Below are positions 1 to 64,000 of a stretch of DNA of 64,000 nt, piece after piece. The DNA is taken from assembly GCA_008933995.1 (NCBI GenBank), contig WARS01000007.1, positions 4,710,923 through 4,774,922 of the forward strand, given 5' to 3'. Under the pieces are notes generated by a model. The model was given only the letters and a program-made list of their open reading frames with translations. It was not told the DNA's origin and searched no databases. A program made the position numbers and the translations under genes. Each line of letters starts with the position of its first letter. Position 1 is the stretch's first letter. This stretch comes from Datnioides undecimradiatus (lineage: Eukaryota; Chordata; Actinopteri; Lobotiformes; Datnioididae).

Positions 1-22
1 TAGAATTCTGAGCAAAACCTAC

Positions 23-316
23 CTCTGGAGTTTAGAGGACCCTCTCTCTGTTGGAGCATCATTTTTCAGGCCCCGTACTACTTCAGGGGACAGCCGATGT
101 ATCTCCTGCTCACCAACAGTAGAGTGTCCATTGGTGGGAAGATGTCCATTGGTTCGTGACTGCCCATTTGAAGAGGGGTGAAAGCCAGTACTATGGAAGG
201 AGTGGAAGGACTCCTCCAGTTCTGACCCTCCAGTGCTCTCCTGGCCAGTCTCACTAAGCTGGGAGCTGGTTTGGCTCAGGTTCCCTGATGATCCAAAGCG
301 ACTACTTTCCACTGGA
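23..316 (-). CDS. unc13b: unc13b exon, Ser-rich linker ([16 protein letters not shown])
   Basis: The 294-nt exon begins after CATTGTAG and ends at GTAGGT. It encodes [26 protein letters not shown], and an acidic/Ser/His segment ending SSKLQ(R). Human UNC13B has SSSRYGSS-NVSQGSSQLSE here. Phase 2 in, phase 2 out. It joins directly to the exon at 13209 in frame, which is the expected ubiquitous-type transcript without the giant exon. Confidence 0.9.
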
Positions 317-3300
317 CTACAATGGTAAGAGAGGAGTGAGGAAAATATTCAATGGCAGAATACTTGTTTTTGAGTCATAACTGGGTCATACCTAAGTATT
401 TTTGCAGTTTCTATTTTCTCTCTTGACAAGAATAGATAAGTGGGGATTTTTACACAGAATTGAAAGTAAAAAGTGCTTTGGAAATAGTTTCATTGTTTTT
501 ATATTATTTTAATAGTTTGGGCTGTTATAAACCCCTCTTATCTAGAAAGAATTGTGTGTAAAGGCTATTGCAACTATTTAGCAGAGATCTATTTTCATGA
601 TCAGTTGGTAAAGCTACATACACACCACATCATGTCCTAAACAATACCCAACCTTGCAGGGAGGCTGTTGCATGTTGCATGCAAATGTAAAAAAAAAAAA
701 AAATGTATCAGTGTGGTATCACGTGCACTATACACAGTGTAGGCTTTTCCTACATTAGAGATACATTTTCAAATTGAGTTGGCACACATTACAGGTATGC
801 CCTATATTGTGGTGTGCATTATGAGCTACGCTGTAACTGCTAGTTCTTAATATCTGCACACAATTACCTTTGCATATTTTATTGTTGATGTTTTCTTTTC
901 ATGGTTCACAAGACAGAACTCATGTACTATGTACAAAGGTAAACAAGATTATGGGGACGCAGGGTTAAAGTACAGATGGATGAAAATAAAATATGCAGGA
1001 TGGATTTCCTTATTTTAAATTTTATGCTTTATAAAGTGGCATTTCATAGACAAAATCATTTTCAGGGATAGAATGCACTTCAGCAACATTTGTTGTGTTG
1101 TTTAAGGTTAAATAGTAAGGATTTAAGAATTTGGATTCCTGTAAATAGATAAAAAATAATCAATACAAAATTATTTCCACAATACAAAATAATACACAAA
1201 TGACATGATAGAATTACACGTGCACACAAAATTTACATTATTTATAATGTTGCAGGCAGTCATGCCATTTGATCATTCAAATGCAATTGGCACTTTTTTT
1301 CTTTTTCTAGAAACTAATTAGTTAAGTACATTCACCGGTAAATAGTCAATTGTAGAAATGTATAAATTTTGTTTTAGAATTCTGTTTTGAAATGCCATGT
1401 AAAATTATAATAACAAAAAACACCTATAACACAGACTACACATGCACACAGACATACATAAGCTTAAATATTAAACTGAACTACTGAGCATGGATGGACT
1501 GCAGAGCTGGACAGGGAATACATTTTTTGTCAATGTCAATGCATCATAAATGGTGGGGGGAGTTGCCATTTATTATGCTTCTACTAGCCTTTTTGCATTC
1601 AATAGATCCTTCTTGAATTGGTTATCCAGCTGCACTCCAGAGGTGGGACCTGCAGAGGGGTATGTTTCTACAAGTCTTTCCTTCTCCTTTGGGGTCAGGG
1701 ATGCTGAAGGATCTATTTCAGGAGTGGAGACGCAAATCTGAGGGTTTGTGATATCATCTTTGGAACCTACCGATTCGTTTTTTTTGGCATCGGATGTTGC
1801 AACCTTTTGTACAGTATGTGTTTGACCATTAGTTGACTTGCTGTTAGCTGATGGTTGAGATGTTATAACCGGGACTGCCTGTGGCTTGGGTGGTTCTGCC
1901 TGCCAAGGAAAACTTAGTTTTGTTCCAAATAATGAAGTTGTGGGTAGCTCTTGTTTTCCAGCAACAGGTTTGTCCTCTTGAAAAAGGCCTCCAGAGAGGG
2001 TTTTTAACCCTGAAAACAGACCACTGCCTCCTTCTGTTTGAGGCATTGACAGTGTACCTGACGGAATCGTTGGTGAAAATAGGGATCCAAGAGATTTTCC
2101 TACATCACTCTGTGTTGATATAAAACCGAACAGAGACTTAGCTTGAGGTGCGTCTGTATTGTTGGGCAACTGATTAACTGCTGTAGGTTTACTAGTATGT
2201 GCTTCTTGAGGATCAGGTGGGATAGAACTGTTACTTTCTTTACTTTCAGGGTCTCCTTTAATGATCATGGGCTCCTCATGTATTATCTCTCCCTTGCCAG
2301 CTGACTTTTCTTTTTCAGTGTTATCAATCTGATGGCCAAGGTCACATGTGGTGCTTACTGAAGCACTTGTGATGGCTGATGTTTCTGGACAAGCCACCTC
2401 AGATGCCACAGCACTACTACTACTAAAGCTGCTAGATTGTTCCTGGTTGTTATCAGCTGGTAGGGTTGAGTCCACAATTTTATTTGTGCTTGTCTCACTG
2501 TCGGATGAAAATACTTTAGGTGAGATGCTCTCATTCTTAATCTGTGGCTGTGGAGTAGTGCTTGGAATTGGCCTGGGCTCAGATGGCTTAGGTGGTGGTC
2601 CCATACTCCCAAATAAAGATCCGCCTATACCCCCAAGTATTGATGCTCCAGTCTGTGGTCCCACACTCTGAGCAGATACTCCTCCAAACATTCCTCCAAG
2701 TAAAGAACCACCAGGCTGTGCTGTTGTGGCAGATCCTCCAAACATACCACCTAGTAATGATCCACTAGTCTGGGGACCTACAGACTTTGCAGTGGATCCT
2801 CCTCCAAACATCCCACCTAATATTGATCCTCCAGTGGTAGGGGCAGTGGTTTGAGGACCAGACTGAGGAGGAGACCCCTTAAATAAGCCTCCCAGTATTG
2901 ATACCCCCGTCTGGGGAGCTGCCGTCTCTGTGTTAGACCCACCAAAAATACCACCTAATAGTGATGTACCAGTCTGACTAGTGGCTGCTTGGGTTGCTGT
3001 TCCACCCAGTCCAAAAATTGAGTTTTTCTGCTGCTGTTGACCTTCAGTGGGTGCAGTAGCTGGCTTGAAAAGAGAGGACATAAAGACTGTAACTGTATCT
3101 GCTGATGAATCACTGCAAGGTTTCTCTGACTCTGGAGGCTTTTGCTGTCCCTGGAACACAGCACTTGTTGACTGAGTGTCTGGTGCTTCCTCTTGTGCTT
3201 TAGGTGGAATTGTATCCTGACTTGACTGGCCACTCACAAGCTCTGGCCTTGCAAATTGCTGTGCTTGTGCAAAGCTTTCTTTAGACTGATTGCCATTACC

Positions 3301-6300
3301 TAAAGCACTTGGCTTGTCAGCATGTTGGCAATGAGCAACTTCTATGACACTGGCATCAGTTTTGGGTGAGCTTTCCCCAGAACACTGAACTGTACAATGA
3401 GGTTGCTGTAGTTCTTTACCCTCCTCTTTGGTGTTGTTAGAACCATCCATTACAGATGTCTCAGGACCAGCAAGAGCCAGAGCCATTTCAGTATCATCAC
3501 TGGGTTTGGATGAAACAGTTACATCTGAAGTAGTGTTGGTAAGTTCTGTGACTGTCTTTTCATTATCCGATTTAGGTATAGCTGTTGGAGTGGGCGTTAT
3601 AGGTGGAACAGAGGCTTCTTGCCTTGAATGTAAACTTTTATCAGATATCTCATTGGGAGCAGAAGCTCGAGGTAAAATGCCACTGACAACAGATGCACCA
3701 GTCTGTGCAGTAACTGAAGATGAAGATGATCCCCCCAAAATACCTCCCAATATAGAGCTACTGTTTGGGGTTGTTGAAGTTTGGTTTGGAGACCCACCAA
3801 ACAACCCACCAAAGCTCCCACTAGCCTGAGGTGCTGTAGCTGGGGCTGCTGATCCTCCAAATATCCCACCCAAAATAGATCCTCCAGTCTGAGATACAGC
3901 AGCCTGGGGAGAAGCACCACCAAATAAACCTCCAAGTAAAGATGCCCCTGCCTGAGGTCCAGCTGTCTGAGAAGCAGCCTTAGTGGGACCAGCTTGAGGA
4001 CCAGTCTGAGGAACAGAACCTCCAAATAAACCACCTAATAATGATCCACCTGTTTGAGAAGCTGTTGTTTGGGGTGGAGAGCCACCAAACATTGCCCCTA
4101 ACAGAGAACTTCCAGGTTGGGCAGATGACTGAGGTGCAGAACCTCCAAACACAGAGAATAAACCTTTAGCTGGTGCATCTTTGGGTCCTGATGATCCAGG
4201 TGTGGACCCTGTGGATAAAGGACTTGCGGTGCTGGGCCCAGAAAATAATGAAAGCAGACCTTTTCCTGTACTCTCTGAAATTGATCCAGCTTGTGGTGAT
4301 GAAGTCTGTGAGCCTGTTCCACTGATCATAGACAGAAAGCCTATAGCTGGCAGTTCTTTAGACGAAGCATGATCCTGGGATGCACTATCTGTGCTTGTTT
4401 CCTTTTGCATAGAAACACATTCTGTATGTGGATCGACAGATGTATTATCAATGCCTTTAGGTGTGGCACCCTGTGTAGTGTCTACAGCAGAATTAGTGGA
4501 TGGGGTAACATCTACTTTACTTGATATTTCACTGGTAGATGCTGCCACTGGGACATGGCTACTAGTGACAGGTGACTTTTGGTAAGAACTTTCTGGTAAA
4601 GAAGTAATTGGTGGCTGATTAATAGCAGTAACAATAGCTGGTGATGAATTGTGAGTTCGTTGTGGAGATGATTCTTTAGGTGCTGCAGTCCCTGAGGAAG
4701 TGGACATACTTGTACTTCCACCAGCTCCTGGTGTTTGAGAAGTACCAGGGCCACTAAACATGGAAAACAATGATTTTCTTGGACTTTCAGTAGAGGTAGA
4801 CAAACCACCCAATATCCCTCCAAGGACAGATGATGCGGGCTGCCCTTGTCCTTGAGGTTCTGCTTGTGGTTTAGATTGTGCCTGAGGTTCCCCTTGTAGT
4901 TGAGTTTGTGACTGTGCTACTTTTTGTTGTGATGTAGATGGCTGAGGTTGTGGTGGACTGGGATCAGTAAACATTGACAAGAGTCCCTTCACTGGGCTTT
5001 CAGTTGAACTTGATGTCCCTGACAGAATTCCCCCTAGAAGTGACCCTGTTTGGGTTTGTGACTGTTGAGTGCTTGGACTACCGAACATTGAAAGGAACCC
5101 TGTATTTGGAGGGTCTTTTGGAGGAACAGTTTTCTGCTGTGGTACCTCAGTAGTAGGTTTGGTTTGAGGAGGCTGAGGAGGACTTGATCCTCCAAACATT
5201 GATATTATACTTTTTCCAAGAGATTCTTGTTGAGGAGGTTGTGGAGCGGCACTTGGTGGACATGCCTGAGCCACTGGCCCAGTACTAGCTGAAGTCTGTG
5301 GAGGATTTGACCCACTAAATATTGATAATATACTTTTACCAAGTGATTCCTCCTGTGGAGCTGTAGCTGGTGCAGGTGTTTGAGGTGCAGGCCCAGATTG
5401 GGTTGCTGTTGTTGATCCTGCCAGCATTTCTCCAATTGAGAATCCAAACAGTCCACCAGATGGTTTACTTCCTGTATCATGTTTTGTCTGTTCCATAGGT
5501 AGCATAGTTTCTGATCGCCTTGTAGCAGAGCCTGTGGAAGAATTGGGAGAAAATGTCTGGGATATACTTTTGTTTTGGGGCGGGCTCTGTGTGAGCTGAG
5601 AGGTACCACTTTGGTCCATTGTTTGTTGTCTCTGTATACCCTTAGGTCGAGATGCTGATGTCAGTGACCCCTCTGTCACACTAGGTTTCATTTGCTGTTT
5701 CTGTGGAGGGGAGGGCTCATTATTAAATAGGCTGCTGATTGATCCAAAGAGATTTGAAACTCCTGTAGCCTCTTTATTTGAAGGAACACTGCCTGGTAAG
5801 GAAGCAGTGCTGCCAGTTTTGCTCTGCTGATTAGGAGATGCCTGAGAACATTTCTGGGATTCTGGCTTTGGTTCCTCTATTCCTACTGCAGATTTTAGAA
5901 AGTTCATAAAGCCCGCCTGTGGTTGTTCAGAAGGTTTTTCCACTGGTATATGCATTGCCTTGTTAGCTGAAAGTTGTTCAGGTCCAGGTTTCCCAAGAGA
6001 GTCTTTTGATCCTAAAGGTACATTGGGCTGTGGAAGTGGGGTTGCTTGTTGTACCATGGTGGTTTGACGTGAAAGTCTTGGTTTCTGTGAAGTTGTATGT
6101 GAATGTACTGAGGGGGGAGTTACTTGAGCAGTTGTTGGTACTGTTGGCAAAATTCTGCCCTGTGTGGTAGCTGGTCTCTGCATTTGTGGCTGAGTCACAG
6201 TAGTAGTAGCTTCTTCTTTGATAATCTTTGACTTCAGACTTTGAAAACCTGATGAAAGAATGTTCTTTGAGTTTTTGTCAGGAGGTTGATCACCTGGTGA

Positions 6301-9300
6301 TATGCTAGTTTTGTTTGATTCCAACTGCGATGTTTTTCCCACAAAAGACGATATGAGGGAGGAAATCTTTTTGACTTGACGGTTAGGTTGTTCTTCTCCT
6401 GGAGACACTCTCTGCCTCCATTCCTCCTCCAGTACATCATCTATGTGCTTCACAGTAACCCCAGTGGATGATTGCCGCTGTTGGCTAGGTTGGTAACAGT
6501 TATAAAGTATCTGCTGATTCAAATTTGCAGTAGGAGTAGAGTTCAGGGAAACTGCCACTTTTTGAGCAAGAAATGTCTTCATTTCCTGATTGTTCCAATA
6601 AGGGCCAATGTGGTCTGTGGTATTATGACAAGAAAGGTCAATAATATCTTCTTCATACATGTAACTGGGCTGTCCGGGATCCATCCTTACTTTGTTTAAT
6701 CTGTAAGATGTGAAATCTACACCTTGTTGCCCTTGTGACAAAAATGAATTTTCAAACATTTGAGAGAACTGCTCAAGATTTAAATTCATGATCTGATTTC
6801 CTTTTCTATAGGCAGCAGACAAATCTAGGGGGGCATTAAGAAGTTGAGAATCACAGTGATCTTGACCAGGTAGCCAAAGAAGTTCATCCTCATTGTAAAG
6901 AGGAATTTTAAAGCCACAAACACAAACCATTTCATTGTGTAGCCACGCACTGGGAAAGCTATCTATTTTTTCAGCATGTTCCCATGACTCGGCCTCGGGG
7001 GCACATGCATACACGTATTCACCAGCTGCATCTGTAAGCAAGGCATAAATATATTCATGATCTGTATAAACAAAGTAGCCACAATCGCCATCTTCTGCTG
7101 GCCACCACATTCCTTGCTCCAAAAGTGTAAGCCACTGCTGATACCATTCAGTGTCCTCCAGGTACAAAGAGTCATCTATCTCATTTCTGGCACTTGAAGG
7201 ATAGTTTGAATCTACTGGCCTATTCAAATTAAATTGACTCTGATGTATGATGCCATCAGTATGAAAATTTTGTGGGACTGCATCATTGATACCATATTGC
7301 CAGTTAGCTGAATAGGACAAGCTTGGTGCGGTCTCCTCGTAATAGCCCTCATGATATGAAACCCCATTCAAGCTGTAAGTACTGCCATTATTGAAAGAGT
7401 GCCATTTCCCGAACTTTGCATTACCCTGTTTAGTAGTCAAGTTCAACGCGCCCTCCTCATTTGATGAATATTCTGTGTTTCCCAAGTTTTCATAACTGTT
7501 CCACAATTTCCTCTTAGAATATGGATCATCATTCATGTGTCCCTGCAATTGACATGTTCCAATTTGCTCTTGGTGACAAACACCTTGCCATGGTATAGAA
7601 GAGTTACATGGCTGATATATATCTGAAGTGCTGTAGCAAATAGAGGATCTCTGTAATGATGCACCATCCCAACTCTGTCTATGCACTTGGTCCTCTCCCT
7701 GGAATTGATTATTTAGTGACTCATTCTGAAATTGCTGCCACAGTGCACTTTCACGGATCCATTGGTTTTCATCATAAGAGGGACTGATACAATAAGGAGA
7801 TGACTGACCATGGTAAAGATTTTGCCTTGAAGTGCCATACAAAGAGGAATTATTTCCTCCAATAAATGGCTGTGTGGTCATTCCTGAAGAAGCTGAATGA
7901 CTTTGTAAAAGTGAATGAATATTTCCTGTACTATAAGCCATTGGGTCGTCTGATTGAAGTGAGTGGGAATAATATAACTGAGATAGATTACCTGTGCTAA
8001 TTGAAGAGTATGTTGCTTGACTCTGAAGAGATCTTGCAAAAGTAGCTGAAGTTCGTAAGTCTAAACTTTCAGTGTCAATTGAGGCTGGTGCTCTGATTAA
8101 AGTGTGTCTGCTCTGTCCTGGATAGGGAGAACCTGAAACAGCTGTTTGACAATTGTCCCGTCCAAAGTCTGAGGAAGCACTTTTAAAAATGCTCATAGGT
8201 AACTCTGTTAACTTAGTTGAGGGTGCCTGTTGTTCTGTATTCTGACCCGAGGTTTCTACTTTCTTTGGACTAGAGGGGTCCTCAGTTACATTTTTACTAA
8301 ACAGTGCAGATAAAAACCCTTGCTGGGCCGTTCGTGGAAACCTCTTCTCTTTCTCTGCATATTCTTGGGAGGATTGTTGTATTACATTAGTGTGTAGCTG
8401 TGTTTGCAATGGAGTCTTTGTTGTGACTGTAAAATTATTGTCCATCTGATTCGGTGATTGCCCAGTTGATGCCTGGCAGGATGTGTCAGTATTTTCAGAT
8501 GATTTTGTTATTTTGGTAAACAACCCTGAGAACACTCCAGATTGACTCACTGTCTCCTGATGTGTTTCAGCAGTCTTACCGCTTGGCACTTTGGTGTACT
8601 GTGTCTCATGGATGATTTTTGGCTGCTGTTGAGACATATTTTCTGATGAAGGTTTGAACAGTCCAGAGAACAGACCACTTGCTTGAGTAGTTTTTTGTGG
8701 TGAACTATTTTGTGGTTCATCTTTGTTGGAAACCGTGCTACTCTGTGCTCTTGTTTGTTCACGGCTGGATTTACTTGAGGTAATTTTGTTCTGTTGAGCT
8801 GATGGGTGCTGCTGTGTGTTTATGTTGTCTGCTGAAGCAAATTTAAAAAGACCAGATAAAAGACCACCTTTTTGGGATGGTGGTTGCTGGAGTGGAACAG
8901 TCTGTTGTCTAGTAAAGCCTGGTTTACTTGTTTCCTGTTGGGGAACTTGCTGACTTGATGCTCTATTCCTGAGATGAGGCCCTCTGTTTGGACTTTGATA
9001 ATTTTGTTGACTGATATTATCTTGATTATGTTGAACATTACTTTGTTGGTGCTGAACTGTTTGACTGCTTGTAATTTTCTCAGATGAAGCAAATTTAAGC
9101 AAGCCAGACAGAAGCCCCTTTTGATGAGGTTCTGTTTGAGTATCATTTGAAACTTGCTGCTGACCCAAGTAATTTCCAGGCATGTTTCTACGTTTTTCAG
9201 CATCACAGGGCTGTGTGTTTTGTGTTATATTTTCTGTTGACGAAAATTTCAATAGCCCTGAAAGACCCCTAATCTGTGGAGTTGAAAAATGATGTTGTGG

Positions 9301-12300
9301 TGGAGAGTGATGAGAAGACTGTGATGGATCACTGCTCCTGGGTGGTTGAGTGGTATGGGAAGTCTGCTGAGACAAATCACCAGATAGGTCACTTGTAGAG
9401 CCAAATTTAAGAAGTCCAGATAGGAGTCCTCCTTGTTTTGATTGATTAGAGCTCATATGAGAGTTGTCCTCGTTCGGACTCCCTTTAAAAAGTCCTGTCA
9501 AAAAACTGTGGGATTCAGACTGACTGGGAGCTTGATGCTGCATTCCATGATAAAGTGCTGTTGGTTCCTGATTTGATATATGTTGTGTACATGAGCCAGA
9601 GAGCACTTCACTGTTCTGAGATTGCTGATAACTGGTAAAACTCTGGTTTGAACCAGAGGGAGCAGACGATGGGTTAAATATGCTGGAAAACCATCCTTTC
9701 TCTGAGTTTTCCTGCAGCACAGCTGAATTCTGTGTCAAAGTGGTTGAGGCTGTTGAACATGAATTATGATGTGAATGAGTAGGTTTCTGTGTGTTTATGG
9801 AAGTACTAACATCTTCACGGGATGCAAACTTTAAAAAACCAGAGAACATGCCACTCTCTGCTTTGGGACATTGCTGACTGGAAACATTTTCAGAGGAGAG
9901 GGATGGCAGTTTAAGCTTACTACTCAATGATGGGTCCTCCACTGGCTTCTCTACTTGGGGTTCCTCTGTGGTTCGAAACACTGGATAAACTGCCACTGGT
10001 GGGGCTCCCTGAGGTGGAATGGGGACAACAGGTGTGATCAGTGAACTTAGCGACTTCTTCAAAGGGCTAAAGAATCCAGTGTTTGTTGACTGTGTTTGGC
10101 CAATTGGCTTTGCTGGCTCTTGAACAGCCACATTTTCTTGTTTGTAAATCATTTGATTCTGTCTGATGTATACATTTTGATCTTGTTTGTGTCCCAAATA
10201 TTTCTCTTGTGACGGACTTAGTAATTTTTCTGATTTCCTACCTACTTGTCCTGTCATGACTTGTTTACCGTGACAAACATCTTTCTCATCCCATTGTTTG
10301 CAGCCTTGAGAATATGTGGACTCTGGTGGCTGTTTGTACTCAGTGGAGTTCCCATTATCTCCTGCTGAAAAAATCTTCAGAGGATTCAATTTCCCAAAGA
10401 CTGAGTTTCCTGGTGTACTTTGAGGTTTGTTTAAGAACTCAGGTGCATATTCTTTTGTGCTTGTTTGATTCTGAATCCTTGTGGGTTTTGTTTCTTGATT
10501 ATGACTTTGTGTCTTGGCATCACGTGGTGGCTGAATTGGCCAAGAACTGAATGTTTTTTCAGGAGAATTTTCTACTGGAGAAACAACAGCTACAGGAGTT
10601 GAATTATTTGATTTAGGAATAAAGGACAGCAGTTTTGTTAGTCCAGATTGTGGGGGTTGTGTAGACTGTGCTTGGGAAGACTGGACAGGCTGTCTGGGGC
10701 CTCCTCCAACTCTGTCAGTGAGAGAACTAAGTAATGAGCTCATGGCATATTTTACTCCTGAAATGCTCTGGTCAGAGGGAGTGTGTGATTGGTTTTCTCC
10801 TTGAGGATCCTTCAGTGCACTACTTTGGTCTTCTCCAAAAGAATCAGTTCTATTGCTCCCCTGAGATGATAGCCTGGATTTACTAGATTTAGGAAGAGAA
10901 CCGTACTTGCTAATTTCTTCTTCTTTTTCAGCAAGGTATTCAGAAACTGTTTCAACTAGACACTGGAGTTCATCCATAGGGTCTACATATTCATCACTAG
11001 GTTCCTCTACAGGGGAGAGCATTGCCTCCGTAGCCCATCCTCCAATTTTAGCTTTTCCACACTTCTTCTCTCGAGAACCCTGAGCAGTTTCTCCCTCATA
11101 GGGGAAAGGATACCTTTCTTTGTAATGCCTTGTGTTGTCCTGGTTATAGTCTTGTGCTAAAAAGGCAATGTCATCAACATCCTCCTCTACTCCTATGGAG
11201 TACTGCAGATCCTCAGAGCTCTCAAAATCGAAATCAAATCGTGCTCTCATTCTAGCAACTTGCTCTTTTTTGTATGCCACATAATTCTCCAAAGTGGTGT
11301 CCAGCTCATTTTTAGCCCACATCCTTGTCTTGTAGAGAAGCCCATTCTTGTATGGCCTAAGGCATGATGTCAAACGCTCCTCCTCTTCCTGCATCTCTGC
11401 TACCTGACGCATAAACAGTTCTCCTCTCTTCTCACGGAGCAGTGCAAGGTCAGAGGGAAAAGCATCTTCTCTCATTTGGTCTGCCTCCGATCTGTGCAAC
11501 CCCCCTGGGTCCCTTATCTTTTTTTTTCGCCGCCGATCAATAGTGTCATAGCCCTCAGGGTAGGTGGCAGGCAGAAAACAACTGTATTGAGTATTTTGAT
11601 GGATAGTTGCATGTGACAGCTCAGGGTAGGGCCTTCCCATTCGAAGGATAATGTTGTCTTCCTCATCATCTAAGAAGTCACTTAACTGTGATTTGCCCTG
11701 CCCTCTGTATTTATTTTCCCAATCTTCAACCCCCATGCCAGAATCTATGGGTATAATTCTGACCCTTCCTTTCTGGTTTAATGATCTAGTTTAGGTGAAA
11801 GGATATATTTAACAAAAGGATGAAAAGGGAAACAGGGACAGAAAAGAAGAAGCAAACAAACATGAAGAAAAAATGCAACACAAATTAAGAAGTAAGATAA
11901 ATGAAGAAATTAAGATGAGAAGAGATTCATGCAAACATGAAGACACAATTAGTCTCTTTAGCTTAGTAATGACTGTTATAACTGTGAACAGGTTACAAAG
12001 CTAAATACACTGTTGCCCATAAAGTTGGAATAATTTTGTTTGCAGACACATTCCTGTATTTATTCCTATTTATACACATCAGTAATCACTTTTAACCAGG
12101 TGCTATGATGAGTTTTGAGAAGATATACACTTTATCTATCAAGAATAAATCTCATTGTCACAATCATTTCATAAGAAGAGTAAAAAAATATTTTATTCCA
12201 ACTTTATGGGCAACTGTATATTTATACCACTTTGAACTGATCTTGTAAGATTTAAGGACAGCTTTACAGTTTCATTAAAAATCCCAGACACAGTAAAAAC

Positions 12301-15300
12301 AAATTATCAGAAAAATACCCTGTTAGACAGTATACGGTGTGCATGGCTAATAAAAATGTGTGTGTGCACCCTGCATGTCCCTATGTTTGCACATCTGTGT
12401 TAATGTAGCTCTTTGAAAATCCCTACTGCAACAGTCAAGCTTATCAGCACTTCAATACACAGCCTGCATCAGTGTTCATGAGAAATGCATTCTAAATTAC
12501 CACCATATGGTGAACACTGAACAACTTTTTAATCACCACAGAAATGAGTGTGTATGTCACTGACCCATTCCTGCCATGTGTGACAGAGGGATTTCCTCAA
12601 TGATATGGCTAAGCCAAGTTCAGACTCTTTCAAAGTATCGGGGAACTTTAAACCAACACGACAGACCCTAAGGACATGAGGAAATATGAACAATAAACAT
12701 TCCCTGGCTGAAATTCCACATTTTCTGAAGCAGAATTATCCGGATCAACTCCCTATCAGTCAACACAGGCAGATTTGCAGCAGTCTCCCCTGTGAACATG
12801 TATTCCATGACAATCCAAGATTCCATGCACTGAAACCATTTGTCTTATGGACCAAAACTGGCCTCAAATCAGCTGTGTATTGGTAGTTATAATAATACTA
12901 TGATTAATAATAACAACATCAACATCACATTATTATTGTTTTACTTGTAGTTTTATGGTCTTTCCTTTTAATATATTATGTATTATTTCAATGCAAATGG
13001 TCACCCCACACACATTTTGACCAATTTACTACTGAAGCAGCAGAATTAACAACATGAACATGAAGTTATTATTTTTGCTTAGAGTGCATCTGCTCCTTTT
13101 AGTGAAGTCTCTGCAATATATCTCACCTTCTAAAATGTGTGAATGTGTGCAAAGGTTTCATATAGAGTGACTGAGCAGGTGAGGATATGTATGTGTGACT
13201 CTGTCTACCTGTTCTGGCTCTGGTCCCTGTAGTCCAGGTCAAAACTGTGGACAGAGTCTGTGCAGGAGTCTGGGTGGTGATGCTGCTGCCGGGGCCCCAT
13301 GGGGTATTGGTGCATGGAGGAGTTTGGCTGAGCTGTTGTGTGGTAACGTGGAGGCAAGCTGTTGCTCGTCTCACTGCGGTAGTCACTATCCCGGTCATCT
13401 ACAGCGCTGTCCTGGTCATCCAGAGCTGCAAGAGGTGAATGGAATGAATGAATGAAAAATTAATCTTTCCTGAAATATTCATGTTTTCATGTTACAGCAA
13501 GCTCATGATCAACCCATGAGAATGCATTTTAGTTAGGATTTTGCCTATTCTTACTGCTGAAGAAATAAAGCAGCAGATGCCAGGTTAATAGGGAGGTTGA
13601 AAGGGGAAAAGTCATGCACTTTGAAAGACTTTACAACCTGATACATGCAACCTCTCTTGCTAAATGAAAGACACTGAGGTGCTCTTAATTCATGTCATCT
13701 GTGTTATCTCGCAAACACTGTTTTCATCACTGCATAAAGTAATACAGAATTTATGGAAACAGCTGCATTTGTTCATTATTTAATACTTTCTTGTTTTGCT
13801 GCAAGAAAGCTGGGGACAAAGGTTGCACAGCATAATGCAGTTAAATTCAGAGTTACATCAACATGGCTTAAAAGAAGCAGACTTATATGAAACACGTTTT
13901 CAAAGTGCCATTGCCAGACAAGTAATGACCCTTGAAAGCAGCAAACTTCTTTCAAGAGCTAACCATGAGTTTGGTGCATGCTACAGGGGACAGCTGGGGG
14001 GGCGACGACACACAAACCGATTCCACTGATATCTCAGTGTGAAGTGGGAGGACAACGAGACATGGTGACAAGGTGACATTAGAATTTAGTTTAGCAAAGA
14101 CTGCCACCCATCAGTTTTTTGCTGGAACTGCAATGTGTACTATAAGATTTACTGTCCTATTCTGTGGCGTACAAATAAATTTAAAAATATAACACGTCTG
14201 AAAACATTTATATGGGTATTATTAGTTACATTGCAACACAACTGGTCCAGATATTATGACTGGCATCAGATATAGCCTTCCTGAAAATTGTGTGGTGTAC
14301 TATTTCAAAGGAAAAAGAAAAATCATGTCTGATCTCACATCTGACACTTTTCTCAAATTTATGCAAAACCAGCACTTAATGGGTGATGAATATCATATGG
14401 AACATGGAAAATAGGAAAACAGCGGGAGCAGAAAAGTAAAAAAGCCAAAGGGAATTAAGGAAAACTTTGAGGAAAAACAATTTAGTAAAATAATGGGAAT
14501 AAAATGAATGGAAGCATTATAGATTACGTGTTATTTGGGAATATGGGGCATTAGGACATGCAGAAGGCACTGAGGATTGGCCAGGGGGAGAATATCATCA
14601 AAGTGAGTTTTTTGTTTTTTTTTACATACTCAGTGGGTCAGCCCATCCGAAATAGTTGCCTGGTGAAAGTGCAGATGTTACAAGTGAGAGGTACAGTCAC
14701 AGGAGGCAGGGGGTTGTGAAAAGAAAAAAAAAAAAAACAGTCTCTGTGTTTTAATAGCGGGAGGATTCGGGAACCCCATCATTGGTTTTCAGAGTGGAAA
14801 ACAGACAAACAGACTGTCAAAGCAATAACAATATTTAATCATCAAAATTAGGTTTATGAAAACATTAACTGATTGAATTTGAAATGTAGAGTCTTCATTT
14901 TTCGACTCTGATTAAAGGGGATTTAACTGTTTGTTTGTCCTTAATGTTAGGCAGTAGAACAAGGTTAAGGAAGTGAGAGGAAATAATATCAAAGCCTGTT
15001 AGAAGAGTGGAGAGTTGGCTCCATCTAGAGGCCGAGAGCGGACTCACAGCACTGGGAAGCCGCAAACGGCAGTGGTTGACTCTGAACGTCATCCTGAAGA
15101 GGGTACTGCAAGAGGAGAGAGAGCACAGCAGGCATCAAGGCATCAAGTGTGTTTTCCATGTCGTCATGTTGTTATTATTACTGTGGTAAAATATAGCAGT
15201 TCTGCGTGATCTGCACAAGAGGTACGAACAGGCTCTTTATTTAGAAGACAAATAGGTGATGAAACCTCTCCTAACTGTGAAACGCTTACATTAAAACAAG

Positions 15301-18300
15301 CAGGACAAACAGTGTGTTTATCATTAAAACACACTGATGCACTGTTATTTCATCAGGCAAATAAAAGCTGTGCAAATCCTCTTAAACTGAACTTTACCTC
15401 ATCATCGATTCCCATGGTATTGATGCGCTCTAGCTTGCCTGTCCAGTACTGAGCCTCATCATCTGGGATATCTGGTAATATGGGCACAAGAACAACAACA
15501 AAATGTGATGTCATCATAATGCATTCATGCCTGATAAATTTCTCATGAGCTTGTTCGGAATGAGGAAATGAAAATAGTTAGTTAGCAAGGGCCACAAACT
15601 GTTAAGGGACCAAATACAACAGGAACATTTTTCAAAGCACCAGAGATCTTCAGATGAGTCATGACAGTAATGTACCAAAGAGTTTTTCAGAGTTAGTACA
15701 AGTTAAAGGTTTGAGCACAAATCAAAAATGACTGACACACAGAGCCAACAGCCAGAAAAAAAAATTTAAACCAAGGAATAGTTAAATGGCGCGCAATGCC
15801 ACATTCATCAGATTATAGCACAACTGGCGTGTACCTCTTCATTAAAAAAATAATCAGAATGAACAGCACTGAAGGCTAAAAGATGTTTATTCACTCCTTT
15901 CCCGACTGGCTTCTCCAAGAGTTTGACTGACCAACTGCCTGTGCTGAAGACATTTAAATTTTTTATTTATATTAATCTAAAAACACAGTTAAAACTAAGT
16001 GAAGTAATGTTTTATACATTAAATTGTTTGTGAATGACGTACTTATCTTAGTGTTTTTGAGTGTACAGTGCTGCAAAGCGTTACATTTCCTCCAGTTTCT
16101 TATCTTTCTCTCACTCACTGGAACGTGAAAATGCTTTTCATTTTTTGCTGTGTTGGGTACAGATTAGCGGTCGAGCTAATCCAGGCACATTTACATTGAT
16201 TTTGTGACTGTCAGCGTGAGCCACAAAATAAATGAAATTAAACCTGAAATTTAAAAAAAAAAAAAAGGATCAAAACCATGATCGACGACAGTATTTTTAT
16301 GCTCTCCACCCTGCCTACATAATATATCTGAAAACAAACATTTTCCACTCTACCTTCTGCTCTGCTCTACGCATGTCTGTGTCTGTGTGTGTGTGTGCTT
16401 GTATGTGTGTGGAGCAGCTAAGCCCCACCCTCAGTCATGCACAAAGAGCCGAAGAGAGGCACAGACATGACCGTAAACTGCAAAATGCAAAATAGATTAT
16501 TTTTGTTTATGTTATTTACTTATTTCATACCTGTTGATCTTTACAAATCAGTCTGAATCTGATTTTTCTTTTAATGTTTACAGTATCAGATCGGGTGCTC
16601 TCACCGTTCCCACTTTCCATGGGGATTTGTGCTCGTCTGTAGACAGATGCACATTAAAAGGCCACATACACAAAGGGCTTCAAAGACACGCCGACCCACA
16701 GCTTTAATGAATGGCTCTGGTGGCGCACGGAGTCATGATGGCTTCCTGCAACCTTGAAAGGTCTCCTCTTTAAACAGAGAAAGGGGCTCTCTTTCCCACT
16801 CAGTGGACAGACACACTGCTTTTAACTTTGCCTTTTGATCACAGGACTTCATGTCCTATATGCAGTGCCTGCAGTAGAGATGCTGTAGGTAGAACTGCAG
16901 GAGGAGAACAGAGAACATTTAACCTCCTGATCCTGAAAAGAACCGAGTTATCCCCTGAGAAAAATATTATATTAAATGCATTAGCTGAACTCATTTGACT
17001 ATGTTAAAGGTATGGTTCTGGTGTTTTGAGGTGTGTGTGGGGAAGACTCATAAAGAAGATCATTAAACTCTGTAATGCTTTCTAATTTATTGTTTTGGTG
17101 CTGGCAGCACATTTAATAAAACATTTTGGTCTTAATAATATCATGGCTAACAGCAGGCTGTTGAACATGTAGCAGCTAATGATAGATCACAAGTTGATGA
17201 AGACCAAACAAGAGTCGAGGGAGAGTGATTATTGGACTTCCTTTAACCAGGTGGATTAATGATTGCTAATGTTACAACTCTGTATGGCAATAATATGTCC
17301 AGGTTATTTATCTGTTAGCTTTTTGTGGACTTCCTCTGCATGCAGGCTGCCAGAACCACCCTGCCCCTCCAATAAATACATAAATATATAAATAAAACAA
17401 TCAATGCAGCTCTAATTAAATGCATATGAAAATGTTGCTGTGGATGATTCCAGAAAACAGTGAGTAAGTGGCTAATGGAACTAAAATCACAGCCATACTT
17501 TCTTCTTTCTCATGTTAGCAATATATGTAAAAGCATTCTTAATGCTTCCTTAATCCTGTTGGCCACAATGGAACCACCTGGCAAAGGCTAAATTATATTT
17601 ACCGAACCTAAGTTAATAAAGGAGGATCTGCCACTGATGAGTCACTGCCCTCAATCAGAACAGAAACTCTTCATCCTCAGTGGAACCAGACAGAGGGCAG
17701 AAAAAGGTATATCTACGACGACAATCTGAAAGAGTCCCATTTCTAGCCATAAGTTGTTCAATATAAGTGTCCTTTATGTTGGAGATAATGTTATGTATTT
17801 CTGTATAAACATGACCTCATACTTTACTCAAGTCCCTATATTTTCTGTTTCAGTTGAGATGATGGATCAGTGCAAGTTGTGCTTGCGTAACACTTCAGGA
17901 GAAGAAGTCACCATCCTCATCCCCCAGGCTGGACGCTTTTTCCCCCCCGTTTAGTCTCAGAAACAGACTGCTGACATTTCAGCAGGCAATGTGTGGCCTT
18001 TTGTTAGCTCAATGGATCATGGTTCGATTTGACCCAAGGTAACCAGAATCACTAATGTACTCTCAACATCGCTGTAGTCAGAGCAGACACTTGCTTTGAA
18101 AAGTATTGCGTAATCTCCACCTGAACTTTTCAAACGATGGGTTTTCATTGCCCCATTGTGCAGATAAATTACAAAGCGACTCAGAAACAGGGGACTAAAT
18201 GCTCTGATGTCTCACCAAATGGCAGCTCAAAGCGAGTGTCCAACAGGACTCGATGGGGTGTTGGGTTCTTGGTGCCATATATCTCGTCCGCCTTCATCAG

Positions 18301-21300
18301 GACCTCTGCATCCAGAAAGATCCAGTCCCCTGAGCCCTCCTGCAATTAGATATGTACGTTTAGGTTTATCTTGGTGGACAACTGCACCTTCTTTATATCT
18401 GTTCTAATGCATATTTCAGGTCATTAGTCCATAACAGAATATGTAAACATAGTAGGTATAGGTAATCTTACTAATAAGGCAGCAAAACTGATTGCATTTC
18501 TACACCGATTATCCGTGAAGTTCCACTGGGTCTGGATATTTAAACACATGTGCTTGTATGTTTTTTCTGGACTATATAACGTGTGTGAGTGCACATTTCA
18601 ACCTCCTCCGATTGTTGGATACTCTTTAAAGGAATCCAAGCCGTCCCCACCATGGTGTCCCAGATGAGGCCTTTGTTCCACACCTCGACAATGAGGCCGA
18701 GGTCCAGCCGGTTGATCTCACTAAGGAAAACGGGGATTTGACAGGTATCAAGCAATGTTACGCTTTAATTAAAACAAACAACCAAACAAACTTCCTGATA
18801 AACAGTGTGGGAACTGTCAGTGGATAAAAGAGAAATACAATGACCGTAGTTTGATCCTTGTAATCTCTTTTAAAAAAAAGAAAAACATAGAGGGGTCTTG
18901 TATGTCATTCGATTCACACTCAGTGAACCAGAAATTTGTACATAATTACTGCCTGAGCGGGCCCTACCACTGGCTGATAACAAAGGCTACTTCCTCTTTT
19001 TGTTGTGTATTAGCCGTCATAATCCATTCCAGCCGCGCTTTGTCATTCAACGCACTATTCAAATGGGCTCAAAAACAGCTTGATGACAGCAGTAAAATGG
19101 CATATCAAATTTGAAAGGGGCCGCATGACGAGAACATTTGCATATTCTCATCTGTGGCAGTTTGCGACTATCAACGGGCCAAACAAAAGGAAGATGAGAG
19201 AAAAGATAATCAAAGAGAACAGCTAATTGAGAGAAGTGCAGGGGAGGGCGATGGGGATCCAGGGTGTCCAGGTGCAGAGACGCAGGATTTCTAAACCATG
19301 GGCTTGTTTTTGTAATGGCAAAAAATAAATCAATCCAGAAAGTGAAAGACCAACCTGTTTGTGATGTTTAGAATGCTTTTTAAAGTCTTTTATCCAAGTA
19401 AGTAGATTTTATATGGGAGAAATGCATCATCAATAATGTATTGTGACTTCTATTTATAACACTAATAAAATGATTAAACTCTGAATTCACATTTGTGCAA
19501 CTAACTGTCTGTAATCAATTTACAAATGTCAACCTGCTAAGCATTTATCTTAAAATGATGTGGTGTGTCACCCACCGATCATTTGTCATTTCCACATCAC
19601 TTTAAAACCAATTTAAGCAATTCGACAGCATTGAGTTTAATTACAGCGTCCCATTTTAGCACAAACCAACACAAGCTATTCCAGGGCTGAAGCAACAAGG
19701 TGCATTTGTCTAAAAGTATAATGTTTGCACCAAATTTATGGTCTCTGAAATCCTTCAAAGATTGTAACGGTGGATATAAGGTCATCACAAATACGCATTA
19801 CATAACATATACTTGGTTACTTCGCCTCTGTCTCTGTGGTGAATATGAAGCAGCAGCTGGTTAGCTTAGATTAGCACAGAGACCTCAACTGGGGGGGGGT
19901 CTTTTTGGTACACACACATGCGCCCACACACAAATCCCACAACTTGTGTTTTTTACACTTTTTAAAAGCACAGAGTAGAGTAAATATTTGAGATATGCCA
20001 AAATAAATTTGTGAGATTAAGTGGCGCTGGACACAACCAGATGAGCTGTTTTGACCTCATTCCAGTCTTTGTGCAAAGCTGTACTAACTGCCGGCTTGGG
20101 TAAACTTAATATTTACCATTAGGACATAGAGTGATTTCAATATTTTCATTTATTGCTCAGTGAGAAATCACATATGCATATATTCCAGAGTGTCAAAACT
20201 AAATCTGCTTAAATAACTGAAAGATCAGGCGCAGAAACTGAGGTTCACACTTTGGAAATTTCCATCAATTAGATTTCACCTGTGCTGTGTCATCATCTCT
20301 GAGACTTTAATGAACACTATTCTGTTGCAACAGGTGTTGCTGAGCGTTTGCTGGGAACCCAGATGAGCGATGATGTTTTATGCTGAATAAGACCAAGCCA
20401 ACACATCATTAATGGACAGTAGAAGGATGAGGGTCTGGAAAAACAAACACTGTTGCAATGAGGGAGTTCACAAAAGACAAACAATGACACACATGCAACA
20501 ACGCTCTGCCTCTCTCGTCGCCATAGATACCTTTCACGGGGAAAGTAAAATGAGGAAATTAAACCAATGAATTAAACGGAGGAAATGAACAGCAGCTGTT
20601 TATCCCAATACTTTCCTAGAGTTGCATGGCTTGGAAAACCATTTTTTCTCCTGCATAGTGCTCAGCACTAGGTAGAAACCAGGGTGAGGAAACAAAGAAA
20701 CTAATAAAACTAATATTAAACAACAAATAATGTAGCTCATATTGGGTATCAGAGCTTGTGGTCCCCTTGTTTGGCTATTTGCCTTTACTGAAGAGTTTTG
20801 CACAGGGTGACAGTTGTTGGACAGTGCTGACACACTGTATGTATCTGTAATGATGCACCCTGTGCTGCTTCTTGGTAAAATGGAAGCAGGTCTTGTGAAG
20901 TGCACTAAACAAAGCAGAGCAATTTGACTAAATACCTAAAATGTGTTTCCAGTGAGGCTGCAGCTATAGACCAGTATACATCAATATGAAAATGAATGGT
21001 TATCATACATGCGTGTATATTTCCTAATTCTGAATTCTATCATATTAATGATATGGTATTAATGATATGATATAATGATATGGTATTAATGTTAAATATC
21101 ATTCTACTATTTCAATATTATTAAAAAGAGTGTTGGACAATGCTCAGTCAAATTATGATAAAGAATTTGGCTGACCAATTAATTTGGTGATGGTTTTTAT
21201 TTCCATTCAACTGTAATGTGCGGTGTTTGCCCCTAATTGTATGGTGTGCCCTTTGAGGTCTGTGTAACATTTGCTTAGTCTACCATGAATTTTACTTATA

Positions 21301-24208
21301 TTAAAGTAATAATTAAAGTACTTTAGGTAATGAAAATGTAAGTAGGTCAGTAACTTGCACTGTGGCTGTATTTAGTAACTTACAACATAAAATCCTGTTC
21401 CCAGCAAGGCTGGTCCCCCCGCACGGTGATAGTTGTGCTTTTGACATTCTGCACCTTCAGTGTCACGTAGGTGTTGAACTTGTCTGTAAGAAGGACAAAG
21501 TGAGATCGCAGTTGAGGTGGTAGCAGTACAGTGATAGCATATAGAAGGGGTGTGTCAGAGAATTATGTATGACTATTACAAAAAGTATTGGGAGTAAAAT
21601 GAGCAGCAGGAAAGATGCACATTATTGGTATAGTGTTAACATATATGCAACAAGCTGCAGTGTCACATAACAGACACAATTCAGCAGGTGCTACAAAACG
21701 AAACTCTGCAAACAAACAGGCAGCTGATCACATGTTCGAACCGACACAAGTAATACTAACCAGGTCAGGTCTATGTTGGCTTTGTGTGGGTGAAAAAGAC
21801 ATCAGGAGCTATAGTGAGAGTGAAAGTAGATAAGTCCCCCCCCCACCGTGTCAAGCCGAGCCGAGCCAAGCCAAGCCAAGCCAGGCCAGGCCGGCAAACT
21901 GATCCCGTTAATCCCCAAAGAGAGACAGCCCCAAGCAGCAGACACAAGCACAGGATCCAACTGTCTGTTGATTTTCCTGCACTGTGACTTACAGCTTCTC
22001 TTCGTAATTGCCCTCTAAATATACAGTAGAGAGAGGGAGCACATCTGCTGATGATGTAACAGAGTCACTCCTGACCCATTATTACAGCAGAAAAGGTCTC
22101 TGTCAGCCCTGATACCATCAAGTTATGTCAAAGGTGAAGAGAGCCGTTGCAAACACTGTGAGCAACAAACCAAGTCAAATTACGACAGACGGCCATTTTT
22201 GTAGTAAATAATCACTGAGTGGAATGCGGCAGTTAAGATGTGGATTCAGTCTGTGGGGACAACTTTCACACCCAGCCATGTCTGGCAACCTCCTTTCAGC
22301 CAGTAGTGCAGCAGAGTCACCGCCATGGTCTGCACCAGCTGTCAGTGCTGGGCGGGGGTGATCAGGGTTGGAGGGTGGATTAGACGGCTCGTAACACAAC
22401 TCCCAGTTTTCATTTCCAGCAGTAGGGTGGCACGTGTCTGCTGATGCGCTCAGTGTCGCGCTGGTAGTTGCCAGCCCTGCACCGCTGGTGGTCCTGTCAG
22501 CAATTTGGGTGCAAGAGCAGCTGGAGGACAGGTTTAGACTGAAATGTCGGTCTTTAGTGTGGGCTTTATGACTGACTGGGATAGACAATGTGGTTCCCAT
22601 CAGACGTGACTCCATATTATATGCTATATGAGTTGGGAAATTCAATTGTGAAACTGTAGGATGAAATAACCAGATGGAGGTGCCTGTTTTTGGATGACAG
22701 ACTAAGACACTGTGGCAAATTGATAAAGTACTACTCACTAATTTGAATCATGGCCTAAAAGGTCCACCGGTATTGAAGTGAAAATTTGAGGTCTTTGTTG
22801 TTCCAAACCCCAAAATATTCAGCTTCCTATGACATGAAACAATGAGGAGTAGTAAATTCTCACACGTAAAATAATTAACTAATAGAAATATAAAAATAAA
22901 ATAATAGCACGATATATAAATTAGTTGCATGCATTTATCTTTAAATTTCTGCATAAAATATTGTAAATTGTGTCAGTATTTTACAAATATGTATTTATGC
23001 CAATGCTGTTCCTGAGGGCAAACCAGCAGGTGTTGATCCCCATGCATGCACATACAGTAAAGTGTAGTATTCACACTCACACACACACACAGTTTGGGCT
23101 GTGGGAAATAAAAGCAAGGCATCAGCTGCCCCTTGCAGACTGATCACCTGACCACACTAAACAAAGATTTTCCTGGTTACCCCAGCGACATATTGAAACA
23201 TTTACTCTGCACATAGCCACTAACAGCAGCCAGATAAGTAAACTCTTGACACAATGAGACAACAAACAGTTGATACAGCTGACACACAACATAAATAACG
23301 ATTAAATTAGGCCGCAAAAGCAAAAGGCCGGACTGAGAGCAGTCCAGTGACACTCCCGCACCGCCGATGACCCGACCCTGAAAGCACTGTCCATCCTCCC
23401 AGTAGCATGAGTGAAAGGACACAGACCTAATTACTGTCTCGAGAGGACAGTAGCAACAAAACACAGGCATTATTACCAAGGAGCCTGGGGGACGCTCAAG
23501 CCTTTCCCTAATTAGATAGTCCATGCCTTGTGCCACGTTTGGGCCGGCTCCCATGAATAGAAGAGATGAGATAAGGGAAGAGGATGTATGGATTAGATAA
23601 GAGCCACTTAGTGGCTGTGGGCCCTTTACAGCAGGTGCTGTCCGCTATATGGTTGATACAATCTGCGCTGTTGAGGAGCAAGCAGCAATAACTGCCTGGA
23701 ATATACCTGCACACTAATGCCTGACCAATACTGGGCTCATCAGGACAAAACCAATATTGACTATTTTCCCACCTATAATATGAACAATAGAACCAGAAAA
23801 TGTGTCTGGCAATGATCCCTAAAGGGCAGTCCTCTAAGGGTTGCACAGGTCATATTGACAACAATGATAGTGACAGTTAATATTAAATAATATTTACTTT
23901 ATAAACTTATGGTATTATAAAATTACAACTATAAAAGCATATATAACCATCCACATGTGTTACATTACAGTCAAATATACTGTAAATGACAGCTAGCTGA
24001 TAAATAAGCCAGGCTGACTTGATATAAGCTTATTGCTCCATTGTGTCTCCATTGCATTTATTTCTTGCTGTTTACATCTACAAATAACTGTTTTCTTTTA
24101 TTTATTGTTTTTTATTCTCTTCTACTGTAAATTGAAATACTTGTATGTGTCCATTGGGTGTAACATGAAAGAGCTAAAACATACATGTCATGCAGTGCAC
24201 ACAACCAC

Positions 24209-24245
<37 letters not shown>

Positions 24246-27200
24246 AACACACACACTGTGCAAACACATAGGTACACATGCGGTGACCTAGTGAAGGCAC
24301 ACCAGTCTGGAGGAGGGTACCGCTGAGATGAATCATGGGATGTTGTGAGCTACTTGTCCTGTCCTGCCTGTGAACCACCCACTCACCCCCGAGCCCCTCA
24401 GTCAAGTGTCTTCATCCATTATTGATCGATGATGAGTTTTTTTTTGATAAGTTAGTCAGGGGAATGCAGGCAGTTGGAAGACTGACATTTCAAATTCAGA
24501 CCACTCATCAATATTGCATGCGACAGAGGACATGCATCTAGTGGAGGACTCTTCTACCGCTGCTGGGACCACCTCATGAGAAGTTTCTCCAGTACATCAC
24601 GCAGAGATCTAAACTAAACATAATGTCAACAGGATAACTGGTATGTGTATCCTGGACCCTTAAACAGAATATTGTTTTTTAAGACACACAGACACACACG
24701 CAAATCCAAAACACTCAGTTGTTATCAGGCCCTGGTTTCCTGTGGCAGTCAGTGGAAAGTCAGCCAGCCTGCTACTGGCCCATCCAAGGTCACCGCTCTC
24801 CATGTGCAGTTTTGTCTATAAACAACTTAATACAAGGGTTTCAAAGTAAGGCCTTATAGCTATCTGTCTGAAGGTGTGGTGAAAGCACAATGCAAACACA
24901 CATCCCAGGCCAGCCTTCTGCAAACTTTGAGGGCTCTTCCAATGAATCACATGTCTCCCTGCAGAGCAAGTTAGGGCCATAATGAGCAGAGAATTGTTTT
25001 TGGCAATGATTTCATAAACCGGAACAGTTGCTACCAGTGGCTGTTCCTTCCCAGAATGCCAAGAATGGAATGTATGGAGACACAATGACCAAGAAATGAC
25101 ATGCAAGAATCTTATCTCAACATGCCTTTCCCATAAGTAAAGGAAAGGTTAAGTGCAGATCTATGGAATAGAATATGCAGCTTTGATTCATGATCAGTTG
25201 TATGTGCATTATAGCAAGATGTGGTCGGCTTAGAGACTTTTAATGTGTATTTCCTTTATAATTGCCATCCCTCCTTTTTCATCATTTCGCACAGTCGTTC
25301 AAGATGTCATCACACTGTTGTACGGCACTGTCCATCAAATTTGGCCTCCATCCTCCTCAAAGTGATGTAACCTTTTAAGCACTGTCCTGTGGACCTCCTT
25401 CACTGTGTCAAAGCAGCAACACAGTTTGAATTTTTTTTGGAAAAGAGGAAGAAATCACCATCGCCAAATGGGTCAGGTGGGGTGTGACTTACTGCTGTTT
25501 GGTCCCCGGGATGTTACTGGTGACATTAAACTTTGGGTTTGACCCAGATTTTGATGTTTGCTCTCTGCTCAAATTCGATCTCCACGGTAACACGGGCAGC
25601 ATCCCAGACGTGCCAGTCTGAGTGTTCAAGTCACTGCCTGCAACTTCAGACCTGCTGGTAGTCACAGGACTTAACTCGGTATAATAACTAATCGGCGCTA
25701 TAGCTAACACCTTCTGAACAGTCAAATCTGTGGCGTTTAGAGCTCAGGAACAGCAGACACAGTTCTACAACAATGCGACGGCACCTCATATTAGTTAATG
25801 TGCTGATACATCAGGTGTTTGGCACTATGAGTTATGTTTAGAGACAAGATTTTAGCTTAGAAGGCCTGACTGAGCAGGGGGCTACTACTAGTAGCCTAGG
25901 CTAGTAGTAGCTAACATAATCTTGCATTACAAAGTATTTCTCGATATCCATATCGCGATGTATATAGATGAATATGACAGTGTGTTAAAAGTCTAAAAAA
26001 ACAGGACTTAAATCGTTCACCATTTCTGAAAGTTGGCCTCTAATCAGCACTGAAATAGAAAAAATCCTACAACAAAGCAGCCCCAGCCTGGCCTCTCACA
26101 CACACAGAGCTTATCAAAAATGTTATTTGCTATTATAACAAATGAATATTTACAGTATGAGCATAACCTCTGGTGTTCTAAATCTCATGCAGGACTGTGC
26201 TCGACAAATCCGTCTTTGACCTGCAGCAAAAAAAAGTGACTGATGTTTACATTTTGCCTAAGGGAGACAACGGGCTTAACTGAATTATCCCTGATGTTTG
26301 CTCTAGGACAGGTGTCACACGTGGTGCAGGCCCAAGGGTGGGAGGAGGCCACAGACGATCTAAAACCAATATCTCAGTGTAACAGAGCTGCTTGTGACAG
26401 CTCAAAAAAATAAAATCCCAGAGGTGAAGAGGGGAGAGTAGGAATAATACATGCTGCGCAAATGAAGAGACCTGCCGGATAATTAACTTTAGCAATTATC
26501 CTCCAGCGAGCACGGGTTCAGACGGGGACTGAGAAGTGAGAGTGAAATGTCACAGGCAGATCCAAAGCCGCGGTGACTTTCTGCCCATGCTGCTGCCTAC
26601 TCTTGCCAGAAACGTCACAGGGCTTAAACGAAGGCGTGAGGCTGAACACTAGAGAGATTTGTTTAGGTGGAGGACACGGGGATTTGGACTTAGCAGCCAG
26701 CGATCTAAGATCACCTGTGCACGGCCTGGCAAGGAAGGACACAGGATTACATAATGCAAAATCAAGCCCGGCTTTCAGTGACTTGCCAGAATTTGGCTGA
26801 TTAACCCACATGAGACAATGAGTGCATGTGGCGCATTTCCAACAGCCTGGGCGAGAGCTGTAGTTGTAGTCATCTTAAAATAACATGCGAACGGCACCCA
26901 CAGAATATGCTGCCAACTCACAAGAAACTGAGATCGTGATTAGCAGCTTTGCAGCTTCCTGCTGTCCAAAAATCAATGAGTACTGTGTTTGCAAAACATT
27001 TTGGCAATGAGAGTGTGTGTGAGCAGACTGAACAATGAGCAATGATCGCACAAAACTAAAAAGGTTTGTGAAGATCAAGGTACCAACCTGGAGGTCCTTG
27101 GAGCTTGGCTTTTTTCACTGTAACAGAAAAACAGAAAACATTGATTAATTGGAAAATGAACCTGGAATATAACCGAATGTGATGTAATTCAGCACAGCCG

Positions 27201-30200
27201 GTTGATGAATAATAACAAAAGAGTTGAGTGATACCTGTGAACGTCTATGGAAACAGTCAGAAATGTAAACATATCTAGGCTTGAGTAATAACAAATGAAC
27301 AGGATCCCATGTTAGTGAAGTCTGACAGATTCATTTATATGCAGACAAGAGAGCCATGAGTCGGTGGCTCGTGACAACTGAATCACACAAACACATCGGC
27401 AGCCTCACGATGCTGCTGCCTGCCACGGCCAGGGCACCTCATGTGCGGCGTGATCGAAAAATAGATGAGCTGTTTGTTTTGCTGGGTCAAAATGTCATTA
27501 AAAAACAAAACCTTTCGTGTGTCACCTCGCCTGACTGTGTGATTTTATGATGGCACAGCATCATCATCATCATCATCATCATCGCATTGTCAAGTAAATT
27601 GCCTTATTTCCATTTCACCATTACTTCTTTTATACCTTTGTCGATCATTGAAGAACTAATCTTTACTTAAAAGTGATTGTAGAGTGTTTTTGAGGTGGGA
27701 TTGTGTGAGGGGGTCAACAGAAAACCTATTTTAGCCATCTGAGTGTCGGAGGTGTTCAGTGTTTTAGAGAGTTAGTTTGGATTCACCAAAGTCAGACAGT
27801 TACACAAACAGACTGACTAGTTGGGGCAGCTGTGGACCATCATCTCCTGTGTTTTACAAGGTAAAATTACTCTTTTTGTCAAGGGAGTTTGGTGGCGTTG
27901 AGGAGAGCATAGATGGCTTCAGTTTCGTGTTAAAAAAGACTGTCCAACAGCAGGGCAAAGCAGTGACAATACTGCAAATATATCACACAAAGGGATATTC
28001 GTGATTTTAGGTGGCTAACGTATTTTGCCACTGACTCTGACACAGCCGTACATTGCTTAGCCTCCTAAACAGAAAAACTCCTGCTGCTTCTCTGAAATGA
28101 CTGAAATCTACTTTAGGTATGACACTGACTATAAGTACCACATACAGCCCCCACGCAAACAGCTACACGATCTAGTCGTAAAAAGAAAAGCAACCCGTTG
28201 AGAAAACCTTTTATCAGAGCCAACAAATACTTTTATTTGATTGCAGGATACCAACTTTAATATAATCAAGAAGCATAAGCCTAGACAGCTGTATTCCAGA
28301 ATACAACAGCTGGAAAAAAAAAACAAACCCACAAAAAACAATGGGACCGGGGTAGATGGGTATTAGCAAAAAAAAAAAAAAAGAAAGAAAAAATTGGAAA
28401 ATGTCTGGCAGCAGCAGCCATTTCCTAAAAACTCAATAAAAATTATTTATGAGGGGGAAAAAAAGAGTGCTTGGTGGTGTATTTTGGTTTATTTTTAGCC
28501 CCACCATCTCTAACCCCTTGATGCATCTATACAATAACATTTATGGGATTGCGAAGCGCTTTGGAGGGGATTAATTGTGATTGCTGTGGCAAGGTTATGT
28601 GTTCAGGCATGTAACCCACTAAACCTCTGGAGCCCGAGATGGCAGATGGGCAGGACGGGATGATGGAGGCACAAATGACGCTTTCATATTTTCATGTAAC
28701 GTCCCATGTCTTCTCCCTCTGTGCACACTAAAAACGATTTATTTTCCCTATCTGTGTGAAATATCACTCTTGACTACATGATACAATTAAAAACACAAAA
28801 GCAGGGAATACAAGTGAGTGTTGTCTTCTATGAAAAACATTATATTTGACAAATCAGACATCACACTGTCATTAGCAGGTGTTTGTTTTCAGCCTGTTCT
28901 CATCTAATGCCCTTTTAATGATACCAATACCTTTGATTGCTTTCAAAAGTTTTATGATAATGTACTTTTTGCTTTCCGTGTTTCATTTTACACATGAAAG
29001 CCATTTAATAAAAAAAAACAAACCCTAAAACATCAGGTGATGTAGTACAAAAAGAAACTAGTGTATGAAAATGGATGGGGTGGATGGTTAGAGTTAGGTT
29101 TTAGGACAGGACTAATCATGTCTTGTGTGACTACAAATTAGCATTGACTAATTTTGACAAATTTCCACAATTAAACTTAGTTAATATATTTAACCAATGT
29201 CACGTGTCATTGTTAAAATGTAAAGATATCCGTATTTATACCCAACCTGATCTTGGGTGCAGCCATCCCCTTTCTCTCACAGTAATGTGGGAACTTTTTT
29301 TTTATTCAGTAACATATAATTATACATTTAATGTAACTTAAAATAACCCAATCGTTCAAAATGAACACCCTTAATAAACCCGAAAGACGTGGGGCAGCAC
29401 TGGCTACCCTTACTCAGCCAAGGACAGAGAAAGGTGTGGCTGTGAGGAAAAAGCCATTGAAAACCCATGAACTTTGTTATCACAGAGGAGGAAAAGAAAA
29501 GCCAAACTCGCCACTGCCTCCGAAACATTTCCTGACTGTTGCATACCTCGCTGTAAAACGGAAAGGGAGCAGTGGAAACGTGGAGAGAAACCAGCAGTGT
29601 GATTTTTTTATATGTTTTTTTTGGCTTTCCACAGAGGCTTTGTCACTGGTGCAAGTGATCAGGCACAGTGGCCTTATGTACTAATTTGCATGATGTTTTT
29701 TAGGGCTGTGGCACACGGAGCCATGGGCAATAAACCATGGGGCTATTATGGTGGAAACTGATGCTTATCATTTTCTGACCTGGGCTGTCCATGACTTTGG
29801 AGGCCATTTAGCTCTCTATTTGGAAGGACTAGCTGTGCAACTGCCCTGTTAATCTGCTGCTTTGTCTTTCTTTTTTCTTTTCCCAGCATGCTTAGTTTCC
29901 CCTCATCATGTCTGTAGCTTGTTTCAAATATATTTAAGCAGGCATGGTCATGGTAAGTTGATTCCGGGGCACTCTTTGGTGGTCCAACTTTAGATGTGTA
30001 GAGACAAAGAAGAGCACAGGTGAATATATTCCATTTTGCTGCTTCAGTTTCAGGGTTCTGGTATTGGGACGGCAATTTTACTACAACCACTCATGTCATC
30101 TGTTAGCTGGACAACCTAAATGAACTGGACACAACACTCATGTTTCAGCAAGGCGTGGTAAACTTCACTTACAGCTACTAACAAGAGAAACTGCAATACG

Positions 30201-33200
30201 GAAGATGTATCTTTTTAATTTTTCAATCCATCACTAGTAAAAATGACAAATAGCTTTAAATTCTGCAGTTTCAGCAGACAAAGTGTGTGTTCATGTAGGA
30301 CTCAAATCATTTGCACTATGAAGAGGTTTTCAGAGCCTTTAAGGAAACAATGGAAAGTCAAGCAAAGGGCAGGAATGTAGGAACAGGAAGTGACACCAGA
30401 ATCTACAGAAGGCAGTGGTGTATGTCCGCCTGGTGCAGGCTTTGGGATCTGATCACATGGGGCCTGCATAAGAGGGACAGAGTGGCAGAGAGAGCAACAG
30501 ATGGCCAGGGGATTACACCTCAATCTCTAAGCGCTCTCTCTCCGTCTCTCCCTGCCTCACTCCCTCATAATTCCACTACTCTGCTGCTCGTTCCACTCAA
30601 CCACTGTGCCTGCAGTTCTGTGGTTTTCAGCTCTGCGGGGCCTTAGTCTCTGATCCTTTATGAAATCATTTTCTTCTGCTATCTCCTCACTTACTCAGCC
30701 TGCCGCAGAGTCAGTGAGGACAGTGCTGAGGCTGCTGCGATAGCCAGTGTGAGGCAGTTGCTGTAACTGTGTTCTTAAGCTGGGGCTTTGACACTCGAGT
30801 GGAGTGTTTCTCTTTGACAAAGAACTGCTACATCGCTGAGTAAAACATATTTGAACGCGGGGCAAAACAAAAAGGTGAGGCGATGCATGAAACAAACATC
30901 CTGAGTGGACACTGTGCACTTGGCAACTCAACAGTGATGAACAATAACACTGTGATACAGCTGAGTGGCTTTTTACTGATGACAACTGCCGCGATGATGA
31001 GTTGATTAACTGGTCAATTAACATGAAATTAATCTGTGATACCTCTCAAATATCTGAATTTGCTTCTTTTGTCTGTATATCATTTGACAAAGAGTCAGTC
31101 AAACACACTAGTGACACAGACCAACTCACATTTACCTGCTGTTTCAAAGCCAAATTGCTTTAATTGCTTGAATCTCCTAAATCATCACTCCTTTGGTGAA
31201 GCAACTGCTTGTATTCCAACAACAACCACCGGGGAAGGTGTCATTCCTCCATCAAGGCGCTGCATAACCCACTGGGGTGATGGACAACAAAGGCAATATT
31301 GTCATTAACTCTGCCAACAACCCTCAAAAACCTGCAGGCCACCATGAGTCTCTTAAGAAGGTCATCAGTTCCACCACAAACGTTTCTTTCCAATAGCTGT
31401 GGGCTCTTACTTAGCCTCACGCCTCCTCTGCCAAACCGAGAAATCAGCTGGAACCTGCACCAACAACCACTTGCTCTGTAGTGTCAGATCACATGTCTGA
31501 AACGGCCTCTGTGCACCTCCAATCCTGCAGCATCACAGGGTCCATGTGAGCCATGAGTCCACTCAGCCCTGCCCTGATTTGCAGCAGGAGTCCCCCACCC
31601 CTCCCCACATGTCCACTTGTGAGGGCAACCACTTATCTGTTGTGTAAAGACATCGCCATGGAGATGAAGCATCTCGACTAACAATAAATAGGCAACATTG
31701 TCAAGCTGAGGGATCGGGGGATGAGTCACAACATCAGCTAATCACGCTGCCCCTGCCCCAGCACCCTTTTCCCTGTTATCTACGGGCTGCTTAACCCCTG
31801 CCAGCCTCAGCTAACATTCGCCATAACAGTAATCAATAAATGGACAGTGTACAGGCTCTACAGGAAAAGGCCACATTAGGTCCAATAACTCTTGATTTTC
31901 AGAACACACTGGGTCGGACTTTCTCAAGTAAGTGGGACTAAACTGACTTGCATGTTTGTGACCTTTTTCCTGCCAGGAGCCTTTCGCTTTCCCAGCCTGG
32001 TGGATCGATTCCCGACTCTCGTTACTGATCACGGCAGTTTCTTTTTGTGACAAGATGATAATGACAGTGAGACTGCCCACCCTTGATGGAATATGTGCAG
32101 TTATCTGTGCGCCACAGATGAAGTGGGTTGATGGACAGTCATATTACTTTGAAGCAGTTAATAAGCACCATTGCTTCCTCCGCCACTTCCTGCACCACGC
32201 CTAGACTGAACTAAAGAGCACTTCCTCTGAGGTCACAAGAAATCATTGTGTTTTCATGAAATATAATAAAAAGGCCTATAGGGCTTCAGGGAAAATGAGC
32301 CATTGTGTGACAACGCATGGCAGTGGCCATATTTAAATGGTTAAACAGATCAGTCATGTTGTGCTTTTGCTTTGCAGTAATTAAGAGCAAAATCAGTGAC
32401 AATCAGCTGATTCTGCGTGATACAAACCCCCCCACTGCACTGAGGTCACACAGATGCACCAGTTGGATCATTTTAGGATAAGATTTCTGAAACGCATTCA
32501 AGAAGCCTCAAATCACAGACAGAAGGTGTTGGCTTGAGTGTGTAAACCCATACGAGCGGAGGCATCTGCGGACTATTTACACAGAATTAGATGTGCCTGT
32601 GCTGAGACTGTGAAGCTTTAATCAAAGATGTCAATTCAAGAGGTTACTGAGAATACTGTCAGTGATGTGCTCATACACGCAAGGCCCAAAGGGTACGATA
32701 CGAACCGCTCAAATCTGGACATCTATACTATTTATTAAATACTGGTCTGGGAGCAGCTTGTTGCTATAACCTGCAGTTAGATCATACCAACTACAGTTAC
32801 AGTAGAAAGCAAGGGAACAGTCATGTTTAAGGTTGACAGCTACGTGTTCTTTTGATTTCGTGTGTCCGCCTCTTTCTCGTTCATCAACAGGACTTACGGA
32901 TGCTTACAGATCACAATCAGAGAGGAACACAGCCACTGCTCTGAGACAAAAGCAGCTGCAAACCCTTCTATAGGTATAGTGTTTGCTCGACTTGAAATCC
33001 ACTTTAAATTTAAGTCCTCTGGCCAACGAGAGGTCCCATTTCGTCCTGAATGCACAATGATATTTCACGCATCAGAAGGGGATCAGATCAGATCAGTAAC
33101 TCAGTGATGGGACTGACAGGTATTAATACACTGTTGTGATGTCATTATAATATTAGAATATTACAATATTTAAAATATTCAGCTTTTTTGACAAAGCAGT

Positions 33201-34817
33201 TTATTCATTTGAAATGATGCCCTGAAATTCTCCCGTCAGTGTCTTTGAAACAGTATCATCTTTGCAGCCTGTCAGTGTCATGGATTTATCCTGCTTCTAT
33301 TTATCACAGACACAAATGAACAAAAAACAACCCCAACATCCCGTCATTCAGTTTCCACTAGTTTTTTTTGTTTTCTGTGATAGAGTGTAATTTCATATAA
33401 AAAAAACAAAAATAATACACTATGTTAACAAGACTTAGTTATTTCCATGCCTGACATAAATATTGTCTGAGGGAAAGAGGAAAAAATAGTAAAACAAGCA
33501 TTTTCTTGTGATTCAAGTACTTTTTAAACTAATTTGTATAAAGAACCATTTAAAAAAACAATGTAATGACAAGCAGTTTGGGGGGGAGGCTCTGTCGTCA
33601 CACATGTGCATACGTGTGTGGTTTAAAGGAAAGAGGCCTGCAGCTCTGTTTGATGTTCGCAGCATGATTTCCTCTTTTTCTTCCCCCCTCCTGGCAGCGC
33701 TGGACCGAATTGCTGGGCATCGGTCTTGTTGTCACAGAATATGATATTGCATAATGTGCTTTGCTGCTGGAGAGGATGCTTGAGCAGGCGAGGGCTGTAA
33801 TCCAACTTCTTTTTGGTGTTAACCCCCCGCCCCCGCCCCAGGCTGATTTGATTTAGTGTTGTTTCAGCCTTGTAACAGACACATACAAAGACAGTGCTAT
33901 AAAAAAAAGTAAACTATCATGTTGCTATTGTCATTTGGACTCATAAAAGTTGGTTTTGTATAATTTATTTGATTTATTTTCATTGTTGTCCATAAATGGA
34001 CACACAGCCCCTAAAATAAACACCATTTTTCTATTATGAATGATAAAAATTGTGTCCATCTACATATCACTGTGTTGGGATGTTAACATTGAGGGGTTAC
34101 TCAATGCTCAGTCATTTAGGTATCAACTGAAATACACAGTTTAGACCCAAAGGACCCATAACCAGATCAAACAAGAGCCTCCTGCATGTGGGCACTGGGA
34201 TCAGTATTAATGAAGGAAATCAGACAGCTTTCATCACAGTAATAACTTTGTTAGTCAAATTCATATGCCCATCAAATGAACACTAACCTCAATAGTGACA
34301 TTGACGCTGTTCTACATTGGTTTGGGTGAGATAAATTGAATCACCCTTAATTTTTACAATCTATAAATTAGTTTGTCTCCCAATTTGCAATAATTATAGT
34401 CATTATAATTATGGCTACTATTTTTTATGACATCTCAGAGTCAATATGCACCAGAGGTCAGGGGCGGCTTTGTTTGGCTGAAACAGCTGGTATATGGTAA
34501 ACTGTGTTACCTCTAATAGAGCACAGGTAACACATCACATCCCATTAACGAAAAAACCTTAAATATGTTAAATATGTGTTTTATTACACTTATGCAAAGT
34601 CTGGGGTTTAAAACAATCACGACAGGACAGATGTAGGAGCCACTTTTCCAGATTATGTTACTCCCTGAGGGAGGAGAGAACCTGTTCTGTAAGATTTCAC
34701 TGACGTTATCAGATTAAATTCCACAAACTCGGGTTTTTCGTGTTAAACTTAACACTAAGTGTCGTTTACAGAAAGGAAGAAAACTCAGAAGTTACCTCTG
34801 ACGCACAGTAACGACAT
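23..34817 (-). CDS. unc13b: unc13b (Munc13-2), 5' part of gene, multi-exon
   Basis: Presynaptic protein of the Munc13 family, which primes synaptic vesicles by opening syntaxin for SNARE assembly. Exons on the minus strand, in transcript order: 34817-34796, 27117-27088, 21483-21384, 18720-18603, 18339-18216, 15471-15398, 15105-15048, 14659-14630, 13425-13209, then the optional giant exon 11785-1573, then 316-23. All joins before the giant exon keep one frame, and 13209 also joins 316 in frame. The protein starts MSLLCVR and contains the C2A domain (about residues 1-130; the family's RIM-binding and homodimer domain) and an acidic/serine-rich linker with [18 protein letters not shown]. The match to UNC13B rather than UNC13A rests on stretches such as [11 protein letters not shown] and [16 protein letters not shown]. 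The gene is cut by the window: C1, C2B, MUN and C2C exons would lie to the left of position 1. Confidence 0.93.
317..1572 (-). other. unc13b: AT-rich intron or possible 3' UTR of a giant-exon transcript
   Basis: No coding sequence seen. It is AT-rich with a short poly-A run near 690-703. On the minus strand an AATAAA lies at 878-883 and another overlaps the tandem stops at about 1568-1573. If transcripts end here, this would be the 3' UTR of an isoform terminating in the giant exon; otherwise it is intron. Confidence 0.45.
1573..11785 (-). CDS. unc13b: unc13b giant exon, about 10.2 kb open reading frame
   Basis: A CTAAACTAG acceptor at 11786-11789 opens a frame that stays open to tandem stop codons at 1573. 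It joins the preceding exon in phase 2, giving [20 protein letters not shown]. From the C2A start codon the joined frame is 3,661 codons. Within the part after the methionine at 11736: charged, probably helical segment (about 25-205), Ser/Gln-rich disorder, about nine copies of a (L/F)xSG(L/F)(L/F)KF repeat (about 630-1140), an aromatic-rich island (about 1525-1700), then Pro/Gln/Ser-rich sequence with about a dozen (S)(L/I)LGG(L/I/M)FGGS repeats (about 2540-3060). Overlapping frames on both strands are shadows. I recall very long predicted UNC13B isoforms in vertebrates, so this may be known in annotation but is little characterised. The 3' edge is uncertain: either a terminal exon here or a donor further upstream. 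Confidence 0.85.
11786..13208 (-). other. unc13b intron containing a small mariner-type MITE
   Basis: No further exon seen. It holds the inverted-repeat element at 12008-12216 and an AT-rich trinucleotide-like stretch near 12890-12945. Confidence 0.6.
12008..12216. mobile_element. mariner/Tc1-type MITE
   Basis: The left end reads TGTTGCCCATAAAGTTGGAA and the right end is its reverse complement, differing only in the outermost few bases. The element is about 210 bp, sits between TA dinucleotides (TA target preference is typical of the Tc1/mariner superfamily) and has no coding capacity. It lies in the intron just upstream of the giant unc13b exon. Confidence 0.75.
13209..13425 (-). CDS. unc13b: unc13b exon, linker ([18 protein letters not shown])
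   Basis: The 217-nt exon encodes [20 protein letters not shown], then [19 protein letters not shown], a His/Gln/Pro stretch, and a final [10 protein letters not shown]. It is diagnostic of UNC13A/B. Acceptor TCTTGCAG, donor GTAGAC. It ends with AG in phase 2 and can join either the giant exon (AG+A, Arg) or the exon at 316 (AG+T, Ser). Confidence 0.95.
14630..14659 (-). CDS. unc13b: unc13b in-frame 30-nt microexon (NYFGWADPL)
   Basis: A TTTCACCAG acceptor and GTATGT donor flank 30 nt encoding (C)NYFGWADPL(T). The exon is symmetric (phase 1 in, phase 1 out), so it can be included or skipped without breaking the frame. UNC13A, as I recall it, has NYFGWGEQ at this position, which supports the exon being real. 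Whether it is alternatively spliced is inference. Confidence 0.8.
   Translation of the reverse strand, partial: ATISDGLTH
15048..15105 (-). CDS. unc13b: unc13b exon ([19 protein letters not shown])
   Basis: The 58-nt exon encodes [19 protein letters not shown]. It matches the family pattern Y-S-x-Q-(D/E)-E ... PLP ... QC(C). Acceptor CTTGCAG, donor GTGAGT. It ends with a single T, so the next residue depends on whether the following microexon is used: Cys if included, Ser if skipped. Confidence 0.9.
15398..15471 (-). CDS. unc13b: unc13b exon ([20 protein letters not shown])
   Basis: The 74-nt exon encodes [20 protein letters not shown] followed by GIDDE. It has a TACCAG acceptor and GTAAAG donor. 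The DIP-(D/E)(D/E)E-A-YW motif is the conserved segment just after C2A in UNC13A/B. It ends in phase 0. Confidence 0.93.
15472..18215 (-). other. unc13b intron
   Basis: About 2.7 kb with no supported exon or gene. It holds a short GT-rich stretch near 16380-16412 and an A-run near 16252-16266. Confidence 0.5.
18216..18339 (-). CDS. unc13b: unc13b exon, end of C2A ([13 protein letters not shown]...)
   Basis: The 124-nt exon encodes [20 protein letters not shown], then [19 protein letters not shown] and PF. Human UNC13B has a closely similar stretch ending [10 protein letters not shown]. Acceptor ATTGCAG, donor GTGAGA, ends in phase 1. Confidence 0.94.
18603..18720 (-). CDS. unc13b: unc13b exon, C2A domain (EINRLDLGL...)
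   Basis: The 118-nt exon encodes [17 protein letters not shown], then [19 protein letters not shown] and SEE. It is almost identical to known UNC13 C2A sequence. It completes the split Phe codon and ends in phase 0 at a GTTGAA donor, which is a weaker match than its neighbours. Confidence 0.94.
18721..21383 (-). other. unc13b intron
   Basis: About 2.7 kb with no supported gene. A POU-type octamer ATTTGCAT occurs near 19136 inside a short inverted repeat. A short ATGATATGGTATTA tandem array lies at about 21040-21093. Confidence 0.45.
21040..21093. repeat. short AT-rich tandem repeat (ATGATATGGTATTA-like)
   Basis: Two to three imperfect copies of an ATGATATGGTATTA-like unit in an unc13b intron. 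Confidence 0.6.
21384..21483 (-). CDS. unc13b: unc13b exon, C2A domain core
   Basis: The 100-nt exon encodes [19 protein letters not shown] and then [15 protein letters not shown]. This is the classic Munc13 C2A segment. Acceptor CTTACAG and donor GTAAGT are both strong. It starts with 2 nt of a split Asp codon and ends with 2 nt of a split Phe codon. Confidence 0.95.
21853..21893. repeat. pentanucleotide array AGCC(A/G)
   Basis: About eight units of AGCCG, AGCCA or GGCCA in a row, with a stepwise change in the variable base along the array. Confidence 0.8.
22175..22738 (-). other. unrecognised 187-codon open frame inside an intron
   Basis: The frame is open from an ATG at 22738 to 22175. 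Its translation is Ser/Thr/Cys/His-rich with no motif I recognise. It lies within an unc13b intron on the sense strand. It may be chance, part of an unrecognised repeat, or an unannotated exon; I do not claim it is a gene. Confidence 0.15.
24210..24240. repeat. (AC)n microsatellite
   Basis: About 15 uninterrupted AC units, then imperfect AAAC/AC units. Confidence 0.95.
27088..27117 (-). CDS. unc13b: unc13b exon, 30-nt microexon ([10 protein letters not shown])
   Basis: A ...TTACAG acceptor precedes it and a GTTGGT donor follows. It encodes (V)KKAKLQGPP, the second beta-strand region of C2A. The family has a similar KKAKF/KRAKF sequence at this point. Phase 1 in, phase 1 out. Confidence 0.88.
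27118..34795 (-). other. unc13b first coding intron, 7.7 kb
   Basis: The largest intron seen in the window. No exon, RNA gene or transposon was recognised by eye. It contains a (CAT)n run at 27559-27583 and several A- or T-rich tracts. Enhancers or CNEs cannot be judged without alignment. Confidence 0.5.
27559..27583. repeat. (CAT)n microsatellite
   Basis: Eight CAT units in tandem. Confidence 0.95.
34796..34817 (-). CDS. unc13b: unc13b first coding exon (MSLLCVR)
   Basis: This 22-nt coding segment reads ATG TCG TTA CTG TGC GTC AGA G and is followed by a GTAAC donor. MSLLCVR is the conserved start of UNC13A/B C2A isoforms. It ends in phase 1 and joins the next exon to make a valine. The next exon is nearly 7.7 kb away. 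Confidence 0.88.
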
Positions 34818-35110
34818 GGCAAAGCGCTTCCAGCCACAGCCCAGTAGTTTCACACAGTTGTAACGCAGGCTCTCAGCGGGGATTTACACTGTCCGGTGCC
34901 ATTGTAACATCCGTTAAACTGCTTTTCAGCGCTGATAAAGTCCGAGTCGACGTTTTCACAGGTGGTTTTCTGATGCTGGACTCGGGCAGAGAGCGGCAGC
35001 CCCCCGCCACGGCCACGCCATTGTTAAAACTCTCATCACAGGTTTCAGACTTACCAACAACCTAAGGGCACCGAGGGGGGAGGGGGGAGGAGGCGGGGTC
35101 GAGGCACCTG
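34818..35110 (-). promoter_or_regulatory. GC-rich 5' region of unc13b
   Basis: GC- and CpG-rich sequence lies immediately upstream of the unc13b start codon, contrasting with the AT-rich flanks. It probably contains the 5' UTR and a CpG-type promoter. No TATA box or exact start site can be assigned. Confidence 0.45.
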
Positions 35111-36358
35111 CAACTGGCGTCTGGCGTGTCCAATGGGAAGAGAGTCCACCGCAGGAGGGCGGAGTCCCTTAAAAGAAAGTAAATTCGACCAATCGCTGAG
35201 TGGGACAGTTTGGAGGAAACAGGTGACGGTTGTAAACAGACCAAAAGCTTGTACCATCCTATTAGACTGAAATATTGAACTTTTTGAAGAAATAAGTTAT
35301 TAATTTAGCTATTTTACTCAACTTTTAACATTATAATTACCCCCTTGTATTCACTGACTCTTTTTTCAGACACATTAAGTAATGTATCTCGTTTTTTTTG
35401 TTTTCTTACTGTATCTGCTTTTTTCTTGGTTTATTGTAATCCTCTGTGTTATTATTATTTTCTATTCACACATATTTTGTTTAATCAATAATTTTTCTAC
35501 AGTATTACTGTAACTTTTAATGTAGTTTGATTGCCTTAACCTTTTGGCAACTGTTGTGTGTGTGTGGTATGTCAGATCAGGATTATCAACCCAAAGAGAT
35601 TTACAGAAATACAACCCGCCCAATATTCATTAAAAATAATACATTACTATACAATACACATAATAACATATAGACAAAACACACTTGTATGTACATTTTT
35701 AAATATTTTTATATCTATCTAGTCTTCATTAAATATATGGTGGACATCCATCCAAACAGATTTCGGTGCATTATTTAACAGCACCACCCTGTGTATATAG
35801 TCAGTCGTTACTTTGGGTCCGGAAGCGTTTATTGAGTCATTTTATAAAGTAAACGGATAAATGGCAGAAAGCTATAGTCTATAGGTGCAGAAGAAGCATA
35901 TTGCAAAATTGCAATATGATGTTTGTCACATTTTATCAAGTCTGACTTTTTCTGAAGTTTGCACTAAGCTAAATTTCTAGTGATGCGGTTAAGGGCAGCA
36001 TATCCCCATTCTTTACTCTCTTGCTCCATCTTATGTTCATAAAAATAACAAAACTGACAGATGCCGGTGAATTTTAACGTTTTGGCTTCAAAATATCTTC
36101 ATTGCAGAGATCCACTAGTAAAAAGGTAAAAATAATAACTTTAGGAAGTGTAGTTGGTGTTGTATATTCTGTTATTTGGCTGGCGGAACTATAGTTGTCG
36201 GTTCTTGTTTTCCGCACTGGCGGACTTTTTCACCATCGCACTGATGTAACTTTCATTTCCTGTTCGAGAAGGGTCATACACATGAGCGGAGAGTTTAGTT
36301 GGAGCCCAGTTGACAAGGCTGAATCTTCTTTATACAATTTTTTTGCTTTGTTGTGGTG
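35111..36358. other. intergenic region between divergent unc13b and stoml2
   Basis: About 1.25 kb, mostly AT-rich, with no gene seen. It separates two genes pointing away from each other. The last 150 bases before 36359 probably hold the stoml2 5' UTR and core promoter. Confidence 0.5.
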
Positions 36359-36400
36359 ATGTTACGGACGCTGTGTCGGCGCGGCGGGTTCCTCGTGCAG
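36359..36400 (+). CDS. stoml2: stoml2 exon 1 (mitochondrial presequence)
   Basis: ATG to a GTAAAC donor; encodes [14 protein letters not shown], phase 0. The basic, Arg-rich start fits an import signal. Confidence 0.92.
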
Positions 36401-39247
36401 GTAAACGGACCCTTTCTAATTACACATCGCCTGTTAGCGCGTGCCAGCCTACGGATACTTGAGTCCCAGCTGCTGGTTGAAGTGGGTGTCATTCAGCGTG
36501 CATCCGTGTGTTCATAATGTAGGGAATGCCACTCTTTGACAGTATTGATAGGAGTGTTACTGAGTCAGGGCAGAGTAACCCGAGCGGTGCTATTTATTAA
36601 GCTGACCCCAGACTGACGACCTGTTTACGCCCAACGACACACATTATGTATGTATACAAGGAAAGTATAAAGCTATTCAGCTAAATCAGAGGCAAGCAAT
36701 GCTATATACAAAGTGAATTTAAGCAAAATATAACATATTTATCAACACATTTTAAAGTGGTTTGTTTATTTCACTCTGTACTGCTTAGATCGGTATTTTA
36801 TATTGTTAACTCCTCCCTGATTCTGAAATTGAGTTTTATTTTTTATTAGAGTGATGACTTGTGAGTGATTCATCAAACAGAAACAGTATATAACTTCTGT
36901 TTCCAGCATCTGCTATGTGACTTTATGCTGATGTTGCTTGTTAAATTAATAAAATTGGCATTATCTTTGCATCCAGGACTCTGGTTTGGATAGCACAAAC
37001 CTCATTCGTACATTAGATTCTGCAATCTGACAACTTGTTGTTGTAATATCATGTCTCTGCAGGAAACCCAGAGGACCGTGCCGAGGTTGTGGGTCACACC
37101 GGCCCAGCAGCGATGGGCATCCAGCCTGCCCATGAACACCGTGGTCCTCTTCGTGCCCCAACAGGAAGCCTGGGTGGTGGAGCGAATGGGTCGCTTCCAC
37201 CGGATCTTAGAGCCGGTATTGCTGTTTTATTTTCAGGAGATTCCTAATTAAAAGAGCACTAGTGGCAGATATCTTGCAGGGTCAAACCTCAATAACCCTT
37301 TTTATCTCTTTCAGGGTTTAAACTTCCTCATACCTCTACTTGATCGAATTCGTTACGTGCAAAGCCTCAAAGAGATTGTGATTGATGTCCCAGAGCAGTC
37401 TGCAGTATCTCTAGGTGTGTAGTGTGTTCAAATCTAGATGAAAAACACACAGCTAAGCCTGTGTGACATCATTTAACACACACAGCATCATTTTAATAAG
37501 TCCACCTTTTCCCTTTTTTTAGATAATGTAACACTACAGATCGATGGAGTGCTTTATTTAAGGATCTTGGACCCTTTTAAGGTATGCTTAACTCCTATGA
37601 ATGCTGGAATCATTGTCTGTTACACTGTATTGTTATACTCCAACTAAGAAATGTTATTTATATCTCTTGACCAGTTTGTGTTCTCTATCCCAGGCCAGTT
37701 ACGGTGTTGAGGACCCAGAATATGCCGTCACACAGTTGGCACAAACCACCATGCGTTCCGAACTGGGCAAACTCACGCTGGACAAAGTGTTCAGGGTGTG
37801 TGTGTGTGTGTGTGTGTGTGTATGTTGCTGTGGTCTGTGAATTTCATTTTTATTCCATTGTCTTATTTATTTTTTTATTTTTAAGGAAAGGGAGTCCCTC
37901 AATTCCAACATCGTCCACTCCATCAACCAAGCCTCGGACGAGTGGGGGATCCGCTGCCTCCGTTATGAAATCAAAGACATACACGTTCCACCTCGTGTCA
38001 AAGAGTCAATGCAGATGCAGGTGGGGAGAACAGAATGAACAGATTACTGGTTTGATTTAGATCACGCCACATGTCTAATGAAGGTCACCTCATCCTTTTC
38101 AGTCATGCTAACAGAGTTTTCTCTTCTATTATTGAATCAGTGCAATTTAAAGGGGTTTTAAACTCATTATAAGCCTTCAGCAACAGATGCAATTTCCTAT
38201 ATCCTTCCAGTCTGGGGCAAACATTTTCGTTTGTACAGATAGCCCAACAGATGTTTTTAACTGTTGTAACAAGGCTTAAGCTACAATAAAGATCCAGCAC
38301 TTTACCGGTGTCACTCTCGGCGAGCTAGAGAGATGTATAAACCACATAAAAAAGGCTTTAACACATGAGTACATTTAACACACTCTTTTATCCACTCTGT
38401 GTAGGTGGAGGCCGAACGCAAGAAGAGAGCCACGGTGCTGGAGTCTGAAGGGATGAGGGAAGCGGCCATTAACGTCGCAGAGGGTCGTAAACAAGCTCAG
38501 ATTTTGGCCTCGGAGGGTGAAAAAGCAGAGCAGATCAATAAGGCGGCTGGTGGGTGCACTTAGGGAGCCACTTCGGTTGTTTGGTCTCTGTTGTTTTTAT
38601 GCAGCTTTGCTGTTTTCCGCTGCTCTTAGTTTGTGCTTGGAATCGAGGAGAAAATGCACAAAACTGCTGGTGTATTTTAGATGATAATGCAAGATATGTG
38701 TAGCTTATCGATCACTGTGTTCCCAACAGGTGAGGCCCAGGCCGTCTTAGCCAAGGCAGAGGCAAAGTCTAAGGCTATCCGTATGCTGTCGGACGCTCTG
38801 ACTGAGCAGGTGAAGACTAGTTCTCGTTTTAGATGTGGAAACTATGATAATGGCCTTATTTATGAAGGTATTCTTATTGCTTTTTTTGTACATTTTCCAG
38901 AATGGAAACGCAGCAGCCTCGCTAAGTGTGGCCGAGCAGTACGTGTCCGCGTTCTCCAACCTTGCCAAGGAGTCCAACACCATCCTTCTGCCGTCTAATA
39001 CCGGGGACATCAGCGGAATGGTCACACAGGTGCCTCATTGTTAAATCTCTATATATTTAGTTACCTGATGAGTACATTTGTTGCATTTCTCGTCCCCAGT
39101 TACAACATTAACCCCGCCCCCAACTTGTTCTCCTGTTCTCAGGCCATGACCATTTACGGCACGCTGGCAAAGTCAAGCCCAAAAGCGACACCCGTGGCGG
39201 TGGAGAAGAGCGAAGAGCTTGCGAACCAAACTGCACCATCTCAATAG
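36359..39247 (+). CDS. stoml2: stoml2, stomatin-like protein 2, complete (10 exons)
   Basis: Mitochondrial inner-membrane/intermembrane-space SPFH protein (SLP-2) that binds cardiolipin and prohibitins and organises membrane proteases. Exons: 36359-36400, 37063-37215, 37315-37414, 37523-37581, 37694-37795, 37886-38020, 38405-38549, 38730-38809, 38901-39029, 39143-39247. They total 1,050 nt, or 349 codons plus TAG, against 356 in human as I recall. The N-terminus [14 protein letters not shown] is Arg-rich without acidic residues, as expected of a mitochondrial presequence. The SPFH domain runs from [20 protein letters not shown] (about residue 38), through [20 protein letters not shown], to [14 protein letters not shown]. 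An Ala/Glu/Lys coiled coil follows (about 198-270). The C-terminal tail after about residue 316 is short and divergent. All junctions are in phase. Confidence 0.97.
37063..37215 (+). CDS. stoml2: stoml2 exon 2 (start of SPFH domain)
   Basis: CTCTGCAG acceptor and GTATTG donor. Encodes [16 protein letters not shown], then [20 protein letters not shown] and RFHRILEP. Phase 0 both ends. Confidence 0.97.
37315..37414 (+). CDS. stoml2: stoml2 exon 3
   Basis: TTTCAG acceptor, GTGTGT donor. Encodes [20 protein letters not shown] and [13 protein letters not shown]; ends in phase 1. Confidence 0.96.
37523..37581 (+). CDS. stoml2: stoml2 exon 4
   Basis: The acceptor follows a pyrimidine tract. Encodes [20 protein letters not shown]; donor GTATGC. 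Confidence 0.96.
37694..37795 (+). CDS. stoml2: stoml2 exon 5
   Basis: Encodes [20 protein letters not shown] and [14 protein letters not shown]. The donor is the first GT of a (GT)n microsatellite. Confidence 0.96.
37796..37820. repeat. (GT)n microsatellite abutting a splice donor
   Basis: About 12 GT units begin exactly at the exon 5/intron boundary of stoml2. Confidence 0.95.
37886..38020 (+). CDS. stoml2: stoml2 exon 6
   Basis: Encodes [20 protein letters not shown], then [20 protein letters not shown] and SMQMQ. Donor GTGGGG. Confidence 0.96.
38405..38549 (+). CDS. stoml2: stoml2 exon 7 (coiled coil)
   Basis: Encodes [20 protein letters not shown], then [20 protein letters not shown] and AEQINKAA. 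Ends in phase 1. Confidence 0.96.
38730..38809 (+). CDS. stoml2: stoml2 exon 8 (coiled coil)
   Basis: CCAACAG acceptor. Encodes [20 protein letters not shown] and SDALTEQ. Confidence 0.95.
38901..39029 (+). CDS. stoml2: stoml2 exon 9
   Basis: TTTCCAG acceptor. Encodes [20 protein letters not shown], then [20 protein letters not shown] and VTQ, a highly conserved SLP-2 block. Confidence 0.96.
39143..39247 (+). CDS. stoml2: stoml2 exon 10 with stop
   Basis: TCTCAG acceptor. Encodes [20 protein letters not shown] and a tail ending QTAPSQ, then TAG. The tail is shorter than in mammals and poorly conserved. Confidence 0.92.
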   Translation, partial: AMTIYGTLAKSSPKATPVAVEKSEELANQTAPSQ

Positions 39248-40660
39248 CAGAGGATTCAGTGAATGAACTCAAAGAAAACCACAAAAATGACACAGAAGCA
39301 GAGGAAGCAGTTTATGTTTCATTTATCGGGGCTGCTGAGGCATTGCTGTGTGACCTTCGACCTTCTGCTGGCAGGACAGAAGGACAAAAACTTTAAACCT
39401 CTGGGACGTTTTGCCTCTGAGTCGTCGGCAAACAACATCTTTTTGTGAGAGGATTATAAAATCTTTGCCGACTACTGTTTATGCTCAGTTACTGTCAGAT
39501 TGGGAAATTAACACCAGCCTTCAGTCAAATACTCATACCAGTGACACTGGCAGGCTGATTTATAAACAGAGCAATCAACGTCAAGTGTCCAGTGATGCAA
39601 CAATAAGCCTTGGGGGAGCAGTGTATGATTTATGATTAGCATTATCCATTATTTGTTAGCAATGTCAGATCCATTCAGGTATGTATTAGTGAATAGACCC
39701 GAATAGAATTGGATGCATTTTGAATTTGACCACCCTGCTTCAAAGTTAAAGTGAAACATACGATTGTGTTTAATGTTTTCCTTCGTTTGCAGCCTGATTT
39801 TTCCGGACTGGCCCAAATATGTGTTCTGTGGGTTCTTCGGTATTAATGTGGCAATCACAGTTATCTCACGTGGGCCATTTGTTTACAGACATCTGTCTTC
39901 AACTGTCTTCAGCATCACTGGGACCAGAGATTTGGAGTTGCTACGTGTGATGTCTGGCTGGATGCCTCAGAATAGTGGAAATGTTTCCCAAAGTGTAGTT
40001 CACTTACGATTCGGTTGAAATCTAGATTAAAATACTTAAAAAAAAACTTGATCCAGTGTTTGCTCATAGTCTCGAGAAGGTGTGCTAGTGTGTACACAAA
40101 GCCACCCCTGTATTTGTATTCACCTCTTATGTCTTATGGGATATATTTATTATGGTTCTGTGCAAAGACAGCAGGTTTGTAATGTCATAGACTTCAGGTT
40201 TATGAACAATAATGCAAACATGAAATTGGCACATCTGTGTCTTTTAGAGACTCTCAGAGACTCTCACTTCTGTAGGTTTATCACATGGTTGAATCAGATT
40301 TTGTGAAGCACTTCTTTGAAACAGTTTGGTGATTCAGGAAAACTGACAGTGACAGTTTATAAGATAATCTAAAGTGTTATCTTTAAATTTACCATGTTTT
40401 GGGCCACTGTTTGGGTTCTGTAAGGTTAAATTACCATACAATAAATAAGTTGTTTAACACAATCTCTGTATCAATGAATATAATTTATGCCACTATAAAT
40501 TTAAATAAGTTGAGAGGAGGGAAACCGTGCCAGAGCTAAGCATCTTTATTTCTTTAACTGTTTTTGTGAGTTCTAAAATAACACCAGCACAAAAAAATGA
40601 GAGAAATAAATTTATATAAAGTTTTTGGCAGATTTATTGTATATTTAATAAAATAGCTGC
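39248..40660 (+). other. probable stoml2 3' UTR and intergenic sequence
   Basis: AT-rich with no coding signal. Open frames here look like chance. AATAAA signals occur at 40440-40445, 40605-40610 and 40647-40652, so the 3' UTR may reach 1.2-1.4 kb. Confidence 0.5.
40440..40445 (+). terminator. candidate stoml2 polyadenylation signal (AATAAA)
   Basis: First canonical AATAAA found downstream of the stoml2 stop. Two further copies lie within about 210 bases, so the site used is uncertain. Confidence 0.45.
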
Positions 40661-41079
40661 TCTTTATACATTTTTCACTAGGTGGTACAGCTTTCCTTCC
40701 TCTTGCCTATTAATTTAAAAGGGGTTTAAGCCCTTTGCTTTGTCTTACAGACACAAAACCGTGAACGGCTTGAGGTGCAACTTTTTATTGTACTGTGTTT
40801 GATTGCAAATTCTAAACCATCTTCACTTTTTTTCTAAATTATAATATAATGTGAAGCTGCTAACACGATATGTTTGATAAATATTAGAAAAACATGTATA
40901 ACGCCAACTTCTTTTTAAGAAATTCGCAAACCTGGCTGCGTTATGCTCTTTTCAGCCCGTTTGTAATGTATTATTGTTTTGTTTTCAGTTTCGTTCTGAG
41001 CAATAGTCGAGCTCAATGAGTGCCTGAAAGTCACAGTTCAGGGAAAGGGGGTGTAACTTTTAAATGTGCTTCACAGAAA

Positions 41080-41176
41080 AAGGTCCGCCGCGTACTTCCG
41101 CCGGGTTCCACACACACGCTGAAGTTCCTAGCCGTCACCAGCCATCTAATCTCGTTGTACCGGTGTCCCAATGAAG
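41080..41176 (+). promoter_or_regulatory. pigo: pigo 5' region: probable noncoding exon 1 and promoter
   Basis: A CpG-rich stretch contains an ETS-like element (CTTCCGCC, reverse of GGCGGAAG). It ends in ...CAATGAAG followed by a GTGAGC donor at 41177. The acceptor TTTATAG at 41612 lies one base before the pigo start codon, so exon 1 is probably untranslated. The transcription start is not defined. Confidence 0.55.
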
Positions 41177-41613
41177 GTGAGCGTGGTGTCGCGTTGCTCT
41201 GTGTTTACCTGAGACACCTGTACCCGTGTTGCCGAGGCACACATTCCGGACCGCCCTCCGGCCGAGAGAGGACGCAAGCCCGTTTGCTAACTTACAAGGT
41301 CAGTGACAAGAGCGATGCGAGCTAGCCGCGGCTAACTGCGTTAACTTCCAGACGTTAAACCAGTTCCTTCTCCTCGCGTTAACCTAGCTAGTTAATGTCA
41401 CCTGTGACGTCTCGGCAGCGCGTGCAGTTTTTGGTGGTTTAGCTGGAACTTGGGGGTTTCTGTCAAGTTGCACGTGACCATCGTTAGCGTCTCGTGTAGC
41501 AGGTGTTGCCCAGAGACAGATGCTTCTTTGACTTTTAAGTTGATGTGAAACAAGTGAGTCTGAATTATTTTACCTGTGCTGCTGTCAACTGTGTATGCTT
41601 GTGTGTTTATAGG

Positions 41614-42091
41614 ATGAAGGGGCTCCCGGTGCTATCCCTGCTCCTCTGGGTGTGCTCGGTGTACTTCGTGGGCATCTACCTGTTCGTGGGCGGTTTCCTG
41701 CTGGTGAGGCTGGAAGTGAACCGGACCAGTACCTGCGGAGACGTGCTGCAGCCCGGAGAGGAGCCGGGGGACTTCTGCCGCGCCCAGCCGCGCTTCCGCA
41801 GGGCCGTCCTCCTCATCATCGACGCCCTCAAGATTGACTTCGCCCGGTTCGACCCCAACAACACGGCGCCTCGCCCTTATGAGAACAAGCTGCCTGTGCT
41901 GGAGGAGACCGTATCCATCAGGCCCTCCCACAGCCGCCTGTACCCTTTCCGTGCTGACCCGCCGACGACCACCATGCAGAGGATCAAGGGCTTCACCACT
42001 GGCTCTCTGCCTACCTTTGTGGATGTGGGGAATAACTTTGCTTCCAGTGCCATCTTGGAGGACAACCTCATCCATCAGTTTGGGCAAGTTG
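41614..42091 (+). CDS. pigo: pigo coding exon 1 (signal anchor, first catalytic motifs)
   Basis: Encodes [20 protein letters not shown] through [13 protein letters not shown] and [20 protein letters not shown] to FGQV. Ends in phase 1 at GTGAGT. Confidence 0.96.
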
Positions 42092-45000
42092 GTGAGTAGT
42101 TACCCATTAGTATCCATGATCTAAGCAGCACAGACTCCCTTTATGACTGAAAGTATACCCGCATAATCATCAGAGAGCAAAAGCAAACATACAGATATAG
42201 ATTGGTTGATGCTGAAAGCTTTATATAGTATAATCAGTGTTATATGACCTTACAGACATGTTTTTCTGCCTACATCATTTTCAGCTCAACCCCCATAATA
42301 TTCCAAATTCACTGTTAAAGCTGAGGGGTAAATGTGCTGCAATGTAATGCCTGCTTTGCCTGATTTCGCTCAAGTTAAATGCGCATTTCCCTTGGCAGGC
42401 AAACGAGTCGTGTTCATGGGCGATGACACTTGGGAGAGTCTTTTTCCTAAGAGGTTCCACCGCTCTCTGCCCTTCCCTTCCTTCAATGTCAAAGATCTGC
42501 ACACTGTGGACAATGGGATCCTCCAGCACCTCTACACAACTAGTATGTATAAATGTGATATGACTTTATTGCACCATGACCATAAGCAACAGGCACGTTT
42601 TTTTAATGGTATGCAAATCAGAGATGCACATCTGGATACGCATCTGTAATCTTGTTGCACCTGACATCGCTCCATCTGTCACTCGCTGTTGGTTTTGACA
42701 GTGGTGGGGGATGACTGGGATGTCCTGGTCGCTCATTTCCTTGGAGTGGATCACTGTGGTCACAGGTTTGGTCCTGACCACCCGGCCATGGCCGACAAGC
42801 TCACCCAGATGGATGGAGTCATCAGGTCAGACAACAGTGCAGCTGCTGCGAGCTTGTTTTACAGCGTCCTCCAGCTGCAGTCACCAGCATGTGCAGTCGT
42901 AGTGCACCTGTAGCACTGTCATCATGTCATGTCACTTAGAAACACTGTTAATTGTCACAAGAAAAAGCTTAAAAAACACAACCTACTAGTCCAACCTGTG
43001 GAAAACAATACACGAAGAGGACGTCTAGTTCTAAAAATGTTGAGCTCTGCTGGCACTTGTAGTTAAACTTCAAGGACTTAAAAATAACATTAACTGCATA
43101 ATGTTCCAATTAGTTACACTGCTTCGACATTTAAACCAGCCAATCCATGTCAGAGAAAAGATATATTCAATGGTAGTAATCCTTTCTAACCACATTCATC
43201 CCTTTCCTGCAGGTCTGTTATCGACCGTCTGCAGAATGACACCCTCTTGGTGGTGATGGGAGATCACGGGATGACGGACACCGGAGATCATGGTGGAGAA
43301 AGTCAGAAGGAGACTGATGCTGCTATCTTCCTCTACAGTCCCTCCCCTCTGTTCGCCACGCCGCCGTCCCAGGTCAGTACATCGACCACCTTTTCTACTG
43401 TCAGCTTTTACATGTGATGGTTGGTAGAGTCAATGCAAAGCAACATTTTGTCTTTGCACGACTCCTGGGGAAAAAAAGAAGTTGAACAGCTCTTCTGTGA
43501 AGTGAGTTGGATAAACTTAAGGAAGATGTATGATGTCACTGTTTGACATTGCCATGGAAACACGATCCGGCAGCACCATGCAGTTCTTGCTTGATGTACT
43601 TTCATCAAAACAGTGCTCTGATTTGTGAAACATGATGCAAAACTAATCAGAAGAACTATTGCACCGTGAACAGTCGCTTTGACGAGTTCCATTTTAAATA
43701 AAGTTTAAAGAACCCTGTAGTTCTTTGTTGTTGCAGCCTGATGGATGCTGTCAAGAAGGGTTTGTAACAAAGTCTGCAAAGTCTTATCAAGACTCAGTTT
43801 AAATAACCACAGCAAAGAAGTTCCATGAAAAAAGTATTAATAATGATTTTAAAAATTAAAATTGAAAACTTGGCCCGGTCTTGGCTCAGTCAGACTGACT
43901 TTTGCTAATTGTCACATTTAACATCAGCTTTTCTGTTCTGCCTCTGCTAAACACCAGCAATCAGCTAACTAGATGTAAATGAGATGCAGTCCCGCCTGAG
44001 GAGCTGAGGTGGGAGGTGAGCAGCGAACACAGTGTTAGGCTGCTGGAAGTTTTCAGGACAGGCTCATTATATTCTTTTCCTGCCTGTTAGAAGGAAACTT
44101 CTGGCTCCCGGACCTTCTGACAGAACACAAAATGCAGCCAAACAACAGATTGAGTCCACAAATGAGCTTTTAAGAAACCAGAGAATACCAGATGACTGCC
44201 AGCCTCTGTCTGGTTGAGTGTTTACATTTCATTTTTTTAATCAGCAAATATCTGTTTACATCACGTTTGTCTTGCCGGATCAACAGAACCTTTGCTGTTT
44301 TTATGAAGCTGATACATCAAAACATTCCGTGCGTGGTCATTTCTGTTCACGGTCATCTGTGCAGTTCACCGAATCTGTCTAATAGATGCTGGCAGGTGGT
44401 CTCCGCCTTTCAGGGATAAAACTAAATCTCACACTAGAAACGCAAACTCCAGGGCTGATTTCCATAATTGCGGTGTAATTGGGGCGTTACATAATGCATT
44501 CTGCAAAATCGCGGCTTACAGGAGGGTACAGAAATAGCACCGCTAAAGTAAAAGCAAGATTATTAGACACGATGTCTTATTAGACACTCTCATATTAGCA
44601 ATCAGTTATTTTTCATAGGGAGCGAACAAACACCAGTGTGACTAATAAATGCCCCTGCAGTGGTGGCTGACGGTGGCTTGGTTTTCAGTCTTTTGCTCGG
44701 AGTCAGACATCGACTGTTGCGACATTTGTGCAGTTGGTTGCTCAACAATGCCTCTCTGTGTGGTTGGTTTCTTGATGCTTGCCTTTGCCAGTCGCAATTG
44801 TAGTAACTATGGACCTACAACACCATTCAAAGCGTAAAAATAAACTTTTTGTTCTTCAAAAATAAGATTAACGTAAAAACAAGATGAAACTCTGAAGTTA
44901 ATTGTTTTTTTGCTGTTCTATGCTCCCTGGCTACAAGCGATAGTTGCCATAATGACGCACTGAATCATGCCTTCATTTCCCAAGATTCTCTTCAGTCTTT

Positions 45001-48000
45001 ACGCTTTAAAGACATCATTGCTTTTGTGCCACGGTAACGTGTAGGGTCGGAGCACATGTAGAGAAAGAATCAGTGAATATATTAATAAATTTCAAATGTT
45101 ATTAGACAGCATTTATCTAATGTTTGCTAAGTCTGTAGCAGCAAAAGTCCTGAGGGAAATCAAATGTTTTAGTGCTTGTGAACTTTTCATTCACACACTC
45201 GATTTTTTTTTTTTTTTTTTTTGGTTCTGTGAAATTTCCTCATTACTCAGAGGATCCATAAAATGTCAGAGCAGCCCTTTAAAACCGCCTTTAATTAAAG
45301 TTGTAAGCTGACGCTGCAGGCTTTTATTTTCTCGTGTTTGCAGAGTGAACCACACGTGGTGCCCCAGACGGACCTGGTACCCACCCTGGCCCTGCTGCTG
45401 GGAGTTCCCATCCCGTACAGCAACGTGGGCCAGGTCCTGCTGCCTTTGTTCCCATCTCACGGCAAGACGGAAGGCGCAGTTGGACCTCTCAGCCAGCTGG
45501 AGGCACTGTGGATCAATGCAAAACAGGTACTCTGCTCAGACTGGAGCTGTAGAATACCATTTTTTCTACCCAGAATACACTTCAGACTTCATATCCCGGG
45601 GCGTATTGAGTAATTTTGTGTATTTAATTTCACCTTGTGTTAACATTCTGTTTCTGAAGGTCAACCGTTTCCTAGAGACTTACTCTGGCATGGCCAAAGA
45701 CATCCCACCAGAGAGCCTCTCTCAGCTGAAGAATGAATTCTCCCGCCTGTCCTTTGAGTACCTCGCCATGGTAAGAGAGGGTCGCTCACCCTCCCTGCAG
45801 CTGGCCGCCTCCCTGCAGGCCTACCTCACCTCCGTCAGAGACACATGCCGAGCCACCTGGGCTCGATTCAACCCGCTCAAGATGGCGGCAGGTTTAGCCA
45901 TCCTGGCGTTCGCCTGCGCGATGTGCTTCGTCCTGTCTGAGCTGTCTCTTGTGCTGGTCAGGGAGAGCGGTCCTGGACTGAAGGCCCCTGTTGTCGTGGC
46001 AGTAACGGCGGCAGGGTGCGTTGCTGCTGGTCAGGTGCTCATGCAGGGCTACATCGAGGTAGCGTGGTGCCTGGCAGCTGCTGCCCTCAGCTCTGAACTT
46101 CTCTTTCTCTGGCGAGCTCGTCGATCCAGAACCATTACTGTGGCAAAGAACGGATCCAAAGGTCCTAAAGTCACTGGCTGGCTGACCCTACGCCATCTCC
46201 TCATGCCCACTCTCTTGGTGCCGCTCCTCCGCTGTGCCTCCTTGCTTTCAGACAGCTACGTGATCGCTGAAGGCCGTGCAGTAACCTTTCTGGTGTTCTC
46301 CCTTGCCCTCTACATTCCCATCCAACTCAACTGGGACGGTCTGCTCATCCCGCCTAGCCATGATCCTCTGAAGGCTGCAGGGCTCCTGCCTTCTGCAGCA
46401 CTGTCACCATCAACTGTGAGGAAAGAAAGCAGCACCCTTCTATCTTGCTTAGGACTTCTTGTTGGCAGCCTCTACCTCTCCCTCTCCTTCCATGGCTGTC
46501 GAGAAGAACAGGGCTCCTGCCAGCCGTCTCCGTTCCTCTCGCCGCTGTCCCGCTTGCAGGACACCCAGCTGAAGAACCTCCACTACATCCTCTCTGTGTG
46601 CTCCCTGGGCTTGTGGACGTATCTGCTTAAACGCTGCCTCCGCCACTACGGTAACCTCAACTCCTCAGGTGGGACGGTGTTCACGGCCCACTGGATCCTG
46701 CCCCTGCTGTCTGTGTGCCTGGGGCTCCACTGGGCTGTGAGCGCCACCCCGGAGGACAGTTTTAGAAATCTGGCCGAGCTCATCAGCCTGGCTCAACTGG
46801 CCCTCCCCAGGGCCGCCTTCTTTCTCCTGGGACTCGGGCTGTTCCTGATCTGGCTCGACCCTCTCACTGTGTTCATTAAGACCAGGGCTGCCACATCCAG
46901 AGGTTCGTCCCTACCCCCGCCGCGCTACCGGGCAAGCACAGGCATCAGCCCCCAGGCTGAGCTGCATCACCTCATCCCTCAGCTCTACCAGCGCATGCGA
47001 CGTTCCCTGGATGACGGGGAGCTGAGTGGGGGCAGTGAGGTGGGCAACAGACCCGCTGTGGAGGCCTACGGACTGGGAACTGTCTACTCTGCCCCTTTGC
47101 TGCTGTTCTGTGGCATGCTGGGAATTGGCCTGCTGCTGCTGCACCCAGAGGGCATGGCTCTGTCTTTCCTCTTGCTGCTGCTGGAAGTGGGAGCTCTGTT
47201 GCACATCCACGCCTCCTCCACCACCCTTAGTGGCCTGCACGGAACATATACTGGTGAGATTTCCATAACATCACATCTGTTACTGCGTGTCCCTCGTGGT
47301 GCTCCACTCTGCTCACCATCTCTGTTTCCTCAGGTGGCTTTAATGTGCCCTGGACTCCTGTGGTGCTGTGGTCCCTGGCTGCAACCCAGTTCTTCCATGC
47401 CACGGGTCACCTTCCCACCTTCCCCTCCATCCAGTGGGGCGCTGCCTTTGTAGGATTCCCTGATGGACACACAGGCACCGTCCTGCCCGCCCTGCTGGTT
47501 ACCCTCAACACTTTTGCCTCACACATCTTGTTCGCAGGTACTTATGAGTGCAGAAGCAGCAAAAATGGAGTCGTGAGTTTAATGTGATTTTAAAAAATCA
47601 TGATCCTTTAGGGAAAGTAGGCCTCTGCAAAAGCTAGGGAAAGACTGGTGCATTAAGAATGAGAGTATACAATAAGAAATAACAAAGGCATAAAAACATT
47701 TAAAATAAATTAGAATTTAATAAACTACAGTACTAATGATTGTATGAACACAATTTTCTCTGTAAAATCTGTTAAACTCTCCCCAAAATGATGTCGTGCA
47801 GCTCTTTTAAAGTAGTTATTGAGTCAGTAGTAATACACAGCAAGAAATGTACATATAAACTGGGAACCAATGGGATCAATCAATTAAATGGGATCGAACA
47901 AAGAAGCTAACTGCTGATTTGTCTCTGTGTCCCTGTCACTTCAGTGGGCTGTCCCTTGCTGCTGTTCTGGCCTCTGGTGTGCGAGGTCCGCGGCAGCAGG

Positions 48001-49448
48001 GGAGGAAGAGCGAGCGGGGAAGAAGGAGAGGACGCTGTGATGGAGATGAGACTGCGAGAAAACCCCCAACAGTTCAGCTCCGCCCTCCTACAACTCTCAA
48101 CACGCTACCTCTTTATTCTCGGAGCACAGGTACGACCACAAAATGCTCTGGTGGGGTCAGTGTGGGTTCATACACCTGTGCTTGATCACCAGTTGAAGCC
48201 ATTTAGTTCAATCTGACCTGGGACTCAGGCGCCCTTTTAGTGCGATGATCAATCTTTGCTTTTGTTCAGCACATGTCTATCAGTATCACATCACCCCAGT
48301 CAGTATGTGTGCTTCTCTTCGCAGGTCTTTGCCTCGGTCTGTGCAGCTGCTATCCTCAGGAGACACCTAATGGTGTGGAAGGTTTTCGCACCCAAGTAAG
48401 TGCCTGAATGGATTTTCCACCTCATGCTAACTCACTAACAGTAAAGGCTTTTGAGGATATGTATCTGACCACTTCCTCTGCCCAGGCTGTTGAGTGAATG
48501 CACATTAGTGAAGGTCTGCTTTTCTGTAGACCAGTGTTTCCCAACCTTTCGTGAGCCATGGCACATATTTTACAAAATCCCACAGCACACCACCAAACAA
48601 AAATGTTACAAAAAGTATATATAATGAAATAATGATCTAGTCTCAATTTACTCACAATTTACTTACTCGGTGTGAAATCTGAGCCTGTTTGAACACAAAG
48701 CTGATGTACTCAAAGGAGTTCAAGACACACACAAGATCTTCCTCAGTAGCTCTGAGTCTTTTCTTTTTCTTTATGGCAGTCATGCTTGAAAAGCCCAGCT
48801 CGCAGAGATAGGTTAGTATTTATAAGTATTTATCCATTGCTGTCACCGCTGTCTCACTCGAAGCATGACTTATTCTGTTTGAATGGCAACAGGTAGTTAC
48901 ACAGGTTAATTAGCTACCTTCTGCCACCTAGTGGAAGAGTATTTAATTGTTCTGCCTGTCACTATACGTCGCTGGCATAGACGAACAAATACAAATTATT
49001 TGCAGTAAATAAATAATTTTCGTACCAATTAAGTGAAATTGGATAATTTCCCATGGCACACCTGATGATCTCTCATGGCACACTAATGTGCCGCGGCACA
49101 GTGGTTGGGAATCACTGCTGTAGACCACCAATATAAGACATTTACATCTGGTCATCTTAAAAAGGAGGAGTTGCTACCTTTGATTTAGTGTTATTATTGT
49201 TATTGTGGTTTAATTTTATTCAGTCCACAGTGAATAAAATTAAATCAAAACTGTAATTAGAATACTTTTAATCTGCATCTCCCACCCATTAATACAGACC
49301 CCTCTCTTGTCTCCTCAGGTTAATGTTTGAGGCCTCAGGGTTTGTGGTGAGCAGCGTGTCCCTGCTGATCGGGGTTGCGCTGGTGCTGCGAGTAGACATG
49401 GCCGTGGGCTGCTGGTTTAAGAGACTCATCCCTGATGCGTCCAGGTAG
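41614..49448 (+). CDS. pigo: pigo, GPI ethanolamine phosphate transferase 3, complete (10 coding exons)
   Basis: ER multi-pass enzyme that, with PIGF, adds ethanolamine phosphate to the third mannose of the GPI anchor. Coding exons: 41614-42091, 42399-42542, 42702-42825, 43213-43372, 45344-45526, 45660-47253, 47334-47537, 47945-48129, 48325-48395, 49319-49448. They total 3,273 nt, or 1,090 codons plus TAG; human PIGO is 1,089 as I recall. A signal-anchor helix (about 5-32) is followed by a luminal alkaline-phosphatase-type domain: IIDALKIDF (Asp70), [13 protein letters not shown] (nucleophile Thr near 118-120), VDHCGH (Asp224) and MGDHGM (Asp266, His267). Many hydrophobic helices fill the rest. 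All junctions are in phase. One 1,594-nt exon carries much of the membrane region. The enzyme looks intact. Confidence 0.97.
42399..42542 (+). CDS. pigo: pigo coding exon 2
   Basis: TTGGCAG acceptor. Encodes [20 protein letters not shown] and [20 protein letters not shown]. Donor GTATGT. Confidence 0.96.
42702..42825 (+). CDS. pigo: pigo coding exon 3 (DHCGH motif)
   Basis: Encodes [20 protein letters not shown] and [19 protein letters not shown], which contain metal-binding residues of the superfamily. Confidence 0.97.
43213..43372 (+). CDS. pigo: pigo coding exon 4 (GDHGM motif)
   Basis: Encodes [20 protein letters not shown], then [20 protein letters not shown] and [13 protein letters not shown]. 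Ends in phase 0. Confidence 0.97.
43373..45343 (+). other. pigo intron 4, about 2 kb
   Basis: Longest pigo intron. No coding or transposon signal recognised. A T-tract of about 20 lies at 45203-45222 shortly upstream of the acceptor. Confidence 0.55.
45203..45222. repeat. poly-T tract
   Basis: About 20 consecutive T in pigo intron 4. Confidence 0.95.
45344..45526 (+). CDS. pigo: pigo coding exon 5
   Basis: TTTGCAG acceptor. Encodes [20 protein letters not shown] and [19 protein letters not shown]. The overlapping open frame one base later is a shadow. Confidence 0.96.
45660..47253 (+). CDS. pigo: pigo coding exon 6, 1.6 kb (membrane region)
   Basis: Encodes [20 protein letters not shown] through several hydrophobic helices to LSGLHGTYT. 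Contains [20 protein letters not shown], matching the RYGNLKSP region of PIGO. The frame stays open past the true donor at 47254. Confidence 0.95.
47334..47537 (+). CDS. pigo: pigo coding exon 7
   Basis: Encodes [40 protein letters not shown] and GFPDGHTG...[10 protein letters not shown], one of the most conserved PIGO blocks. Confidence 0.97.
47945..48129 (+). CDS. pigo: pigo coding exon 8
   Basis: Encodes [20 protein letters not shown], then [20 protein letters not shown] and [14 protein letters not shown]. Confidence 0.96.
48325..48395 (+). CDS. pigo: pigo coding exon 9
   Basis: Encodes [20 protein letters not shown] and FAP. Ends in phase 2 at a GTAAGT donor. Confidence 0.96.
48532..49117 (-). 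mobile_element. internally deleted hAT transposon
   Basis: The ends read CAGTGTTTCCCAACC and GGTTGGGAATCACTG, near-perfect terminal inverted repeats. Both ends are flanked by the 8-bp direct repeat CTGTAGAC (48524-48531 and 49118-49125), the target duplication size of hAT elements. The 586-bp insertion lies in the last pigo intron. It retains a piece of transposase at 48655-48813. Confidence 0.9.
48655..48813 (-). pseudogene. hAT transposase C-terminal fragment
   Basis: On the minus strand the segment reads [20 protein letters not shown], then [20 protein letters not shown]. The YLCE-GFS-(M/L)-IK-KKR-L pattern is the C-terminal dimerisation block of hAT transposases of the ZBED5/SCAND3-like group, as I recall it. 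Only this piece remains, so the element cannot move on its own. Confidence 0.75.
49209..49244. repeat. 14-bp perfect inverted repeat with 8-nt loop
   Basis: TTTAATTTTATTCA at 49209-49222 is exactly complementary to 49231-49244. Each strand carries an AATAAA. It lies between the hAT element and the last pigo exon. Confidence 0.85.
49319..49448 (+). CDS. pigo: pigo coding exon 10 with stop
   Basis: Encodes [20 protein letters not shown], then [20 protein letters not shown] and ASR followed by TAG. Confidence 0.96.
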
Positions 49449-51030
49449 CGACGGCGCTGCTGCTGTATTACCACAGAAACCCACCAGAGCTCACTGTGCC
49501 GCAGAGAAAAATGGACACAGCAGTCACTGTAAAGCTTTTATACGGACCTCTTATGGAAAAAAACAAGAGTGTCGAGCATAGGGATCCTCGCAGACACCTG
49601 AGGTTACCTTACTGTAACTCATTTGAGGGCTATGTTGTGCATTGCTGACACTGATGCCGCATTTTCTGCCAGAGAGACTTAAGAACGTCAAACCTTGGAC
49701 AGAGCCACCTCTGAGCCACTGGACTCCCACTGATGTTTTTTTTTTATGATGATGAGATGATAAGCTCGTAAAGCACCTCACTCAGCTGATGAGGTCGAAG
49801 GCTTTTAGAGCTCAGAGTCATATGTGGTCGGAGAGAGAGAACAGCGGTGTTTGAATGTGTCTCCTCAACTCCTGTTTTCAAACTTACAGTGTGGATGACG
49901 GTTTACACCAGCTACACCCTGTCACAGCTGGCAAGCAGCTTCACATCCAGTGAAACTGGCCGTTGAGGTTTCGCTTTTCTGGCTTCAGAACATGCAGGAC
50001 AGCCAGAATGGCTGATGTAACATTTTAATGTTACGAAGGAAAAACTAAAAATTAAAAAATAACAACCTGACAGTGAAATGTACACCTCAGCCATTTAGCC
50101 GATCCTTTCCCACAGCGAGTTACAACCGCTCTGTGTCTCCTCAGCTACAAGCTGACCACTTTACGGCCAATCTGCCACCCGATTTCTGGAGCTGCCGCAC
50201 CATCAACCTGCGAGCAGGTCCACTCCGTTTGGTGAAATCCATTCAAGTGCATTACAGCATGTTTGTCATCTGTGTGTCTGCTGGAGGAACTTTTCCATTG
50301 TTTTGTATGTTTTGTATTTCCGAGATGTTGAATTAAGAGCGTCTGGTTACTGCCAAGTCATGTTGGTATTACTGTGCAGTTTTTCTTTTTAAACACACTT
50401 TTGGGTTCATAATCAGTTGTGATCTCCTTTTAGGGTACTGATTCCTAACTCTAATGCCTTTATAATTATATTATATATTATGTTTTTAATCACTGATGAT
50501 AATTTTTTTTAATCCCAAATGAAAATGTTGTTTTAATTAGGCCTCATACAGCTTTTTTTCTGGAATAGGTGCCTGGCTTTAAATTATGCCTTTTTTTTGT
50601 TGTTGTTGTTGATGATGTCATTAAGTTGACAGGGTCATTAAATCGAAGACCTCCAGAAACACTGTAGGTTAATTTATTCCTGCAGGACGTCTCCAGTCCG
50701 TGTCCGGTGTAAGATCTGTTACTGTCGTGCAGCTGTAGTCAGCAGCCGATGCTCATTAGCTAATGCATGATATCGAAGGGATGTTGAGCTCAGGTTGAAT
50801 TAGCTACAATGCAATAGTGCTGCATTTCTCAGGCTGTTGTATGGGAGTGATTGGTCATTTAGAGCAGCTGCTGACATCAGCCCAAGTGATGGTTTGGCTT
50901 GGTTTTATGATGACAGGACACTTTGTTTTCTGTTCTAAAGTGTTTAATATATAAATAACTGATTAATTAAGATGATTTTACATGCTGTGAAAAGAAATGT
51001 AATAAAACTTTTTTACATGACATCATGGCC
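49449..51030 (+). other. pigo: pigo 3' UTR (probable)
   Basis: Runs from the TAG to just after the AATAAA at 51001. No other coding signal seen. AT content rises toward the end. Confidence 0.6.
51001..51006 (+). terminator. candidate pigo polyadenylation signal (AATAAA)
   Basis: Canonical AATAAA followed by a T-rich stretch, about 1.55 kb after the pigo stop. The exact cleavage site is not determined. Confidence 0.55.
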
Positions 51031-52656
51031 TCATAATTTGGATGGATTAAGATGAGACATATTCCGATTATTTTCACTCTATTCCCGGGTGTGATTTTTA
51101 TTGTGCATCATGGTTCGACTTCAGGATTATTTATTGTTGCAGCGCAAACTATTTAAACGGTGCATAAAGTAGCTTTTAATGTTTTGTTCATTGATCCAAA
51201 GACTTGATGGAGGAGATGGGTGCTGCCATAAGTTTTTATAGCCATTCAGTTCAGGTGCTTCATTTCTAATTCTCCCAGGCTTTCCACATTTCCACTTCCC
51301 ATAAATTCTGGAAGTCGTCAAACATTTTGCTTGTAATAAAACAGGCAAAGGAGCAGGTCATAGTCAAGGAAAGGTTACGTTCTGGCCACAGCTTTAAAAT
51401 TCAATTCCTCATATTAAAGATTTAAGCAGAAAGAAATTGCAAGAACAAGGTCGAACAAGAGGTTGCGCACCTCCAAATCCGTTATGAATCATGGTTTGTC
51501 ATTTCAGCAGCTCAGTTTCATTATCAGTTCAATCATGTATCCAATTCCTGTCGATAAACCTGAAACAATTACACATTTCCACCGCTGAGAAAATGTGACA
51601 CAACTGTGGCAGCGAGCTGCAAATGAAAAACGTGTTTTATCCCCAGTTAATATAATCCCACGATATTAAAGATCAATGATCAGCTCTGAGCGAACCTCTT
51701 ATTGTGTATTGTGCAACTGAAACAGCTGACCGAGGGTTCGCAGCAGCGTGAACAGATGGACCTGTGGCACAGCTTACGTATGTATACTGCAAAACAACAC
51801 AAATGAATGTGTAAAAGTAAATGCAGGAAATCAGAAATCAACACCAACTAAAGTTGCAACCAAGTCTCTGATATCAATCCCCAGGTATCTGAAACCAACA
51901 ACCATCATATGGCTGATCCAGGTGATGCGGGTGGTGCAAATCTGTGTTCCAGCTGTCTGCAGAATGGGACGGATGGATATATGAGTGGTAAGCTCTAATC
52001 ATCTTTACAATTCATTGAAATATTTTTAATTTAACAACTGTACTTCACATCTTATATAAATATATACCTATTTCGTTTCACGCCGTGGATACAGTCTTTG
52101 TACATAAACTGTGTGTTTTCATACCAGTGTGGTGAGTCTGGTCACGTCGTTAGTGTGAACAATGGTCATTATATATAATTATTAATACACCGATAAGTGG
52201 TTGTGGCCATACAAACTTCACAGTAACGTTCAGAAAAACCTCACTGGCTGTTCGAAGCTTCGGATCTCTCGTTATTTTGGATGTGAAACGCCATTATGAC
52301 GGCGAAGCTATAGAGCCGATTGCCAAGCTTTCATTCAAAGCATCAGTACCCCTCTAATTGCTTGTCATTATCAGATGAGCCCCCCCGCAAACCCACTCCC
52401 CACCCTCTCCCTCCAACCCCCCTCCCCTGTTTCAGCTTGCACCAACTATTAAAGTCAGACTAAATTGTCTTATGGGGATGGAAAATCATCTGGCCGGCCT
52501 GTGCTCTGTGCTCTGAGTTCAGTCTGAAGGGCTCAAGCTTTCCACGGGGGACCTGCCATAAAATTGTTTTGATGATATCCATCATCACATTCTGGTGCTC
52601 CTCTGATGAGAATGAATAGGAGTTTCTTAGAGTGAGTGTTATATTTTCAGCCATTA

Positions 52657-52681
52657 GACACACACACACACACACGCACAC
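52657..52681. repeat. (AC)n microsatellite, slightly interrupted
   Basis: About twelve AC units with one G interruption. Confidence 0.9.
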
Positions 52682-54468
52682 AACTACGGCTCAGTTACTA
52701 GATACATCAGGGTAAAACTCAGAGTCTGCAGACTCCTCTGAAAAATTCAGTCAGGTTAGCTCAGGTAAATCAAACAGCCTGTTACGTAAAAAGAGAAACA
52801 TGGCCTCAGATTTGATTTTTATACATGCCCACCAGGGTCTTGCAGCGCACACAAAAGATTTATCAAAGAGTTTCCCTTTCATCCTGTTTTCTGGCAGAAC
52901 ATTTAACAGAAAGTATAAAAGTTAGTTGCTATAGATGAGATGTGAAAAGCCAGCGCCCACAGTTCTTTTAATTTTGTGTTTTTAGTTGTGCAAAGGCAAT
53001 TCAATGATAAAAAAAATATCTATTAATATTAAAAGAAAATCTAACATTTCTAGTAGAATGTAGTGGAAAGGAAGTTGCAACAATGAAGCGTGTGCAAACA
53101 GGATGTGATGAAATCATTCACAGGTGATGAAACAAACAGATAACTGACATCTTGATTTGACATATGGACTAGTCTACAAAATGCATTGAGTGAGTTTGAA
53201 TATATATTAAATGTGAATCATTTCAATTCTCTCCCCTTCTCCCAACCATTGGGTTTGCAATAGCAGTAACTTTGAATCAGGATCTCCAAGAATCTGTCTC
53301 TGTTCACGCAGGCTTACGGTGGTGATGTGCTGGGCTGATGTCTCTGTGAAAACCTATTTTATTTGGTTTTAATGAGAAAAGAGATGCTGTACAATCTGAT
53401 TATGCGTATCTAAAAATAATGAAATAAATAATTGAATTATTAATGAATGTATTTGAAGTCAGTGTAAATACAAAGATAGAGAAAGTGGAAGGATGGGTGA
53501 TTATGGGAACGCAAAAAAATGTATTCGTTTGCATTGAGACTACTACATACATTTCGGTAATCTCTTTGCTGATCTGCAGGGTTTAAGTAGCATGTAACAC
53601 TCCTAATAATAGGGGTGTTGTTGGCACTGAATTTGTACTTTAAAAGCAAATGTCTTTAGCATGAATCTCCACCACTGGGCACTTCAGTTCAGAATGTGTA
53701 ATCAGTAATCTGACACTGATTTGCTCATCTGTATTTACCTGTGTGTCTCTGATCTTTAAAGAGGCTTTCTTATTTGGAACAAATGGTCTTTAATGGGTGA
53801 AGTCTGCTTTTAACCTTACTGTAAGTCACTGCAATAGGAAAATTAATTTAGAATAGTTTAGATTTGGGTTGACTTTTGGTTGTTTATCGTACACTATGCA
53901 TCATTTACTCTGAACACACACTTTATTTTCAGTGTACAGGGATAATACATAAATAGAGCTATAGCTGAATATGATGCCACCAGAGTTCACCATGTCATTG
54001 GACTTGCCAGAGGGCTCAACATACTCTGAAAAGGAAAAATGTTCAAAGTAAAACGCTGAGTGCTGCTATAAGGGTCCGACACTGGAATTGCACAGTGAGG
54101 GCAGCAGGGTATTGGCTGTAAGAGACACATAGTACATACTCTTATTTTCCCCTTGTTTCTCATCCTGAAGGCTTACCACATCCTCGCCCTTAACCTAACC
54201 TTAGCATCAACAGTTCATCTGGGGGGGAAACATTTCTGGCCCCTGAAGGGAAATGAGGCTTTGACATGGCAATGTGATCCAATGCATAATGCCCTTAATA
54301 GGATCAATACACACACACACACAAAATTAACACTTATACCTTAACATTTTCTATAACACTTATGTTGACACAAACACTGCTGTGTGCTTGATGTAATTTG
54401 ATGTAGCATCTTACATTGGTGTAAAAAAGTAAAAACTTAAAAAACTTAAAATGTCATGATAGCACTAA

Positions 54469-54494
54469 CACACACACACACACACACACACACA
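54469..54494. repeat. (CA)n microsatellite
   Basis: Thirteen CA units. Confidence 0.95.
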
Positions 54495-56458
54495 ATGTGT
54501 TTCCATTGCCCATTACTCTGAATCCCAGTACATTAACTTCATTAAAATGTAATGCTTTATGTGATGGAGACTTGCATATTGTAAAGTAACTATACATGAG
54601 TAATGCATTCATACATATTCTGCATGTATATATATCATAATGTACTTGCACTCTGTATGCAACTGTATGCAGCGCCCAAGCAGCATGAAACAAACCAGAC
54701 ATATTCCAGGTGAGGGTTAATGATGCTGACCTGACCAATAAGCTGGCTCACAGTGACTGCGCACGTAAACACCTGAAAGACATGCACAGAGGAGCTAGGA
54801 GATGCCATGTGTTTGCACACGGCTGAACGTCTGTTGGCTTCAGTCCTGTGGTGGCTTTCTCTAGGTGAGATCTGCCTCAGTGAGCTGTATCGAAGCCAAA
54901 GAGGGATTTCATTTCAAAACGCTATGTGTGTGTATCAACTGAGGGACGCAATTTGTTGCTTGAATGCTCTGAGTTAGTGGAGTTACCTTTTCTGAGACAC
55001 AGATAATTACACGCTGTAAAATGTGACAACCCCGCAATCAAAGTTCTGAGGACAGTTTAGGAACTTCTGAAAAACATTTCATAAAGTTCAGCCTTCATAC
55101 TAAGAAACAACTTTGTGGCAGTAAATGTGTTTTTGCTTCATCTCACACTGAATTCAGCGGATAGTACGTATGCAAGTAATCGTACAAATGTCAGGACATG
55201 AAATTTAAAACAGACTCCTATAGCTAAAATCATGGTGATTCCAAAAAAAATATGATTTGTTCTAACAAATAAAGTATATCCTCAAAAATGGGATTATGTG
55301 ACAACCACAGGATTATACTGGTGGTAATCTAAAAATAGACATTTACTAAAAAAGATAAATAAAAAAAAATGTTTCAGTTAAAAGGTTAATTAGAGCTGTA
55401 TTACTTAATATCTTTAAATAACAATGAATCAAATCACAAAGTGTGACTTTGAGGCATTGTTTGTGATAAAGAAAACAATTATAAATGATCTGCCTATGCT
55501 GTAGTTCCAATCAGTACAAAATGTTTTAGTGTCTTTTAGCTCATTGTTTTGGTTTCCCCACCCTCAGCTTTATTGTTTTGGCTCACTCTCAGCTCTCTCA
55601 AAATGGTCACATCCAGCCATAGCAGGCAGCTGTTTAAGACAAAGCTCTGATAAAAACATACTAAAATCCACCAGATCCATCCAGATCAGGTGATCTGAAA
55701 CAAAGTTAGCACCTGGCTGGTGAACGTAGCAGAGCATTTAGCAGCTAACGAGCCAGACATTCTCCTCGGAAGCTGGTGGAGGCCAAGACTGGAGTTAGCC
55801 TGCTAACGCGGCGTGAATTTGATGTTGCAGATGGCAAACACAGATGGGCAGGAGTATAATACCCGTGTTCATTTGCCCAGATGGCACCAAACCCCACACA
55901 AAGCCACCGTCTATTGCTTCAAGAACGAATAATGAAAAGTGGTGAAAACCCTCTGACATTCAAGCATCAAGGGGACACTGCAAAGAAACCTCCTGCTGCG
56001 ATAGTTAAAGTCAGCATCCTGTGCAGGTCATGTGACTGAAGTCCTCAACCCTCTGGTCAGTCAATTCTCTCGTCGCCAGGCGTTTCTGTTCCTACTCTAT
56101 TTTTGTATCTTTGTTCATTCGGATCATGCACTGTGCTTTACTGTATACAGCGCCTCGCTACAAAAAGAGATTTCCCAGGAGGATGATGTCATTTTTCAAC
56201 ACGGAGACAACAAAAACACATTTGACAAAAAGGTTTAAAGGAAAGAAAGGGCGAGTTGTTGCGTTTCAGTCGAGCAGATATTGTTCGTAGGCGTTTGAAG
56301 CGTGAGAGAGAAGTATTGGCTGTGATAAGATTGCAATCGAGTCCAGCGTTTTGAGAATAAATATGAAAAGATTCCAAAGATTGCTGCTTTTGAAAGCTGG
56401 TAGAGATTTCCGCGCTTGTGGGAAACCTCGGCCTGCCTTACGTCTGTTGTCCTACTTT

Positions 56459-56476
56459 AAAAAAAAAAAAAAAAAA
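56459..56476. repeat. poly-A tract
   Basis: About 17 consecutive A, which could be the tail of an old retrocopy, but no body was recognised. Confidence 0.9.
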
Positions 56477-58544
56477 GGTCAGAGTGAAGAAGATCCCTCA
56501 AACAACTCCTGAACAGCTGCTAAACGAACCACTGAGGCAATTTCACTTCACTATTGACGATACTGTAGGTACGTGGTGGCTTTAAAGTGGCCTTGTGATT
56601 TTCTGCTGATTCTCCTGAGGACAAAAAGGTCAAAAGGTCAGGTTGAGTCTCTCTGCCTAATACAATAGCATGATACACAGATTGGGTTCACTGCATCAGG
56701 TCACATTAGATCAAGTCAGAAGTCATAAAGCACACTTAAAGTGACAGTGCAGAATTTTGCAGATACACGAACATCTATTAAATTCCATCTCTTCCCAATC
56801 GAGTCCACACAATGCTGATTAAGCCCATCACTGCCAGATCAATCTCTTCATACTTCACAGTATACAGAGTATTTCAACCTGGTCTGTGCAGCGTGGTGTT
56901 TTCATGACGGAGCAATGGTAATGATGTGTTTAATATCAACTAGCGTTCATGTAAATACTCTCATTACTGGAGGAGACAAAGGTCCCACACTATGGATCTA
57001 CAGCCAGAACTAAACCTGACCTTACACTATTCATTTGTAACACTGAAAAAATACAGTTCTAATGATTTTTAATATATAGTGCATGGTATTTCCTCTTTAT
57101 AACAATAATTTGCTTTAACCGTGTTTTGCATTTGCATTTGTACATTGCTCATATTCCATTTTTCCCCCTCGCTGAGACTGAGACTGAGACTGATGAAACT
57201 GTTGCTAGGTTTTGTAAAGCTGACTGAATAAGCCTCCACAGCGCATTCAACCCTCCACATAACCCAAGTTAATTCCAAACTTGACTTGCTTCTGAGGATT
57301 GTGGGTTTTTTTTTAAAAAAAGGCCATAGCTCTGTTCCATCTGAGTCAAATAGATTCAGCGTCCTCGAGCTGCTCCAAACAAACACACTCGCTGGTCAGA
57401 CAATATTCCTTGGGTGATATCAAAGCAATACCACCGTAAAACAGAATCCAGTATTTGACTCAGATGATTCAGAGCACTCTAAGGATATCCCTGACTTCTC
57501 ACACAAGATAGAAGTATCGAGCTGCTTACTTGCTCGCTTCCTCCGGGGCATACAGAAATTTCTAAATTTGGACAAGTGTTGTGCTCCAGCTAGGATTACA
57601 GGAAATTAGAAAGCTGGCTGTGGTTTTATGGAGCAGTACTTTAGTGCATTATGTCAATCAGCGTTGATCTCACAATCTGTTATCATATTAATGTGTCTTT
57701 CCAGGAAAAGTGAAAAATCATGTTGATGCGTTTCCTTAATATCCTGTGTTACGGACAAAAATTATAATTTAATTAAAGTGTTTTCTCCTGTAGAGGTCAC
57801 AGAAATTTGCAACAGTCAGCCAGCGCGTTGCCATTGTTTTAGTTCACAGACCAAGACCACAGTTTAATTTCCAGTTTCCTCTGAACTATCGTGGAAGTAA
57901 CACAGGCTGGCAACTCACAAGCGTGACTCACAGGCAGTAAGGGAAAGGGTTAATTTGTCGGAAAACAAGGTGGAGGTCTGTGACAGGACACGCTCAGAAC
58001 AGGCAGCCAAGTCCAAAAGGGCATGAACAAGCAGACAAAAAAACAAAAAGGTCAGCATGGGGTCAAATACTAAGGGAGGGTGAGGATAACAGGAGGAGAA
58101 GGCTGGATTTCAGCTTGGACAAGGAACTGTAGCTATGGGACATCTACAGTGGGGAGTTGATGAGGGAATTGGGAGCAGGTGTGGAGATCAGGTGATGGTG
58201 ACATGTGGTAATAAGCTCACTGAGGACAAGGAGGTAATGGCAGATTCTGAAATAAGCTCTGTTCTTTGCCGAAGACAACTTTGACATGTGACAATAGAAA
58301 GAAACACAGGTGTGAATAAGGAAAATGAGTGATGTCTGAATTTCTATTGAGTTGAATCAGTATCTGACTCACGGTCCTGATGTTGTGCGTGCTAGCTCAA
58401 TGTCACACTCCCGTGACTTACTGGGTCCCCTGAACTAGAGCAGAGCAATCGTTATTGTTATTAGCAGCACCTGTGCTTTTCCTGATATGACAAGTCAAAT
58501 GTCTGCTGTGCAAAAAAAAACCCCAGGAGTGAGAAAACAAGATA

Positions 58545-59735
58545 CACTACTCACAATAAGTTAGGGATATTGTGAGAGACTCAGTGGATGTCATACATAC
58601 GGTGTTTGTTTCACTTGAGAGATTTTTGGGATAGGGAGGCAATGGTATTGGGGTGACAGACACAGAACTACTGGCAGAGTTCGTGACAGACCCAGGAGTG
58701 GAGCCCCATGAGTGACAGACCACAACGATGACCAGTACCTAAGGACCTATGCACTCAGACATTGTTATGCAACTGCCACACAGCTGCAGGCCAGTTTACG
58801 AGATGTGAGGGGTACTAGGGTTTCCAGACAAACCATTCGCAACCGACTCCACCACTTTGGCTTGAATGCCAGACGACCGTTGCAGGTGACTCCACTGACA
58901 CCAAGACACCGCCGTGAACGTTTGCAGTGGGCACAAGACCATGTGACCTGGACAATGCAGCAGTGGTCTACCGTCCTGTTCACTGATGAGTGTCGGGTCA
59001 CCTTGCAGAAATGATGGTCGTCAGCATTGCTGGAGAAGGCGAGGTGAGCGATACGCCAAGGTCAACATGGTCGGTCCCCAGGGTTCGCTTTGGTGGAGGA
59101 GGTGCAACAGTCTGGGCAGGCATCACCAGTCAGCGCAAAACAGATTTGGTTATTGTAGATGGCTCAGTCACTGCACGTTCTTACCTCAGAGACATCATAG
59201 AACCCATCATCATCCCCCAATTCCGCCAGCACACCCCCAACTTTCTGTTCATGGATGATAATGCTCCACCACATTGTGCCAGAATTGTCACAGCTCGACT
59301 TCAGGAAGTCGGACTGCCTCATATGGTACAGCCAGCAATGTCCCCTGACCTGAACCCCATAGAGCACGTCTGGGACCAGCTGAAGCAGAGACTGGATGAT
59401 CGTACCCCACCCCCACGTGACCTGGCAGAACTGCGTGTAGCACTCAGAACAACATCATGAGGCTAGTGAGGAGCATGAGACGTCGCTGTCAAGCTGTCAT
59501 TGCGGCAAATGGTGGAAACACCAGCTACTGACATTGTCAATTTTTGTTATTTGGGGCTATCCTTGTTATTGTCTAAATTTTTGGGGTAATAAATATTAAA
59601 CTAATGAAAATGGTGTTTCTTCTCATTCATTATTAGTAATATCAAAGGGAACTTTTACTTATTTCATTAAAATTCAGACCAAATAGGAAAAGCACTCATG
59701 TAAATAACGATATCCCTAACTTATTGTGAGTAGTG
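58545..59735 (+). mobile_element. Tc1-like transposon (1.19 kb), inactive copy
   Basis: Terminal inverted repeats: the first 26 bases, starting CACTACTCACAATAAG, are exactly complementary to the last 26. The element is flanked by TA on both sides (58543-58544 and 59736-59737), the Tc1/mariner target duplication. It carries a decayed transposase. It lies downstream of pigo in a gene-free stretch. Confidence 0.93.
58650..59531 (+). pseudogene. Tc1-type DDE transposase, frameshifted and 5'-eroded
   Basis: The first frame carries the second helix-turn-helix region (SRQTIRNRLHHFGLNARRP) and VLFTDECRV with the first catalytic Asp. The middle reads RRRGERYAKVNMV in another frame. A third part holds GGGGATVWAGI, the second Asp (FLFMDDNAPPHCAR) and the Glu (DLNPIEHVWDQLKQRL). 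The C-terminal SMRRRCQAVIAANGG is in yet another frame. The N-terminal DNA-binding part is largely lost. At least three frame changes make it non-functional. Confidence 0.9.
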
Positions 59736-59737
59736 TA

Positions 59738-62700
59738 AATGCTGTGTCTGACATCACTCCAAAGCATGTTTACCCTCATTTTATTATTTTTGACATATCG
59801 TCTTTTAATCTGTGTGCGACATGTACACTCTATATTGTGCTCTGAAAAAGTCCTATTACACTATTTTAAACTATTCCACAGTGTAAAATTCAAATGTTAA
59901 AATTACAATATGTGACCTGCCGCTGTCAGTGATGGTGCAAAAGTGATTGTAATCCAAAAAAGCATCCAAAATCTCAAATGACTGCATCTGTAGAGTTACT
60001 GTAGCGTGTTGTTGCCTCCCTGTAGAGTCTCTGAGTTTCAGTTAAAAATGGAAAAGTGAATGAGGGTGGTTTCAGGCACAGCTCAACAGGCTACACCAAT
60101 GCTGGCGGCTCTGTGAGGCTGAACTATAGCACGGCGGTGTTTTGAGCTAAATGTTAACACCAGCGTGCTGGCAGGAGAGCACTGGCAGCGCTAAAATCTT
60201 TATGTTAAGCGGGTCTAATGTGTGATGTTTGCAGGTCAAATTTGTTGGACTGTTATAAAATCAGCTGAAGATTTCTTTTTGCACATATAGTGGGTGCTGT
60301 GCATGCATCGAGACTTCAAAACACAAAAGGCAACATCGATTTTTGACCATTATTTGTGTGCTTATTTTCTCCCGCCATTAATTTCCTTGTTCGTTCACAG
60401 TATGTCCGATTACCTGAGTGAGACGGAGCCATGACTGAACTTCCTGTCACATTGTGTTTCTGGTCAGATCTGCTTGTGGGTAACAGCTTCTGGTCCTTTC
60501 AGCAGCAGTCTGGTCACAATGTCACAGTGTAGTTTGAACTGAGTCAGACTGTGGGATTGTTGGTAGCGATAGTGTTACACACTGTGATGACGCTAGACGT
60601 TGCTTGCACTGGACAATCCCCATGGTTGCTTGAAAGGGCTCGGATTAGATTACTGAGTTTGAGCCCAATTGATGAAGGTTTATTGATTGTAATCCTGACC
60701 ATATGAATGGACTACATTATAGCCCTCCTTATCCTGGGTGTGCTGTAAGTACCCTTTTTGCCAGACCACCGAGTGGGCAGATCAGAGTGAATGTCCCTCA
60801 TTGACTGACTGACTTCCCACTGCTGAAATGTTCATGTGTGAGATGGAAGCGTGCAGCAGACTCCAGTCCAAAATGTCTGAAAATTGGCCTCACTGTTTGA
60901 TGTCGTGGTGAAAGGAGGAAGCTTAAACAGTTTACCCTCTGGAAATGAAAAGACATCCCTGTGCAGATAGTCAGTGATCTTACCTAACGGGTGTTTTGCC
61001 TCTCTAAAGTGTTTTTATACTGGTCTCTGTGTGGATATGGGTAGAAAGAAGGCTTGTTTTGTACATATTGTACATATTAACACCATAGCGACAGTGAGAA
61101 CAAAGCAACGATCGATTGGTTTGTTCCAACTTACATAAGCGACTGTTATATTTTGTTCTGAGGGAGGAAAACCTGATCAGTTTGATATGAGAAAACAAAG
61201 AAATTAGTTTTTTTGTATTTTCTTTGGCATGGATGGTTAAATTGCAGCACAGCATGACCGAAGATGTGATCTGAATGGATTTTAAAAAGGTATTTTTCAT
61301 TTTATTTAGATTCCAATTGACTCCTGATTAGACAAATAAATCGGCAGATGTTGCAGTTTAACAGTTAATTAGAGAACCCTGAGTTGACTTCAGTTTCCAT
61401 CAATTAGTATAATAACATTAGACCCAGTGTTCAGTGGGTGGATAGCTAATATATTATTACAGAGGTGTTTGCTTTACATCCAGGGACACAATGTAATTTC
61501 ATACTGGATGGATTTCACTGTACATGTAGTTCAAGGGAGCACCTTAATCCATTTCGTATAAATCCACTAAGCACATGCGATACATCATCCGATCATGCCA
61601 GAGGAGACCAGATAATCAGCAACCAACATTTCCTGCAGGCACATGATTGGACAATCACTACAAGTGCAGCACAGAAGAAGCAGCCAGGCACAAGCTGTAT
61701 GAGAGATTCTGTAGCATAGTGAGCTGCAATTACTGTGTCAACCCGCCTCAGTCGGGAATCTTTAATTCAAAGATTACAGACACAATCCACTCTTCAGATA
61801 GCCTTAAAACAGATGTACAGATGTCGGACTGTACGCCACAGTGTGCATCTCATTTCAATGAAAAAGACGACCTACCAGTGACACAAATCCAGAAAGTTCT
61901 CACAAAGGCATAATGTAAATTTATCAGCAGGTAGATATCTGGTAGAAGGACTACCCTGAAATGATGCAAGCAAAATTCCAACTATGTGGTGTCACCATGA
62001 AGAGACTTTAACTTATTTTCATGCAAAATTGGAAGAGTTTTTTTTCTTAAAGAAACTGAATTTCAAGCATTCACACAAATTTTATACCCTACTGCAAGAG
62101 CACACAGTACATTAAACTGTTACCAAAACAATAGATAGGAAATTCACTGCTGATTTTGTCCAACAATGTCCCCCAAAAGAAGAAAAAAAAATAATACATA
62201 CACTTCACTATCTGTGTTTTTGTATAATTGATTTTTCAAAATCCAGCTCTCGCACGTTGCAGAGTTCGATCAGAAGATCTCATCTGGCCAGTACAAATGA
62301 CCTTGGCGCTGTTTTTCTTCAACAACAACAACAAAAAACCCCCATTTTGCCTCATTCAGGAGCATGCTGTTGAATTTGCTTGCTGTCTGTCTATCATGCT
62401 GGCAGGCAGGAATCTACTGAGCTCCACAAAGTGCAGAGACGTGCCCTGAAAGAGAAGCAGCGTTGTTTTTTTTGCAACCGGTGACACCTGTGAAATACAG
62501 TCCCATACTCCACACACACACACACACACACACACAAATATGAATTGCAAATGAAAGCAATTACACAGCAAAACTCTTGGCTTATTTGGCGTGTTACTTT
62601 TCCCACAGCTGCAAGGTAATCTGACAAATTAGTCTCAGCTGTCCCTTCTTCTTCTCTGGGGGAATATTTTTCTTCTCTGTGGCTCCTCAGATCCCAGGCT

Positions 62701-64000
62701 TCCTCCAGCACAAACTCACATACGCATGCACACACACATCAAAAGCACACTTAAGATGCTTCTCCACCGCCTCAGGCACAGAAGGCAGCGGTATCTCCTC
62801 TAAACTCCAGTTCAGCAGACCAAATAAAAATAATATGATTGATTTAGACACGACCAACCAAAAGAACCCAGAGAGCAATCAGAGAGAGGTTAAGGACAAA
62901 AAGTTGAATGTTTATGTTAAGTAGTCATACTAAAACAGGTGGCAGTATGTCCCAGCTTCAAGTAACAGCAGGAGGGTTGCTCTGATTCTACCATGTAGCA
63001 ACGGAGAAATAAGTGTTCCTCGCCTCCAGGGGTGGCTCCCAGAAATGGTCTCAATCATGCAAATAGAAATTCAGTTTCTGATAATTAAATCCTGACAGAG
63101 ATTCTCATTTCGGAGCCCCATTTCTTGCCCAACTGGACAGCTCAGGTTGTAATGGACCTGAAACCGGCTAATGGCACTCATTACTCTCAGACCAGACAGT
63201 CTGCCCCGAAAACACAGCCACAGGTTGCATATTATGACCCATTTTAACGTTTATTGTTTGATTGCAGCCTCTAGTGGCTGCAGTAATTATGATGGGAACA
63301 AAGGCAGGAGTCAGCTGATGTCACATACAACAAAGTCTGCGTAGACACTGAAACCGCAAGTCAGTGCTGACTTATTGCAACTTACATATGTAAGTTCAGC
63401 TACGCAAGATACTTAATTTACTTCACATGTAACCTAAAATAACTTATGTTCATACTGACTTTAACCCAAACCCAATTACCTTTTGCTAAACCTTAACCAA
63501 ACTGTCCTTTTCACAGTGTTAAGCAGTTTGTGTGACTGGTACTCTCAACTGGTCATGTATATTTTCTTGTTAATATTTCAAGAGAAAAAGTCAGCAACAT
63601 TACTACAATTAATCCAGAGGAGGGACATAAATGTCTGTATTTGATGCCATATGGTGGTCCATCCAGTAACTGTCCATAATTGCATAGCTCTTGGTAGTAG
63701 TAGAGGAGCTAGCATGCCATTTTTCTGACTGCCCATTATTCCAACTTATGTATGTAACTCAATATGTGACCAAGTAGTTTGGTTCCTAAAGCTAACCAAA
63801 TTTCTTAGAGGTCACCTGACTTTGTTTTCACGCACTATTCCAAGGGCCCAAAACATGATTTCAGAACAACAGACTGTTGGACCAATGGGCTTTTGGTTCT
63901 GCAGGATATTTTTCAGACTATTAAACGTTTTGAATAATGGGCAATCAAGAAATCGGGCAAAGGAAATGTTGGGGGTCCACCAAAGTCATTAGGACCGAAA
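59738..64000. other. intergenic, no gene supported
   Basis: About 4.3 kb. Short open frames only, with no recognised similarity. It holds a CA microsatellite (62511-62536), an 18-bp palindrome (63379-63396) and an 11-bp inverted repeat pair (63731-63741 with 63932-63942). Confidence 0.5.
62511..62536. repeat. (CA)n microsatellite
   Basis: Thirteen CA units. Confidence 0.95.

Follow-up and report, generated by a model that had tools for sequence, protein, structure and literature searches.

The sequence analysed here, referred to as the window, is a stretch of 64,000 nt from Datnioides undecimradiatus that carries on its minus strand exons of an unc13b gene (Table 1), a synaptic gene whose product readies vesicles for release. 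Nine of them (E1 to E9, C2A included) are connected between 34817 and 13209 by GT-AG junctions that are all in phase. Beyond E9 lies a stop-to-stop open reading frame of 3,405 codons (1573..11790), and joining the nine exons to it up to its stop gives 3,661 codons in phase with 0 stops (3,651 codons, open as well, when E8 is skipped), which bears out the preliminary description of a giant unc13b frame following C2A in phase. Because E10, too, falls within the window and E9 can be connected to it in phase, the giant exon is, to judge from the reading frames, an optional or alternative piece of unc13b. A frame on the plus strand at 45312, which we take to be PIGO, had no match in Pfam or PDB.

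The assignment of the gene to unc13b, proposed at the outset, was upheld. The nine-exon product matched the C2A domain of Munc13-1 in a phmmer search of PDB (2cjs, E 3.5e-72; 2cjt, E 7.9e-62), and four exons of the E9 type were found in the genome. In an unrooted tree that includes outside reference rows, the two genes that possess a giant exon (the window gene and a duplicate of it) split from the unc13a rows (C312, C476 and a reference UNC13A) with 100% bootstrap, and in an N-terminal tree a reference ubMunc13-2 falls between the giant-exon genes and the unc13a group. On these alignments the giant-exon genes group with Munc13-2 rather than Munc13-1. C1 and C2B exons were also detected in the window gene (tblastn) and a MUN exon of it matches PDB 3swh with E 4.3e-11 (one exon compared); at the level of individual exons, C2A, C1, C2B and MUN are placed in one gene, the window's unc13b.

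Table 1. Position of the exons, splice sites and insert features (a slash marks an exon boundary)
Feature	Position	Strand	Remarks
Source sequence	GCA_008933995.1, contig WARS01000007.1, 4,710,923 to 4,774,922	forward	64,000 nt window
E1	34796..34817	-	start codon, MSLLCVR
E2 (C2A)	27088..27117	-	
E3 (C2A)	21384..21483	-	
E4 (C2A)	18603..18720	-	weak donor GAG/GTTGAA
E5 (C2A)	18216..18339	-	
E6	15398..15471	-	
E7	15048..15105	-	
E8	14630..14659	-	30-nt microexon NYFGWADPL, skippable in frame
E9	13209..13425	-	ends in phase 2
Giant-exon AG acceptor	11786..11787	-	ctaaactag/ATC; homology with duplicate begins directly after
Giant exon	1589..11785	-	10,197 nt = 3 x 3,399, symmetric phase 2-2
Insert head	10885..11784	-	about 300 residues, conserved in duplicate
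Array 1	8299..9849	-	short hydrophobic motifs, LLSGLLKF type
Middle domain	6580..7179	-	about 200 residues, Trp/Tyr/Cys-rich; 50% identity to duplicate over aligned block
PLDLS in middle domain	6831-6817	-	
RILPTVP	6136..6156	-	R.LP..P motif (RIM-BP SH3-like)
Array 2	2686..5334	-	short hydrophobic motifs, GLLSMF and LLGGLFGG types
Conserved tail block	1852..2130	-	48.5% identity to duplicate
Proposed GC splice donor	1587..1588	-	AAAAAG/GCTAGTA, same in duplicate (9 exonic + 7 intronic bases)
Rival 3' end	1569..1575	-	stop TAA 1573-1575, overlapping AATAAA 1569-1574; hexamer absent here in duplicate
E10	23..316	-	normal exon after E9, enters in phase 2
Giant exon of duplicate gene	G000:C328:15608038-15623967		15,930 nt, 5,310 codons; open frame 5,357 codons

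A second giant exon and the content of the insert

The same genome holds a second unc13b-like gene, on contig C328, which is the sole relative with which the giant exon was compared. Between its E9 and E10, where the window gene has the giant exon, it carries a homologous exon, which at 15,930 nt is likewise a multiple of 3, with phase 2-2. Between these two genes of one fish the open frame is conserved; C1 exons are present in this gene as well, and the two unc13a-like loci found in the genome have no giant exon. The acceptors of the two copies interrupt one and the same codon, in the phase in which E9 ends, and similarity runs from the acceptor through the residues before the first Met. The two giant exons have in common three blocks that are conserved as protein (head, middle domain and tail) together with arrays of short hydrophobic motifs, and outside these three blocks the two exons hardly align. 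Identity within the blocks is 0.51-0.67, 0.62-0.78 and 0.33-0.37 at the first, second and third codon positions, and pN is 0.30-0.44 against a pS of 0.69-0.81; the blocks were selected for their similar protein sequence, a choice that tends to lower pN, and their silent sites have reached saturation or come close to it.

The giant exon encodes few order-promoting residues, in keeping with the largely disordered product described previously, although this does not extend to the middle block of ~200 residues rich in Trp, Tyr and Cys, which in our judgement looks like a folded domain (structure prediction from the single sequence gave a pLDDT of 34, too low to be of use). Class-1 array motifs number 21 and 17 in the two copies compared with shuffled means of 0.12 and 0.09, the patterns having been drawn after inspection of the sequence. 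The R.LP..P motif occurs once in the window copy (0.03 expected) and twice in the duplicate (0.07 expected), where a motif similar to RILPTVP also follows the middle domain, and the count of PLDLS in the window copy is within chance (1 vs 0.13, p 0.12). No excess at p 0.05 was found in either copy for nine of the 13 patterns scanned (R.LP.P, R..P..P, two LC8 forms, class II SH3, PPxY, NPF, DPW/DPF and 14-3-3).

At E up to 10 no Pfam family matched the giant frame, and two stretches of the duplicate exon had no Pfam match either. Two PDB matches to the giant frame (E 1.7 and 8.8) were taken as chance, as was a match of the middle domain to T6SS_HCP given by one member of a two-member set (E 0.036); a profile of this domain had no match in PDB. 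Among pattern matches, 0 of 19 in prokaryote genome contigs and 0 of 4 in viral contigs encode a relative, and a tblastn search of plasmids, for which 1,830 residues out of 3,405 served as query, gave no match; these collections comprise bacteria, archaea, viruses and plasmids, and therefore nothing follows from them for other fish. A search of the genome with array 1 (7 candidates scored) recovered the window alone and says little, because the duplicate's own array was missed too. Literature searches found nothing on UNC13B together with a giant exon, and no such exon figures in the titles and abstract beginnings among the matches listed; nothing was found that mentions UNC13B transcript accessions. 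The accessible part of PMC7038749 has no mention of UNC13, that of PMC1794582 gives UNC13B in a gene list only with nothing on a giant exon, and those of PMC11802453 and PMC13343711 mention it solely in connection with expression or in a set of TDP-43-related genes.

Boundaries of the giant exon and alternative readings

In a scoring of splice sites with matrices, the acceptor of the giant exon obtained -1.1, the lowest of the ten acceptors scored and rank 19 of the 88 AGs in the stretch scanned; the donor of E4 is also poor (-4.5). At the other end, where 427 GC sites were scanned, the proposed donor takes ninth place, and another phase-2 GC site scores better. Past the split codon the frame continues for 4 more codons in the window and 16 in the duplicate, of which the copies share no more than the two that GCTAGTA spans. 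Downstream of the donor, poly(A)-type hexamers occur at +14, +705 and +1075 in the window and first at +571 in the duplicate. Because both copies end in AAAAAG/GCTAGTA, in phase with E10, and then diverge, the giant exon is probably an internal cassette (11785-1589) terminated by a weak GC donor, with its 3' boundary at 1589 and not at 1573, where it had been placed. The preliminary description had also implied a protein of C2A plus insert that stops at 1573; the stop of the duplicate lies elsewhere, and since the duplicate diverges past the shared donor and each copy is in the right phase for E10, inclusion would instead most likely yield a full-length Munc13-2.

A terminal exon would lead from E9 through the giant exon to the TAA at 1573, with poly(A) there or hundreds of bases further on, and would produce a C2A-anchored, MUN-less disordered protein that perhaps serves as decoy or scaffold. 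The frame is indeed open to 1573, where AATAAA overlaps two tandem TAA codons, the more distant hexamers (+705 in the window, +571 in the duplicate) could serve, and there is no good in-phase GT donor near the end of the exon; this outcome is nevertheless judged unlikely, as homology with the duplicate ends at the shared donor sequence, the hexamer at the stop is absent from the duplicate and the exon lengths and phases suit E10 in both copies. The weakness of the acceptor could also suit an alternative first exon, in which a promoter in the intron between E9 and the giant exon would allow translation from Met 19 of the frame on to E10, giving a protein similar to bMunc13-2 but longer and without C2A. 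This appears quite improbable given that protein similarity extends before Met 19 up to the acceptor in both copies, that both acceptors share the same codon in the E9 phase and that candidate brain-type first exons sit elsewhere in both genes.

It is also hardly credible that the frame is a functionless product of chance or a decayed repeat. The third-position G+C of the giant exon (0.31) is unlike that of the upstream exons (0.66) and, as mentioned, long stretches hardly align between the copies; against this, 300 dinucleotide-model controls of the same stretch contained on average 158 in-frame stops and no open run longer than 258 codons, compared with 3,405 here, both copies are open, and conservation within the blocks is confined to codon positions 1 and 2.

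Proposed giant Munc13-2 and comparison with known systems

The transcript considered probable runs from the C2A exons through the giant exon to E10, which would make the giant exon an optional internal exon of unc13b. When spliced in, it would provide the C2A-C1-C2B-MUN protein with a flexible insert of 3,399 codons (5,310 in the duplicate) that would separate the C2A end, which binds RIM, from the C1-C2B-MUN end, which bridges membranes, and the resulting Munc13-2 would reach ~5,000 residues, roughly triple the normal size. Since the acceptor is weak and the GC donor is weak and non-canonical, inclusion is probably under regulation, with neurons or sensory cells as its likely setting. The tether mechanism built on this exon structure is more tentative: as a long, multivalent scaffold or tether, the insert may gather the priming machinery at specialised active zones and allow MUN to work at a distance from where C2A is anchored, with RIM-BP (via R.LP..P) and CtBP1/RIBEYE (via PLDLS) as possible partners at putative docking motifs. 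Somewhat more doubtful is a third Munc13-2 class of fish, a "giant Munc13-2", in which a full priming protein would bear a 3,400-5,300-residue multivalent insert with sticker arrays, a conserved domain without known relative and RIM-BP and CtBP1/RIBEYE docking sites, forming long-reach tethers or condensates at specialised (e.g. ribbon) active zones and present in both duplicates since before their split.

The position of Munc13 relative to calcium channels shapes synaptic release, according to excerpts of a review on fly Unc13 (PMC8762327), and an isoform in which the priming module is set off from the RIM-binding anchor by thousands of flexible residues would, if the exon is used, be a direct means of altering reach or clustering. 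Gene models that omit the giant exon would lose about two thirds of the protein, and the two internal coding exons, 10.2 and 15.9 kb long and both apparently ended by a GC donor, would be cases for studying giant-exon definition.

The described form of ubMunc13-2 (UNC13B, C2A form) passes from E9 directly to E10; it shares with the window gene the gene itself, the C2A exons, E9, E10 and the downstream C1-C2B-MUN part, and differs in that a 10.2-kb exon lies here between E9 and E10. bMunc13-2 is comparable in that the same gene supplies it with an extensive alternative N-terminus, which binds ELKS1 (PMC5830537, in part) and lacks C2A (PMC5436228, in part). The giant exon was rejected as the bMunc13-2 exon: it joins the C2A exons in phase and precedes E10, and separate candidates of 765 and 965 codons, which fit better, lie downstream of E10 in both genes; a blastp comparison of the window gene's candidate with the two giant exons gave no match at E 1, and bMunc13-2 itself was compared by its description.

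FGG and FG recur in the insert as in the FG/GLFG nucleoporins (FGG 12 and 8 vs 1.2 expected; FG 24 and 22 vs 9.8 and 11.6, in a Ser/Gln/Thr-rich stretch), but its main motif is LLSGLL/LLGGLF, a Pfam match is absent, and with 4 strict GLFG and 24 FG in 3,398 residues, and 4 and 22 in 5,309, the repeats are not dense, so this identity was discarded. The N-terminus of Drosophila Unc13A is likewise much extended and contains a proline motif to which the SH3 domain of RIM-BP binds, a likeness drawn by description; unlike the fish protein it has no C2A (PMC8762327, in the excerpts available).

By analogy, the giant ankyrin exon is the closest precedent. Ankyrin-G and ankyrin-B (ANK3/ANK2) are likewise neuronal genes in which a single giant optional exon enlarges an ordinary protein; this exon measures 7.8 kb in ankyrin-G (PMC5422562, in part) and the ankyrin giant exon is included in neurons (PMC12713133, in part). 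The unc13b exon corresponds to this type in being a single internal exon of several kb, in-frame, of symmetric phase and skippable, provided that the GC donor is used; the gene is a different one, the likeness is one of exon structure and inclusion is here predicted. If it is used, the exon of unc13b would be the presynaptic counterpart of that in the ankyrins.

The giant exon within the unc13b gene

A stop-free frame of 3,405 codons follows the nine exons of the C2A region (E1-E9), whereas control sequences of the same dinucleotide make-up held a mean of 158 stops in that length and open runs of at most 258 codons (300 trials). E1-E9 are separated by GT-AG introns with all junctions in phase, and their 257-residue product matches the solved Munc13-1 C2A domain (E 3.5e-72); joining them to the giant frame gave 3,661 codons in phase, reproducing the count of the preliminary description. 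The donor of E4, an otherwise ordinary C2A exon, is very weak (GAG/GTTGAA, score -4.5), and a microexon, whose product resembles NYFGW of Munc13-1, keeps the frame whether it is included or not.

E10, the next normal exon, encodes a product similar to the corresponding part of Munc13-1 (tblastn, 73.9% over 23 residues). Since E10 lies in the window and is entered from E9 in phase 2, just as the giant exon is, the giant exon occupies an intron of a gene that is otherwise ordinary. Left of the window, the same contig carries the C1 and C2B exons, a MUN exon (match to 3swh, E 4.3e-11) and an exon that we take to be the calmodulin-binding region. Within the window, a plus-strand frame without a Pfam or PDB match at E 0.001 may correspond to PIGO, a neighbour of human UNC13B.

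Coordinates of the unc13b features and neighbouring frames
Feature	Position	Strand	Size	Remark
C2A-region exons E1-E9	window 34817 to 13209	-	257 residues	
E4 donor	window 18597-18605	-		
Microexon	window 14630-14659	-	30 nt	between E7 and E9
Giant-exon acceptor	window 11786-11787	-		
Stop-free frame	window 11790 to 1573	-	3,405 codons	
Giant exon, to the proposed GC donor	window 1589-11785	-		between E9 and E10
E10	window 316-23	-		
PIGO-like frame	window 45312-47453	+	713 codons	
Long single-exon frame, window gene	G000:C464:4704518-4706812		765 codons	left of window, downstream of E10; gene-sense 68111-70405
Duplicate giant exon	G000:C328:15608038-15623967		15,930 nt	
Long single-exon frame, duplicate	G000:C328:15654943-15657837		965 codons	downstream of E10

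A second copy and the anatomy of the insert

In the window's own genome (581 Mb, only the best candidates scored), the head, middle and tail of the giant exon each match one other locus at E <=0.001, namely a 5,357-codon frame on contig C328, where the exons follow the order of the window gene (C2A exons, E9, giant exon, E10, calmodulin-type exon, C1). By blastp the two inserts align in three main blocks, 3-706 (30.6%, 7e-52), 1304-1736 (32.5%, 5e-67) and 3219-3311 (48.5%, 3e-15). Two weaker matches lie in the region of the first motif array, and alignment between the main blocks is poor. Identity in the blocks is 0.51-0.67, 0.62-0.78 and 0.33-0.37 at codon positions 1, 2 and 3. For head, middle and tail, pN is 0.42, 0.44 and 0.30 and pS 0.73, 0.81 and 0.69; selection of the blocks by protein similarity favours low pN. 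With silent sites saturated or nearly so, these values give no firm dN/dS. Judging from these alignments, conservation between the two giant exons is at the level of protein, not DNA. Third-position G+C is 0.31 in the window exon and 0.30 in the duplicate, against 0.66 in E1-E9; the long frames downstream of E10 have 0.42 and 0.38.

Both inserts run from a head of about 300 residues through array 1, a middle domain and array 2 to a tail, the arrays consisting of short hydrophobic motifs. The middle domain (about 200 residues, rich in Trp, Tyr and Cys) is 50% identical between the copies. The window copy has 21 class-1 motifs, the duplicate 17, and each has 8 class-2 motifs, against shuffled means of 0.05-0.12; the patterns were defined after viewing the sequence and the counts are descriptive, not a test. 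Array 1 is very similar in the two copies, with 8 class-1 motifs ahead of the middle domain in the window copy and 15 in the duplicate. In array 2 it is the LLGGLFGG type that has expanded in the window copy; the duplicate has mainly the GLFSMF type with only two class-1 motifs. Ahead of its array 2, after the middle domain, the duplicate also contains an extended region to which nothing in the window copy clearly corresponds and in which APAN[ST][IV][KR]..LDM[ST] occurs four times. Order-promoting residues (W, C, F, I, Y, V, L) make up 20.8% and 21.8% of the two inserts.

Thirteen further patterns were scanned, with uncorrected p values. R.LP..P, which we take to be the RIM-BP SH3 consensus, occurs once in the window copy (shuffled mean 0.03, p 0.027) and twice in the duplicate (mean 0.07; 0/300 shuffles), one per copy lying 110-140 residues beyond where the middle blastp block ends. 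PLDLS/PLDLT, presumably a CtBP-type motif, lies within the conserved middle domain of both copies; its count is within chance in the window (p 0.12) and has p 0.02 in the duplicate. Relaxed CtBP-type motifs number 18 against 1.4 expected from shuffling in the duplicate and 2 against 0.6 in the window copy.

E9 matches four loci in the genome: the window gene, its duplicate, and C312 and C476, which cluster with UNC13A apart from the two giant-exon genes (100% bootstrap; five-row tree, 329/490 columns used). No giant exon was found in a 60-kb stretch at either C312 or C476, where the longest gene-strand frames (281 and 397 codons) are the E10-like exons, about 3 kb and 1.5 kb downstream of E9; thus, within this genome and at the search sensitivity used, the giant exon is an unc13b feature. 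In the N-terminal tree ubMunc13-2 (C2A form) falls outside the fish pair, which therefore fits a fish-lineage duplication, possibly that of the teleost genome.

Boundaries and alternative readings of the exon

Both copies end in AAAAAG followed by GCTAGTA; nine bases before and seven after the cut are identical, and divergence follows. With a GC donor at this cut the giant exon would end in phase 2, in which E10 is entered in either gene, and the length of each giant exon would be a multiple of three. The preliminary description had read the exon to the stop at 1573, but the shared end, the phase fit and the divergence favour an earlier end, the frames continuing past the split codon for 4 codons in the window and 16 in the duplicate. 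In addition, no phase-2 GT site scoring above -2.6 was found downstream of position 2306. Against the GC donor speak the rarity of such donors, its rank by a simple matrix (ninth among 427 GC sites and not the top one in phase 2), an AATAAA at +14 in the window copy, and poly(A)-type hexamers farther on (+705 and +1075 in the window, from +571 in the duplicate). On balance, the giant exon quite probably ends at the GC donor.

At the other end, the window acceptor is the weakest of ten scored; that of the duplicate (tttttttcttgattccag) is pyrimidine-rich and at the same codon position. The proteins are similar from the acceptor onward, ahead of the first methionine, which, with the shared acceptor position, speaks against a first exon of a transcript starting at that methionine. 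The giant exon appears not to belong to the brain form lacking C2A (bMunc13-2), better candidates in both genes being the separate long frames downstream of E10. These have a common 59-residue stretch (73%, EHILKELxGINKIQEEIS...), presumably resembling the corresponding part of Munc13-3, and appear natural candidates for bMunc13-2 first exons; blastp of the 765-codon frame against the two giant exons gave no match at E 1.

Possible role and known giant exons

The giant exon is open, conserved as protein in both duplicates and optional by phase. Its inclusion, presumably regulated, would give a Munc13-2 of about 5,000 residues (257 + 3,399 + the remainder), ordinary Munc13-2 having about 1,600. 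The C2A end would bind RIM, as described for Munc13 (PMC5436228), the C1-C2B-MUN end would link the vesicle to the plasma membrane (PMC8762327), and the insert between them might act as a multivalent tether. Liprin-alpha3 is reported to recruit Munc13 into condensates (PMC8144191), which makes it plausible that Munc13-2 has sticker arrays of its own.

No report of a giant unc13b exon was found in the literature searched (short lists, with most subscription journals outside them). Recent mammalian annotation may list very long UNC13B products; if so, the exon may predate fish and already figure in databases, leaving its anatomy, boundary and duplicate as the new findings. Two major splice variants are described for Munc13-2 (PMC8866005), and disordered, repeat-rich protein is reported to be more often encoded by longer internal exons (PMC12457776, PMC9825244). 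Among neuronal genes, the ankyrins have a giant optional exon (7.8 kb, PMC5422562; origin treated in PMC5135030), to which that of unc13b may be a parallel.
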